Below are positions 1 through 64,000 of a DNA stretch of 64,000 bases, piece after piece. Origin of the DNA: Thuidium tamariscinum (lineage: Eukaryota > Streptophyta > Bryopsida > Hypnales > Thuidiaceae). Within the stretch, counting starts at the first letter, position 1. Each line of letters opens with the position of its first letter. The notes below the pieces were generated by a model. The model saw nothing but the letters and a program-made list of their open reading frames with translations. It was not told the origin of the DNA and did no database searches. The stretch is from NCBI GenBank assembly GCA_947034885.2, contig OX344754.2:21284501-21348500 (forward strand), in the 5' to 3' direction. A program made the translations under genes and the position numbers.

Positions 1-351
1 AAGTGAGCTTCTTTCTACTTACATTTTGAAACATGTAAAAAATTGTTTTGGTTGTATTTTTGGTGAATAAGCATCTCCTTAAAGTTGTTGCAAATAGAAT
101 TTTTTTTTATTGAAATTTTTTTCTATTTTTTATTAATTAAAACATTAAATTTTTATTTATTTTTAGATTTAGCACTTTCCTAGTTTTCCTATTTAGAGTT
201 TTATTTAACAAATTTTCTTTGGTGGTTACCTTCATCTTAAAGGTGCATACATTGAACATATTTTCAATTTTATTAAGAAATTATTTTTCTAATTTTAAAG
301 TACTCAAGAAAATATCATGAGTACTATTGCAAAATGCAATAAACAGTATAG
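1..351. other. AT-rich, no gene seen
   Basis: Low-complexity AT-rich DNA with many short homopolymer runs. I see no convincing reading frame, RNA gene or terminal repeat here. Confidence 0.5.
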
Positions 352-555
352 ATGGTCAATTTCATTAAAATGGCGATACTCCAATAAAATGGCATGACAT
401 TCCGTTAAAATGGTACAACATTCCATTAAAATGGCACATTTTCTTTCTCTACCACTAAGCCTCTATGTCAAAATGGCACATAGAATATGTCAAAATGGCA
501 CTAGAATTCGTCAAAATGGCACTCAAAATACCGCCATTTTAACGAAATTGACCAT
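352..555. mobile_element. 204-bp MITE with ~24-bp TIRs
   Basis: The left end ATGGTCAATTTCATTAAAAT is repeated in inverted form at the right end with one visible difference (ATTAAAA versus GTTAAAA). The copies are flanked by ATAG at 348-351 and 556-559, a likely 4-bp target duplication. The interior repeats the word AAAATGGCA several times. There is no coding capacity. An uninterrupted paralogous site lies at 7761-7800, where the same flanking words are joined directly, so this is an insertion. Superfamily is not assigned. Confidence 0.75.
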
Positions 556-1425
556 ATAGGTGTTTCTTGCAATCACCCGTAGCTTACTAGAACAATCTCA
601 TTGTTTAGATCAAAATAGTTTTCTTTTCAATCTTGAATCTATTTTTGCATAATAATTTTTTGATGAATGGATTTTTTTTTAAATTCTTAGACTCTCAACT
701 CAATTCTTTAGCATAAGAATTTAGATATCTAAAATCAATAGTGAAAACGTTTTAAATTTCAAAGATTCAAAGCCAAAATGCTACGTTAAATAAGGTGCAA
801 AAGAATTTTTTTTTTTTACTTTCAATCCATAGGTTGTCAATATGTACAAATTGGAATAAAACTAATGACAAGTGTTTCAATTATTACATAAATATATGCA
901 GGATCCTATTATGATCCTCCACCTTGGTAATGGCTTGTAGTTGAGTTTTTTTTGTGTCAATGTTTGGTAAAATTTCCTAGAGCATTTGTCTCTTTTTCAT
1001 AGCAACAAATCCATTACTCCTCTATCTTCTAAGGTGGGCACCCAAAATACACCACTAATCCTAATCCACCATCTTCATTTTGTATACGTCTAAAAATCAA
1101 GTGAATACCTATATGGAAAAAATTGTTTTAGAAGCAAAGAGGTTGTGACACTGGAAGTTAGCAAGAAAACAGTAGCTACTTCAAGTGGGCCCTGATCAAA
1201 GATTTAGCTTTTGTCTAATAATCAATTCAAACTACAAAGTTCATACACATATAATAGGATCATTAGGATCTCCTATACAACATGTATTTAATCTTTTAAC
1301 TTTTCAATTGTGGTTTAACACATGAATTGTAATACATTGTTGTTTACATACTATCATGGTCATTAAATTATTCTCTATTTGAAAATTATTTGGTCCCTAA
1401 CATTCTAATTTACTCTTGCTAGTAA
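556..1425. other. AT-rich, no gene seen
   Basis: No supported reading frame, RNA gene or terminal repeat was recognised in this stretch. Confidence 0.45.
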
Positions 1426-1586
1426 CACTACAAGAGAAAGCGGTGTTTTAAGTATAGTCCTAGAAATAAGATTTTAAATAATGACCTTTTTAGGAGATTT
1501 TAAGTAAAAAAATACGTGTCTTTCTAATAAAATTTTATTAGAAAGACACATATTTTTTACTTAAAACACCCCTTTCTTTTATAGTG
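1426..1586. mobile_element. 161-bp CACTA-type MITE, nearly palindromic
   Basis: It starts CACTACAAGAGAAAGCGGTG and ends with the imperfect inverse ...CTTTCTTTTATAGTG, the classic CACTA terminus. Inside, AAGTAAAAAAATACGTGTCT and its near-exact inverse meet around 1528, so most of the element folds on itself. It has no coding capacity. The flanking triplets (TAA on the left, TTT on the right) do not match as the usual 3-bp duplication, so the insertion is old or the duplication has decayed. It could be mobilised only in trans by a CACTA transposase such as that of the 14.5-47.3 kb element, although the terminal motifs differ. Confidence 0.8.
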
Positions 1587-2513
1587 TTTGGCCCAATAAA
1601 ATCATAATACATTAGGCTTTCACTTGTGAGGCTAGGGGGCTCCGCTTTCAAGGGGAACAAAAGGGCCCCCCAGAGAAGGTGAATAATGCTATGTTATCTT
1701 TTGACCAACACATGCAATTTCTTAGATCTATACCTTAAAGATAGGCTATTTGTTTTTTGTTTTTTTAATTTTGTTTTTTTAATTTGTTTGTTACATTGAA
1801 ATCTCTTGCACTGTGTGTCATCTGGTTGTGTTCATGGTACTATCAAAAAGCTCTCGGCAAGGAGGGGTGCGTGAGCTCTACTTCGTGGCATTCCAACTCA
1901 CAATGAGAAAGTTACAAAATTTCAAAGTTTTGATGAATTGGAAAATTATTTTTACTTTGATTTTGGTTGTGGCAACTGCACAGGGTGCACTAGTTGGTTC
2001 TTAAGATATAAAACCTAATTCTTTAGCCATTATAGTTCTTAGTTCTCATATTAGGATCAATCCAATTGTTCACTACAAAAAAAACCCATGAACTCTATTG
2101 GTGAGGTTATGTTCAGGCCATGGGTTTTTTTTAGGCAATTAAATGCCCAATTTCCTCAAAACGAAAAGGGGCAACTTCAAGCCTATAGAAAAAAATGAGG
2201 GTAAATGTGAAAAAAATGCCAAATAGAAATAATAGCCCTCTTTATCGTTGCCAACATGCTTCTAAAACCTCATATCATATATCATGCAAAGCCAAAATTG
2301 CATACAAAAATTACATATTCAAAACTGTATACTCAAAATTTGGCCTCCTTCAATTAAAGCCCCTAAGTTAAGGAGCCAGTCAACTTAAAACCTTCTTGAA
2401 AGGAAGGCCACATCACCATTTGTCCAAAAAACAAAAAACAAAAAACAAAAACCTGGTTCAAGCAAACAACATGCGCTCTCTTTCTTGCCTCCATGCCTAC
2501 TTGTGGTATATAA
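1587..2513. other. AT-rich spacer, no gene seen
   Basis: Contains only a short frame at 1813-2004 without recognisable features, and the hairpin at 2071-2138 listed separately. No gene is supported. Confidence 0.45.
2071..2138. repeat. CACTA-like end with short hairpin
   Basis: CACTACAAAAAAAACCCATG is followed about 35 bases later by the inverse CATGGGTTTTTTTTAG. This resembles a CACTA terminus that folds on itself. No matching TAGTG terminus or target duplication was found, so it may be a fragment or a chance hairpin. Confidence 0.35.
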
Positions 2514-2790
2514 CAATTCTACGGATCCGGCGAGAAACCGGATAATTCAATCCTTGTTGCAGAAGAATCAGAAGCAGCAGAAGTAGCCGTTGTAGGGAAG
2601 AAACAAGCCACGCCATGGCCAAACCGAGGAGACGACCACACCATCCCACAAGCCCTCCGAAGCCTCGATTTCCGGCTCCTCTTCGTCGCCACCATCTTCG
2701 GCGTCAGTTCCGGCTTCACCGCCACAAACAACATGGCCCAGTTGGGCTTGTCTTTTGGTTACTCCCCCACGAGCAGCGTTCGGGAAGATT
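2514..2790 (+). pseudogene. Fragment of NFD4-like MFS transporter
   Basis: On the + strand one frame is open from about 2514. It encodes a charged linker, then GDDHTIPQALRSLDF, then a hydrophobic helix, then NNMAQLGLSFGY. The order of linker, DxTIxQAL, hydrophobic helix and N-x2-Q-x-G-x-S-x-GY is that of the second half of NUCLEAR FUSION DEFECTIVE 4-like (nodulin-like, major facilitator) membrane proteins of plants. After residues PTSS the frame stays open to 2954, but the family's next helices are not recognisable, and no start codon or upstream exon is seen. It is therefore a truncated gene fragment, probably carried in by a transposon. It is more GC-rich than its surroundings. Confidence 0.65.
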
Positions 2791-3599
2791 TTAGAGTTTT
2801 ACCAGTAGATATCCTCTTTCTTCAAGACTGGTCTGGTTTTTCTTCAATGGTCACCAGTTTCATCCTCCTAATTCCTAAATTTTCCAATTTTTATCCTCCA
2901 ATATCATTTTGTTTCCAGTTTAATTCCTTCAAATTGAAAATTGGAGAAGTTTGAATCCTGTATTATCAAAAAATTGTTAGTTTAAAACCTAAATTAGAAT
3001 TGCTGTAAATCCTTGGCAGGAATTGAACCTGGCATAGCCTTTCACCTACTGAAAGCCAAGGATCCCCCCAACTCACCAAAGGTTGAGTTGAGATTGGTAA
3101 TGAAAAGAATTTTAGGGTTCAGGATTCTCACCATCTTCAAATGAATCCTCTGCTGTCCCTGTAAGATACTTTTCAGGGTTAGTAAATAAATATCTAAACT
3201 TTCTAGCATTCTTCCATACAGTGTCCGGAAAGAACCGTCGGCTAATACAAACTCAGCCAGTGAAAATGGTCAAATAACCAATTGGGTTTTCAAAGTGAAG
3301 GATCAAAAACCAGACAAAAAGTTGACATGATAGGAAATCAACCGGCATAAGGAAAAATTAGGGGGATATTTTACCCGCCTCAATTTACAATAGGGCGGAT
3401 TTCAGCCGCATCACTTTCTAAAAGGTAGGATTTTAGCTGCTACTCTTATATTTTAAGTGGTACATACCCCCCCCGGATAGTGAGAGGCGGATATCAACCA
3501 TCCTAAAATGGTGGGTATTGAGATAGGCCAGTAGTCTAGTATATCTGCAGTTCTGCACGATTAATTAAAATTAATTAATTAAAAAAAATTAAAAAAAAC
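2791..3599. other. No gene recognised
   Basis: Follows the transporter fragment. Contains scattered short repeats and a C-tract near 3470. No supported gene. Confidence 0.4.
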
Positions 3600-4098
3600 T
3601 TAGTTGCGTGGGCTCCCCTCCGCGCCTTCCTACAGTTCCTGCTGCCCCGGCCCTCGGCAGTCAGGCCCCCCGCCTCCCTGCAACCCTGCCATTGGGCTTG
3701 GGGTTTGGGCGGCCCAATTGGGCCAGTGGGCCCTAAGAGGGGACAGGCTGGGGTGATGGGCTGGGCTAGGCCTGCTGCAGCAGTGCCGCCTGCTTGACTC
3801 CCCGCCGACCCTTGCATTAGGGTTAGCCTCCGCGGCTCCGCCTCGGCGCCTCGTCGCTTCCGCCTCCTTGCTGCGGCGATGTGGCCGTTTGAATTCCTAG
3901 CCTGCTCTTGTAGTCCCGCCTTGCTCCTACATAGCTCCATGCCTCCATCTTGTTCCTTCATTGCTTCACACCTTCATTGTCATTGTTCAGCTGCTGCTCT
4001 TGCCATTGCTGGTCCGTTGGTGGTGCTCAACTCTCATTGCTGTTGCTGCGGTGGTGGTGATTTGGTGGAGCTTCCTCATTGTTGCTGCTGCGGTGCTG
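3600..4098. other. GC-rich block of unknown origin
   Basis: An abrupt GC-rich island within AT-rich DNA, with frames open on both strands (3575-3961 minus, 3879-4127 plus). These are proline-, alanine-, cysteine- or serine-rich and look like composition artefacts. It ends exactly at a CACTA terminus at 4099. It may be a gene fragment, an untranslated leader or a transposon subterminal region. Confidence 0.35.
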
Positions 4099-4330
4099 CA
4101 CTAGTAGAAAAATGGCGTCCGAATTAACAAATTTTCAACAGAAAACTGTTGATTTTTGTTGTTGATTAAGACATGTTGACCCGGACAATGTTGAGCCAAA
4201 AGGTGTTGATTTGGATGTTCCTTTCAACAACTTTGTGTTTTTCAAGAACATAAAACTGTACCTGCAGTTGTGTTACACAACACGGTTGTGTTAATAATGA
4301 ACAAAAAAGTATTCTACTGGATTATTGATG
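4099..4330 (+). mobile_element. Terminal region of a CACTA element
   Basis: Starts CACTAGTAGAAAAATGGCGT, a typical CACTA terminus. The next ~150 bases carry the word TGTTGA (or its inverse TCAACA) many times in both orientations, as expected for subterminal transposase-binding repeats. No matching opposite end (…TTCTACTAGTG) was found in the window, so only one end is present or the other has been lost. Confidence 0.55.
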
Positions 4331-6850
4331 ACAACAACTCCTTTGACCTCGGGTCTGGGAGTCTCATATACATCACTACTACGTAATTCAGCATATGCTG
4401 TTTCTTAATAAAAAGAATGCATTCAGAGTGATTGCAACAACATGAACGAATGAATTCTCAGTTTCTATTCCCAGTGCATTCCATTGAATGCCTGATTCAC
4501 AATTCCACAATTTCTCCATTTCTATGTGGCAAGTCCACTTCAAGTAGAAGATGGTTTATATCATTTCTGTATTTCTCTACCTGAGAACTGAAAAGGAATT
4601 CTGCAGCTTCCCACAAATGGGAATTCCATTTACTCTACACGCTTGATCTACCCTGGCCTCCTAGTCATTCTGCTCGATAGCAACATTTGTAATGCAAATG
4701 TTCAGGCCTCCTGAACTTCTACTCACAACAGGTACATTTCTGAACACATGAAGTGATTGCCGCATGAATCCTGTAATTACAGAAATGTGAACCTCGAGGT
4801 CCTTTTCGCAATTCCTTGGTACTGAAGGTGACCTGCAAGGAACGGAGATCATGGTACACCGTCAGCCTGCCTGCATACTCACTGCATGACGTTGTTGTGC
4901 TACTTGTAAGTTTCTCTTCTTTCTGCAAGCACATTCAATGCTCAGAAGGTTTTCAGTCTCATGGCACTGTAATTCCTACTTCTGCTAAACATGTAATCAT
5001 TGGAGTGGGACCACTAATGTAAACGTTGCCACCTACGAAGAAAACCTTTTCACTTTGAACTAATTTTCAATTTCAAATTCAAATAATCAATTCGTCCTTT
5101 CAAATTAAAATTTCTTTAGTTTCTGTACTACATATTACAGACTCACAAGTTCGAATCTACACTTGCAGGCACTACTGTCCAGGAAAGCTACTGTCAACAT
5201 TAATTAAGACATGAACTTCCACAAAGGAGAACCTATTTCAAACTACGCTCCGTCAATTTGCATAGGACAGACTCCCTACCTTTTAAGGATCATAGTCAAG
5301 TTACTCGCACACAATACCGGACAACCACTGCATCAATGTCTACTTCAGCAGTGGCCGCCTTCAAACAGAACTTCAGTGCCAGTTAATCCAAATTTCATAC
5401 TTCTAGAGATTCTCATGAAGTGCGGAGGCCCAGGTTCCACACAATATCCTACTAACACATTTATGAACACAAAGCTAGAAATTGCATTGCAATGTTCCAG
5501 GCTCTAGTTAATTTCATTTGAACTTCCACTGCATGGAGAACAACAAATCTGAACAGCTTTGAAGAAGTACAGCATTTCATGGATTCAATTTCAATAACGC
5601 AATATTAATTACATCTCCTATTACCTTCAATAATGTCCACATTCTTCAGATCTCTGAAACCACGGCTTACAATCTTCAAACTTCCAGGCCTCCGCTTCCT
5701 CATAAAAAACAAGGAATGATGCTCACATTCACTTCCGAAACTGGAAACATGGTCCAGAGCAGTAGGCTTCCCTCTGTTTCCTCAGTATGCCCTCGAAACT
5801 GCACATGCATGGGCCACAGCTTCATTAAAATATACTCATGGACAGCAGTCCGATTCCTACTTCTCTCACTTCACTTCCAGATCCATTTCTGTGCACTAGA
5901 TCACATGCTCTTCAAAAAATAGACCTTCACATACTCAACAACTGCTATCGGCTACTCACTCCATAGAATTCCATTTCTTCAAAAAATGCCTTCTTCACCC
6001 TACTTTAATCACAGTACTCCTAGTTCTGCTTTCATTACACAACCACTGTTCTTCACTCTCTTTTCCTCAATACAACCAGAACTTCGCGTACTACTAATTC
6101 AAAACTCATTTGATAGATGTTGCGCACCATGTGGATGTCACTGTGACTTGCACAAGCAACCTTCTTCAGATATGTCGAACAAACTGACAGCCCTCTTCAT
6201 ACAATCCTTTAGTACATGATTGTCCACACTCATTTCCAAATTCACAAAATCACGAAATTATTATTCAGGGGATCACTGTCAACCAAAAACCAAAAAAGGT
6301 GCGATGTTAAATTTTTAGATTCGCCACACAGAGGACGCTTCATATGCCTTCACTCCGTTAATTGACTAGACATGCCATCGTCATACCTATACTGGCCACT
6401 AAACTAACAGTGGAGTCCATTGAACAGCTGCATTTATTCGTCCTAGAACAACGGCAGCCTGCCAGCTTCAGAGGGGACTACCGTTCTCACTCATAAAGGG
6501 CGGATGAATCCCACATAAGACTGCCGTGCCTTCTGCGTCAATGAAAACACATTAGCTTCAATGTTACTGACAACCATCACCATGCCATTCAGGGTTTTCT
6601 CTGGCGACAACGTGACATCGCGACAACCAGACGTCACACGACGTCTCGTGGTTACCCTCGCGACGTCCAATAGAGTCAAAGTTACCTTTGACTTTTAAAA
6701 ATTTACCACACAGTAAATAACGCCACCTGGATGCCATGTGGCATCCACGTATTACATTTGGGAGGCGCATGCGGGTCTAAAAAAGATAGGCGACTACGGG
6801 TAGAGGGCGACCTCGGGTGGGGGCGACCTCGGGTAGGGGCGACCTCTTCC
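4331..6850. mobile_element. Remnant related to the giant CACTA element
   Basis: From about 4.4 to 6.5 kb the + strand is strongly G-poor and rich in words such as CTTCCA and ATTCC, like the left half of the 14.5-47.3 kb element and unlike the AT-rich DNA on either side. At 6590-6850 comes a sequence built like the inner-to-outer part of that element's TIR: a cluster of GCGAC words and ACGTC, then a TTTACC segment, then repeated GGGCGACCTCGGGT. No long frame survives. I read it as a deleted, diverged relative. Relatedness is inferred from composition and motif order, not from an alignment. Confidence 0.45.
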
Positions 6851-6906
6851 TTTTTTTTTTTTTTTTTTTTTAGCAAATGGGGAAACCCCATTGCATTAAA
6901 AAGAAA
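6851..6906 (-). repeat. Retroposon 3' tail (poly-A on minus strand)
   Basis: On the minus strand, TGCAATGGGGTTTCCCC plus ATTTGCT is followed by about 21 A residues. A small self-complementary GGGGTTTCCCC stem before poly-A is typical of plant LINE or SINE 3' ends. A similar tail with GGAATTCC lies at 48,328-48,380. No reverse transcriptase is attached. Confidence 0.4.
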
Positions 6907-6990
6907 GGAGGGTGACCTCTTCTAATGCTATTAAAAAAATTGCACTCATCTAAGAATACAAAAAATAAAAATTTAGAAACACTTAAAGCC

Positions 6991-7764
6991 TTTTGTCACA
7001 CCCTAGTTTTTTATTTGTTTTTGGCCATAACTTTTTATTTTTTGCTCCAAATGACTTAAAATTGGTAGGGAAGCTACTCATAGCTATTATAAATCTATAA
7101 TGAATTTTGGAGATTTTTCAAAAATAATTTATTATTTTTAAATAGCCCCAAAAATTTCTCACAATACTTGATTTAGGGGTTTTTAGCACCATTTACCTGC
7201 AAAAAAAACGAATTTTGACCTAAAATTTAGAGAGGATGGTCTCCTAGTAGACTTATAGCTACTGTCTAAATGAATTTTTAAAATACTTATTTTAATGTGT
7301 TGTAGAAGTCTACAAAGAGAGCTTCATTTTGCATTTTTTCTTAAAATACATAAAAATACATCATTTGGAAAAACTTTGCGGAGATGAGATTTGACCAAAA
7401 AACTCACTAAAATAATGTTTTATACCTTTGGAAAAAAATGCAAAATGAAGCTCTTTTTGTGGACTTCTACAATACATAAAAATAAGTCTATTTTGAAAAT
7501 TCATTTAGACAGTAGCTATAAATATACTAAGAGACCATCTTTTCTAAATTTTAGGTCAAAATTCGTTTTGGGGGGAGGTAAATGGTGCTAAAAACCCCTA
7601 AATCAAGTATTGTGAGAAATTTTTGGGGCTATTTTGAAAAATCTCCAAAATTCATTATAGATACATAATAGCCATGAGTAGCTTCCCAATAAATTTTGAA
7701 TCATTTGAAGCTAAAACACAAAATTTATGGCTAAAAAAAAATCGGAATCTAAGGTGTGACAAAA
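6991..7764. repeat. 774-bp fold-back inverted repeat
   Basis: The left arm (about 6991-7340) and right arm (about 7434-7764) are inverse copies along their whole length, with small differences, around a ~93-bp loop. The ends are TTTTGTCACACC and GGTGTGACAAAA. Transcription across it would give a hairpin RNA with ~330-bp arms. There is no coding capacity. It resembles a fold-back transposon or long MITE. No clear target duplication was identified. Confidence 0.8.
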
Positions 7765-9534
7765 CGCAACAAATAGTACAAGTGTTTCTTGCAATCACCC
7801 ATTAGAAGATATTAGCATTCAAGTTGGAAAAATAAAATTTTGAATGTTGGACTACAATTTCAATGACTTTGACCGTAATTCATGGAAATTTTTTGCACTA
7901 TAGACTTTGTTTTTTATGTTATATTATAATAAAAAAAATTGATTTAAAAGTCTAAGAAAAAAAATTCCAAAAAAACAAATTTGTTTTCAATCTCTAACCC
8001 CTAAAAGCCCAAAAGGTTAGGACAAAATGCAAATGTGATAAAATACAAGTTCTATAACTTTTTTGAAGTTATCATCAAAAAAGATTATATGAAACACAAA
8101 AAATAGAAAGTATCTATATAGGTAGAGTTTTAAAGTTGTTTTTAGATTATTTTCAAATGAATTTTGAAGATATAACTTCAAAAAATCACCAAAAATACAA
8201 ATTTCATCTTTAGCACTTGATTTTTTTTGGATTGGTCAAAATTGTGGTTTCTATTGATTTGTGAAAAAATGAAAAAGATCTAATAATGAAAGAATCAAAA
8301 TTTTCTCCAAATATTAAAATTTTCAACACTATGCAATTCTAAACACTTCCTACTATTTTTCTTATAATTTTTGTTTGATCACATTGATCTTAGTTTTGAA
8401 TGTAAATGTTGAAAGACAATCCAATTTTTTTAAATTGAAAAAAAATATAATGCCCAAAAATTCTACCCAAAGTCAAGCAACAACTAAAAAAAAGCCACGT
8501 GAGTACTTAGGGGTTTACAAATTGTTAAGTAGAAATAGGTTGAACAAAAAAATAAATTATTGATAGCTCTAGGATAGAATTGAATCACATAAATTCTAAT
8601 TGTGTGATTTTTCTAGGAAGAAAATTTTAACTTGATAAATAGTTTTTTAGAAAATTTGTGAAAATTGCATTCAAAATGAAATCTAATACGTTATTTTTCA
8701 AGAAGTTTCTATAGTTGCTCAAAAAACAAGATTATCTATAATTTTTTAATCATTAGTCCAAATAGAATGAATCATAGCTTTATATGTAGACAAGGGGATT
8801 CTTGATTCTTTACATGTTATATTTCAATTTCATTTTGTAGACTTTTTCATGCAGTAATTTAGGAATGAACAAATGAGAGTAAATTTTATAACAAAAATTA
8901 CAAAATATTTGCACAAGAGAATTCAAATTTGAGATTCTATGCATAGATCTCAACACCTTATCACCTTGCATACAAGATATTCAACATATTTTTCTAAATG
9001 GCACATCATAAAGAATTTGTTAATTTATTTACATTAGTTTTTGAAATTTAGAGGCATGCAATGTGGCCTACCCATTTATGGTAATATAGGAATATCATGT
9101 CCTATTACAAAATAATGGGTGGGGGAAACTATTTTCAAGAGCTTCATCAACCATAGTTTATCTGTAAGCAAATTCACCAACTATCCATTTGTCATTTGCT
9201 TCTTCGAAGCAATACACCCAACTTCCTCATTAAGCACCTTAATGTTGATGTATTTTCAAATACTTCACTATTGTATTTTTCCATATTATTAATTAATTTT
9301 CATCAAGTTGGCAAATTTTCCAATAGAAAACAAAATAGATTCCATTGTATATTTATACTTTGCTTGCATTCTCTCTATACTCTTCTTTAAATGTTATCAC
9401 TTGTTCACAGAGAATAATTTTAGAGTCATCTACCAACAATTCTTTAATTTTTAGGAAAAATAGTAAACAAGTTGAAAAATCTCAATCTAATGCCAAAAAA
9501 AATCCAAAATAAAAGAGAATGTTACAAAAGGCAA
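7765..9534. other. AT-rich, no gene seen
   Basis: Starts with the empty-site sequence matching the MITE flanks of 331-575. The rest is AT-rich and shows only short random frames. Confidence 0.45.
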
Positions 9535-10245
9535 GGCAATGGCTCCCACCTCCACCTCCAACTGCCCCACACCCGCGGTCGCCCACAAGAGGTCGCCCCA
9601 AGACCCGAAGTCGCCCCAAAATGGCCCCAAAATGACTTTTTTTGAGCTTGGTTGAGGGAATGGCTCCCACCTCCACCCGCGGTCGCCCTAGACCCGCGTT
9701 CTCCTACCTTCGGTCGCCCCACACCCGCGGTCGCCCACAAGAGGTCACCCCAAGACCCGAAGTCGCCCCAAAATGGCCCAAAATGGCCCCAAAATGACTT
9801 TTTTTGAGCTTGGTTGAGGGAATGGCTCCCACCTCCACCCGCGGTCACCCTAGACCCGCGTTCTCCTACCTTCGGTCGCCCCACACCCGCGGTCGCCCAC
9901 AAGAGGTCGCCCCAAGACCCAAAGTCGCCCCAAAATGGCCCAAAATGACCCCAAAATGACTTTTTTTGAACTTGGTTGAGGGAATGGCTCCCACCTCCAC
10001 CCGCGGTCGCCCTAGACCCGCGTTCTCCTACCTTCGGTCGCCCCACACCCGCGGTCGCCCACAAGAGGTCGCCCCAAGACCCGAAGTCGCCCCAAAATGG
10101 CCCAAAATGACCCCAAAATGACTTTTTTTGAACTTGGTTGAGGGAATGGCTCCCACCTCCACCCGCGGTCGCCCTAGACCCGCATTCTCCTACCTTCAGT
10201 CGCCCCACACCCGCGGTCGCCCACAAGAGGTTGCCCTTGAGAAGT
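9535..10245. repeat. ~162-bp GC-rich tandem array (~4.4 copies)
   Basis: The phrase TGGCTCCCACCTCCACC recurs at 9661, 9824, 9985 and 10,147, preceded by a partial copy from 9538, giving a unit of about 162 bp. Each unit carries GGTCGCCC several times plus an AAAATGACTTTTTTTGA segment. Because 162 is a multiple of three, the minus strand keeps an artificial ~295-codon frame with 54-residue Gly/Trp-rich repeats. I do not regard this as a gene. The GGTCGCCC motif is the same as in the TIRs of the giant element. Confidence 0.85.
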
Positions 10246-10659
10246 GGTCGCGAAAGAAACATAGAGTATGACATTTTTTTGAAAAATGGAGGGAAAGAAG
10301 AGTCTAGCTCATTGTGAGTACTTACACTTGCTTCAATTTCTGAATTGATTAATGTACCTTCTATGTTTGGTGACCTAAGAAAATGTTTATGTTTGAAATT
10401 AGACTTCAATGCCTAAATGGCTAAATGTCTAATCTCATTTGCTAAATATCAAAGCTCTTCTCAAGATTTGTTTACTTTCGATTGTCTATAGTAAGGTTTT
10501 AATTTTTGTGTATCTAATTTAACCTATGAGTTCTTTCTACTGGATAATTGGAGTGATAAGGTCACAACTTTCATTGAGGATTCAGATTTTGCGGAAAGGG
10601 AAATTTATTATTGTATGAATGTTTATGTAAATGGAATTGTAATTTTTAATGTATTGATA
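10246..10659. other. AT-rich spacer
   Basis: No gene or clear repeat boundary seen between the GC-rich array and the satellite. Confidence 0.4.
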
Positions 10660-12024
10660 AATTAAATGGGGAACAATCTACATTGATCTCTATTTATTAT
10701 TTTGTATTTTGAAATCCAATACACTATGAGGATGATTCATTGACATTTACATAAACTAAAAGGAGAAGTTATCATTTAAATCTCTTTCTTCTTATTTTAA
10801 AATCTTAAATTGAAGTAGTAAATAATACTTGAGTAGAATGATGCTTCAAGAATGAAAAATTTTAATGGATATCTTCTTATACAAATCTCAATCTATTATT
10901 TTGTATTCTAGAATTTATTTGATAAATGTTTTTTACCACAACAATTCTTTGACATTTTTGTAAGTCAAAAAGCAAATGTTTTCATTTAAATATCTTTCCA
11001 CTAATTTTTAGGATTGAGATGAAGGTGGTGAAATATTAAGATATGAGTATGGTGGTACTTTGGAAATAGAGAACTCAAATGGGTAAATTGTTATTGAAAT
11101 CTCTATCCACTATTTTGAGTTCTAACATCCACTTGATAAATAATTTACCAAAAAGATGAGCCTTCAAATTAAAGTTGCATAAATCTAAAACAAGAGTTTC
11201 ATTTTTTTAATCTCTTCCCTCTAATTTTAAAGACAAAATTAAGGTTGTGTTTAAATAAAACATGAGTATCATGATGCTTGAAAAATGAAGAAATTCAAAT
11301 GGGCTTATGGGCAAATTGTTATTGAAATCTTTATATACTATTTTGAGTTCTAAAATCTATTTGATAGAATAATCCACCATGAGGATAAGCCTTCAAAATA
11401 AAGTTGTATAAATAAAAAAGAGAAGTTTCACTTATATCTCTTCCCTCTAATTTTTAGGATAAAATCAAGGTGGTGCCTAAATAAGACATGACAATGATGA
11501 TGGTTTGAAAATAGGAAAAATTGAAATAGGCAAGTTGTTATTAAAGTCTCCATCCCCTATTTTGAGTTCTAAAATTTGCTTGATAAATAATTTGCCATTA
11601 GGATGAGCCTTCAAATAACATTTGTAGAAATTAAAATTAAAATTTTTTAATTTAAAGTTCTTCATTTTTATTTTTTATTTATTGTTGAAGGTGGAGATTG
11701 ATAAATAGTACGCAAATATAATGATGCTTGAAAAATAGAGAATTTTAAATGGAGAAGATTGTTCACAAATATCCATGCATTATTTTTTATTCTAAAATTC
11801 ACTTAATAAATATTACATCATTAGAATGACTTTAAGATTTGATTAGATGAAAAAGGAAAGTTTTCATCTGAATCTCTTCTTTTTAGTTTTTAAGCTTTTG
11901 GTGAAGGTAATGAAGAATACATGAATATGTTGATGCTTGGAAAATAGAAAAATTCAAATGGAGAAGTTTTTAGTTACACAAAATTCTAATAATTATTTTG
12001 TATCCTATAATTCACTTTATAAAT

Positions 12025-13054
12025 CTTGGGGGATGCACTCTAGGAGAGGACACTTCCCGTTTTTTAATAACCTACATGCGGCAGAATATAGGGTACATTT
12101 AAATAATCTTAGGTAAAATTTATAAGAAATTTACATATAAAATAGGGGACATTAAAAAGGCAAAGTGTTTTAAAAATAAAATAGGGATTATAATATGGCT
12201 GATTTTTCCGCTTTATGGTAAAATAGGAGCTCTTTTAATGTTGCCAAGTAATGATTACAAGTAATTGATAGCCCCCCTAAAAATACCCCACCGCCGCACG
12301 TGGATCCTCCAAATATACAAGAAGTGTCCTCCCCGGGGATGCACTTTGTAATATATTAGGACATGACGTGCATTCAAGCCCTTATAAGATGGGGGCAATG
12401 TAGGTACATTTGGTGAATTAAAATAGACCTATCTTTACCTAAATTTTTAAACTTAGGTAATTTCAATAACCCTATCTTTATTTTGAATTTTTCTTGGGTG
12501 CTAATTAATTATACACTATGTTCATTATACATAAGAAAGACCTGCATTTTTTTTGCAAATAATTACAAAGAAAAAAGAATTTGTCATTAAAACTTTGACT
12601 AAACATGTGATACATGTAGAGGCTAGAGACTAGATAAGCAATACTTCCATTTTAAACAATTTCATTCAAACACATTCAAAGTGTGAGTACTCATAAGAGC
12701 ACAACCATTAGTTGTCACCATTAGTTGTCACCCATTAGTTGTCACTCTCATTTACATGTAGAGCTCATGCTCTCATAGTATTTAGCTCATAGGATTCCTT
12801 ATTTCAAACTTAGTATACTTCATAAAAGTTCAAATTTCTAGAGATCCTTTTTGGCTACCCTTATTTAGAAAAACAAATTTGATAAAGTTGTGTATTATTT
12901 TCTACCCTTCATTATTTATAATGATAATAGCTCATTTTAGTGATGCTAATTTATTTCTAAAAATTGTTTAAAATTTAGGCTAAGGGAATTAAAAGCACCT
13001 TTCATTTGATTGCACGCTATAATTAAATAAACCAGGAGTGCCCCCCCTCCTGAG
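12025..13054. mobile_element. 1.03-kb non-autonomous hAT-like insertion
   Basis: It interrupts the satellite and is flanked on both sides by the 8-bp direct repeat TTATAAAT (12,017-12,024 and 13,055-13,062). Its ends, CTTGGGGGATGCACTCTAGG and the inverse of CCAGGAGTGCCCCCCCTCC, are imperfect inverted repeats. An 8-bp duplication fits hAT elements. It has no coding capacity and itself contains the 295-bp insertion below. A short ACCATTAGTTGTC triplication lies at about 12,704-12,746. Confidence 0.6.
12042..12336. mobile_element. 295-bp Mutator-like MITE nested in the hAT-like element
   Basis: Ends AGGAGAGGACACTTC and the inverse GAAGTGTCCTCCCC are inverted repeats. They are flanked by GGATGCACTCT (12,031-12,041) and GGATGCACTTT (12,337-12,347), a 9-11-bp target duplication as made by Mutator-type transposases. 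It has no coding capacity. Confidence 0.65.
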
Positions 13055-13520
13055 TTATAAATTTCACACAATTAGAATGACTATGAGATTTATATATAAA
13101 CAAAAGAGAAGTTCTAAGTTAAAATAATCTCTTCCCTCTAGTTTAAAATTTTTTGGTGAAGGTGGTAAATTATACATAAATATAATGATGCTTGAAAAAT
13201 AGAAAAATTGAAGTGATGAAGTTCTTACACAAATATCCATTCATTATTTTGTATTTTGAAATCGAATTAGTTAATAATACAGTTTTAGAATGATTCTTTG
13301 ACTTTTACATAAATTACAAGGAGAAGTTTTAATTCAAATCTATTTCTTCTAATTTTTAAATTTAGGTGAAGATGCTAACTTGCTAAGAAATATAAGAATA
13401 TAATGATGCTTGGAGATTAGAAAAAATCAAATGGGGATGATTTAAAAAAAATCACAATCCATAATTTTATATTTCAAAATCTTTTTGATAAGTAATACAT
13501 TAGTAGATTGTAATCTTCTA

Positions 13521-14506
13521 AAGTTTCATTGTCTCTACAAGGGGGTAAAGTGGATTTTGTACAAGTTCCTATAATGTCAAATTTTTATGGAACTTTTTGA
13601 AACATTATTATAAGATAGAGAATCTTATTGGCTTTCTAGAAATGTAGTTTTATTTGAATTAGTGCCTAAAAGCAAGAGTCATATCACAATAAGCTTAGAT
13701 CTAAATTATGTAGGTAAAAACAAATCCACAAAAATTAAATTTTTTTTCTTATAGATTGTAATTTTGTCTTCTTAGAACTTTGATTCATTTTATTTAGATT
13801 GGTGATGCAAAGATTATGAATCATTTTGTTTTGTGGGCAATAATAATAAGATTTTGAAATTGTTTGAGATAGGATTCATTTTTTACTTCAATTTTAATTT
13901 AAAAAAAAGCAGTTTTGTAGTATTAGCATTGATTAATCAAACAATCTCACCATTGGGATTAGAATTTCTATTTCCACATTTCCACCTTAGAGCTATTATT
14001 TTTTTTCCTCTATGATGTACCTTCTACTTAATAATTTAAAATAAAATGACAACCACATTATTTTTCCTACATTCTCAACTTAATTTTGAATGATATATTA
14101 AGTTAAGATCTAAAGTGAAAACTTTTTAAGTTAAGAAAATCAAATCTCTTAAGCTAAAGTAGACCAACCCATTTCCATTTGTAACTCTATTCCACCAACT
14201 AGACTAGCCTATTTCCGTCACTCTAGTTTTGGCCCCATTTCTACCTCCCCCCCCAAATTCCCTTCATTCTATGACAAAATCAAGGATTTTATGACAAGTT
14301 GGAGTAATGTGTCACTATTTAAATAGAAAATATCTAGTTGTTGATTAGGTGGTTATACAATGTTTATAAGTTGTTTATGATCCTAGCCTAAAGGCGGTTT
14401 TGTAATTTAGGATTGTCTACTTCAAAAATTCATAGAAATTACGATTTTGATTGAAAAATTATAATTTCATTTGGGTTTGATTCAAGAAACATGTGCACAC
14501 TTCAAA
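13521..14506. other. AT-rich flank of the giant element
   Basis: No gene. A stretch from about 13,750 to 13,960 (GAACTTTGATTCATT…GATTGGTGATG…) has a diverged direct-orientation copy at about 53,490-53,700, so part of this flank is an old dispersed repeat. Confidence 0.45.
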
Positions 14507-15470
14507 TAAATATGTACCCCTCTTAGAATTGACTCCAATATAGCTAGATTGCAAATAGGCATGTCTACCTTAGTTTGTCATTGTCCCCCAAAACATTTTT
14601 TTTTCACTTTGAATGCAATTATCTTGCAATCTATGTGGTGAAAATTTTTGAAATTTTTTTCACATATTCTCATACTATAATATTACAAGATCCTACCATT
14701 ATATATGAAAAAAATTTCATTTCTAATTTTTTTTGTTTTTTGTACTAAAAATGGCAGTTTTAAGTGTTTTTTTGACAATTGCAACAAAGAGGTCGCCCAC
14801 CCGAGGTCGCCAGAGTCCCCCAAAACATAATTTCTACACTTTGAATGCAATTATCTTGCAATCTGTGTGGTGAAAATTTTTGAAATTTTTTTCACATATT
14901 CTCATACTATAATATTACAAGATCCTACCATTATATATGAAAAAAATTTCATTTCTAATTTTTTTTGTTTTTTGTACTAAAAATGGCAGTTTTAAGTGTT
15001 TTTTTGACAATTGCAACAAAGAGGTCGCCCACCCGCGGTCGCCCCTTGACAAGAGGTCGCCCCTAGACCAGAGGTCGCTCACCCGCGGTCGCCTCTTGAT
15101 AAGAGGTCGCCCCCAAACCAGAGGTCGCCCACCCGAGGTCGCCCCTCGACAAGAGGTCGCCCTCAAAATTGGACACGTGGTCGCCCTATTTTGAAGCGCG
15201 GTCGCCCTTCCCGAAGTCGCCCTCAAAATTAGACATGTGGTCGCCCTATCTTGAAGCGCAGTCGCCCCACCCGAAGTCGCCTACTTAAAGTTCCACGTCA
15301 CTCTGAACAATCTGCCACGTATGCCAAATCCATTTACCGTAGGGTAAATTTTTTTTACCTTACTCGACGGGCTGCGACGGGGTAGCGACATGTTGTCACC
15401 TGCGACACGCGACGTCAGACGTCCTACACGACACCAAAACCCAAAAATATGTCCGACAAGAAAACCCTGA
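14507..15470 (+). repeat. Left terminal inverted repeat, subterminal GGTCGCCC repeats
   Basis: An inverse copy lies at 46,314-47,327. From outside in: TAAATATGTACCCCTCTTAG; a ~232-bp segment present twice in tandem (starting GTCCCCC at 14,583 and 14,815); about 15 copies of GGTCGCCC or close variants between 14,790 and 15,290; a TTTACCGTAGGGTAAA palindrome; a GCGAC-rich block; and the inner boundary GAAAACCCTGA. The GGTCGCCC cluster is in the place where CACTA elements hold TnpA-binding repeats. Confidence 0.85.
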
Positions 15471-18400
15471 TGCCATTCATTTCAACTTTTCCAGACACAG
15501 TTCAACACTGTAGTGTCAGACGACCACAGCCTGAAGAGCGCTCCACGATCACTGGGGAACTTCAGGTTCCACTGAAACTGCTGTCATTAACACTTCCAAC
15601 TCATGAGCAGTATGTGCACTTCCTCCTTGCTGTCCAACAAAATATAACTTCCGCGTACATCACAAACAAACCTAGAGGCACTCATAACACTACGAACTTC
15701 GAACAAGCCGCAGTCTACTTCTCCCATTCAGAATTCCAGAAGACATACGATAACTGCCACGTCGAGATCCGGAACTGCTAATCCCAATTACATATTCCCG
15801 CTTCAGCACCCCATCAAACCGCTTAAGCTTCCGAAGACACTGCATCACTTCAATCGTCCTCTGCCTTCCCATGCCTGTTATAATACTTTACACAGTTCCG
15901 CTAGTACACAAATTCCAACAAGCACCACACATTACTGCTTACTTTTTCTTTGAAACAGCATCTCCCACCTTCTCCTTCCCGACCCGATGACAGCCTCCAC
16001 CATGCATGGAGTCCCACACAGAACACACGTCATCAAATACAGTAGCATGTCAATTACACATGCACTGCCATGCACTTCCTGCTTTCTTGAAGTTCGTCAA
16101 CCACATTTCAATGTTCCCATGTACTTATTTACTTCTACTACTCTTGGAAACGCAGTTTACCCGACGTAATCAGGCACTTCCATGTAAACACAAAGTATAT
16201 ACACGGCATTAACCTTTCCAGCAATCCAAAGAGACCAAAAACGAAGAACGAATCCAACAATCAAAATATATTGCGTTCCTCTATGCTATTGCAGTATGAC
16301 TATCAAAGATAACGACATACAACTTCTTCTTCAGCGTCATGGACCTTCACTGTAAGGGCACAGCAAAGAAGCCTTCATAATACTTTGCTACAACTGGGCT
16401 TGTTCAGTAGCAACCAGCACAATATGGTTCACCACTCTTCATAATCGCGGCCAATCAATGAATTCCTGCCCACTTCGACTCCACTGTCAGTCTGTCACCT
16501 ATACTTTCAGTGACATTACCTCGACTACTGAAGGTTCCTCTCTCCAGAAATAGAATTCAGTCCACACCCCAAGCGTAACATGAAACCCATGTAGTGCACC
16601 TATTTCAAAATACCAAGCATCCAGAATGAGGACTAACGGAATGACATCAACTTACCAGCAACACATCCTCCGCTTCATTCCCTATAAGCCTTCATAGCTA
16701 ACACATGAAATGAAAATCTCAGAAGACTTCATACATTAAGTACAATGGCCTCCGTAGCCGCCATGAAATTCCAGGACTCAATTGTCTCTAAGCTTCACGT
16801 ACCGCCTACACTGAGAACTGACAAGCTTGAACACATTATGCCTTCATCTCACAATACACTAACTCCGCTGGAAACACATCATGCCCGGACAGTCTCCATT
16901 ACAAAACGACGGCGTCATTTACTCTCACCTGCTCCCTATTTTTTACCGTCGACCATCGTCTTCGACGTCACCAATTTCTTTGCAGCACGTGGGAAAAGTT
17001 TATGTCAACATAATACTCAAGTTCTGTAAGTACTTGACATCGAAGCATTTCACTTAGTCAACGTCGTCGGGCTTCATGACGTAATACAACAAACTTCCTA
17101 AGTATTACAATGGACGACCTACACTACGCAACGACTGATACGAGAGGGTGCAGGCTTCCTCGAAGTGAACCATGGAGCCCTCAAAGTCAGCAAGAGAATT
17201 AGAAAACAACAGAACAATGATTGCCTTTTACACCCTCCAAAGCTCAAACACTTTCTTCTCGTATCATTACACCAATTACACATTTCAGTGTCGAAGTCAC
17301 CGTGTGCTATTCGATTTCACAATTACACTTCAATCCCACTCTCCAGCCGCCACACATCATCGCCAGAGCATCTACCACTTGACATAAACCCTGACATCTC
17401 AAAAAAAATGAAGCCAGTCCTTCATTTCGGCTAGCACGGGACATTCGAACGAGTGAAACAAAATTTTGAGGTCCTCGTCACACATTTACAACGTCAACGC
17501 ACAAAACTCATAGCATAAGTTTTTTCGTAAAGCTGCAGGAGCACAGAAAAGCCAAAATTCCTCTATAGTACGCCTTCCGCATCAACAATCCCGTGCACTC
17601 TCTGTCCAAACTCCAAAGTCTCCAACACCGCTTCATCCTCGATGGAAAACTTCGATGTTGCCGAAACTGACCACGGCACCATCCACAATTGCATTCATCA
17701 TGATGTCCCCTGTAATCCGTCCCCACAATACTCACAAATTCATTACATGAACTTCACTGAATTGTAAGACCAAAGAAAACTTGTTCGCAACTTCAGCACT
17801 TCTTACCCCTTCCATAATTCAGTCGTTCACGGACGAATTCGTCGAAGGGAACGAGTAAGAGTCAGAGGACGTGATACCGGAGCCCTCTTCGTTGGTTTCC
17901 TCGAACTCTCCATTCTCTTCGAATTCCTCATGAAATAGTGCCTCGAAGGTGCTGTCCAGAAGAGCCCCCTCGCCAGGTCCATCTCGAGAATCACTCCCTC
18001 CGTCATGCTCCGCACTGTCTGCGAGCCACGGTAACGGATCCCCATGTGCATGCACTGCATAGTACGAAGAATCTCCAACGCTCTCGCCCGAATCCATTTT
18101 CACATGTCTTCCTCTTCTTCAAGATGGTCGGGATTTCACGACCCTCTCCAACAAAGGAAAACGCTATTCCTGAAACATACTTCACCAAAATACTGTCATG
18201 TCCACTAAGTCCGAAAATAACAGCGCTTCAGTTTCTCGAGCACCACTCAAACAGCACATCAGTTCTTGCGACGTGAAACACGAACATCACTTCACAAGCA
18301 TGATAACAGACAACAGTACCCAATTCCCATACATCTCGCTAAATTATACTCCTCAATGACAAGAAACTTCACGACATTCAAAAACGCCGAGGACCTAACT

Positions 18401-21400
18401 TATGGCTACCTGCCGTTCCTATCAATGGCCACAGAGCTTTACCAAACATGCGCTTTCGGTGTAACTACGGCGGCTGAGCAGTCCTCCTCGAAAGCCACTG
18501 GTAAGAATGCGGGGAATTCTCACTTACTTAGTTTGAAGGCTCACAATCAAAGTCCGCACTTCCTTTCAGTGAGGCACTGCATCCTCAGCACCGTCTAATT
18601 GTGGTCATGATCAACGGCTGAGTGCACTAAAAATAACCTCCTGTGCAAGTCATGTCCTTACCTTAAAATTTAATGCTACACAATCCGCTTTCTCAACTAC
18701 TGAGATTTGAATGTACACAGATTGGACCAATGCTTTTATTGCACTCATGAAGTGACGCTGTCATCCTGTAATTCGTACTCCTACATCAAAGTTTCAAGAA
18801 ATCAAAATTTATTGATCTACACACTACACGTACTAACGTTGGATTTAATTAACACCAATGCTAATTCTCTCATTCAAGCCATCAAAAACACTTTCATAAT
18901 TTTCAAGTCACAAGAAAAGGAGGGCTTCCACTCATAACTTTCAGAACAGAACTGGTTTCACGGTCGACATCCTCGACTAACACAGGTACGACTACCTTAG
19001 AGTATACATTATGAAGCACATAACAGTTCCAGAAACTGACAGTTCTTACGTTTCAAAATCCACAGAAGAACATGGAGTGTTTGAACAAAGGCTCTCCCCA
19101 ACATGCAGGACTCTTCATTACCGGATGAAGGAGCCACCGAACCTCCGTCACCGGCAAACTCTTCAGAAAAACATCCACTTTCGATAGCGCATGTCACCAG
19201 AAGGCAATCCGAAGACAGTAAAATTGCAACCAACAGAGTCACGCTCCTCTGAAACTCACATCAGTCCACAGCCACATTCCAAACAATGAAAGGTAAAATA
19301 ATTAGGCACCCCAATACATAAGCCACATACGAAGGAAACGTCTAGACCAATTCTCATCCTTGACAGTCCACTCGCCGTCCCTGCAGCGTACCTGCAACAC
19401 ATTTTCAAGATCACTACCTGATTCGTAGCTACGTACACATACACCTCATGTGCGAAACAAAGGTTTTTAATAACTCAAGCACATTCCTGTCATGACAGAC
19501 CCCTCCTCCTCCTATGACCGTGTTCTTCCTCTGTGACGTTTAATCCTTGCTGTTCACTCTTCGTCATCACATACAAGTCTGTCAATACTATTATCTGGAT
19601 TTCTTCAACACTTTCTTCGTTCTCGAGTTCATTCACGCTACTACCACAAAGTCATTCTGTCTTCTGCGTCAAATTTGGAATAGGGTAAAGAAAGGACGAC
19701 GACATTCTGCACTATAATTTCAGACACACATCTCCATTACATGAACATCTCCACTTCTTGAAAGTTACAGAGCTTTACGTACTCAAGAATGATCAATGAA
19801 GATCAAGACCCAAACACAGCCCATTCTTCGACCCAAATCTACGTCAGAACCTAAAACATGCAAACCTGTGCATGTTTTTCTCTCCGAGGCAGCAACCCAA
19901 CTTTTCAAAAACATTACAATGAATGAAGTACGGTTCCCCACTGACTCTGGACCTTAATCATGTAATGTACTCCATATAAAGGCACTACTGCCCTCTCCAA
20001 TGAAATTAAGTTTTCAATGGGAAGGCTCCCCAACTTCATTTCATGGAACAGAAACAAACACACACCCACTACAAAAGAAGACTCAATTACTACCTACAAT
20101 TACAGGAGGCGCACGCCAGGGTCAACTTCTATCCCCCTAAAGCATGTCGATCCACAGTGAACTGTCGGCGACATTAAGACGTGCACATACCTACAAAGAG
20201 ATGAAAATGGACATGCAATTCTTCTGTGACAGGAACCTCTGACTCCTTCTTCAAAACCTGTGAGACGCATTTCTCCACAGGATTCTGTGGAATCTCCGAA
20301 TACAAGAGGCACATACCTCTCCATTTCCATACTGACGTTCCACTCTTCTTCCAAATCCCCTGCTTACGCTGGGGATGCCCATCGAGTACAATGCACCATC
20401 ACTACTTCAAAGCGTTTCCCTGCAGAACCTTCACCTCGTAGTCAAAACAATTCACAGTCACGTCCAGCGCTACTCACATTTGGCAAACCGAGACTCCGTC
20501 ATGGGAATTACTGAGAACTCCACACATGGAAGCTAAGACAATGCAAAAGAACATTCCGTCCCTTCATCTATCCACCACACCATGAAACAGAACAATGGCT
20601 ATGAGCATACCTGATTCTCCACTGTCCGAATTTTCTGAATCCTTCACAGTGACATTCGTAATTTATCAAACGTTTCGTCAGTGAACATGTTATAACCTAA
20701 TAATTTGGTACATCAAAATGTGATGTGACTCTCTCGAACTCAACAACTCATTCAGCTCTGAAGGCTGCACCCCATGCATGCGCCGATAGTACTGTCGACC
20801 TCATATATTGTCTTCTAAGCTCTTCCTCAGAATTCCATGAATACTAATACAACATTCAAACTTGTTTTAAATTACCGTTCAGACAGTCCTAGGAAATGGA
20901 CTTCTCACCACTCTTTCGGTCGTACATGAAGCATAACAACGGGACAAATAGCAAACACGAAATTCACTTTGTGACAAGCACATCATGACCCCAGCTGATG
21001 TGCTGCCGAAAATCTTTAGCCTCACATAGGAGACACTTCCGTCTGTTCACTTCTTTCCTAATTCGGGAACCATTTCAGCTTCCCGACGTATACCTTCTCC
21101 AACTACACTGGCTCAGTTAGTGTAACAACATAACCTTCATTATAGTTCACAGTACAATCTTCCTCGTCTGCATGCGCTACATTTCTAGAACAGGATCATT
21201 TAGTCCCTTCTCACGGTTTCGTAAGAACCTCCTGAACAGCTGAACTGTACACTTCGGCGATAACTCGAACTCAAAAAAAAAGACTTGCACTTCACATTAG
21301 GCAAAACGGAATTCAAGTCAATGAAGTTCAGCTTTTTTACATCTACCTATCATGCTTGAAATACCCTGAGCTCCGAGGCTGCCCAACAACGACCTCCGTA

Positions 21401-22431
21401 AGTTCTACTAGAGTTTGGAAGACCTACTGTTACAGACCTCTGTCCTCATAACTTACTCTGCAGCCACCACTACTACAAATTATGCATACAGAATTCTCAA
21501 ATAATGGAAGTAACTGAATCTGAGCACCAAAAGCTGCATGGGACCTACCTCATAGATTCTTATAACAAGTGAACTATCATGCACATCGCATGTCAATACA
21601 ACTTCCCCACAGATTCCAGTGGCTTCCGTACATGAAGAATTCCAGCTACACTTACCACCTCGTAATACTTGTGCGAAGATTTAAGATAACAACCTTCACG
21701 GAATACATTACAGTTGCCCAGTGCACGAAAACATAGCCTTTTGAAAAAGCATACACTAAGAAACAAATTGTACCCTCTTCTGTGTATAAAGGTTTCATAT
21801 CTAGCTTTCTTTTAAAACAATTGTTTCCCACGACAAACTGTGGTACACTGCCCTTGTCTTTTCAAGAAGCCACGCTATAGTATTGACCGCTACTACGCTA
21901 ACGGAAATCACGCTGATGAAGTGAACTGCTGATCTCCTACTGCAATGCAAAACACAATGAAACCAAACTTGTTTAACAGTTTCGGAAATGAAGATGACAT
22001 AAACAAGTTAACAGACTAATCACTCACATACACAACACTATTATGTAACTACAGACAGATGTATAAAACCAGGAAAAGCACAAACTGTAACGACCTCACT
22101 CCTTGCATTCTACAGGACTGACACCGCTGATGACGGTTCCTTGAAGCTGTCGTTGCAATTTTCCTTACACAGTTATGGTCGTGGAGGAATGACAGAGTGA
22201 AGTTGCCGACCTTCTATCCTGTACGTTACAAGCGACCATCAGTTCAATAGAAACTGAAACGTCGTTTAACTACAATGCTTGCAATGCCAATGCTTCAGGT
22301 AAATTTTATAGAATAGACCGAAGGCTAAAATGCATTTCACATATTATACAACTCACTGCATTTCTGTTTATATTTTGTTGTAACTGAATTATTTGTCATT
22401 ACTTTTTGGGACTCCAACCTGAACGACATCT
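15471..22431. other. Long G-poor non-coding arm of the giant element
   Basis: No long frame, but the strong C-over-G bias matches the minus-strand gene set. Short minus-strand frames (17,819-18,103; about 18,440-18,530; 19,009-19,242; 20,100-20,354) may be exons of a further minus-strand gene or decayed coding sequence; only the first is listed separately. Confidence 0.45.
17819..18054 (-). CDS. Possible terminal exon, acidic C-terminus
   Basis: A minus-strand frame opens after an acceptor-like ATGCAG at 18,055-18,060 and ends at 17,819. It encodes an acidic, Ser/Glu-rich tail (…FEENGEFEETNEEGSGI…), similar in character to the acidic end of the element's transposase. It sits ~4 kb downstream of the accessory gene's stop, so it would belong to another transcript or an alternative 3' exon. 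No homology is recognised. Confidence 0.3.
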
Positions 22432-25400
22432 CTAGTGTCTCATAGAGGAGTACTTTTCCTGGTACCCCCTCAGTCTTTCCAATTCCGCTTCCAATCGGGC
22501 GATCTGTTCATCCTTTGTATCTGTCCGTGTAACATCATGTCTTTCGGATGCACATGTTTTCTGTCGTCCTCCCGGGATCCAATCGTCATTTTCAACTTTG
22601 TTGTCAAATACACACTGCTTCATTTTCAGGGCCTACATGTAAGTACATATCATTTACAAGAACTTAGCCACTCACATGCATTACATTTAAAAAACAAATT
22701 ACCAGATGCATCTGGGGTACATGTACTGAGGATAGCATTCATAAGAAGGAACTCCCTTCAGTACTGTAAAGCACACTATCACCACGCACTCAGGGTAGGA
22801 CTTGAAGTTGTAGAACTCCATGCCCATCACAGAATTAACGCTGACAACAAAACCATCGCATTTTCCTCGCATTCCAAGTGAGCGACTACAAGGTCTACTT
22901 CATAATACACCTTTTTGAGCGGTTCACATAATATAACTGCAATTACATATGCTGCACTATGAAATTTATGAATACCATCAAATACCCAGCATTTCAATTT
23001 CAGTGAGTGCTACAGAAACGCTTGAACAAGGACATAATATTCACTTCAGTGCATACCTGATTGGACACATTTCTGGATGACTTGCGCATCCTCGAATCAT
23101 CCTCCTCACTAGGATGCCGATGGACGGTAATACTTCGTGACTGGTGCCTCCTCTTATCGTCTTCAATTACTTCTGCAGGTACCTCATGGCGACGCTGACT
23201 GCGCTCTACTGTCATACGCTCCTTCAATTTTCTGTATCCTTTAGGACGTTCCATTTCGTCGCCAACTTCCTCTGGATCAGGTGACCTGCCAAGAAGTTCA
23301 CGTAGACGCTCTCGAATTCCCTCTTCACCGGACGCACCCGTCCTACCTAATGTTCTGCGACAAGAATTCGCAAAACGACCATGTTCTGATCTCCTTTCCC
23401 TCTGCTTACTTGCCGCTAGCGACTCCAGACGCTTCCAGACCTTAGCATCCATTAGTGGAGGGCAACTGCCGCCCATGTTGATCAAAGCAATCAGGTCTGT
23501 CCTTTTCCTGGTCACAGCTTTTCCCATCAAGCCCCTCAAGTAATCCTCATTGAGATCTCTAGAGTATTCGAAGTGCTCATTCAAACGATCTTTGAATATG
23601 CAAATGTCTCCATGAGCTTGTCTCCTTATGTCAGTGCAGGACGGATCCAGCCACTTCGCTAACTTGTTAATTTCTGCTACCCACGCAGGTCTGCCGGGTC
23701 CATACGGTATTCCTTCATTGTTGACGGTCAGATAGAACGGTTTCTTGCCATCAGACTGTCGCTGCAATTTTTGAGATTCACGGATTGATTGCTTCTGTCT
23801 TCGTCTTCTTCTGTCATCTAACAAAGGAAGGATCTCCACGTCTTCTTCCATTCCAAAATTAGTTCCGCTGTAATTGGTCTCCCTAGATTGATTTGGGCCA
23901 CGTAACAATGGTGTACTCAGAGAATTGGGCGTCTGGAAACTTGTTCTTTCTCTTGATCTCTGTAAGCTGCTGTGGGGGGAAACAGACCTTCTGTACCTGT
24001 AGGTAATTAAGGTCGACGATGAATCCTTGCTGAGCCGACGACCACGGTCATTATCTTCTTCAAAAGCCCTACCAGCAGAATCTACTGCAGACAAATGAAC
24101 TCCACGTCAAATCTTACCGTTCAGCCTCATTCAAAAGTTCCACGGTGCTATGAATACTATTTATGAATGAGCGGAATTCAAAGTCTCCATGAACAAATGG
24201 CAATGTCTTCTAACGTGTCCACATTCCCGTCTACGACATGTTACATCCATGACGAAAACAATGAAAGAAAGTTCTTACCAATTCTATAGCGACATACACT
24301 ATCCAATATTGAGCATGCTTTACAGCTGCCATCTTGTACACATCCTTTCCCAGAATAATTCCTCCTAATTCTTCTAACTTCCTTCACTACTGTGCCTCTA
24401 GTGCAAGTGAATTTTGAAGGGGGAAGTCCTTTGTGGTTTTTAACAGATATGGAATTGTGCATACTGATTTTCGAAGCGCATTTACAGGTACAATGACATT
24501 AGGAAAGCAGTCCACGAACATGGTGAGAGAACTTGCAGACAGTCGAAAACTTAGAGATAATGCCCATGTGAATGCCCATTACCATTGAAGAACTTCATTT
24601 CATTAACGAGACACCTTAGCCTTTTTCATTAATTCACACTCACCCGGACGTTTTCTTGGAGACAGTGGTCTTGCGGAATTCTCCACGTCGACCTCTAGTC
24701 GGTTCCTCGTGGGCTGCTTCACTATGTGTCCTACTCCTGGACTTCTTGAATGACTGCGTTGTCGAATGCTAGCTTGGATGCCTTCAAGTGAGGTCGGTGC
24801 ATGACACAACCGACTTCTTGACAGTGAATCATGTGACCTTTCTTGGGGTAAAACACGTCCTTCTGCAGGACTACTTTCTTTACGAAAGTGATTCCTCCCG
24901 TAGTGCTGCAAAAAAAAACATAGCTTCTCATTAGCAGTGACATCTGCGAATTTTTATGGAAAAATAGACGAAATTTGCATTGTAATTATAATTGTCCACT
25001 GCCATCAAGATATCTCATTCCTTCGAAGAGGAAAGACTAATACACTATATGATGCTCCACAGCAATGGTGTACATGAGAAGAATGTGACAACACATTAAA
25101 TATTTACTTCTTAAGAAATGGAAATGATCACACCCCTTGCCAATATAAACTCAAAAATCCCACGGATCTTTTAAGCCTGCAGCCCTACGTCTTTAAAGAC
25201 AATGCAGTGACGGCCTTGTCCCATTTGCTGCTAGCTTCTACTTGGTTCCATAATTTATGCGGTTTACGTTTCAAACACTGAACATTAAAACACAACAGGG
25301 AATACGCAAACTTAAACTATCCCAATCAGTGTAGACAGATAATGGCGCACAGCCATTTAATTTTTACTTCGAACTTCAATGTCATAACATTCGGCAAGAT

Positions 25401-26715
25401 CTTTTGAGGACTACGAACACTCATTCAGTTTCTAAGAACAGATTAACAGTGACATGAATCTCCAACGTTACAAACTCTGCACTGTCATGTAATGAGGACG
25501 CCGACACTTGCCTCTGCCCGCATGTGATGCCAGTGTCCATCATTATCTATTGCAACAATGACTAAACTATTCCTGCAAAATGGGGCATTGGAAGTGGACA
25601 ACCAGAAAAGACACAGTCAAATTCATGTACTATGGAAAGAATCATACCCTGTTCTTCTCGTACACGGTAGGTGATGGACTTCGGGATTTCCCAATTGGAC
25701 ACGAAGAGCGAGGTCGTTCCTGACTGTCAATGGCCACGCCTCTGTCTTTTCGCGTGGATTCCTGGACGACGTCAGTTGTACCACTACGACATGTACCCTC
25801 ACCAGTTGGAATTTGAGGATACACGTTACCATCCCTTCCTTCAAACCCTTCATAGAAAGTTCTGTCTGACACCAATAGGTCCATAACTTGCTCTCCGACT
25901 ACTCCAACACCGTCTTGTTCAGTACGACCTGGTGTTCGCCGAGAGTCTGCCATTTAAAAGAAAAGGGTCAGAATTACACTTCTCTTTGTACACAGAGCAA
26001 TGAATTGAAAAGACAAAGCTCTTCTCAATAACGTCGTTATTCATACACACAAAAAGCATGCAGAAAACATTGCGGGCATCTTCAGCTGCCCATGCTCTCT
26101 TTGCACTCATCATTGCTAAGCATAGGGGGACTAGTCCACTTGGTCTGGACTTCCAATTCGTTGACCTATCCCATGAAGAAACAAATTGCATTCTTTTATA
26201 ACATATGAACTTCGAATTCACCCACCCAATGGCAGATGTGCCACTTCCATACTCTGATTACTTGATGGGAACTCGTGAGTGGGGGCACGGCTCTCATCCT
26301 CCTTTGGGACTCCTTCTTCAAAGCGAGTTTCAATATTCTGTTTTGGATGGGTTGTTCTTCCTCCATCTCCTGCAGTTCTCGTGACACATCCACATTTCAT
26401 GGCATCTTCTTCCCTTTTTCGACGTAGTTCCTTTGCATTAGATACACAACTTTGCAAATTTCCGAATATTGCTTCGACAACGGCAGGAGGTACCTTTTTC
26501 CTTCCCTTCGTGAGGACCGCCCCTGAATCCTTCTTTGAAGTCTTCTTTGACCCCATCAATAGAGGACGACTACTTTCACCTCTCTCTACTTGGTTCCTTT
26601 CCTTCGTTTCGAGCAGTTTCTGACTTCCTCTGGTGCACCTTCTTCTTCTATCTGCTCCTCCGTTCTTCGTCAACCGAATTTCTGGAATGACTTCACGTTC
26701 CTGAGACGCCTCCAT
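22432..26715 (-). CDS. CACTA accessory protein (Transposase_24-like), six exons
   Basis: A phase-consistent reading joins 26715-26226, 25946-25648, 24768-24644, 24463-24279, 24084-23057 and 22617-22432, giving ~770 residues. All introns are GT…AG, and the third exon's acceptor (CTAG) is the least certain. The fifth exon (residues ~480-620) has GIPYGPGRPAW, FEYSRDLNEDYLRGLMGKAV, then VWKRLESLAASKQRERRSEH and GRTG, the pattern of plant Ptta/En/Spm accessory proteins (Transposase_24 type) thought to bind subterminal repeats. The N-terminal third is basic (nuclear targeting likely). The last exon is a short Glu/Leu coiled coil (EQIARLEAELERLR) whose acceptor is a GAAGCAG tandem, so one Gln is optional. 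The ATG lies just after an acceptor (TTTGTAG), so further 5' exons may exist. The family assignment is from motif order, without a search. Confidence 0.65.
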
Positions 26716-26873
26716 TATCACAGCCTACAAAGCAATGAAAAGGTTTCATAAGTACTTCACACTGCGGAGTGTGAAGAGTACACAGTACATTTGAATTTCA
26801 TGTGAATGTAATATTTGCGTAACGCCTTTTTCGCTTACAATGAATTCAAGAAGTTTTGTCAGTCAAATTCACT

Positions 26874-27137
26874 TTATCTGTAATAGGTGATTTCCCGTAA
26901 TTGGAACTCCTTATGACTAACAATTTCTGAACCAAAAGCAGAATTGCAGACTTTCTGGAGCGAAGTATAACACAACGCACTTCCAACATCGGCACGTCTC
27001 CCTTTCTTCGTGAATTCTTGACGAACACAGTAAGGAATTGAAAGCGCAAATACGCCAATTTTGTTAGGTACGTCTGCAATAGTAAGTCCGAGTGATTTCT
27101 GAGATGCACTGAGCCAATGCAAAACAGAGTCCTCCAA
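26874..27137 (-). CDS. Possible upstream exon of the minus-strand gene
   Basis: A frame opens in phase 0 after a good acceptor (GTCTCATTCAAG at 27,138-27,149) and encodes LEDSVLHWLSASQKSLGLTI and onward to a stop at 26,874. The phase matches the end of the 29,106-28,575 exon. No donor was found before the stop, so it would be a terminal exon of an alternative transcript. Function unknown. Confidence 0.35.
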   Translation of the reverse strand: MEDSVLHWLSASQKSLGLTIADVPNKIGVFALSIPYCVRQEFTKKGRRADVGSALCYTSLQKVCNSAFGSEIVSHKEFQLREITYYR

Positions 27138-28574
27138 CTTGAATGAGACAAAGACCAAAGCAGAGGAAAAAAAATTTCTTTAACAGAAATAAGTACGTAC
27201 ACATTTATTTAGTTCCACTGTGTAACATATCTAAAGCAACGTCCCAGAACTTAATCAAGCACTGAAATGCATCTTGCACTAGCACTAATTCATAGGGAAC
27301 ACTCTCTTCTCCGCTAGCACCTCAGTCACGCTTTAACATTTCACTAGAATGATGCTGGAACAGCAACACATAAGTTCTGACATACTGAATCCGATGTGCA
27401 CCCAATCACTAACTCGTACTTACATTCCGGAGTCCAATCTGCTCTCACATGGCAAGGTAGTAAGTTTTTAACGAAGGTCAATTTCTTGCTCTACACAAGG
27501 ACAATAGACACAAGAAGCGTGTGCCTCAATGGAAGAATCAATCTGGACACCAAAGTAATGCCTTCCTTTCATCAGTCCTGTATCACTTTCCAAAACCGAT
27601 TACCAATGCAGAAATTTCAACAAAAATAAAGCAATAACAGCATGTCAATATTGTGAGAGGAAGAAGACAGAACTCACTACACTGCATAAAATATTTCCAC
27701 GTTCTTCTGAAGCCAAAAATACAAGTCAATGAGTGAATTAAATCCTTACGACATTGTGTAATTCCGTTCCATACCCGAATTTCTAACAACAATTCCACAG
27801 GTATTCTAAGGCAAAACCGAAAGAGGAATCTTAAAAAAATATGAGGAAAAAACTTCATACTGTTCGTGCGATTGTACGTCGACCAGTCCCCGACAGCAAA
27901 TTCAGGAGCACCTGACTAACAGTGACGCTGTAATTGAAGTACGTTTACAACAAGGTCAAAAACGTGTAGAGAAAGTCATTCACTGGAAACGCAGGCATGA
28001 TTACAGAAGGTCAATTCCATTACGGGAAGAACAGGGCACTCCATGAACAAGTGAATGTCTTTGAAGCACTGTTCATTACTAGCAGGTACAAAGAGGTCCC
28101 ACAATTCCTACTCTGTGGGCTCAGAAAATGATGTTTCGCCAGATTTTGGGTAATCAAAGTAACGGCTCCACAGGACTTGTTCTCTCTCCACAACTATCTT
28201 ACATTCACCTCATCGGCACTATAGTTTACTTAGTAGACGACTTGAACTCATACTGTGTCTCCTTAGGAAAACAGGCTTGTTTGTCAAACAGGCCGACAAG
28301 GCTTCGCTGCTTTACCTATTGCAGGAAGCAGAACTCATCTTCATACTCAGGAGGGTCCACTTAGTTGCTGAGCTGGAATTCTTTATATTCTAAGGCAGTG
28401 TTTATCCTCGAAGTCGGGGAACTTGGGCAACATTAGGAGGTCGTGCTCTCCATAATCAGTTAGAGAAGGAAGTTTATGTAAAGACGGTACGACACTCTTG
28501 TACGTTTGACTCCTTTTTCATCTTCTCTGAAAACATCAGCGGCATGCAACATGTACATGAAGAGGGCAACTTAC

Positions 28575-29106
28575 TTGGTTTTGCACCGCTCTTTGCTTCT
28601 TTCCTCCTGCTCCGCTTCTTCTCTTCTTGTTTTCAATTTGACGGTGACGAATGCGTTTGACGTTCCTCTCTTCCTCTGTTTCTGTATCGGTCTTTTCTTC
28701 AGGTTGTACGTACTCAGATGAACTTGTGCTCCCGGAGCTCTCAGACTCGTTGTCCGAACGATTGCTCATGAACTGTGAGTCACTGGACCTCATGTCCTCA
28801 GTTCGCATAACATCCTTGACATAGTTCTGCCTCCCTTCCACGCATCGACAGAATTCGACTTCGGAGTCACTTGAAAGTAGTACACAGGCCTCCGGCAAGG
28901 GAGGGCAAAAACCTCGAAGACAGCTTTTGTTACCACGGCGTCTTCGATTTCCCAATGCCTTGTCCGCCAAGTTAATTTCACCGCTGGGCTTTCCATGTGT
29001 TTCAGCTGTTGATCCATACTCTGCCAAGGTTGACAGTTTTTTGATCGCAGGAGTCGACGAACCCAGCTGGGCGACCTTGATGGCTTGTCGGTTAACTTCA
29101 TTCCTC
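28575..29106 (-). CDS. Upstream coding exon, acidic Ser-rich protein
   Basis: Bounded by an acceptor (TTTTCACTGACCAG) and a donor (CCAA/GTAAGT at 28,574-28,569). One frame stays open for 177 codons across it. The encoded segment is Ser/Glu-rich in the middle (SDNESESSGSTSSSEYVQP) with a basic KKRRSGAGGKK end. It lacks its own start and stop, so it is an internal exon. It could lie upstream in the accessory transcript or in a separate product of the same promoter. No family is recognised. Confidence 0.45.
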
Positions 29107-29765
29107 CTGGTCAGTGAAAACAATGTCGAAGTAAATTTTCCACGAAACAACGCAATGCAGTACTTTCCTTACGTTCAGTCCCCCCCCAGTTACACAATAA
29201 GAACAACGTCTTCATTAAATTTTTATATGTTTCAAGAAATAAGTGCAGAGCGAGAAGGTTAGCCGGACTGGAAAGAAAGGAATACGAACCACAATGACAG
29301 CAAGATCAATACGAACACGGTAAAAGAGAAATTCTTCGCCTCTCCCAACACTCTAACTGTCTAATTTCCGCACTCAACGAACAGAGGTCGCTTATCGATG
29401 AAACCCATTTCATCCGGTAGGGTAGAATTAGGTTTATCGGTGCTCAAGGCACACTGCTCAAGAAGAAGAAGGCATTTAATTGGATTATTCGACACCGCAA
29501 GAAAACTTCGTCGTTTTGCAGAGGACGGTCGTGGCACGCAGCCTTCGGAATGGCAACTGTCAGGTGCGCCTCTAAATTTGCTATGCACGTTCGTCATTCA
29601 TTTAATTCCGCGCAGACATTCTAGTTTCTAACAAAAACTATGTATCAAATGCAAGCACTTGTAGAGCCGCAAAGACTACAATAACTTGCCTCACCTTCAC
29701 TTCCTAGGTCGCGCACAGAAAGCTCACACGTAAGCCGATCTCTCTCCCAGAAAAGCTAACTTTTG

Positions 29766-29774
29766 CCTTATATA
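29766..29774 (-). promoter_or_regulatory. TATA box of the minus-strand gene set
   Basis: On the minus strand the sequence reads CTATATAAGGC. It is followed about 75 bases downstream by a donor-like AGTGAAG/GTGAGG at about 29,694, suggesting a short non-coding first exon. It lies just left of the point where strand composition switches. Confidence 0.45.
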
Positions 29775-32700
29775 GTGAAATGCCTCACTGCTCACTCTTG
29801 AAGTCACTCCCTTTCAGAGAGGAGCCGCCCAAGTGGCGAAGGAGTTGTGCATCGGCCGCTACCTTAGAAGATTCACACGAAAGTTCATATGAAATTCTGT
29901 AAGCACTGTACCTTCTAATAGACGAGCAAATGTGCGTAGGTATTACATGTACCGCATTTCCAAGTAATTTAGCTTCACTTCAGTAAGGGAAACTCACATT
30001 GTCCTCCGCAGCTCTGTCTCCCGTTGTAAGATGCCGTCGTTGCACGCTACCATTCTGGAAGCTTGTACGTAGGAGGAACTCGCAAAATTGCTACTCAAGA
30101 CTTTAGGTATGCATTGTCAGGCGTCACGTAGGAAGGTAGTGCGGTGAACATCTAAGGGAATGCGAATATAGTACTGAACTATAAACTTCTCTGTCCTCCG
30201 CTTGTCTTCGTTTGTTCCAACATAATCCTACGTCAGTCACAGTTGTGAAACAAAGAAGCTGACAGTGCAGGGAAGAAGTTAAAGTCGGGAACATACTGCG
30301 TTAGGAAATGAATTTGAACTTCATTCATCTTTTTCCAGTGCTTTGCAGTTCGCAACTCTGCATGCTGTCTTTCAATGCGATGTGATTTTTGAATTTACAT
30401 TAATTGCAGTTGAAGTTGATGTTGACAGCTTAAGAACATGGAATAAATGCTCAATTACATAAAAGTAACCAGTAGAACAGCAGTGACGGTCTGTAGCAAA
30501 TGTTACTCTCATTTCATTGTGTTCAGTCAGGAGAGAATGAACACACTGCTATCGCAGCATGGACGCTAATGAAGACGAATGGTAGACCTTAGCTAATGAG
30601 TTTCTTTAGTTTTTTGCAAATTACTGGTGTCTTGAGATATTCCATTTCATGAAATTCACTTCAATGTAGAGGTGAATGACTAGTTAGATGTCCTGTTCCT
30701 TCTGTCAAGGTATACTGCAGACGAAAACCCAGTGAAATTGAAAAGCAGACTTAGAATTAATTCCTATATGGAACTTGTATTCAAGTTCCGTGAGGATGGC
30801 CTGCATTGGTTTGGTATCAAGCACTGTATGAGCTACAGTGAAGTGCCCTTGTTTTCTTGTCAGTTCCTGTTGGGTACAAAGGAGCCCCTCATTCTAGTAC
30901 TGCAGTCTGTGGATGTTGAAGGAATTCGAAGTAATAGGCACAGTGAAATTGAATCTTTCGAATTGCGTGCGTCATCGTCACATGTTATTAGAAAGTGGTT
31001 TCGAAAACTTTCACGCTGACCTTCACGTTGCTTGCTTTCAAAGTGCAAGTAGGTGCACTTCTCTTCATCTTCTATCGGTATTCAGCAGTTGGGAAGTTAA
31101 TTATACGGTAGGTGAATTCCAAGAAAATTGTAGGAAAGAACAAAACACGGAGAGTTCAGTGTTCAGTTATGGAGGTTGTATGCTCTTGTTCGGATTGTTT
31201 GCTTAGAGCCCGAATTTTCGGGATGCACTGCTCTTGTCCTTTGCAAACTCGTAGGGCTTTATCGCTAGTAGACGCAATTAGAGAGAGAGCTAGGAAATGC
31301 AGGTGTAAAACGAAGAGAGTATTGCCAATCTTATTTTGTTCAGGGAAGAGAGTGAAGTTGCCAGACAATGTAAATGGTTATGAATCACAAGAATCAGAGG
31401 AAGGGGAGCTTGAGGGAGTATTAGAGGGGACCTAAACTGATTTAGTTGTTGGCGGTCTTCAGAGTTGAAGGTGCAGTCGCAGGTACTGAAAGACCATTTG
31501 CTTTTTAGCATGTCCACAGTGATGTCAAAGGCTTAGGTATTTGGGCTTCATTTTTTTGTGTGAGTTTACTGAGCGAAGTCTTTAACCTTGTTTCAGTCAA
31601 TGTTTTCTCTTAATCATAACGATGGTACTTGATTAATGTCTTCAAATTTTTCGGTTATCCGAATTCAGAGCGCAAGCATGAGGATGACAGTTGCTGGACT
31701 TGTGGTCCACTGGAATTCCTGGGTTTTTTTAAAATATACAACTGTATGATTTGGAATTCCTGTTGATACTTGTTTTCATGACATCTGAAGTGACAGTTTG
31801 AAAGTCCAAAGGCGCTGGTGGACAAAACTATTGTCAGTGCGCACTCACATATACAGACTGTGCAAGTATCGCAGGTAAGATCATGCCTCCTTCTTCTGAC
31901 TTAATTAAATCGGTCGGCAGTACCTTTTTCGACAAGGGAGTATAAAAAAAACTGTATGAGACCTTGTCCTCTTCACGGCTAAGATTTGTATTGTCAAAAA
32001 TGGGTTAAGGTAACGGTAAATTATTTCTCAGACATCCCCATGCGGTTGGATACTTTTAAATCATGTGGATCAGGAATTAATAAGAAATGATGGAGATTTC
32101 CTTCGTAGTCTGTAAATGCCGTATTGTAGGGAAATATAAATCTGAAATCCAAAGATTCTGCAGTCCTGTTCTTGATGTTCGTACTTAAAATGTCCTTGTA
32201 TTCATAGGGAACGTTGTCCCTTCATTTCTATTACTGTAAGTTTGGAATTTTGCACGGCTGTCTGGCTACATTATGTTGACGATGTCAATGTCTATTCTCA
32301 AAGGAAATAGTGAATTCTGTATGGTTATCAGGTACTTAAAGCAGAATCATGAGAGAGTAAAAACTTTATTGACTACATATTTTGTGGTTTCTATTTCAGA
32401 ATACGGAGGATTCGGAGCTATTACCCGCTCTTGATTCCCAGTTTCTTATCTTCCTTCGCAAGTGAATGAGTTGTAAAAGATCATTGACAACAGAGTTCAT
32501 AAGCTCTGTTAGGCGTTGACGGTGCCCAAGTCAGACCTCTTACTGATTCATTCAGACACACGCCTACTCTGTAATCTGAGTTACAGGTATGAGTTCCGAC
32601 CTTCTCTTAGTAATAAAAAATGAAGTTCATCTTGAATAAGGAAACACTGTAATGTTGTAATTGTGATCGTCTTGGAACTTTGGAAGTGTTAATTGAAAAT

Positions 32701-35405
32701 GAATTTCGTCGTAAAATGATGTACAATGAAAACATAGCGCTAACAGGAGGTTCGTGAAATAATGCATGGCTGCTGAAGTAGATTGTGCGCAATGTCATAT
32801 GCGTTAATGGTCTATAGATCTCGGATTCCATTAGGTCCACACCAATATTCTTTACATGAGATTCCCGTATGTTGAACACGGAATTGACATGCAGGAAGAC
32901 TTCTATTGTTTGCACAAGACTGATAGAGAAGATATGACTGGTAGTGAGAATCTTGTGATGGTAGAAGACGATGAGTTGTTAATGAGGAATGGCATGGGAC
33001 GGACAAAGACATTTCACGTTCCCATGACACGTGTGTTCACTGTGGAACTTCTATGTGAAAATGAATCAGTCATCCTATAGTACTGAAGCGCATTCGTAGG
33101 CAGAACTTGGAGGTTTGGCTGATAGAGCAACTAGAACACATGCTCGCTCCAGCTTGCATACTTGTAGAGAAGACTACGGCAGTAGAGAAGCAGTCCCAAC
33201 TTCTGTTGCAATAGGAGATTGGCAGTAGAGGATTCAACCCTTAGGGGTTCTCAATAGAAAATTTTATCGTCGACTGTAATTCTGCTCTGCTTTGAATACA
33301 AGAGCATATGCTCATGTAAGTCTCAAGGAAAACGTGATGTGTGCAGCTTGTATGGCCACCTAAATCGTAATGTTAATGTAAGTGTGAGTTGAATTTCCAG
33401 AAATTGTTTTTCATTCATTTTGTCTTCTTGAATGAATTGGATTGCAGAGTGGAAAAGGTCCCCGGGAGTTGCCAGTTGTCGATGTTGTGGTCATTAGCAG
33501 TCTGCAAGGTATGTGATTGCATTGTCCTCATATGTAACTCAAGAAATGTAACTGTCTTGTACATTCAATCTTTTTGATGTCCAGTACTGCATGCTCAGTA
33601 TGCATATTTTGCATACTTCTTGAAAGACTGATGAAGTTCATGGAACGGACAACCTGGTTGTACGGTACTTGTGAATTGGCTCAGCATTCGTAATATTGTA
33701 TTCCAGTCCCCTGGACATGTCTAGTCTCTAGCATTTTAGTTGGATAGAAAATGCATAACAAAAACGTAAATGATTATCAGGTAGTTGGAAATTGTTGGAG
33801 TTGTAAGGAACACTGAATCCTACATTCATTCTGAGGAGACGCTGCCCAAATGAGATTACTGTTCCCTTGTCAAGAACGTCAGATTGTTACATTCTTAAGT
33901 TTATAGACTATTTTCAAGTGCTTTTCAAGTAAGAAGAGAAGCTTCCAGTATATGGAATAGTGCGATACACAAGTACTGTGAGTGACTCATGACATTGGTT
34001 TACATGACGTCTTCATGTGCTTTTGTTCAGTAGTGGGCATGACCTTGTAAGTGAATTTTAAGCTTTTAACAGAAGAGAGTTATTCATAACTGAACTGTAA
34101 TGTTCACTTGAAATGTCGTTGAACTGATTCGGTGTGTTGCAGGTTCTTCGAGGCTGGTGTTGCAAAATCAGGTTCTTCTAAAAAGGTGCAGATGTCAACA
34201 GAAATGTGTGCCTTCGTTCAGTGAATTCTGATATCTTTCTTCCTCATAGTAAGCATAGTGATTTGAACGTGAAGTCGAGTTCGTCAGTTTCATTGTCAGG
34301 CAATGTTCTATCGATGGATGCATCGACTATAGAAAATGAACACATTCACTTCATATGAACTTGTTGTACATGTTTGGAAAGAAGGAGAATGGCTTCACAT
34401 TCAATGAATATTAACGATTTTTTTTTCAAGTGTAACAGTTTCGTGAGGGACTTATTGCACAGCATTTTAAAATTGGAATGTAATTATTACCCAATGGAAA
34501 CAACATAAGAAATTAAGAGGAAAGCTGTCGTAAGAGTTCTGACTCTGACCATGTTCCCTTCTGCACTAGACTTACACATGTAACTTGCTTAATTTCTCAT
34601 TCTATGTATCAATAGATTAAACTTTGAGGCTAAATGAGTTGGACAGAGATGTGGTCAGTGACATTGTGCTGATGTAATTTAGTAATGAAAATGTGGAAGC
34701 AGTGAAGCTTCCAGCGTATGTTTCAGTAAAGAACAGCCCACTTCAACATCCGACCGAAGCTTAACAGGTATGTCGATCGAGTGCATCTCAGCAGCACTGT
34801 TCTTGAATTTGTTGTAGGATTTTCATTGTATTCATCAAATTTCCTGTGACACGTGTGCCTCATGAATCTTCTAGGCAAAGCTGCTTCGCATCGTGGATGT
34901 CTACTACATGCAGGATTCCTAACTCATTCAAATGTTATGTTCATACTAGTGTCCGAGGTCTTGAATGTGTTCTGTATATGATGGAAATGGTAAGCTCCGT
35001 CATAATACCTTACATCTTGCAAAGGGACTCCAAATGACTCCGGAAGCATGTACTGAATGCTTGAATGTGGGAGACCCAAATGTATCGCACTTCTTATGAA
35101 CATGGTTACTGTAGACCTATGATTAGGAGAGTGGCTCTGTCAAGAAGATAAAGTGTCAGGTGGTAGTTGTCTTCACGTGATAGTGTAACCTGGATTTCCT
35201 ATTTTCATTTGACTAAAAAAAAAACAGTTTGTTTTAAAGAATTTGGGGAAATGGAAGTGCTTTGCATGCAATGCACGATTTAATCATGAGCTTGTCAATA
35301 AGTAAAGTTGGTCATATGGACTAATGGATGATTATTGCATTGCAGAGTAATGCCTGCATAGAAGGTAGTCGCTCTCTAATTTCAAGAATTGAAAGTATGT
35401 TGCAG
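29775..35405. other. Divergent regulatory/leader region of the giant element
   Basis: Between the minus-strand promoter and the first recognised exon of the plus-strand transposase. The strand bias turns from G-poor to C-poor near 30 kb. Short plus-strand frames (30,732-31,019; 31,112-31,435, the latter Cys/Arg-rich; 34,846-35,037) have no recognised domain. They may be leader exons of the transposase gene. Confidence 0.45.
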
Positions 35406-35406
35406 G

Positions 35407-38400
35407 ATGCGTAGAAGACATTCTTCAGCTTACCACATCGAGCGTTCTATTGCAAACAGGTTGAAACTACATGAATATCCCTGTGCTTGCAATCAATGTA
35501 GGGGCGCAGTTGTGTGGAGAGTTTCAACTGTAGCAAAGCATCATGTCAGATATGGACGAGATCCTTACCTACTGTACCCTGTCCTCGTGAGTTCTTCAAG
35601 GACCTAAACCGTGTTTGCCCTTGTGCAATTTATTTTATCCTAGTCAAAGACCACACGTTCTGAAATAGTTTGTGTTGATTTTTGATTATAGGTGAGAGTT
35701 GTGCATGATATCAAGAATTGGCTCCACAAAGTTAGGCGATGTAATTGGTGAATTTATATGCCAAATAATGTATTCTTGTTGAACCTTGACATGCTCTCTA
35801 CTGTTATTGCAGACAGTGGACGGCGTCAGTGTGCGTGGTCCAGTGGAGCATCCGGACAGTGAAGCAGAAGAGTACCGCCAGGAAGGTCCTGATGACAATG
35901 CCGGTGAATTCCACTGGCAGGAGAGGGCAACTGTAGACGTGGATAGCATGGTCAGAGATGCCTTTATGCGCTTCGACAATATTCACAATGACGTTCTAAA
36001 TGAAGATCATGCAGTACCTGTGGTTGGCATGGACTTGGAGGATGAAGATGATCTGAACGTTGATTTCGATGTGGAGAGCCTGTTAAGAGATTCAACCGAA
36101 AAAATCTTCGAAGGAAGTAACTTGAACCGGCTCCAATGTGGCATTGTTCTGTTTTCCTTGTGCAGCCTATATTCAGTGCCGAATACATTTTTGGATGCAC
36201 TGCTGACATGGATAGCAGGTGATGTGCTGCCAACTTCAAATTGTTTCCCACGAACCTCATATGAGATGAAGACCATGCTCATGAAGTGGGGATTGAAGCA
36301 TCGACAAGTGCATACTTGTCCTGAAGGCCACCTGCTGTATGAAGGAGAGAATGAAGACCTTCAAGAATGTCCAAAATGCCAGCAGCCGCGCTATATTCCA
36401 GGTTCAAATAAAGTGCCTCATCGAGTAGTTCGCTACTTTGATATAGTGAATCATTTGGTGAGGATGTTCAAGTGTCCGGAGATTGCAAAGTTAATGTCAT
36501 GGCACAACAATAACAAGTCTGAAGATGGGAAAATGCGATCTGTGGTGGACAGTGAACAGTGGAAAACCATTGACCGATTATATCCAGATTTTGCAGCTGT
36601 GATGACTAATCTTCGGCTTGGATTAGTTGGGGATGGTATTATTCCTTTCAAAAATAATGCCATCAAACACTCAACATGGGTTCTTCTCATTACCATTTAC
36701 AATCTTCCTCCATGGCTTCTAACGAAGAAGTTTTTTATTTCACTTGCCGTTTTGATTCCAGGGCCAACAGCACCTACAGCCGAAAATATTGATATATTTT
36801 TAGCACCAGTCATTAGAGACTTGAAGAAGCTTTGGAGCGGTGTTCCTGCAGTGAACATGGCAAAACCTGAAAATGAAAGGAGGTTTACCCTGAGAGCAAT
36901 TTTGATGTGGACTATAAATGATTTTCCTGCATATGGTTTACTTTCAGGACAACAGGTTCATGGCTACAAAGCATGCCCGCTTTGTGGTCCAGAGTTATGC
37001 GCAGAGCATGCCCGTCTTCTTAGTAAAATGATTTATTTAGGTGCTCGTCGTTACTTGCCTGGAGATCACAGATTTCGTAGGACGAGGGCATCATTCAATT
37101 TGAATCAAGATTGGCAATTGCCCCCACAGAGAGCCACTGGTGAAGAAGTGCTGAGGTGGGGTTCAGAGCGCTCTCAGTTTCTAGCAAATGGAGGTGTGGA
37201 AAACTCAAGCGACGATCCTGTGAAATTGCATGGTGTGAAGCGACGAAGTATATTTTTTGATTTACCTTATTGGAAGGTGAGTTGTTTCTGAACTATGTGA
37301 AGAACATTATTATTTCATGTTCTGGAATTCAAGTGAATGCTTCTAGTGAGTTTATTTTCTGGTAGCTTCTGTGAAGTGATGAGGATGTTGTCCCTGTGAA
37401 CTTCGTTGTAACTGAGTGTGTGAAGTGAGAACCCTTTAAGCAAGCACGACTGTAATTTTTTTTTGAACCTGAAATTTTAAGAAGAAGCCCCTCCATCATC
37501 CTGTAATTCATAAGTACTGTTGTTAAATTCATGAATTGAATGACAATTTAGTTAGTGAATCTTTCAAATCATTTAGGCTGTAAAAGTGTTGTGCAGAAAT
37601 GGGGTGAGAGCCCTGTCTCTGCGCAGTGGAAATTAGTACATGAAAAAAAAAAACTTAGGAGTAATTGTTTTTCTTGTTTAAGTTTTCCTTTACTGAAGAG
37701 GTAAGAGTGAATCATTTGGCGTGCAACAGTGTAGGGGATTTCATTCTTGACTTTTTGAGCTTGTAATAGTAAGTAAAGGAAGTGCAATACATAGCAAGGG
37801 CTTGCTTATTGAAAACAGATTGAGAAGCACTGTACAGTGTAAGATAATGGAATGAAGATTATTTTTGTTGATTACTAAAACTTCAAGAACAACTATAGGG
37901 GGAGTAGAAGAAATGTAGGTCTGTTGTGGAAGTTGGACATAGAATACACACTGGAAAAGGATTTAGTCATTCTGGAATGTATTGAATGTGAAGAAATTGA
38001 ATCGCAGAAAGTTCAGTTAAGCCTGCTAGGTTCAGAGAATCCAAGTTTCCTGAAATGGTCATGATGCATCATGAAACTTTGTTTTTATTTTTCTAGGAGT
38101 GCATATGATGTGCAGTGTTCATTGTTTCATTGTGGATAGAAATCTTAGATAACAAATAATAGTCATGGTAAAGTTGTGTACCATTAGTGTCTTGCGGTTC
38201 AGTGTTGATGGCAGTGGTCAATCATGAATTCTGAACACCATTTGGCATGAGTGGGTTCCATGTAATAGAGCGGGCAGTGCACTGGTAATGGAATGTGAAC
38301 CTTCCCTACTGACATAAGTTTTTGAAGTGCAGAATTTTTTTTTTAAACAGGGAAGTAGAACCAAGAGTAGTTTAGTTCATTATAATTGGAATACTGAAGT

Positions 38401-41400
38401 TGAGGGGTAGAAGGTATTTGACTTTGTCATGGCAAGGAAGCATGAAAGTTTTCGTCTGGCATTTGAATTGATTTGAATTGTACTTTGGGTTTTTGAAAGT
38501 TGGGTAGGTAGACTGTAATATTGTGAGTGTCATCCTAATTTCAGAATCTAAGCCCACATGCAGAACAGTGTATAGCAGTAGAAAAAGTATTACTTTTGGA
38601 ATTGTACGTGGATATAGTACATGGCGATGTTATTGAATAATTGCTCTAACAAGAGCTTGTCTTGCTCTCTAATTCATAATTTCACTCATAGTAGTTGGAG
38701 AAGTATGTCCACAGGCTGTGTTGTTCGTGGTGGAGGACATGGGCAATTAGAATTTGGTATGCTTATTTTAGATGCTGTCACTTTCAAGTCATCACACGGA
38801 TAGCACAAATGTACTATGGTGGATGCATAATTTTCATGGACTCATTCAATTAATCGTGTTCTGGTATCCTTTTGCCCTTACAGAGTACTGTGGTAGCATT
38901 TAGGTATTTCTGATATTTGAAAATAATGGAAATTGAATTCTAATGGTATGAAGGAAGCAACTGTTGAAAGATTGTTTCATTCAACGCTTATTTGTTTAAA
39001 AATATGGCAGTGAAGGTGTCACACAGAATGGCATGCAGGTGTTTCCATAAGAGAGGAGAGAAGGAACAGTTCAGAAAGTATTTGTTCCGAAGTAGGACAT
39101 GACAGTAATGTAAATTGTATGTGATCTACTTTATTTTATATCCTAATGAATTTTGACTTCCAATGGGCAGGATTTACCAGTGCGTCATGTGTTGGACGTT
39201 ATGCACTGTGAGAAGAACATCTCAGAGAATTTCTTGAAGACAATGTTCGGTGAGAAAGATTCACCAGCGGTGAGAGCGGATATGGAAGCTCAGGGCATAA
39301 GACCACACTTGCACCTGAGGCGAGTAGGACCAAACCAAGAAACACTCTACATGCCAGCTGCCTCGTATGTGCTATCACCAGATGACAAAGCTAAGGTGTT
39401 TCGAGTACTGGAGTCCTTGAGGACACCATCAAATTATGTGTCTGCATTGCATAAGAAAATTGTGAAAGGTAAATTCACTGGCTTGAAATCCCACGATTAT
39501 CACGTGTTATTACAACAAATCCTTCCTTTATGTTTTAGGAAGGTTTCTAACAAGGCTCTAGCAGCAATCATTATACGTTTGAGTAGAGTTTTCCAAAAGG
39601 TATGTGCCAAAGTGGTTGACCCTGATGACCAAGCGCAATTGACCTTTGATTGTGCGGAGACCATGTGTATGATGGAGAAAGAGATGCCTCCTTCTTTTTT
39701 TGATATCATGTCGCACTTACCACATCACATAGTGGAAGAACTTTTCATTTGTGGACCTGTTCATACAAGGTGGATGTACCCGTATGAACGTTACTTCAAG
39801 TCAGTGAAGGGATATGTGAAGAACCTAGCTAGACCAGAAGGTAGCATAGCACAGGGATACCAAATCGATGAAGCACTAGGCTTTGTTACAGAGTACATGA
39901 GGGACTACAACATGACAACAAGAAGAGTTTGGGACAGTGAAGAAAAACCTGCAATGGTGGATGAGGTTTTGGAAGGTAAAGGAAAGCGCAGGGTGCTGTC
40001 TGATGAATTGAGGAGTGCTATGCATGACTTTGTGCTGGACAACGCCTCGCACATTGACCCCTATCGCCAGTAAGTTCTCCATGATCTTTCACCTGAATAG
40101 AATAAGGAGTTTGTGTATTATTGAGTTGTTACAGTTTGCTTTTTATTCTTGAGATATGAACTGTAGTTCCAATGTAAGTTTTATGTAAAGGTAACGTTTT
40201 CTGTAATCCCATTCTTTTCTGTAATTTCTTGGGGTTGGATGAATGGCATGCACTGGAATATAAGTAGGTAGCTTGAATGGAATGCTGAATGGTGGAATGA
40301 AGTGAAAGTAATCTGAGTTATTGGAAATGAAGCATCACTAGCATAGCTTGGTTTTCGAAGTTTACAGTCCTGGTAGATTTTTGTTGCTTTTTTTCATTTT
40401 TTTCCGAGAGTTATTTAAAAATTAATCGGAATAGGAAAGGAAATGTAACTCAGAGCATGTTATCTTCAAGGAAGTCTGATTGAAAAGGTTAGAAAAAAAT
40501 TGGAACACGAAAATAGTGCTTATTTTGAATAAGAGATGAGCAACAGCACATAAGGAATTCATAGGTCGGGGAATGGATTCCTTCCTAGAGAATGGTTCAG
40601 TCGTCATCCTACTCTTGCAAGACTAGATTGAAGTTTGCAACGACCTTGATAGGAGAGAAATATGGACTGACCGTAAGGCGAAGATGATAAGTAATTTGAA
40701 TAGAAAATATGAAATCTAGGGAAGTGCTAATTCAGCAACAGAGGGACTAATGGAATGGCATTTTCTATGCCATTGACTTGTTGGTGGACATTTCAAGTGT
40801 GCCTTGAATTTGTGTTCAACTGGAGCATGAAGTATGCAGATGCAGATGCAGATGTGGTGTAAGTATTGTTGGATGGAAATTGTATAGTTGGAAGTTGTGG
40901 CATGCTTGGTAGATCATGTTCTGGAATTCTTCAAATTTGGAGTCAAGTGGACTGAGAGATCTGTAGTTATGTTGAAAGAGAAGGAGAAATATTTCAATTC
41001 ATAGGATTCTTTGTAGAGTGAGGACACCAATTATTTTGAAAGAGTGAAATAGAGTTTTGAGGGTATCTGTTGTGGCCAAAGACATAGGAAAAAGGACGGA
41101 GGACGTCTGCTGATTGATATCTGGTTTTGAAGCCTTAAGCGGTGGAGAAATCAATTCTCATTAAATAAGTAGATCAAGACGCTGGTAGGATTATTTTTCC
41201 TGTCATAGAATGAAACAGAGCGTGCTTCTGTCTTCACTATGTTTCATTAATTTGTCTCAGAGGAATAAATAGGAGAAGAACTTAGGCAGTACAGTGTGAT
41301 GTAATGTCTTTCAGAACCTCGTTTAACGTATTGAGGGAGAGAATATAATTGTTCCCAACTTGAGAATGAAAATGTGGTCACTTATAAGGTAGAGGGCTCT

Positions 41401-44311
41401 TTAGTGGAGTGGGTTCTAAAATGGTGCCCTATCTTAAATGTGCAGTGCTTGTGAATGTTCTTTTATCATGAACTTGAGCTGTGTACTCTGAATGTACAGT
41501 TGAAGTAGGGCACCATTTCAGAGCCCCATGTCCTTATAACTTCGAAAAGAAATATTTAATTGAGAGAAGGTCAGGAAAATATGGAACGACATGGGTTTAA
41601 AGTCATTTGTCCTTGGATGTGAATGAAAATGTGCTGAATTTTTTTTTCTACAAGGTTAAGGTGCATGAAATTTTGTCTCAACCCTTAGATGGTCCTGTAC
41701 AGGAGCTTTGTCCTGAATTGGCCCAAAAGAAGTTGGCAGGGACCACACGTTGAGGTCTGCATCAGTAGTGTAGCAGTTGCGCACTGAATGTGCTCTAAGA
41801 AAGGAAATGGTACATGGGATGTGAAGAGCACATTAAATGATTGTGTAACAGATGTAGGAAATGAAGATCTTTAGCACATCGCGGTCTTTTTCATCATGTG
41901 AATGTTGACCAAAGGTGAGTGGCTGGAAAGCCACATGTGGTTGAATCTGTAGGGTTCAGGAAGAGGTAGGAGTGTTTAGTTGCTCAGAAGTTTGTGTATG
42001 AATTATTGGTAGTGAATAGGAATTCCAATTGCTTGTGGACAGGTATGTAAGGTGTTCCTCATGTTATGGTGAAATCATGAAAAACTTTAGGTTTATTGGA
42101 AGTCAGTTTATGTACAATATAATTCTTTTTTTAAAATTGGACTGTAGTATGTGTTGATGGTGTCTTCCAGTGATGACAGTGAATATCTTAGGCATTGGAA
42201 GTCATAATTCAAAGCACAGTGCGTTTAGTGCTGCCTGTGAGGCCGAGTTTGGACATGCCATGTTAGTGGTAAATTGCATGTTACTTATTGTGGAGCAGGG
42301 AAGATTGATTTTTTCAAGAGAAGTACAGTGTAGAGTTATTCAATATTTTGTGGCAGATATGTGTTCATGGGATGAATTGGAAGTTACTGGGGCTGTAGTG
42401 AAACCCAATTCTGAAAAGGATGTTACACAATGTAGTGTGTTAATGGAACCATGTGAGTGAGGGGGCTGTACGGAGTGGTGTGTACTATTCGAAATTGCAT
42501 TGTTTTTGAAGTTTGAGTGAAATGCACATGGTTAGGATAATTAATTGCAATGCACTTGAGATGTGGACTTGAGCTGAGGTGTTTTAGAGTAGGAGTGGAT
42601 TCGGTGAGGAAGGTAGTGTAGTCAGAGGTACATTATGTAGCATGCATATGCACTTGGAATTTGTAAGAATTCTGTAGGAAGCAATAGTAAAATGAGTTTG
42701 AAATTAAAAAGGAGAAGACAAAGAAAAAGTTACAGGGAATTAAAGAGTAGTGAAATATAAATTCAGTTGAATTCATTTCAGTGTTTGTGACTTAAAAATT
42801 CTTAGGAAGTGCTTTCGGATTTTTGGGATTAAAATGCAATCAAAAGTGATGGAGGCAGTGACTCCTGAAGTGAACAGAGTTGTTGCATTTATGAGAGTCC
42901 TGTTTTTGTTTTTTTGGGATGGGGAAAGAGAGATTGGTCATCACAGGGAACTAATGAATTTCAGGTGAGGGGAGTGAGGGAGTAGTGAGTACTTAGTAAC
43001 TTTTAAAAAAAACATAGATGTGCACTGTAGGAAAAGAGTATCACGTTTATGGAGGTTTGTTTCATGAGAAACAGACTTGTTACAAGCAAGCATAAGGACT
43101 GCAGTATTAAAAAAAGGTAGTATTGAGAAGTGGAAGAACACATGCATTTCATTTATACTTTGTTGTCATTCATGATGTGCAATGGGACATCCTTTTTAAT
43201 TTCAGGGGTCCATTCAGAACGAGGGGAAGGCCGTGTAAATAGTGAAATGAATATCTGTGTTTTACAGGAAACCAATGTAATATTTAGTTGGAGGAGGATG
43301 ATGTGGTGCAGTATGAATTCATGGAATTGAATGTATTAAGAAGTGGAGTGTGCATAATGTATTTTCAAAGTGCTTATTTTATTGAAAAATCAGGAGGGAT
43401 TGACTTGAATTTGATGGCGTTGTTGCAGAAGATACCAGGAGCTAGTCCAACTTCAGACAGAAGCTCGAAACGAATTTCGTAGGATGCATCCATCCAGAGG
43501 TGGACGTAGAGGAGCACCCTATCCTGTAGGTATGGAGGAGGTGGCACATTTTTCCCAGTGGTTTAAAGAAGAAGTTCAGAATGAAATTCTGGAAGGATTA
43601 GAAACTTCCCAAGACATCAGGGATTCCTCCCAACTACCTTCTAGTGAGGCAAAGTCATTCAGAAGCATGTATGCATATGGCTATCACTTTTGAGTGAAAA
43701 GTGCTGAACAAAGCAGGAGAAGTACATGTGATTCTGGAGTAGCAGCAGTGTTTCGACAAGCTTGTCGTTCTGGCAGTCGAGATCAGAACTTAATAGTAGC
43801 AGATCTAGAATACGTTGGGCAAATTCTAGAAATCTTGGAGCTGAATTACGGAGGACACTGTGTGGTCCTTTTACTCTGTGATTGGGTGAAGGCTAACTAC
43901 CGAGGACACAATGCTACTGTGAAAAAGGATGAATGGGGTTTCACTTTGGCCAATTTTGGAGCACTAGTCCCAGTTGGATATGAATCTTTAGCTTTCCCTA
44001 TTCATTGTCACCAAGTGTTTTTCAGCGATGATGAAGATGACCGGTCATGGAAAGTGGTCATGCGAACAGAGGTGAGAGGTCGTAGATATGGCATTGAAGA
44101 AATTGAAGAGCAGGAGCCAGAAATGTTTTCAATGGGAAGAGATGCTCATTTTCAAGGTCTTCAGGAAGCAGCTGATTTGGAGGAGACATATGTTAGCCCT
44201 CAAGGAACTGGGAGAACCATTGCCATTAACGAAATGTTTAATGCTTCTATGCAAGAGGGTCCTTCATTGTTTGACAGAGACTTCGGCGAGTCTTCTGATG
44301 AGGAGGAGTAA
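35407..44311 (+). CDS. CACTA transposase (TnpD-like), four exons, one in-frame stop
   Basis: Exons 35407-35586, 35813-37276, 39171-40069 and 43429-44311 join with matching phases and GT…AG introns to ~1140 codons. Exon 1 has a zinc-ligand motif PCACNQC and KHHVRYGRDPYL, as in the Transpos_assoc N-terminus. Exon 2 has CPEGHLLYEG…CPKCQQPRY, then GLVGDGIIPF (likely first catalytic Asp), LIPGPTAP, and ACPLC, the Transposase_21 core. Exon 3 begins at VRHVLDVMHCEKN and carries the DUF4218 region, including HTRWMYPYERYFKSVKGYVK. Exon 4 holds a DUF4216 region and an acidic tail ending GESSDEEE. A TGA at 43691-43693 sits in frame between GYHF and VKSAEQ; the frame is otherwise intact, so the copy is probably disabled by a single CGA-to-TGA change. 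The ATG directly follows an acceptor, so an earlier exon is possible. Confidence 0.85.
37277..39170 (+). other. Intron 2 of the CACTA transposase
   Basis: Starts GTGAGTTG and ends CAATGGGCAG; both neighbouring exons are in phase 0. C-poor like the rest of the right half. No embedded gene seen. Confidence 0.75.
40070..43428 (+). other. Intron 3 of the CACTA transposase (3.4 kb)
   Basis: Starts GTAAGTTC and ends GTTGTTGCAG; it splits a Gln codon (CA/A). It contains the small MITE at 41,411-41,525 and short frames without recognisable domains. Confidence 0.75.
41411..41525. mobile_element. 115-bp MITE in intron 3
   Basis: GGGTTCTAAAATGGTGCCCT at the left and the inverse AGGGCACCATTTCAGAGCC at the right form TIRs of about 22 bp with few mismatches. 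No coding capacity; target duplication not clear. Confidence 0.55.
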
Positions 44312-46313
44312 AGTAACAAAGTAGTAATGCAGGTATGCGGTCAGCAAATATGGAACTCTGAGTGTGCGCAGACGTGTACGTTTTTTTTGTTGCTTCTAAT
44401 GTAGAAGGCAGTGTTTGTAGTCTGTTTTATAAAGTGATTGCATGTAGCATACCATGAATACCAAAGTCAGTGGGGTGAGGAGGAACTGTGTTTTTTTTGG
44501 GATGAAGTGTATGGAATGGGAGGAGAGTAACATAAAACAGATATGGCAATGTAGGACATGAAGTACTGTGATTAGACAGTACCAGTTAATCACTGTGTTG
44601 AATGAAAGTAATTGATAAATTCCATTAGGTCCAAACTGTGGCTAGCCTCACAGAGGAGAGGATGTTTTATTGGAGAAGCCTGAATCAAGAAGGGGTAGGC
44701 AGGTAATGCTTATGTATAAGTGGTAGAGAACATCTGTGCATGGATTTCAATTTGTCTTCAGTGATGCCATGCACAGAGACGAAAATGGGCACGAGTAAAA
44801 AATGTGTACTGCATGTGCATAGTCGATGAAAATGTCATGTGGAAGGCGCTTCCTTTCAAGTGAAGTCTGAGTAAGTCAAAGGAAGTCTAGTGTAATAGGT
44901 AGTATTGAGTAAGTATTTTTCTGAATATCTTGGTGCACTGTGTGTGTGACTGTCTTACAGTCCACTTACAAGAGTAAGAAAATATGTATGTGCAATAGTT
45001 AGTACTGAAAAGGAAGAATTGCTATGAGTGAAAGAGGGAATGTGGAATTGTCTAAACTGGAGGGAAGGAAATTGTTTATGTTTTCGAAATCAATAGTTGA
45101 AGTTGGAGGTCCTTGAAATGTTAGTCCTCAATCCTGTGATTGAGTAAGAGGGAGGCAGAATGTCTTTAAATATTTTCTGAGAAACCATTGGGGAACATTA
45201 CTGTAAGGTGGGAATGTGATAGGGAGTCAGTAAGTTTATGTGGACCTCAGTGTCATGATTTTCTCGTAATTCAAATCGATTGCTCAATCACTCCAGGTAA
45301 CCCTTCCTCAAATGTGCAGGAATGAAAGAAGAGAATCACTGATATGTGGTGGATGCTCTTTTAGTTTACATGTGATGACATTTGCAATACTAGACTGAGA
45401 CCATGTCCGGGGCGTGAAGTTCCATAAAATCATTTGTGTTTGGAGTATGCTAGAATTGCAAACATTTGTAGGCAGCAGAAATTTTGGAATGAGGTATTTG
45501 CAGGAACCAACTGCTAGTACACTGGGTGGTTGAAGGAAGGTTGTTTTGAAGTTTCTTGTCACTGAGAAGGAAGTTTGAATTACTAGTTCTTGACATAGTA
45601 AATTTTGATGCATAGGAAATCGTGAAAGACAAAGGTATAGTTGCAAATGCTATATTTCGTAGGCGGTCAGCAGGTAGGAAGAGGTGAATAAATGGAAGAC
45701 TGAGGTTGGAAGCCAAATTTCTGAGTGGTCTGCCTCTGAAGATTTATTACATAGTCTCCATAGATTTCGAAGGGTAGAAATCAACAAAATCATGATGTGC
45801 AGAGTAGTGAGAAGTGGTCATGATGAACGGTGTAATTTGTAATGGTATCTGAGGTGAACTGACTTCCCTCTTTCTAAATTTTTTTGCAGGGTGGAGAAGA
45901 GGGACCCACTATTGCTTACAGATTTTCTATGTAGAGGAGGAGGAGGAATGAAGAATGATATATGAATTCGGGTAATTAGAATTCTATGTCCATGAGCATG
46001 ACAAGGGACTTCGCTGGAGCAGAGAGTGTGCTAGTGCAGTGTTCAATGAAAAGATATGCCTTGCCTTTAATGTCATGTCAGACAGAATGGTATTCTGAGT
46101 GTTGTTGTTTTTTGGAATGGTAGTGCAGCTTTAGATTTATCATGAAGTTGAAGGGACAGTAGGTGGCTTTACATGTTATAGACATGTACAAGATTTCAAA
46201 ATCTTTTGACTGTATGGAGAGAATTATGTACAACATATTTTTGGATTTTTGGAAAACACTTCAGCATTTGGGTGTGCATTTCAGTGATTCCGAACTTAAG
46301 AGAGTGGGCACTG
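44312..46313. other. 3' arm of the giant element
   Basis: C-poor sequence after the transposase stop, without a recognisable gene, ending at the inner boundary of the right TIR. Confidence 0.45.
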
Positions 46314-47327
46314 TCAGGGTTTTCTTGTCGGACATATTTTTGGGTTTTGGTGTCGTGTAGGACGTCTGACGTCGCGTGTCGCAGGTGACAACATGTCGCT
46401 ACCCCGTCGCAGCCCGTCGAGTAAGGTAAAAAAAATTTACCCTACGGTAAATGGATTTGGCATACGTGGCAGATTGTTCAGAGTGACGTGGAACTTTAAG
46501 TAGGCGACTTCGGGTGGGGCGACTGCGCTTCAAGATAGGGCGACCATGTGTCTAAGTTTGAGGGCGACTTCAGGAAGGGCGACCGCGCTTCAAAATAGGG
46601 CGACCACGTGTCCAATTTTGAGGGCGACCTCTTGTCGAGGGGCGACCTCGGGTGGGCGACCTCTGGTTTGGGGGCGACCTCTGGTCTAGGGGCGACCTCT
46701 TGTCAAGGGGCGACCGCGGGTGGGCGACCTCTTTGTTGCAATTGTCAAAAAAACACTTAAAACTGCCATTTTTAGTACAAAAAACAAAAAAAATTAGAAA
46801 TGAAATTTTTTTCATACATAATGGTAGGATCTTGTAATATTATAGTATGAGAATATGTGAAAAAAATTTCAAAAATTTTCACCACACAGATTGCAAGATA
46901 ATTGCATTCAAAGTGTAGAAATTATGTTTTGGGGGACTCTGGCGACCTCGGGTGGGCGACCTCTTGTCTAGGGGCGACCTCGGGTAGGCGACCTCTGGTC
47001 TAGGGGCGACCTCTGGTCAAGGGGCGACCTCGGGTGGGCGACCTCTTTGTTGCAATTGTCAAAAAAACACTTAAAACTGCCATTTTTAGTACAAAAAACA
47101 AAAAAAATTAGAAATGAAATTTTTTTCATATATAATGGTAGGATCTTGTAATATTATAGTATGAGAATATGTGAAAAAAATTTCAAAAATTTTCACCACA
47201 TAGATTTCAAGATAATTGCATTCAAAGTGAAAAAAAAATGTTTTGGGGGACAATGACAAACTAAGGTAGACATGCCTATTTGCAATCTAGCTATATTGGA
47301 GTCAATTCTAAGAGGGGTACATATTTA
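46314..47327 (-). repeat. Right terminal inverted repeat
   Basis: Inverse copy of 14,507-15,470. It begins TCAGGGTTTTCTTGTCGGAC and ends GGGGTACATATTTA. GGGCGACC and variants occur about 20 times. The ~230-bp inner segment is again duplicated, with a longer GGGCGACC block between the two copies than on the left, so the arms differ in repeat number. Its outer end is exactly where the CAGGG hAT end begins. Confidence 0.85.
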
Positions 47328-47345
47328 CAGGGTTGACGAATCGGT
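47328..47345 (+). mobile_element. hAT-type transposon end
   Basis: CAGGGTTGACGAATCGG has the CAGGG start of plant hAT termini and directly abuts the TIR end. The preceding 8 bases, CATATTTA, would be the target duplication. The inverse end followed by CATATTTA was not found in the window, so the partner lies beyond 64 kb or has been lost. Confidence 0.5.
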
Positions 47346-47399
47346 ACGTCCAGGCCAAAATTACGTCCAAAATCCGGACGTCCGGACTTAGTGGACGTA

Positions 47400-47645
47400 G
47401 TGGACATTGTCCTCGGCGACCGGCGGACGGAGAAGCGAACGAAACTGCGGACGAGCAGACGGGCGGACCAAAGTGCGGACGGGCAGACGGGCGGTCGGCC
47501 AGCGGACGGGCGGACCAAAGTGCGGACGCGCGGACGGCACTGCGGACGGGTAGACGGGCGGTCGGCCAGCGGACGGGCAGACCAAAGTGCGGACGGGTGG
47601 ACGGCACTGCGGACGAGAGGACGGATGAGTGGGCGGTCGACAACT
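47400..47645 (+). repeat. GCGGACGG-type array 1
   Basis: A GC-rich cluster of GCGGACGG, GGGCGGACC and GGCGGTCGGCC words in AT-rich DNA, just inside the hAT-type end and ~0.8 kb upstream of the SRA gene. Frames on both strands across it are artefacts of the repeat. Confidence 0.8.
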
Positions 47646-48461
47646 TGTATTTCTGGATTTAGGGTTTTCAAATAACATGTAAGGTAGATGGCTTGAAAAG
47701 CGACCCTTTAAGGGCTGTTCGGTTTAGAGTGGGTTTAGGGTTCCCAAAAATATTTCCCCTTATTTTTCATTTCAAGAACCATTGATGCGAAATCTAAACC
47801 AAATGGTTTCATATATTTCCAATCATTTATAAATTACTTATGTTTTCAAAGAATTCTAGCATAGGTATGTATTTGTGATTCTAGGTCTTGCAAGTTGCAA
47901 AACCCACACAAGTGCAATGTGGAAAAAACCATTGCCTGACCAAAAACAAGCAATGAAGCGCTCAAAAAGTAATACTTCAGATTCCTAAATGTGACCTTTA
48001 CTAAAATTAAGCCCTAAAACCAACATTGTCTTCATATACTTTTAAGTCCAATTGAAAGTGCTATAACTTTTGTACCCAATTTCCAAATTCAACAAAACTT
48101 GTCGGAAAATTTGCACACTCTCTTCTAGTTTGTGTGATAAAATTTTTAGAACAATCTAAGTTACACTGATTACTTGGGAGTCAATCAAAGTTCACAAGTT
48201 CAATTTGAATTCACCAAACTGCATTGAGATGGCTTCAACTTCAGTGGCCTGTATCTTTTTCATCAAATGTTAGTTTTCCAAAAAATGTGTTGGGTTATGT
48301 TTTCCTTGAAGCCTAATTATTGTCGTAAATTTTTTTTATTTTTTTATTTTTTTAAACAAATGGAATTCCATTGCAAAACACAGAGTACAAAGCAGCCAAG
48401 CCAAGCCAAGCCAAGCCAGTTCAATCCATTGCTTCAGTCTGTCTAGCCTTGTTCCATATAG
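47646..48461. other. Spacer before the SRA gene
   Basis: AT-rich. A retroposon-like tail (GGAATTCC stem next to a T-rich run, 48,328-48,380, poly-A on the minus strand) lies near its end. The last part, up to CCTTGTTCCATATAG, resembles an intron end. Confidence 0.4.
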
Positions 48462-49225
48462 ATGGCGACGGTCCTATTGCCACGCGAGATTTTCCTGAGG
48501 GCTGTGTGAGATTGCCGAGGAAAGTCACGAAGAACCCCACAAGGCCACAACCAGCGGGAACTGTAGAGGAAGAGGCAATTTCAGACCCTAATGGAGCGGG
48601 AGCTTATGAGGTAGATGGAGAACTACCAAGAGATTTTGACCAGGTCAGTGTCAGGGATCAATTTTTGCAGCAGCGTGCTCTGTACTCCCGGATCTTACAA
48701 CATTATCAAAAACTCAAGACGAGGGGTCAGTTGCTTGGTAATCGGCCTGACTTGCAGGCAATGAAGCAGATGAATGAAGAAGGAAAATCTAATGAGTTTC
48801 AAAAGTTTGGTCACGTTCCCGGAATCGTAGTCGATGATCAATTTGAATTTTGGTCAGAAATGTTTGCCATTGGGTTGCACCGGCAAGTGCAAGGAGGGAT
48901 TGCATGGGTTGAAGATCGAGGGGAGAAGGTGGCTTGCAGCGTGGTGATCTCAGGTGGTTACCGAGATGATGATGACCATGGGGAGACAGTCAAATACACT
49001 AGCGAGGGTGGAAACGATTACAAAGGTGACAAGCGGTTTTAAGGGGATCCAAAGCCCAAGAAAGGGAACAAAGCGCTTATTAACTCCTACAAACGTGGGG
49101 AAGTTGTTCGTTTGATTAGGGGCCATGATGTGGACGCTGGATGGAACAAAATGTATTCCTATGATGGATTGTACAAGGTGAAGCGTTACAACCTTGAGGT
49201 GGCACGAGATGGTCACAAGGTGTAA
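48462..49225 (+). pseudogene. SUVH-derived SRA-domain (methylcytosine reader) fragment
   Basis: After an acceptor-like ATATAG the frame encodes IATRDFPEGC, matching the RDFPxGC motif upstream of SRA in plant SUVH proteins. A helical linker follows, then an SRA/YDG domain: GHVPGIVVDDQFEF, GLHRQVQGGI, VISGGYRDDDD, YTSEGGN, GDKR, NKALINSYKRG and MYSYDGLYKVKRYN. SRA domains bind methylated cytosine. A TAA at 49040-49042 interrupts the domain in frame and the conserved part continues straight after it, as expected for CAA to TAA. The frame ends after VARDGHKV; GTGTAA there could be a donor. No pre-SET or SET domain follows, and no N-terminal ATG precedes. The upstream GCGGACGG array and hAT end suggest the fragment belongs to a transposon. 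Confidence 0.75.
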
Positions 49226-49423
49226 ACATTGTCACAATTTAATTTTTGTTCATTATTTTTAAATACCATGAAACCAAGAAATCAAAAATCAATAAATCAT
49301 AGTGACGTTTCTAATATGCGCATGAAAACTTGTATTACTTTCAAAGGTTCAAACAAACCATTTCCATTACAAGCTCCATGTACCATGAATATCTAAACAC
49401 CTAAGTCTACATTCCTTGAATTT

Positions 49424-50242
49424 CTAAGGCTTGTAATCAACGTCTCCTCTCACCTCAGCTCCACTACTATGACCTCTTGAATCCCATTCCGAGTCTTCTT
49501 CATTACTTGTGCTATCCATACTATCGGATGAAGACTGTAGAGCTCGCTCTTTTCTTCCGGATACTTGCTTTGATGCAAGCGATCTCTTGCGTCTACCCTT
49601 CTTTTTTTCTTTCACCATGTCTCTACCTCCTAGTGTAGACTTCCCAATCCCTTGTTCAAGACCATTAACCGGTTTCACTTTGCTTTGTGAGAAAGGTTCA
49701 CATACATCAAGGGGGGTTCGACCTAGACTTTGCCGCTTCGATGGTGATTTTGAAAAGGCCTCCAGTATTCTTTTAGTTCTAGCTTTCTTGGACTCTTTCA
49801 TTGCTGGTTGTCTTGCTTTTGATCCGCTTGGAATGATGATCTCATTTGCGCCAAAAGAGAGTGATCGATCCGATGACTTCACCCAAGGTCGACCAAACAT
49901 AGACTCCAATGTCTCATCTTCTTCTGGATCCTTATTTCCGTTGCGTAAACTACCGAGACCACCTAAACTTGCATTGCCGTTTTTGAATAGTATGCGTGGA
50001 GGACCGCTACGTGGGGGTAGGGTTGGATCTCGTACGAGGGGCTTCTTGCCTTTGCCAACATCAAATGACATGGGGCTCCCAGACTCCATCATACCTGCAT
50101 CTACATATGTTGCTACTCCCCGTGCTTTACCTTTCTCGGTACTTGCAAGACAGCTTTTCTTACACGCCAATACTTCAACGAATGCAACACTTATATCACC
50201 AACATTTTTGTCCACCTTCACTCCACTGTCTCCCAAGTCGTT
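49424..50242 (-). pseudogene. In-frame extension of the hAT transposase past a TAG
   Basis: The hAT frame stops with TAG at 50,245-50,243 but continues open in the same frame for another ~270 codons to 49,424. The extension is Ser/Lys-rich with basic patches (KEKKKGRRKRS) and an acidic end (NEEDSEWDSRG). Such a long open run directly in frame is unlikely by chance, so the ancestral protein was probably ~1090 residues and the TAG a CAG-to-TAG change. A second possibility is a very short intron around the TAG. Confidence 0.5.
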
Positions 50243-52693
50243 CTATTTTCCAAGTTCTTCTGCTTCGACCCCTACTGGCGATGGACATTTAGAAATTGGA
50301 ATCAATTCATCCGGGGTCGAAGTCCCACCGATGTTCATCGTTGCCCCATTTCTCTCTTCCATTGCCACATTAGTGTCCCGGCTATGTGCTCGAACATTCT
50401 CACTACTCAATACTGTAGTTCCATCCACAAATTTAGCTTCTGATGGGACATCCTCATCATAGTCGTAATTCTCCTCGTCCTCTTCAAAATTGAAGACATC
50501 CAATGGATTGTCTTGAAAGTCTTCATCATTATGATGAGGGTTTTGGGATGGTTCATCAACCAAACTAGTCACATTGTATTCCGCATCATATTCATCATCA
50601 AATAGGGGATCTCTCTCTTCACCATCGCCATGATCTTCACCACCTTCATCCTCTGACATGGACTCTTCCATATCCACACTCTCGAATTGCTCTTCGTACC
50701 ACTTCTTCTCATCATTTTCTTGAGATGCGGAAAGCACTTTAGTATTGGTGTACACATACACCAAATCTTGTGCTCTCTGTGGCGTCAACTTGTTTCGAGA
50801 TTTGTTGTGAACAAATGAATAGCTACTCCAATTTCGTTCACACGAAGAGGAAGATACCGGTTGGGCCAAAATACGCTTGGCAATTGGAGCAATGAACTTC
50901 CCGCACGTGCCCTCAAAATCCCACCAAGCATGTGCTGACAATTGTTGTTCGTTGGGGTCCAACATTTTGTGGAAAGGGGGTTCCCTATGTCGAAAGGCTA
51001 CAAATTCCTTCACAACAGTGGCATACTGTTCTGTGGTACATACTTTCGTTAAAACACGCTTGCATGCATCCATTGCATCTTGATCATCAGCAAGCTCTTT
51101 GTCGTGAAGAAGATAGGGATTCAACAAAGCCCCTGCATAATGTAGATCTGTCTCTACCATCGCTCGCCGTTCATGAAAGGCTTCTTGTAGATGGATGGCT
51201 AAATCCAAGGACAAACTAAAAGGTGCTTCGTCCAACGACAAAACGTGCTTCTGTATTTTCTTCATGATATGTAGCACCTTCCCCATACATGGCCTTTTTG
51301 CATCCAAATCGCGTAGACCATGTACCACCGGAGCCGATAAATCCTTGAAATTTTGACAACGCCGCCAAAAATGCTTGTTCAAAATGATGTCCTTCACCCT
51401 TCGGCTCACATTGCGAGGATGAGTATTCCGCCCCAATGTTTTCACATATTGTTCCCACTGTGGGTCCGTCACCGTTTGCTGTAACTTCCCCTTCACCTTC
51501 AACATACGGTCCACCATGTTGTAATTGGAAGCAAACCGAGTTTCCACCGCCATCAACAACATGCAGTCCGGCGAGTACCTTCGAAATATTGCAAGAGGCA
51601 TGTGCCTCTTTTTGAAGAATTTCACTACGTTACGGGCATTGCCCACGACCTCCTCAATCCACCGTTCGTTGCCCCAATCTTTCAATAACAAATTCAGGGC
51701 ATGGACCACGCAACCCTGGTAAAATATATGAGGGTACTTCGGAGATATCAAGTTGAATGCGGCTTCATTCACAGGCGCATTATCTGCGCTTATTTGTACT
51801 ATTTTGTGAGGACCCACTTCTTCTATGAATTTTTCCAATATAGAGGCTAAATAGGCGGCATTCTTCTCTTTTCCTGTTGTATCCTCCGATCCTAGGAATT
51901 GCTCGCCCGCAGAAGACACGAGCATTGCATTTACCAAAGGACGATTTGCCGCCGAAGTCCACCCATCAATAGACAATGTTGCTCCAAACTTCCTGATGCT
52001 GTCTTCTGTTCGCTTCTTCATATTCACTTTAATGTCTGCCTTCGCTTGATCAAGCAACTTATGTCGTAATTCATGGTATGACGGTGGGGTATAGGGTTTG
52101 TGAAACTCAACCGTTTTCTTCACCGCTTCTTTAAATGCTGCATTCCGTGCCACCGAAAATGGTATGTTCGCAGCATAAAAAAAATTAGCCCACACTGCAT
52201 GCAATTTCCGTCTACTCGCTTCTTCGAAGCCATCTCCTATCCGCCGCTGCACCAAAGGCCTACTAGTTGATCCTACCCCTGTGTCTCCTTCATCTGATGC
52301 TTGAGTACTGGCAAGTGCTCCAGAAGACACGCGGTTTAGGGTCTCTTTTGGTATTGTACAAGAATCTTCCGGTGTAAGACGTATTGGCGATGTCGAAGGT
52401 CTCTCATTTCCTGCATCATTTTCAACCGTGGCCTCCAATGTCCCGTTTCCACCCAAATTCTCGTTTTCACCTCTTCGTGGGATTATCCCCTTGCATTGAC
52501 GAAATAGCTTCTGAACTTGGGATGTGAGTCGTGGACATAGACTGATTCCTCGATCACGAGACCCCGATGCACCTTCATAACCAAGATGGCTAAACATACG
52601 GCATGTTTTTTTGGCAAACACTAGGTTGCAGGCTTTGCATTGTACCTTCCCAACTGAAGGGGCGCCATACCAAGAAGACCAATCCTTGCTCAT
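50243..52693 (-). CDS. hAT-family transposase
   Basis: 816 residues from ATG at 52693 (MSKDWSSWYG). An N-terminal BED-type zinc finger (VQCKAC…FSHLGYEG, residues ~19-40) binds DNA. A DUF659/RNase H-like core follows, with SIDGWTS (~240, first catalytic Asp), ISADNAPV (~302, second) and GCVVHALNLLLKD (~328). The C-terminal hAT dimerisation region is WWDFEG…SSSCERNWSSYSFVHNKSRN (~590-650), and a strongly acidic tail (~660-760) comes next. The order and length fit plant hAT transposases. The core has no internal stop or frameshift, so the gene may be functional or recently so; the frame continues past its TAG as noted for 49,424-50,242. A GTATAAG box and a GCGGACGG array lie upstream. Confidence 0.9.
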   Translation of the reverse strand: MSKDWSSWYGAPSVGKVQCKACNLVFAKKTCRMFSHLGYEGASGSRDRGISLCPRLTSQVQKLFRQCKGIIPRRGENENLGGNGTLEATVENDAGNERPSTSPIRLTPEDSCTIPKETLNRVSSGALASTQASDEGDTGVGSTSRPLVQRRIGDGFEEASRRKLHAVWANFFYAANIPFSVARNAAFKEAVKKTVEFHKPYTPPSYHELRHKLLDQAKADIKVNMKKRTEDSIRKFGATLSIDGWTSAANRPLVNAMLVSSAGEQFLGSEDTTGKEKNAAYLASILEKFIEEVGPHKIVQISADNAPVNEAAFNLISPKYPHIFYQGCVVHALNLLLKDWGNERWIEEVVGNARNVVKFFKKRHMPLAIFRRYSPDCMLLMAVETRFASNYNMVDRMLKVKGKLQQTVTDPQWEQYVKTLGRNTHPRNVSRRVKDIILNKHFWRRCQNFKDLSAPVVHGLRDLDAKRPCMGKVLHIMKKIQKHVLSLDEAPFSLSLDLAIHLQEAFHERRAMVETDLHYAGALLNPYLLHDKELADDQDAMDACKRVLTKVCTTEQYATVVKEFVAFRHREPPFHKMLDPNEQQLSAHAWWDFEGTCGKFIAPIAKRILAQPVSSSSCERNWSSYSFVHNKSRNKLTPQRAQDLVYVYTNTKVLSASQENDEKKWYEEQFESVDMEESMSEDEGGEDHGDGEERDPLFDDEYDAEYNVTSLVDEPSQNPHHNDEDFQDNPLDVFNFEEDEENYDYDEDVPSEAKFVDGTTVLSSENVRAHSRDTNVAMEERNGATMNIGGTSTPDELIPISKCPSPVGVEAEELGK

Positions 52694-52950
52694 AATGATG
52701 AATTTTAAGTGCGTCTTTGGAACTTCAAATTCCGAGTGTAACCACAAAAAGGGTGAAGATCTCCGCAGGAATAAAAATCGTTAATAAAGTAACCGATATA
52801 GTTTGAAAGAAGCCTTGGAAACCAAAGCCCCCCTGACCACTGAACTATGCATTACCAAGCAAGGGACACAACCGAAATTGCAGCGCCTAGCCCTTGGAAA
52901 TCTTAGCGTTCAGCTTTACAGGAGTGCTTGCGAATGACAATTTCTGGAAA

Positions 52951-52957
52951 CTTATAC
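52951..52957 (-). promoter_or_regulatory. GTATAAG box upstream of the hAT gene
   Basis: The minus strand reads GGAGTATAAGTTTCC about 260 bases before the transposase ATG and just downstream of the GCGGACGG array. The same heptamer stands near the arrays of the RING and kinase genes. Confidence 0.45.
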
Positions 52958-53004
52958 TCCTTAGTTCTAAGGTTGCTCTTCGTGACCGTTGCAACGGACG
53001 GGAG

Positions 53005-53215
53005 ACAATCCCGATTGACACTGCAGACGGAACAGCGGACCGAACTGCGGACGACCCGACAGGGTACTCCGATCGGCGGACGGCGAGCGGTCGCGGACGG
53101 ACCCCCCTCGGATGCCCACCAAGAGGCGGACGGGTCTAGCGGACAGCCACCACGAGGCGGACGGCCCCCGATCGGACGGCCCCACGAGGCGGACGGCCTA
53201 CATCGGACGGCCTAC
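53005..53215 (+). repeat. GCGGACGG-type array 2
   Basis: GC-rich cluster of GCGGACGG, GATCGGACGGCC and CACGAGGCGGACGG words, directly upstream of the hAT transposase gene. Read in that gene's direction the words are CCGTCCGC. Confidence 0.8.
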
Positions 53216-54683
53216 ATCCCAAAGGACCAAGAGTGCACTTGGGGGACTTCAAGAATTTGGGCAGTTACTTGTCACTTCAATTTTGAACGAATTCGCTAGA
53301 AATTTTCACATAACTCAGATAGAAAACTTGATTAGCTCTGTGGGAATATTATTCTTTTCCAATTGGTGACCGTGAGCAAAAGTTATGCCATCTTCAATAT
53401 CATTTTCATGTCGCCGGGAAGAAAAAAATCATCAAAAACTTCAGAATTAAAAAAATAATTTTTTTTTCTAATTGATTTTATTTTTGTCTACAAGACTACA
53501 AGTGAAGCTTTGATTCATTCAATTTGGATTAGTGATGTGAAAGTCATGAACAATCTTGTTTTTTAGACAATGTAAGCATGTTTTTTTTAAAAAAAATTTA
53601 GGATTCACTTGTGAATGCAATTTCCACAATTTTCAATAAAAAATTGTTGGGCAAGGTTGTTTTTGCTTGCCAAAACAATTTCACCATTCAGATTATAGTG
53701 TTTCAATTCAATGTATGAGATCTTTGCAATTTACTTTCTCTTTCAATCTTGGACCTACATGTACTTGACAATTTTTTAAAGAATGAAAAAACACACTTTT
53801 GTTGCTGAATTTGTTTTCCTGAGCTGTTACCTCAATTTCTCAATAGAAAAAAGTTTAAATTCAAGGTCTGTAGTGCAAAAAAATTACAGAAATGGAGGAC
53901 AAAGTCATTTGCATTTGCAAACTCAAGTTCAAAAAAACATTGTTTTCCAACTTTGAATGCTCATATTAGGGTCAAACTTCATGAAATTTCTACCACATTG
54001 GATACAACTTCTGTGAAAATCTGAAAGAAAAACCCAAAAAAAAACCCATTCATAATGAGTTGTTCGATATTCCTATGTTCCAAAAAACCCAGTTGGGTCT
54101 TTAAGGGCTTTCAATTATACTTAAATTGTTATTACAAATTTACAACTGGACTTCAAACATCTTAAACTTTGTTTTAGAGACAACAAATCACAAAAGACTT
54201 TCTTGTAGACTAAATTGAACTTGGTTTCTTTAAACTCTTCAAGATCATGGTAATTTCAAAAGCATTTGGAAAAAAATATGGAATGATCAAAAATGAATTT
54301 ATGAAGTTCTACAGTGAACATAGTAATTTTATTTTTTTTCCTGCATGGCTCCTACCTTCATTCACATATCCCATTCTCTTCTAGAATTAAAATTAGCCTT
54401 TTGCATCATCAAACAAAAACATCTTCATATATGATCAATTGATCATATGATGGTACATGTCAGACTTCAACTAAAATAAAACTCTTGAATATATATACAC
54501 ATTTGCAACTCTGTATTTTACACTTATTTTTGTATTGATAAAAAAAATACAAACCATACTATAGCTACTATGAATGATTTGCAATGAATCTCCGAAAGAT
54601 TCAAAGTTAAAACAAGTCCTCCGTAATATAATATCTAACAGCTAATAAAAGATCCACTTCTACTAAATCTTTTCACGAATACC
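53216..54683. other. AT-rich spacer
   Basis: No gene. About 53,490-53,700 is a diverged direct-orientation copy of 13,750-13,960. Confidence 0.45.
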
Positions 54684-55118
54684 CTACGGTGTAACACGAG
54701 ATGGACCCTCTCTATCCCTAAGTCTTGCACTTGTACGGCGAGTGTGAGGACCGGGGCTTCCGTCGCCAGTGGACCCTCTCGAAGCCACTGCCATATCAAC
54801 AGCACTGAATTGTCTTTTTGTTTTTGGAGAGAAGTCATCCTCATCTTCCACCCTCCGCTTATTCTTTCGCTTCTGAGGCAGATCCACTTCATGTGCCTTT
54901 AATGCTTCCAAGGCATCATCTACTGAAGCTACCATTAAGTTCAGTGTTACATTGACATCTCCAACGGAAAACTAGTGCGGGCCGGGGCCATCTCCTCCCA
55001 CTAAAAATTTTCGAAAAGACATTATGGCCTCGCTCATCCTCCTGTCAAAAGCCCCTGCCACTTCCACAATTGACTGTGAGGAGTTGGAATCCCCGTCTAA
55101 CTCTACAAGAGCTCGAAC
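54684..55118 (-). pseudogene. In-frame extension of the RING protein past two TAG codons
   Basis: The RING gene's frame continues after its TAG (55,121-55,119) through ~48 codons to a second TAG (54,974-54,972) and then ~95 more codons to a final TAG at 54,686-54,684. The last part is basic (KRKNKRRVEDEDDFSPKTKR) and ends Arg-rich. All three segments are in one frame, so the original protein was probably ~1100 residues and both internal TAG codons may derive from CAG. Confidence 0.45.
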
Positions 55119-58001
55119 CTACGCAGCTTCTTCCAACTTTGATAGGAAGAGGGCCCTCCCTATCAATGTGTGATTGTACGTCCCGTATCGCTCTTGCAAC
55201 TCTTTTGTACGCTCCACATCCACCCAATTGCCATCTGGTCCTTTGTTCACTTCCTTCTCTGGAAATCGAAAGAACTTGTGATGGTCTATGCTCCAATGCC
55301 CACCCATGCCGCGACAAAACAATTCGCGAGCTTCGGGATCTTCAATACCCCTTGCTCGCAATTCCACGTGTCGATCTTGGGTCATCCACACAAAGGGATC
55401 TAGCGGCACCATTGCCTCTTCGTACAACCCATGCTTCTCTTCCAATGAATCCCACGTGAGAGGTTTTCCCCAATGCATATAATTTTGGAAGTAAAACGGG
55501 GCTTGATCAAGTGGAAGGGTCCATCGATTGTATTCGTGACTAGGGGGCATACATTCCAAGGTCCCAACCATTTCGTAAAACCTTGAACTCAAAGGAGAAC
55601 GACACTCCGGACAAACCGAGCGAATGAGTGAGGCTTTGATTATGCACGTCACATGGAAAGTGTGACGACATTGGCCCATAGTTAGGGCTCCCTCGGGACC
55701 AAATGGACCTTGACAAATGCTGCATTTACCTTCCAAGATCCCTCGAGAAGTGTGAGAAGCATGCACCACTGTCTTCTCATTGTCCTTGATGTGTGCCGAA
55801 AGAGTGTTGTACGGAACCCAACCTTCTTCTACCTCCAAGGCCCAATTGATGTGGGGTGATTCTTCTTTCTTTGTGTGATTCAACCGCTCGAACATCGCGT
55901 CCATGTCTTCCCAACATGTGATTTCTGTAGTCCCCTTCGGATGTGTTTCAAACCTCTTCCTCATACTCATCAGTGAAGATTCTACTATTTGTTGTTGCTC
56001 ATCCGATTTTCCAGCCAATTTGAGAAGCCCTTTCATTGCTCGCGAAACTACAGTTGGTTTGTCTTCTAGTTTTTGAATCCATGCCAACCATCGATCGTCT
56101 TTGGTACTCTTTGGAAGGGAGTCATCCAATCGAAGAACATGCTCTAGTCGTTGCAATTCACTCTGCAAAGACGCGTTTTCTTCGGTGAGCTTCTCCACTT
56201 TCTGCTTCAATTCATCAACTTCATGGCATTCTGTTTGAATGGGAGCATCTTGAAATGAAGTTTTGCGATTTTCAATGGCCACTAGAGGTGTCACTTCATG
56301 TATCTTTTTTTTCTCATCGCCACTAAAATGCTTAGCTCCATCTCCTTCCTTAGCTTCGGTGAACTCACCTTTTTTGATCACGTCCTTCAATTTCTCAACT
56401 TCTGACTCCAAATCTTTAATACGATCACTTTGCCATTTCACAGTTGCAACTTGAAATTGTGCCGTATTCTTAGAAGTCCTCAATTGCTCTACCATTTCGT
56501 TTGAGGTTCCCTTCAATTCTTTCTGCAAGGCCAGCAGTTTTGTATTCTCTTCCAAGAAGGCCACCAATTGGCGCTTGTCCTCGAAGCGCTCGTCCAAAAA
56601 CGGTAACAAGGACTCGGTGAACTTATGAAACGTCAATGCACTTGCCAACAATTCAGGTGACAATTTTGCAAACTCCTGTGCCACCTCTGTAAGTTGCGGA
56701 GATACTTCAGTTACAAATCGACCTAGAGTTGCCAATGTCACTTGGATTTCAGCAACAGTTGCCCAACTGTGACGATTGGCTTCACCTTGGGTTGCAATGC
56801 TTGTGGTGGCCTCACTTGTCTCTTTTGACCGGTTTAGGTCAAGAAGGTGAGACCCAAACATAACTGAACCCTCCAACAACCGTTCCAGCTCTGCGGCATT
56901 CGGCATGTTCGAAAGAGCCTCCAATTGTGATGTGTTCAATGTGGACAAATGCGGGTATTGGCTGGGGATGACTTCAACATCGATGACTACTTCTTTTCCT
57001 TTTCCCTGAGACGCCTCTCCATTTTTTTTGGCGATAGCTGCTTCAATTCTGGCGCTCTGTACGGGGCTGGAAACGCTCGGTTTGCTCAAACATGATGGTT
57101 TAGGGTTTAGCCCGAAGATGTCGAGAGCATTACTGTCAATAATATCATGAATTGTAGCATTGGCCTCAGCAACTTCTCCCTCGGCTACCTCTTCCGTATC
57201 TTCAGTACCTTCACATTGAGCCAATGGGGGCCCACCTTCTTTCTTCCCACTCTGAATATCTTCAAGAATGCCCTGTTCAGCCACCGTTGTAACATTTGGT
57301 GTGCATATTAAATCTGTAGGAGGAGTTGCAAACACTTCTCCTTCCACACCTTCACCTTCAGTATCTTCCATTGTCCTCAAAGTGTGTGTAGGCTCACTAG
57401 GCTGCAAGCGTGGTCCATCACTTGGTACCTCTGAGACTTTTGTTTCAATTTTTCTAGTATTTTTTAATACTCTTTTGGGCTTCGGTACCTCACTTGGCCC
57501 TCCTTGAGGATTGTACAAATCGAGAATGTCTTTTCCATTCATTTCTTGTACAAATGGAGTTTGTGCTGTCGTCGGATACGTGCTCCAATCCACCTTGCGT
57601 TCCAATATCAATTCTGCATACACCATAGAAGCCAAGCTGTAGTTTATGTACCCTTTACTCATTGCTTTCTTTCCAAAGAGGGCCCGCCAAACCTCCAAAG
57701 CGCGATGCACAAAATGCGCGTTGTTGCAGTTGGTGGGTTTGCAAAAAAATCCACGTGTATGAAGTTCATGGGCCTCCCTAGGCCACAACTTGTCAATGTG
57801 ATACATTTTCACGTATTTTTTGCACATTTTTGAAGACCAATACGGTGCTGCCTCATCCTCCCATCCGTTTTCCGCTTTGATGTTTGGGTCATCCAAAATC
57901 TCATAATGTAATTCGTGACTGGCGCCCTTTGGCTTATGCCTTTGATTGTCACCACCCGCTGGATTTATTCCCCCACCACGTTCTTCACCCTCACTTGCCA
58001 T
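55119..58001 (-). CDS. Transposon-associated coiled-coil RING-H2 protein
   Basis: 960 residues from ATG at 58001 (MASEGEERGGG); the frame is also open ~40 codons upstream without an ATG. The N-terminal ~150 residues form a conserved-looking globular region (GWEDEAAPYWSSKMCKKYV…, two Cys in FFCKPTNC) of no family known to me. A long acidic, low-complexity section follows, then coiled coils (~475-625, e.g. LESEVEKLKDV and DELKQKVEKL), then a RING-H2 finger at ~757-800: CSIC-x14-CRHTFHVTC-x10-CPEC. RING-H2 fingers usually give E3 ubiquitin ligase activity. A GCGGACGG array with GTATAAG lies ~165 bp upstream, the same layout as its neighbours. It may be an accessory protein of the same element as the hAT transposase; that is inference. 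Confidence 0.75.
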   Translation of the reverse strand: MASEGEERGGGINPAGGDNQRHKPKGASHELHYEILDDPNIKAENGWEDEAAPYWSSKMCKKYVKMYHIDKLWPREAHELHTRGFFCKPTNCNNAHFVHRALEVWRALFGKKAMSKGYINYSLASMVYAELILERKVDWSTYPTTAQTPFVQEMNGKDILDLYNPQGGPSEVPKPKRVLKNTRKIETKVSEVPSDGPRLQPSEPTHTLRTMEDTEGEGVEGEVFATPPTDLICTPNVTTVAEQGILEDIQSGKKEGGPPLAQCEGTEDTEEVAEGEVAEANATIHDIIDSNALDIFGLNPKPSCLSKPSVSSPVQSARIEAAIAKKNGEASQGKGKEVVIDVEVIPSQYPHLSTLNTSQLEALSNMPNAAELERLLEGSVMFGSHLLDLNRSKETSEATTSIATQGEANRHSWATVAEIQVTLATLGRFVTEVSPQLTEVAQEFAKLSPELLASALTFHKFTESLLPFLDERFEDKRQLVAFLEENTKLLALQKELKGTSNEMVEQLRTSKNTAQFQVATVKWQSDRIKDLESEVEKLKDVIKKGEFTEAKEGDGAKHFSGDEKKKIHEVTPLVAIENRKTSFQDAPIQTECHEVDELKQKVEKLTEENASLQSELQRLEHVLRLDDSLPKSTKDDRWLAWIQKLEDKPTVVSRAMKGLLKLAGKSDEQQQIVESSLMSMRKRFETHPKGTTEITCWEDMDAMFERLNHTKKEESPHINWALEVEEGWVPYNTLSAHIKDNEKTVVHASHTSRGILEGKCSICQGPFGPEGALTMGQCRHTFHVTCIIKASLIRSVCPECRSPLSSRFYEMVGTLECMPPSHEYNRWTLPLDQAPFYFQNYMHWGKPLTWDSLEEKHGLYEEAMVPLDPFVWMTQDRHVELRARGIEDPEARELFCRGMGGHWSIDHHKFFRFPEKEVNKGPDGNWVDVERTKELQERYGTYNHTLIGRALFLSKLEEAA

Positions 58002-58145
58002 GACTTTGAGTCCACCACTGTCGGGAAATGAAAAATCAGTTTGATCACCCAACTCTCCACCTCGTAGGATACAACTGGCACAATGAAGCAACAGTAGAAC
58101 ATCCGACAAGGTTGAACCCAATAATGGAGAGGAGTGAAAGAAATC

Positions 58146-58440
58146 CGTCCGCCGTTCGCCCTTATACCCGTCCGACCCCGAACCTAACTGGGGTCGGCAC
58201 CGACCGTCCGCCCGAATGACGCGAAGCGGCCACGAGGGCGGACAGTCCGCCGCCGTCCGCTCTCGACCCTAGAAGCGCCGCCGAAGCTCCCGTCCGCACG
58301 CCCAAACCTAGTCCGCCGTCCGCAGTAGCGGTCCTCCCGTCCGCAGTTGCCGTCCGCAGGTGCGGAGGCGCCGTGCGCCGTCCGCGCGTCCGCCGGTGCC
58401 GTCCGCGAGTCCGCAGGTGCCGTCCGCACGTCCGATGGCT
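58146..58440 (-). repeat. GCGGACGG-type array 3
   Basis: GC-rich cluster of CCGTCCGC words on the + strand, hence GCGGACGG in the direction of the RING gene, whose start lies ~145 bp away. Opposite frames across it are artefacts. Confidence 0.8.
58161..58167 (-). promoter_or_regulatory. GTATAAG box of the RING gene
   Basis: The minus strand reads GGACGGGTATAAGGGCG, at the gene-proximal edge of the array, about 165 bases before the ATG. Sequence and placement match the box in the array before the kinase gene. Confidence 0.5.
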
Positions 58441-58663
58441 CTGTAAATTCGCGTTTAAGCCTGGGATTCTCCTGTGCGTGTGTCCTCGGATTCGAAGTCC
58501 GCCAGCAAAGCAAACAGCGCACAATGAGGAATTCACTAATTCAGGATAGGGATCCAATGTTCAAGTTATTTAAATTTAGTTCTTGTAAAATTATAGAAGG
58601 AATTTAAAGCAAGCAATGGTAATATGTGCAATTTTTTTATATTTCTGAGACTTTCTCAAGGTC
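58441..58663. other. Spacer, nothing recognised
   Basis: Short AT-rich spacer between the array and the telomere-like block; no gene seen. Confidence 0.4.
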
Positions 58664-58718
58664 AAGGGTTTAGGGTTTAGGGTTTAGGGTTCGTAGGGTT
58701 CGTAGGGTTTAGGGTTTA
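58664..58718 (+). repeat. Interstitial telomere-like repeats
   Basis: Consecutive GGGTTTA units interrupted by two GGGTTCGTA variants. TTTAGGG is the common plant telomere unit; this ~50-bp block is internal and flanked by transposon DNA. Confidence 0.8.
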
Positions 58719-60009
58719 TTGTTTAGTGGCAATTTTCATATTTCATGACATTCTATTGAAAAAGAAATTTGTATGCCAAATATCATCATTATGTAAATGA
58801 TTAAAGTGAATATCCAATAATGTAGAAGACAGACACAACAAGTCAACAACACATATATGAATTTGCTTTCGAATGCAGTACTTTTATCTTGTCATGTAGT
58901 CATGTACTCATGTGACTAATCAAAATAGAATGATTTTGAACTTTACATGTACATATTGAGCAACTCTTAGTCTATTCTAACTAAATTTTCATCGTTATAG
59001 GGAATCCCTTCAAGCATTTTATTAATACTTTTTGTTTTTGTTTTTTACCAAGCTAACTCTAAAAATGAGCAATAAGCAAAATAAATAAAATTTCAAGGAT
59101 TAGTTGGAACTATAGGATTTACAACAGCCAATATTTTACTACGTAGTCCACAATGTCCTCTAACTTATGTTTGACAAAAGACATTGTTGGATAGAAGGTA
59201 ATTCGAAGTCATTCATGTTTGACTTCACTAGCTCTACAATACACATGTTTAGCCACTGTTCGTACAATTGTACCCATAGGGTCTCATATAAATACATAAT
59301 ATAGAGCATATATGAAATTTTTTGGAAATTTTACTTGCCCATGCAAAGTTTTGGCAAATTTGTTTCACTATGACTACTGGCACTCATGCCCCCAAGGGAT
59401 GTAAAACACATTAGTTATATCCAAACAAACCTCCTAAAGTATTTGTACCCCAACCCCATATATACCAACCCTATACACTTCAATCTTATTTGACGCAATC
59501 ATGTTTGTCTGTTTGTCAAAACCTTAATTACTGAGGCACCTTAAACCGCTCACCTATTTAACCGGATGTCCTTCACCGTGTAAGCTCTTGTCTTACCTGA
59601 CTCCATCCACCAAGAGCCAAAGACCCCATCTATCGTGATGTCTAGGTCTTATCTATATTACACTATCCATTTGTTCACAAATTGAAAGTCCTTAGCTCAA
59701 ACATTGGAATTTGAACTGTAGATTTTTGCTTTCAAAAATTGGTATTAATGGATCAAATATCCAATACAGCATTAATGTATGAAAAGGTAATTATATATAT
59801 GTTTTTATTTTTAAAAAAAGAGAATGGTGACAATAGTGGTATAGGTAATATACTAATATGCAAACGGAATCTCAAATTCAAAGTCTACAACTTTGATTTG
59901 TACATCATCAATTCTAAAATAATTTTCCAAATAATATTGGATGATGATTTTTTTCCAATCTTCAATTTTTGAGAAGATTATAAATGTTTATATAAGGGAT
60001 TACTAGAAA
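58719..60009. other. AT-rich spacer
   Basis: No supported gene; only short frames. Confidence 0.4.
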
Positions 60010-60012
60010 ATA

Positions 60013-60450
60013 ATGAGGAGTTTGATGCAGATACGAAATTTGTGGCACATTTCTTGGACGTTTCTCGAGGTGGTAAAATTCAGTTCCAAGACTCCACAGG
60101 AGTTGAATCCATGCCAACCATTGATCATCTTTGGTACTCTTCAAATTTCATGTGGTGGTTTGAAAATGCACCAAGCAATTATAGTGTACTCTTCCAATTT
60201 GGACTATATTGGAAGGTAGCCTCACATGTCCAAGCTGTGGCAAAGTATTCTTGTAATTCCTGGTAGCACAGATTCTTGTGAGAGGGCATTTTCTACTCAA
60301 AATTATATTGAGTCTAATTTACGTTCTAGTTTAGTATTGGAGACTTTGGAAGCAGAAATTCGAGTTGCAGTGGCAAGAATTCCTATAGAAGCCATTGACT
60401 TTGAACAAGTTTGGGTGAAATGGTGTGGCATGAAAGGTCGCGGCTTGTAG
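60013..60450 (+). pseudogene. 3' remnant of a second hAT transposase
   Basis: The frame from 60,226 encodes SILVIPGSTDSCERAFS followed by NLRSSLVLETLEAEIRVAV, the hAT C-terminal dimerisation motif (S-x3-CERxFS, then R-x2-L). Just upstream, in another frame, is FMWWFENAPSNY, matching the WW motif that precedes it, so at least one frameshift separates them. It is not closely similar to the transposase at 50.2-52.7 kb. A 39-bp piece of the RING gene sequence lies at 60,103-60,141. Confidence 0.65.
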
Positions 60451-61819
60451 GTTTGTTTTCTTTTGTACGCTATGGTATATAGTGACTCTTTTCATGTGCA
60501 ACAAAAAATTCATATTGGTATTACAAATTTTTCAAAATTGATAATATTCAAACTCACCAAAAAAAATGTATGGAAAATGAGGGACACCCAAAAATTGGAC
60601 AAGGGTGTCCTTCTAACACCCAAAATTTTGACCACGGTGTCCCCTAGAAATTTGGCTAGGGTGTCAAATTTATGCCCTAACTGTGAGCTTGTAAGCCTCA
60701 AAGATGATGCACCTGTAATGTAGTTGTTTACACTATAGAAACCTTGTATAATAAGAGTGTATTTATATTATAGAGCCCTATATTGTAGGTATTTTTACTA
60801 TAAACACCTTCTTAGGTGGAAGTATAACTACTTATATACATATTAGGAGTTCACATGCTCGTGTTCATGCTCATTTACTAGCATTGTTGCACTATTTTAT
60901 GTTCAAGTTTTCATGAATTAGAATCCCATCCACATCAAAAGAAAGTGAAATAAGTTAGAGTCAATCACTCCATCCATGAACTTCGCACTAATTTATGTTC
61001 AAATTTTTATAAGTTGCTTCAATTTTTTTTTCGTTGTTTAGGGGTTATAGATTGAAATTTGTAGACATAATAATTTTTGAATTGACATCTTCAAAATAAA
61101 CATAATAAAGGACTAATGAGACCACATTGTTTTATTTTACACATGAAAACAGAAGTGTTCATAATGGATTTCTATATTGATATTTTTTTTCAAACATATT
61201 CTACGCATAGTCATACAATTTAAAGGTCAATTTTTTTAAGTAATAAATACGATTACACTACAATTTTTTCCAAATTCTAAAAATAAAATATTATATATAA
61301 GAAACTAAGATACTAGGAATCAAAAAAGCATATCTGTTTTTATCATAACAAATGTTTTATTCACAATTCTAAAACCTGAATATGGTATACAAACAGGTTG
61401 TGCAATCAGTAAATGAGAGGAGGTCCTAAAAGTGCTCAAGACCGAAGACCACCCACTTCTTCAAATGTAAGTTATTTAAACATGTTGTTTTCCTGTACAC
61501 TTCAGCAATGTGCAAACAATGTACATTTTAGGAGGTGGGCGATTTTAGGTCCCCATGCCATTTCAACTCTAAAAATTCATAACTAATTTGACATAGTTCC
61601 ACAAAGTTCCAAAGAACTTGGTTTACATGCTAATTGCACATATCTTTCAAGGACAATTGACCATTGAAGGATTAAAAGTAAATAATAGGTAGGTAAAACT
61701 TCTTGAGGTAGTTCTAAAAAATATTCTCTTTCAAGACAAGTGGAATTGATGTGTACCCCATTTGGTTTTGTATTTTTTAAAGCTTCGTAGAATTAGTTAT
61801 GAAATTTTGAAGTTGGAAT
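60451..61819. other. AT-rich spacer
   Basis: No supported gene. Repeated GGTGTC- and CACC-containing phrases occur near 60,590-60,665 without clear structure. Confidence 0.4.
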
Positions 61820-62345
61820 GCCCCGGGGCCGTCCGATCGGACGGCCACAGTGATCGGACGGCCCCGAGGACGTCGAGGCGGACAACTCCGACGAGGTGAG
61901 GCGGACGGCCGCGATCGGACGGCCACTGCGATCGGACGGCCCCAAGGACGGCCCCAAGGACGGCCCCGAGGACGACGAGGCGGACGGCCATGACGAGGAC
62001 GACGCGGATGGCCCCGGTCGGACGGCCAGTGCGATCGGACGGCCCTAACGAGGCAATGCGGACGGCCCCGATCGGACGGCCAGCGCGATCGGACGGGCCC
62101 GATGACGACGAGGCGGACGGCCCCGGTCGGACGGCTAGTGCGATCGGACGGCTAGTGCGATCGGACGGCTAGTGCGATCGGACGGCCCTAACGAGGCGAC
62201 GCGGACGGCCCCGATCGGACGGCCAGCGCGATCGGACGGCCCCGACGAGGCGCGGCGGACGGATCGGACGGCCCCGACGAGGTTGCGGACGGGTCAGTCC
62301 GTCCGCAAGGTATAAGATAGGCGGACGGCCCGTCCGCAACCGCAT
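61820..62345 (+). repeat. GCGGACGG-type array 4 with GATCGGACGGCC palindromes
   Basis: The longest of the four arrays: about 25 copies of CGGACGGCC, many as GCGATCGGACGGCC. It opens with the perfect 20-bp palindrome GGCCGTCCGATCGGACGGCC (about 61,828-61,847). It ends ~190 bp before the kinase ATG. Confidence 0.85.
62310..62316 (+). promoter_or_regulatory. GTATAAG box of the kinase-like gene
   Basis: CCGCAAGGTATAAGATAGGC lies inside the gene-proximal end of the array, ~220 bases before the ATG, flanked on both sides by GCGGACGG-type words. Confidence 0.5.
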
Positions 62346-62532
62346 TCTTATCTTCCCCCTTGTGTTTCACAAGAGAGAGCGGAGAGCTTGGTGGTTAATC
62401 CTCCATTGGCTCCTTTCTAAGGGAAGTTAGGAGTGGGATTTAGGGCCAACTTGTTGCCCTTTTTTTGTATATCTTTTGTGCATTGTGCTTGAAATCAAGA
62501 GTTTTTAAACTCTTATCATTGATTTGATCACG

Positions 62533-64000
62533 ATGCCGAAAGGAAAGAAGGTAGCAAAGGCAAAACCAGTAGCGCTAGACATTGAGGACATGCCTTCGGA
62601 TGATTGCAAGGCATATGTCATCCGTATCATAGTGCAGTTTTATGAGGAGGAGAGCACTGCATCCCTTGATACCAAGTACATCCGATACGAAGAGGAGTGC
62701 ATTGAGAAGTTCAAATCGGATATGACGAAGAGGATGACGGATGCTCTCTTTGTTCCAGGATGGATTCATGAAACGGAGAAGAGAGGCTTCCAAAGGTTTC
62801 TGCAGAACAGGGTGCAAGATTCATTGTGGAATGTCAAAGTGGTATTGACAAAGTACGGGAAGGAACATCGGGTGGATGATCCCACATTTGAAGAAGTCAT
62901 TTTGAAGGCGGACTTGTTTGTACAACGATGTGCTCCGTTTACAAAGAATGCTAGGAAACGGAAGGGACAAGGATCATTGGGGTGGTGGAACACGGATGAA
63001 GGAGCTCTAGAATTGCAACGTGGGCGGCGGCATCTTGTGGCATTGCCCATTACCGCAAGGGTGATTCCACAAGACAGTACGGTCTTGAAGGGGGGCTATG
63101 CAACAATACAGAGGGTGCGAATTGAAGGATGTGCTGAGATACCTGCCTCTTGGGAGTTTGCAGCGAAGGTATCGCATCAACAACGCTTGAGGCCTCAACT
63201 CGCAAAGTTGGAACACCAGAACGAGTCAATGGCAGTGCGGATTCCACATGACGGAGTTATACGATTCACAGCAGTCCATGGAACAAACAATGAAGGGTAC
63301 ATGTATTGGTGGAATGGTGGAACGTTGAGGCAAATGTTGAACATGGATAGGGACTATCCAGATGACATTCACATTCGATTGGCTTATTCCAAGCCATCAC
63401 CCGAAGAGGTGAATCGAGCATTCTTTCTAGCTCGATGGAGAAGGAAACGAACGGAGCTCGCATGGGCATTGGTGCACATTTTGCATGCGGTGCATCAAGC
63501 GGGGCATCTACACAACGATCTCTCGCCGGACAACATCATGTTTCACTTTCCGGATGATGAGTCACGTGTATATATTGGGGTTTGCGATTGGGGCATGACT
63601 ACCGTACATAGTGATCCACCCAAATCCTTGTACACTTTCACATCTGAAAGTGAGAAGAAAGAAGCTTTGCAAAGAAGATGGTGGGTGGATCCGTCTATTG
63701 TGTATGTGCATAAGAAAGATGCAGATGTGGAAACGATTCCACATTTATCACGTAAATCAGAAGAGTTTGCGGTTGGTAAACTAGCTCAACAGATCAACAA
63801 GCAATGCATGTCCAAGGAGTACGCGGCGCTCCATCGTGATAATAGAGGACATACGAAGTGGAGCCACCATGAGTTAGGACTTGTGTTTCATAATTATTTG
63901 GAACTTCTGTGTTCTACAGATGTAGAGAGGGCAGTAAGTTTGACTAAAATCGTCCAACGATTTACTGGCCCAGGTTACAATTGGCCTATCCCAGATGAAC
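62533..64000 (+). CDS. Protein-kinase-like gene, partial at window end
   Basis: Open from ATG 62533 (MPKGKKVAKAKP) to the window end, at least 489 codons, with no intron or stop seen. Residues 1-180 form an unfamiliar N-terminal domain with a basic start. The kinase-like fold then shows a Gly-loop-like LKGGYATIQRVRI (187-199), Lys212 in WEFAAKV, a hinge region YWWNGGTLRQML, the catalytic loop HLHNDLSPDNIMFHF (HND at 327-329, Asn334), DWG at 352-354 in place of DFG, and FAVGKLAQQI as a probable helix F. The catalytic Lys, Asp, Asn and metal-binding Asp are present, so activity is possible despite HND for HRD and DWG for DFG. A GCGGACGG array with GTATAAG lies directly upstream, as for the RING gene. 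It could be a transposon accessory gene or a host gene beside repeats. The 3' end is outside the window. Confidence 0.75.
   Translation, partial: MPKGKKVAKAKPVALDIEDMPSDDCKAYVIRIIVQFYEEESTASLDTKYIRYEEECIEKFKSDMTKRMTDALFVPGWIHETEKRGFQRFLQNRVQDSLWNVKVVLTKYGKEHRVDDPTFEEVILKADLFVQRCAPFTKNARKRKGQGSLGWWNTDEGALELQRGRRHLVALPITARVIPQDSTVLKGGYATIQRVRIEGCAEIPASWEFAAKVSHQQRLRPQLAKLEHQNESMAVRIPHDGVIRFTAVHGTNNEGYMYWWNGGTLRQMLNMDRDYPDDIHIRLAYSKPSPEEVNRAFFLARWRRKRTELAWALVHILHAVHQAGHLHNDLSPDNIMFHFPDDESRVYIGVCDWGMTTVHSDPPKSLYTFTSESEKKEALQRRWWVDPSIVYVHKKDADVETIPHLSRKSEEFAVGKLAQQINKQCMSKEYAALHRDNRGHTKWSHHELGLVFHNYLELLCSTDVERAVSLTKIVQRFTGPGYNWPIPDE

Follow-up and report, generated by a model that had tools for sequence, protein, structure and literature searches.

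A single hAT transposon of 22,597 bp extends from position 47,328 to position 69,924, numbered from the start of the window, by which we mean the whole 64-kb stretch of DNA analyzed. It therefore occupies 47328..64000 of the window and continues past its edge (G000:C6:21331828-21354424; no strand assigned). Four proteins are encoded by the element (the hAT transposase, a RING-H2 protein with coiled coils, a kinase-like protein and one more, here called the fourth protein), and a dead SRA fragment rides along. CGG-rich arrays stand at both of its ends, mutually inverted, and before its four genes, beside a TATA-like GTATAAG. Our preferred reading, to which we assign a probability of roughly 70%, is that this is an Ac-like hAT grown to 22.6 kb, that its ends and promoters share the CGG arrays, and that its accessory proteins work.

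Boundaries and insertion site

The ends of the element read CAGGG...CCCTG and are flanked by an 8-bp duplication, CATATTTA, whose left copy is at 47320..47327 (+) and whose right copy directly follows 69,924. The left terminal inverted repeat, CAGGGTTGACG (47328..47338, +), agrees at 10 of 11 bases with CAGGGATGACG, the right end in inverted form; at 69,924 the sequence is ...CGTCATCCCTG, an inverted and imperfect match to the left end. The transposon lies in a CACTA-type element, within one arm of that element's long inverted repeat. This repeat (14507/47327, 99.7% over 305 bp) is broken exactly at 47328, and its other arm retains the empty target site, CATATTTATTTGAAGTG (14498..14514, -). 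The hAT-type end that the first-pass annotation had placed at 47,328 is thus real. That annotation had also proposed one giant hAT element around all four of its genes and had pointed to the inverted end followed by CATATTTA as the thing to look for, which is what was found at 69,924. The right end was sought within the 64-kb window and was not found there; the window contains the left three quarters of the 22.6-kb element.

Copies in the genome

Five copies were read, namely the window copy and four fetched from other sites. Both ends are present in all five, and gene content and order agree, with lengths of 22.38-22.60 kb. Perfect 8-bp duplications flank four of them, the window copy included (CATATTTA, GTGGACCT, CCAGGCTG and GTTGGAAA); the fifth has the flanks AAGGCAAC/ATGCTTCT and no target duplication. 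Among 20 further left ends, 16 start with CAGGG, two with TAGGG and two with CAAGG, these last four having been read by eye. The 8-bp duplications, the short CAGGG-type inverted ends and the subterminal repeats at both ends are features of the hAT superfamily. At least 40 matches each were obtained for the hAT, RING and kinase genes, at 97-100% identity. Among the matches listed, the left end, RING and kinase lie in order around 26 of 40 hAT matches, and the gap between hAT and RING is 2.21-2.42 kb in 34 of 35. The element is mobile, or was until recently, as a single unit, and its amplification is recent, with dozens of nearly identical copies present in an apparent moss genome.

These copies bear on two other explanations. 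One is that several nested, separately bounded elements are present and that the array of each gene represents its own ends. A candidate at 54209-58580, with an imperfect 8-bp repeat and 11-bp ends, does enclose the RING gene and its array, and plain shuffles gave fewer candidate pairs than the real sequence, in which most pairs were poly-T or array matches. However, once low-complexity pairs are removed and the shuffling is done locally, 18 of 40 shuffles do as well as this candidate, which is chance level, and no separately bounded element, the outcome named beforehand as refuting, stood out. Moreover, the five copies have the same content and order at different sites with one pair of ends, and the spread of 34 of the 35 hAT-RING gaps, among the matches listed, is about 0.2 kb. 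Because ends and duplications are shared, this explanation is refuted for the copies read and we regard it as very improbable overall. The second explanation, that these are host genes with common promoters next to which an unrelated hAT end happens to lie, could draw on two kinase relatives that are annotated as Ceratodon purpureus proteins. It is already refuted by the dozens of copies at different sites and by the duplications around four of the five copies read, and we give it practically no weight.

CGG arrays and the GTATAAG module

The motif GCGGACGG is matched 32 times in the window, as compared to 0.25 expected. CGG/CCG triplets cluster most densely at four places in the window, 47342-47636, 52986-53210, 58145-58434 and 61823-62382, with 29-74 triplets each, whereas the next-densest cluster contains 13. 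Their strand asymmetry (CGG:CCG) is, in the same order, 31:1, 23:6, 36:6 and 54:19. The first is the subterminal array of the left end (47342..47636, +), whose inverted partner is the right-end array at 69,453-69,831; the two align best in inverted orientation (82 against 61). The others lie upstream of the hAT gene (52986..53210, +, so that the CGG strand is antisense to the gene), in the RING promoter (58145..58434, -) and in the kinase promoter (61823..62382, +). In 5/5 copies there are five CGG/GCGGACGG arrays, at both ends and internally at hAT, RING and kinase. Each of the four genes is preceded by an array, the fourth gene, which lies beyond 64 kb, being served by that of the right end. 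The earlier claim that an array stands upstream of each gene holds for hAT, RING and kinase; for the SRA piece it needs correction, the array in question being that of the left end, which is about 700-800 bp off and has no GTATAAG.

As a word, GTATAAG is not enriched in the window (5 found, 5.3 expected). Its three sites at the hAT gene (52951..52957, -), the RING gene (58161..58167, -, with array units flanking both sides) and the kinase gene (62310..62316, +), which the first-pass annotation had singled out, are all on the sense strand, 264, about 165 and 223 bp ahead of the respective start codons. The chance of all three falling within 300 bp of starts is about 2e-6, a post hoc figure. A sense-strand GTATAAG precedes 4/4 genes in 5/5 copies, at 165-264 bp from the start codons. 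Genome-wide, GTATAAG-N0-20-GGCGGACGG gave 169 matches, as compared to 0 for the reversed control, and 3/3 sampled sites outside the listed copies precede relatives of the same genes; the refuting outcome named beforehand, arrays beside random sequence, was not seen in this sample.

The observed/expected CpG ratio is 1.2-1.4 in the arrays, as compared to 0.26-0.79 in the genes and spacers of the element. CpG transitions among array variants were neither in excess nor in deficit (6/37), that is, they gave no decay signal. The high CpG content of the arrays may reflect just their recent expansion.

Encoded proteins

The hAT transposase gene (49424..52693, -) has one in-frame stop in the window copy, at codon 817, and ends in a conserved SSGAEVKGDSDY-type tail. 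Pfam recognizes DUF659 and Dimer_Tnp_hAT, the dimerization region at E 5.7e-10. In 16 aligned sequences D243, D304 and E619, which we take to be the hAT catalytic residues, are invariant. For a possible N-terminal BED-type zinc finger, H36 and C53 are likewise invariant and C19 and C22 nearly so; Pfam zf-BED had no match in the window transposase, and P0112 reaches just E 0.23. The reading frame is open in 2/5 copies read, and the between-copy selection ratio of 0.86 is not significant (P 0.42).

The coiled-coil RING-H2 gene (54684..58001, -, 1105 codons) is interrupted in the window copy by two in-frame stops, at codons 961 and 1010, and is open in 1/5 copies read. Its RING-H2 domain scores above the Pfam cut-off, and the zinc ligands C763, C766, C781, H783, H786, C789, C800 and C803 are invariant in 17 aligned sequences, window included. 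By its residues, the protein has the full C-C-C-H-H-C-C-C ligand set expected of a RING-H2 ubiquitin ligase. Amino-acid changes among six copies are fewer than neutral (ratio 0.48, P 0.017). The structure model was poor (pLDDT 52.6) and was left unused.

The kinase-like gene (62533..64000, +, 495 codons, stop at 64,020) has conserved Lys/Glu/HND/DWG residues and an extra N-terminal helical domain. Its Pfam kinase match (E 8e-6) is under the cut-off of Pfam, and its predicted fold is that of a kinase. An alignment of 23 sequences, window included, shows no variation at K212, E231, D329, N334 and D352, presumably the catalytic Lys, Glu, Asp, Asn and DFG-type Asp; the protein thus keeps the residue set expected of an active kinase. 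The frame is open in 4/5 copies read, with a between-copy ratio of 0.46-0.50 that is not significant (P 0.11). The RING protein has an N-terminal domain to which the fourth protein is related. Its gene is open in 5/5 copies read and leans in the direction opposite to purifying selection (ratio 3.77, 1 synonymous and 14 non-synonymous changes, P 0.14).

The SUVH-like SRA fragment (48356..49225, +), recognized by Pfam as SAD_SRA, has no ATG ahead of the domain. An in-frame TAA (49040-49042) splits the domain in 4/4 gap-free copies, and the fifth copy read has gaps. The sequence of the SRA piece marks it as a broken passenger. It is not the working methylcytosine reader suggested by the first-pass annotation, and a role of SRA as anti-silencing cargo was ruled out because the in-frame stop is shared between copies. 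In two copies an indel lies in the repeat that precedes the SRA frame, and in copy C6b the gaps lie inside the fragment. A remnant of another hAT transposase C-terminus is found at 60241..60447 (+; E 0.0067, below the Pfam cut-off).

Distant relatives

In relatives only about 35% identical, RING accompanies hAT with its cysteines conserved. There are four such pairings: three are inferred from contigs of identical size (17649, 8444 and 7321), and the fourth is the diverged contig L001, which has the transposase, RING and a GTATAAG motif adjoining a TATA box. Kinase and hAT matches likewise appear paired on contigs of identical size 27639. Across the four linked pairs, the divergence of hAT and that of RING are correlated with r 0.84, and the true pairing ranks first among 24 permutations, a weak result because n = 4. 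The similarity of the L001 array to the window arrays was reached by 43, 14, 83 and 99 of 200 shuffles and is not clearly above them. A search of genome contigs confirmed three relatives with hAT (L001, L002 and L003) and none with kinase; L002 and L003 had no match to the listed RING or kinase proteins and no GCGGACGG. No relatives in viral contigs were confirmed.

These data must be weighed against the explanation that the hAT element is the same and its arrays are ordinary GC-rich promoter and end repeats, with RING, kinase and the fourth gene captured and not serving transposition. SRA shows that passengers get captured and die, the differences between copies in hAT, kinase and the fourth gene fit neutrality, RING is open in just one of the five copies read, and the arrays could stem from the copying of one promoter. 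Against this, RING stays with hAT at about 35% identity (three of the four pairings via contig size), the kinase residues are invariant across the 23 sequences, and the GTATAAG and GCGGACGG module is retained at a relative of the fourth gene with 56% identity. On balance we consider capture without function unlikely.

Proposed mechanism and comparison with known systems

Under the preferred reading of an Ac-like element with working accessory proteins, the CGG arrays most likely serve the transposase as binding sites in two roles, at the transposon ends and in promoters, the latter perhaps to counter silencing. Its N-terminal zinc-binding domain would contact the CGG units. On the end arrays the transposase would build the cut-and-paste complex, in the manner of Ac transposase on AAACGG; on the internal arrays it would control the promoters of the element and may keep them unmethylated, and transposition and accessory genes would therefore be switched together. 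The RING protein as a ubiquitin ligase and the kinase-like protein as a kinase would modify the transposase or host silencing factors. In two published studies, hAT-type DNA-binding domains bind CGG (PMC8097297) and Ac transposase binds AAACGG (PMC3260210). Against this mechanism, many copies are damaged and the CGG strand at the hAT array is antisense, unlike at the RING and kinase promoters.

More tentatively, the element could be a self-regulating multi-protein hAT, in which the transposase is also a transcription and anti-silencing factor and the CGG array is both transposon end and promoter, driving the transposase along with a ubiquitin ligase and a kinase dedicated to the element and an adaptor, a virus-like circuit persistent in moss lineages and recently amplified. 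The putative adaptor is the fourth protein, which has an N-terminal domain in common with the RING protein. hAT transposons are usually regarded as one-gene elements. Four genes with one promoter type, together across deep divergence, suggest that plant DNA transposons can build multi-protein programs, possibly directed against methylation silencing, and that transposons are the source of some of the kinase and RING genes annotated in many copies in mosses.

The element resembles Ac/Ds of maize in its short CAGGG ends (here 11 bp and imperfect), its hAT transposase with a dimerization domain and its 8-bp duplications, which Ac also makes. It differs in size (22.6 kb, as compared to 4.6 kb stated for Ac), in having four genes where Ac has one, and in CGG arrays that precede internal genes too. 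VANDAL21 of Arabidopsis, with its anti-silencing protein VANC, is another multi-gene DNA transposon. VANDAL is not generally classed as hAT. The likeness to Ac extends to CGG-containing subterminal repeats, AAACGG being bound by Ac transposase (PMC3260210). That to VANDAL21 extends to tandem repeats of short motifs in non-coding and upstream regions (PMC5735166, PMC10398659); such repeats are the VANC-like trait seen in the non-coding regions here. CGG-binding proteins domesticated from hAT often have N-terminal domains with a preference for CGG, and matches to the motif occur in the subterminal regions of hAT elements (PMC8097297). They are mostly host proteins, whereas here a transposase of putative CGG specificity resides in its own element. 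Pack-TYPE transposons and Starships are also mobile elements with extra genes; the former are non-autonomous and the latter are fungal and use tyrosine recombinases, whereas this element encodes its own hAT transposase.

Boundaries and copies of the giant hAT element

The left boundary of the element is marked by a broken inverted repeat. In the window, a CACTA-type element (14.5-47.3 kb; Transposase_21, DUF4218, and DUF4216 domains) lies between inverted repeats that are 99.7% identical (14507-14811 against 47327-47023). The right repeat ends precisely at 47,327, at the start of CAGGGTTGACG, whereas the left repeat continues into ...CATATTTATTTGAAGTG. This difference predicted an insertion with an 8-bp duplication and required the far end to read CATATTTA-TTTGAAGTG. 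A search of the genome (363 Mb, 19 contigs; window at C6:21284501-21348500) revealed the far junction as predicted, ...CGTCATCCCTG|CATATTTATTTGAAGTG, giving the element a length of 22,597 bp. Taken together, the repeat break and the matching junction support the hAT-type end that the first-pass annotation placed at 47,328, as well as the inverted end that it proposed to look for beyond 64 kb. The flank to the right of the far junction matches the left arm, read outward, at 99.9-100% for 7.7 kb, which places the insertion in a single arm of a very long inverted repeat, with the empty site preserved in the opposite arm. The surroundings (window 6789-47327 and beyond 69,924; outer limits provisional) are a CACTA-type element or an inverted duplication, with repeats of 99.9-100% over ∼7.7 kb outside 14,514, an inner part of 99.7%, and GGCGACC arrays. 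A 162-bp tandem repeat (9615-10236; 3.8 copies, 97%) lies inside a 296-codon open frame (9522-10412).

Perfect 8-bp duplications flank four of the five copies read, the window's own included (lengths 22,383-22,597 bp); in the fifth, both ends are present but the duplication is lacking. When 20 further left ends were fetched, 16 started with CAGGG and had 16 different 8-bp flanks; the other four, read by eye, started with TAGGG (n = 2) or CAAGG (n = 2), again with different flanks. The genome contains at least 40 matches each to the hAT, kinase, and SRA-fragment sequences (all 98-100%) and to the RING gene (97-100%), and at least 42 to the left end (75-100%). Among the matches listed, the left end, RING, and kinase accompany 26 of 40 hAT matches in the expected order and one or more partners are missing from the remaining 14, at least one of which (on contig C10) does have a left end in its fetched sequence.

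Gene content and selection

The element encodes a hAT transposase (1,089 codons; one in-frame stop in the window's copy), the RING protein (1,105 codons; two in-frame stops), the kinase (495 codons), and, on the minus strand at 68,206-69,282, a fourth gene of 359 codons whose product shares 39% identity over 124 aa with the RING protein's N-terminal domain. The reading frames are open in two (hAT), one (RING), four (kinase), and five (fourth gene) of five copies, and all four are open together in one. The SRA fragment resembles SUVH9/5/6; no pre-SET or SET domain was found in the two pieces scanned, and an in-frame TAA is common to all four gap-free copies. A 39-bp stretch within the RING gene (56073-56111) recurs at 60103-60141 (95%), adjoining the residual C-terminus of another hAT transposase (60,241-60,447). 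Comparison of the element against other copies also detected, in the interval between the fourth gene and the kinase, a diverged (∼73%) internal inverted repeat (17188-17842 and 19949-20499 in element coordinates).

Selection was measured between copies as synonymous:non-synonymous counts at two-state variable codons. The ratio was 17:31 for RING (six copies; pairwise ratio 0.48; P 0.017), 7:13 for kinase (six copies; P 0.11), 8:25 for hAT (eight copies; P 0.42), and 1:14 for the fourth gene (five copies; P 0.14, opposite direction). In aligned relatives, key residues of the kinase and RING proteins are invariant over long time.

Arrays and the GTATAAG motif

The GC-rich arrays that the first-pass annotation saw shared among unrelated genes are distinct features: four stand out across the whole window, every one right of 47,328, and the six window pairs are similar above Markov shuffles (reached by 0-5 of 200). 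Five arrays occupy corresponding places in all five copies (left end, hAT, RING, kinase, and right end), and the left and right arrays align better inverted (82 vs 61). As a word, GTATAAG is not enriched in the window. The three sites noted by the gene arrays are all sense and lie upstream of the start codon, by 264 bp for hAT, about 165 bp for RING, and 223 bp for kinase. The right-end array, which sits before the fourth gene, includes a fourth sense GTATAAG 221 bp from the ATG. These four sites are kept in all five copies, and two more GTATAAG occur elsewhere in the element. Genome-wide, GTATAAG-N0-20-GGCGGACGG gave 169 matches vs 0 for the reversed pattern. At all three places sampled (no survey) outside the listed copies, the module precedes relatives of RING (92%), kinase (89%), and the fourth gene (56%).

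By analogy with published precedents, we propose that the transposase could read the CGG arrays in a double role, at element ends and at gene promoters. Published work describes subterminal AAACGG repeats bound by Ac transposase (PMC3260210), a preference for CGG among many hAT-derived DNA-binding domains (PMC8097297), and VANC proteins, which bind short, tandemly repeated motifs in the non-coding parts of their own transposons and remove silencing (PMC5735166; PMC10398659). CpG observed/expected is 1.2-1.4 in arrays and 0.26-0.35 in spacers; the high array values would fit unmethylated DNA, and recent array growth would explain them equally well.

Relatives in other sequences

The open-access papers listed include no description of a hAT element that carries genes for RING and kinase proteins. 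Related proteins were found for RING (19), kinase (68), and hAT (49). RING and hAT matches lie on contigs of identical size in three cases (17649, 8444, and 7321; 0.02 expected for contigs ≥5 kb, and three or more in 0 of 20,000 jitters) and kinase and hAT matches do so once (27639; 1.7% of jitters reach this), which makes these putative pairings based on matching sizes. RING and kinase matches have no identical contig size in common. An identical size of 2127 was set aside as too short for both genes. Two kinase matches carry the name Ceratodon purpureus, which makes a moss the probable host; one kinase relative from this moss, KC19_VG055000 (P0054), stands for 126 member sequences, and copy number may be high there too.

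A diverged 6.3-kb public contig, L001 (CADCWO010000266.1), is filed under a cyanobacterial MAG; its hAT and RING genes are of plant type, probably a result of contamination or misbinning. It contains a hAT 3' half (32-2083) and GCGGACGG (2437-2444), three bases ahead of GTATAAAA at 2448. The RING-type protein, whose ATG lies at 2828, matches the RING family profile with E 4e-28, and its N-terminal domain gives E 2e-19 in BLASTP. A CGG array (6145-6291) includes two exact GCGGACGG. The gene order, hAT and then RING, is the opposite of that in the window.
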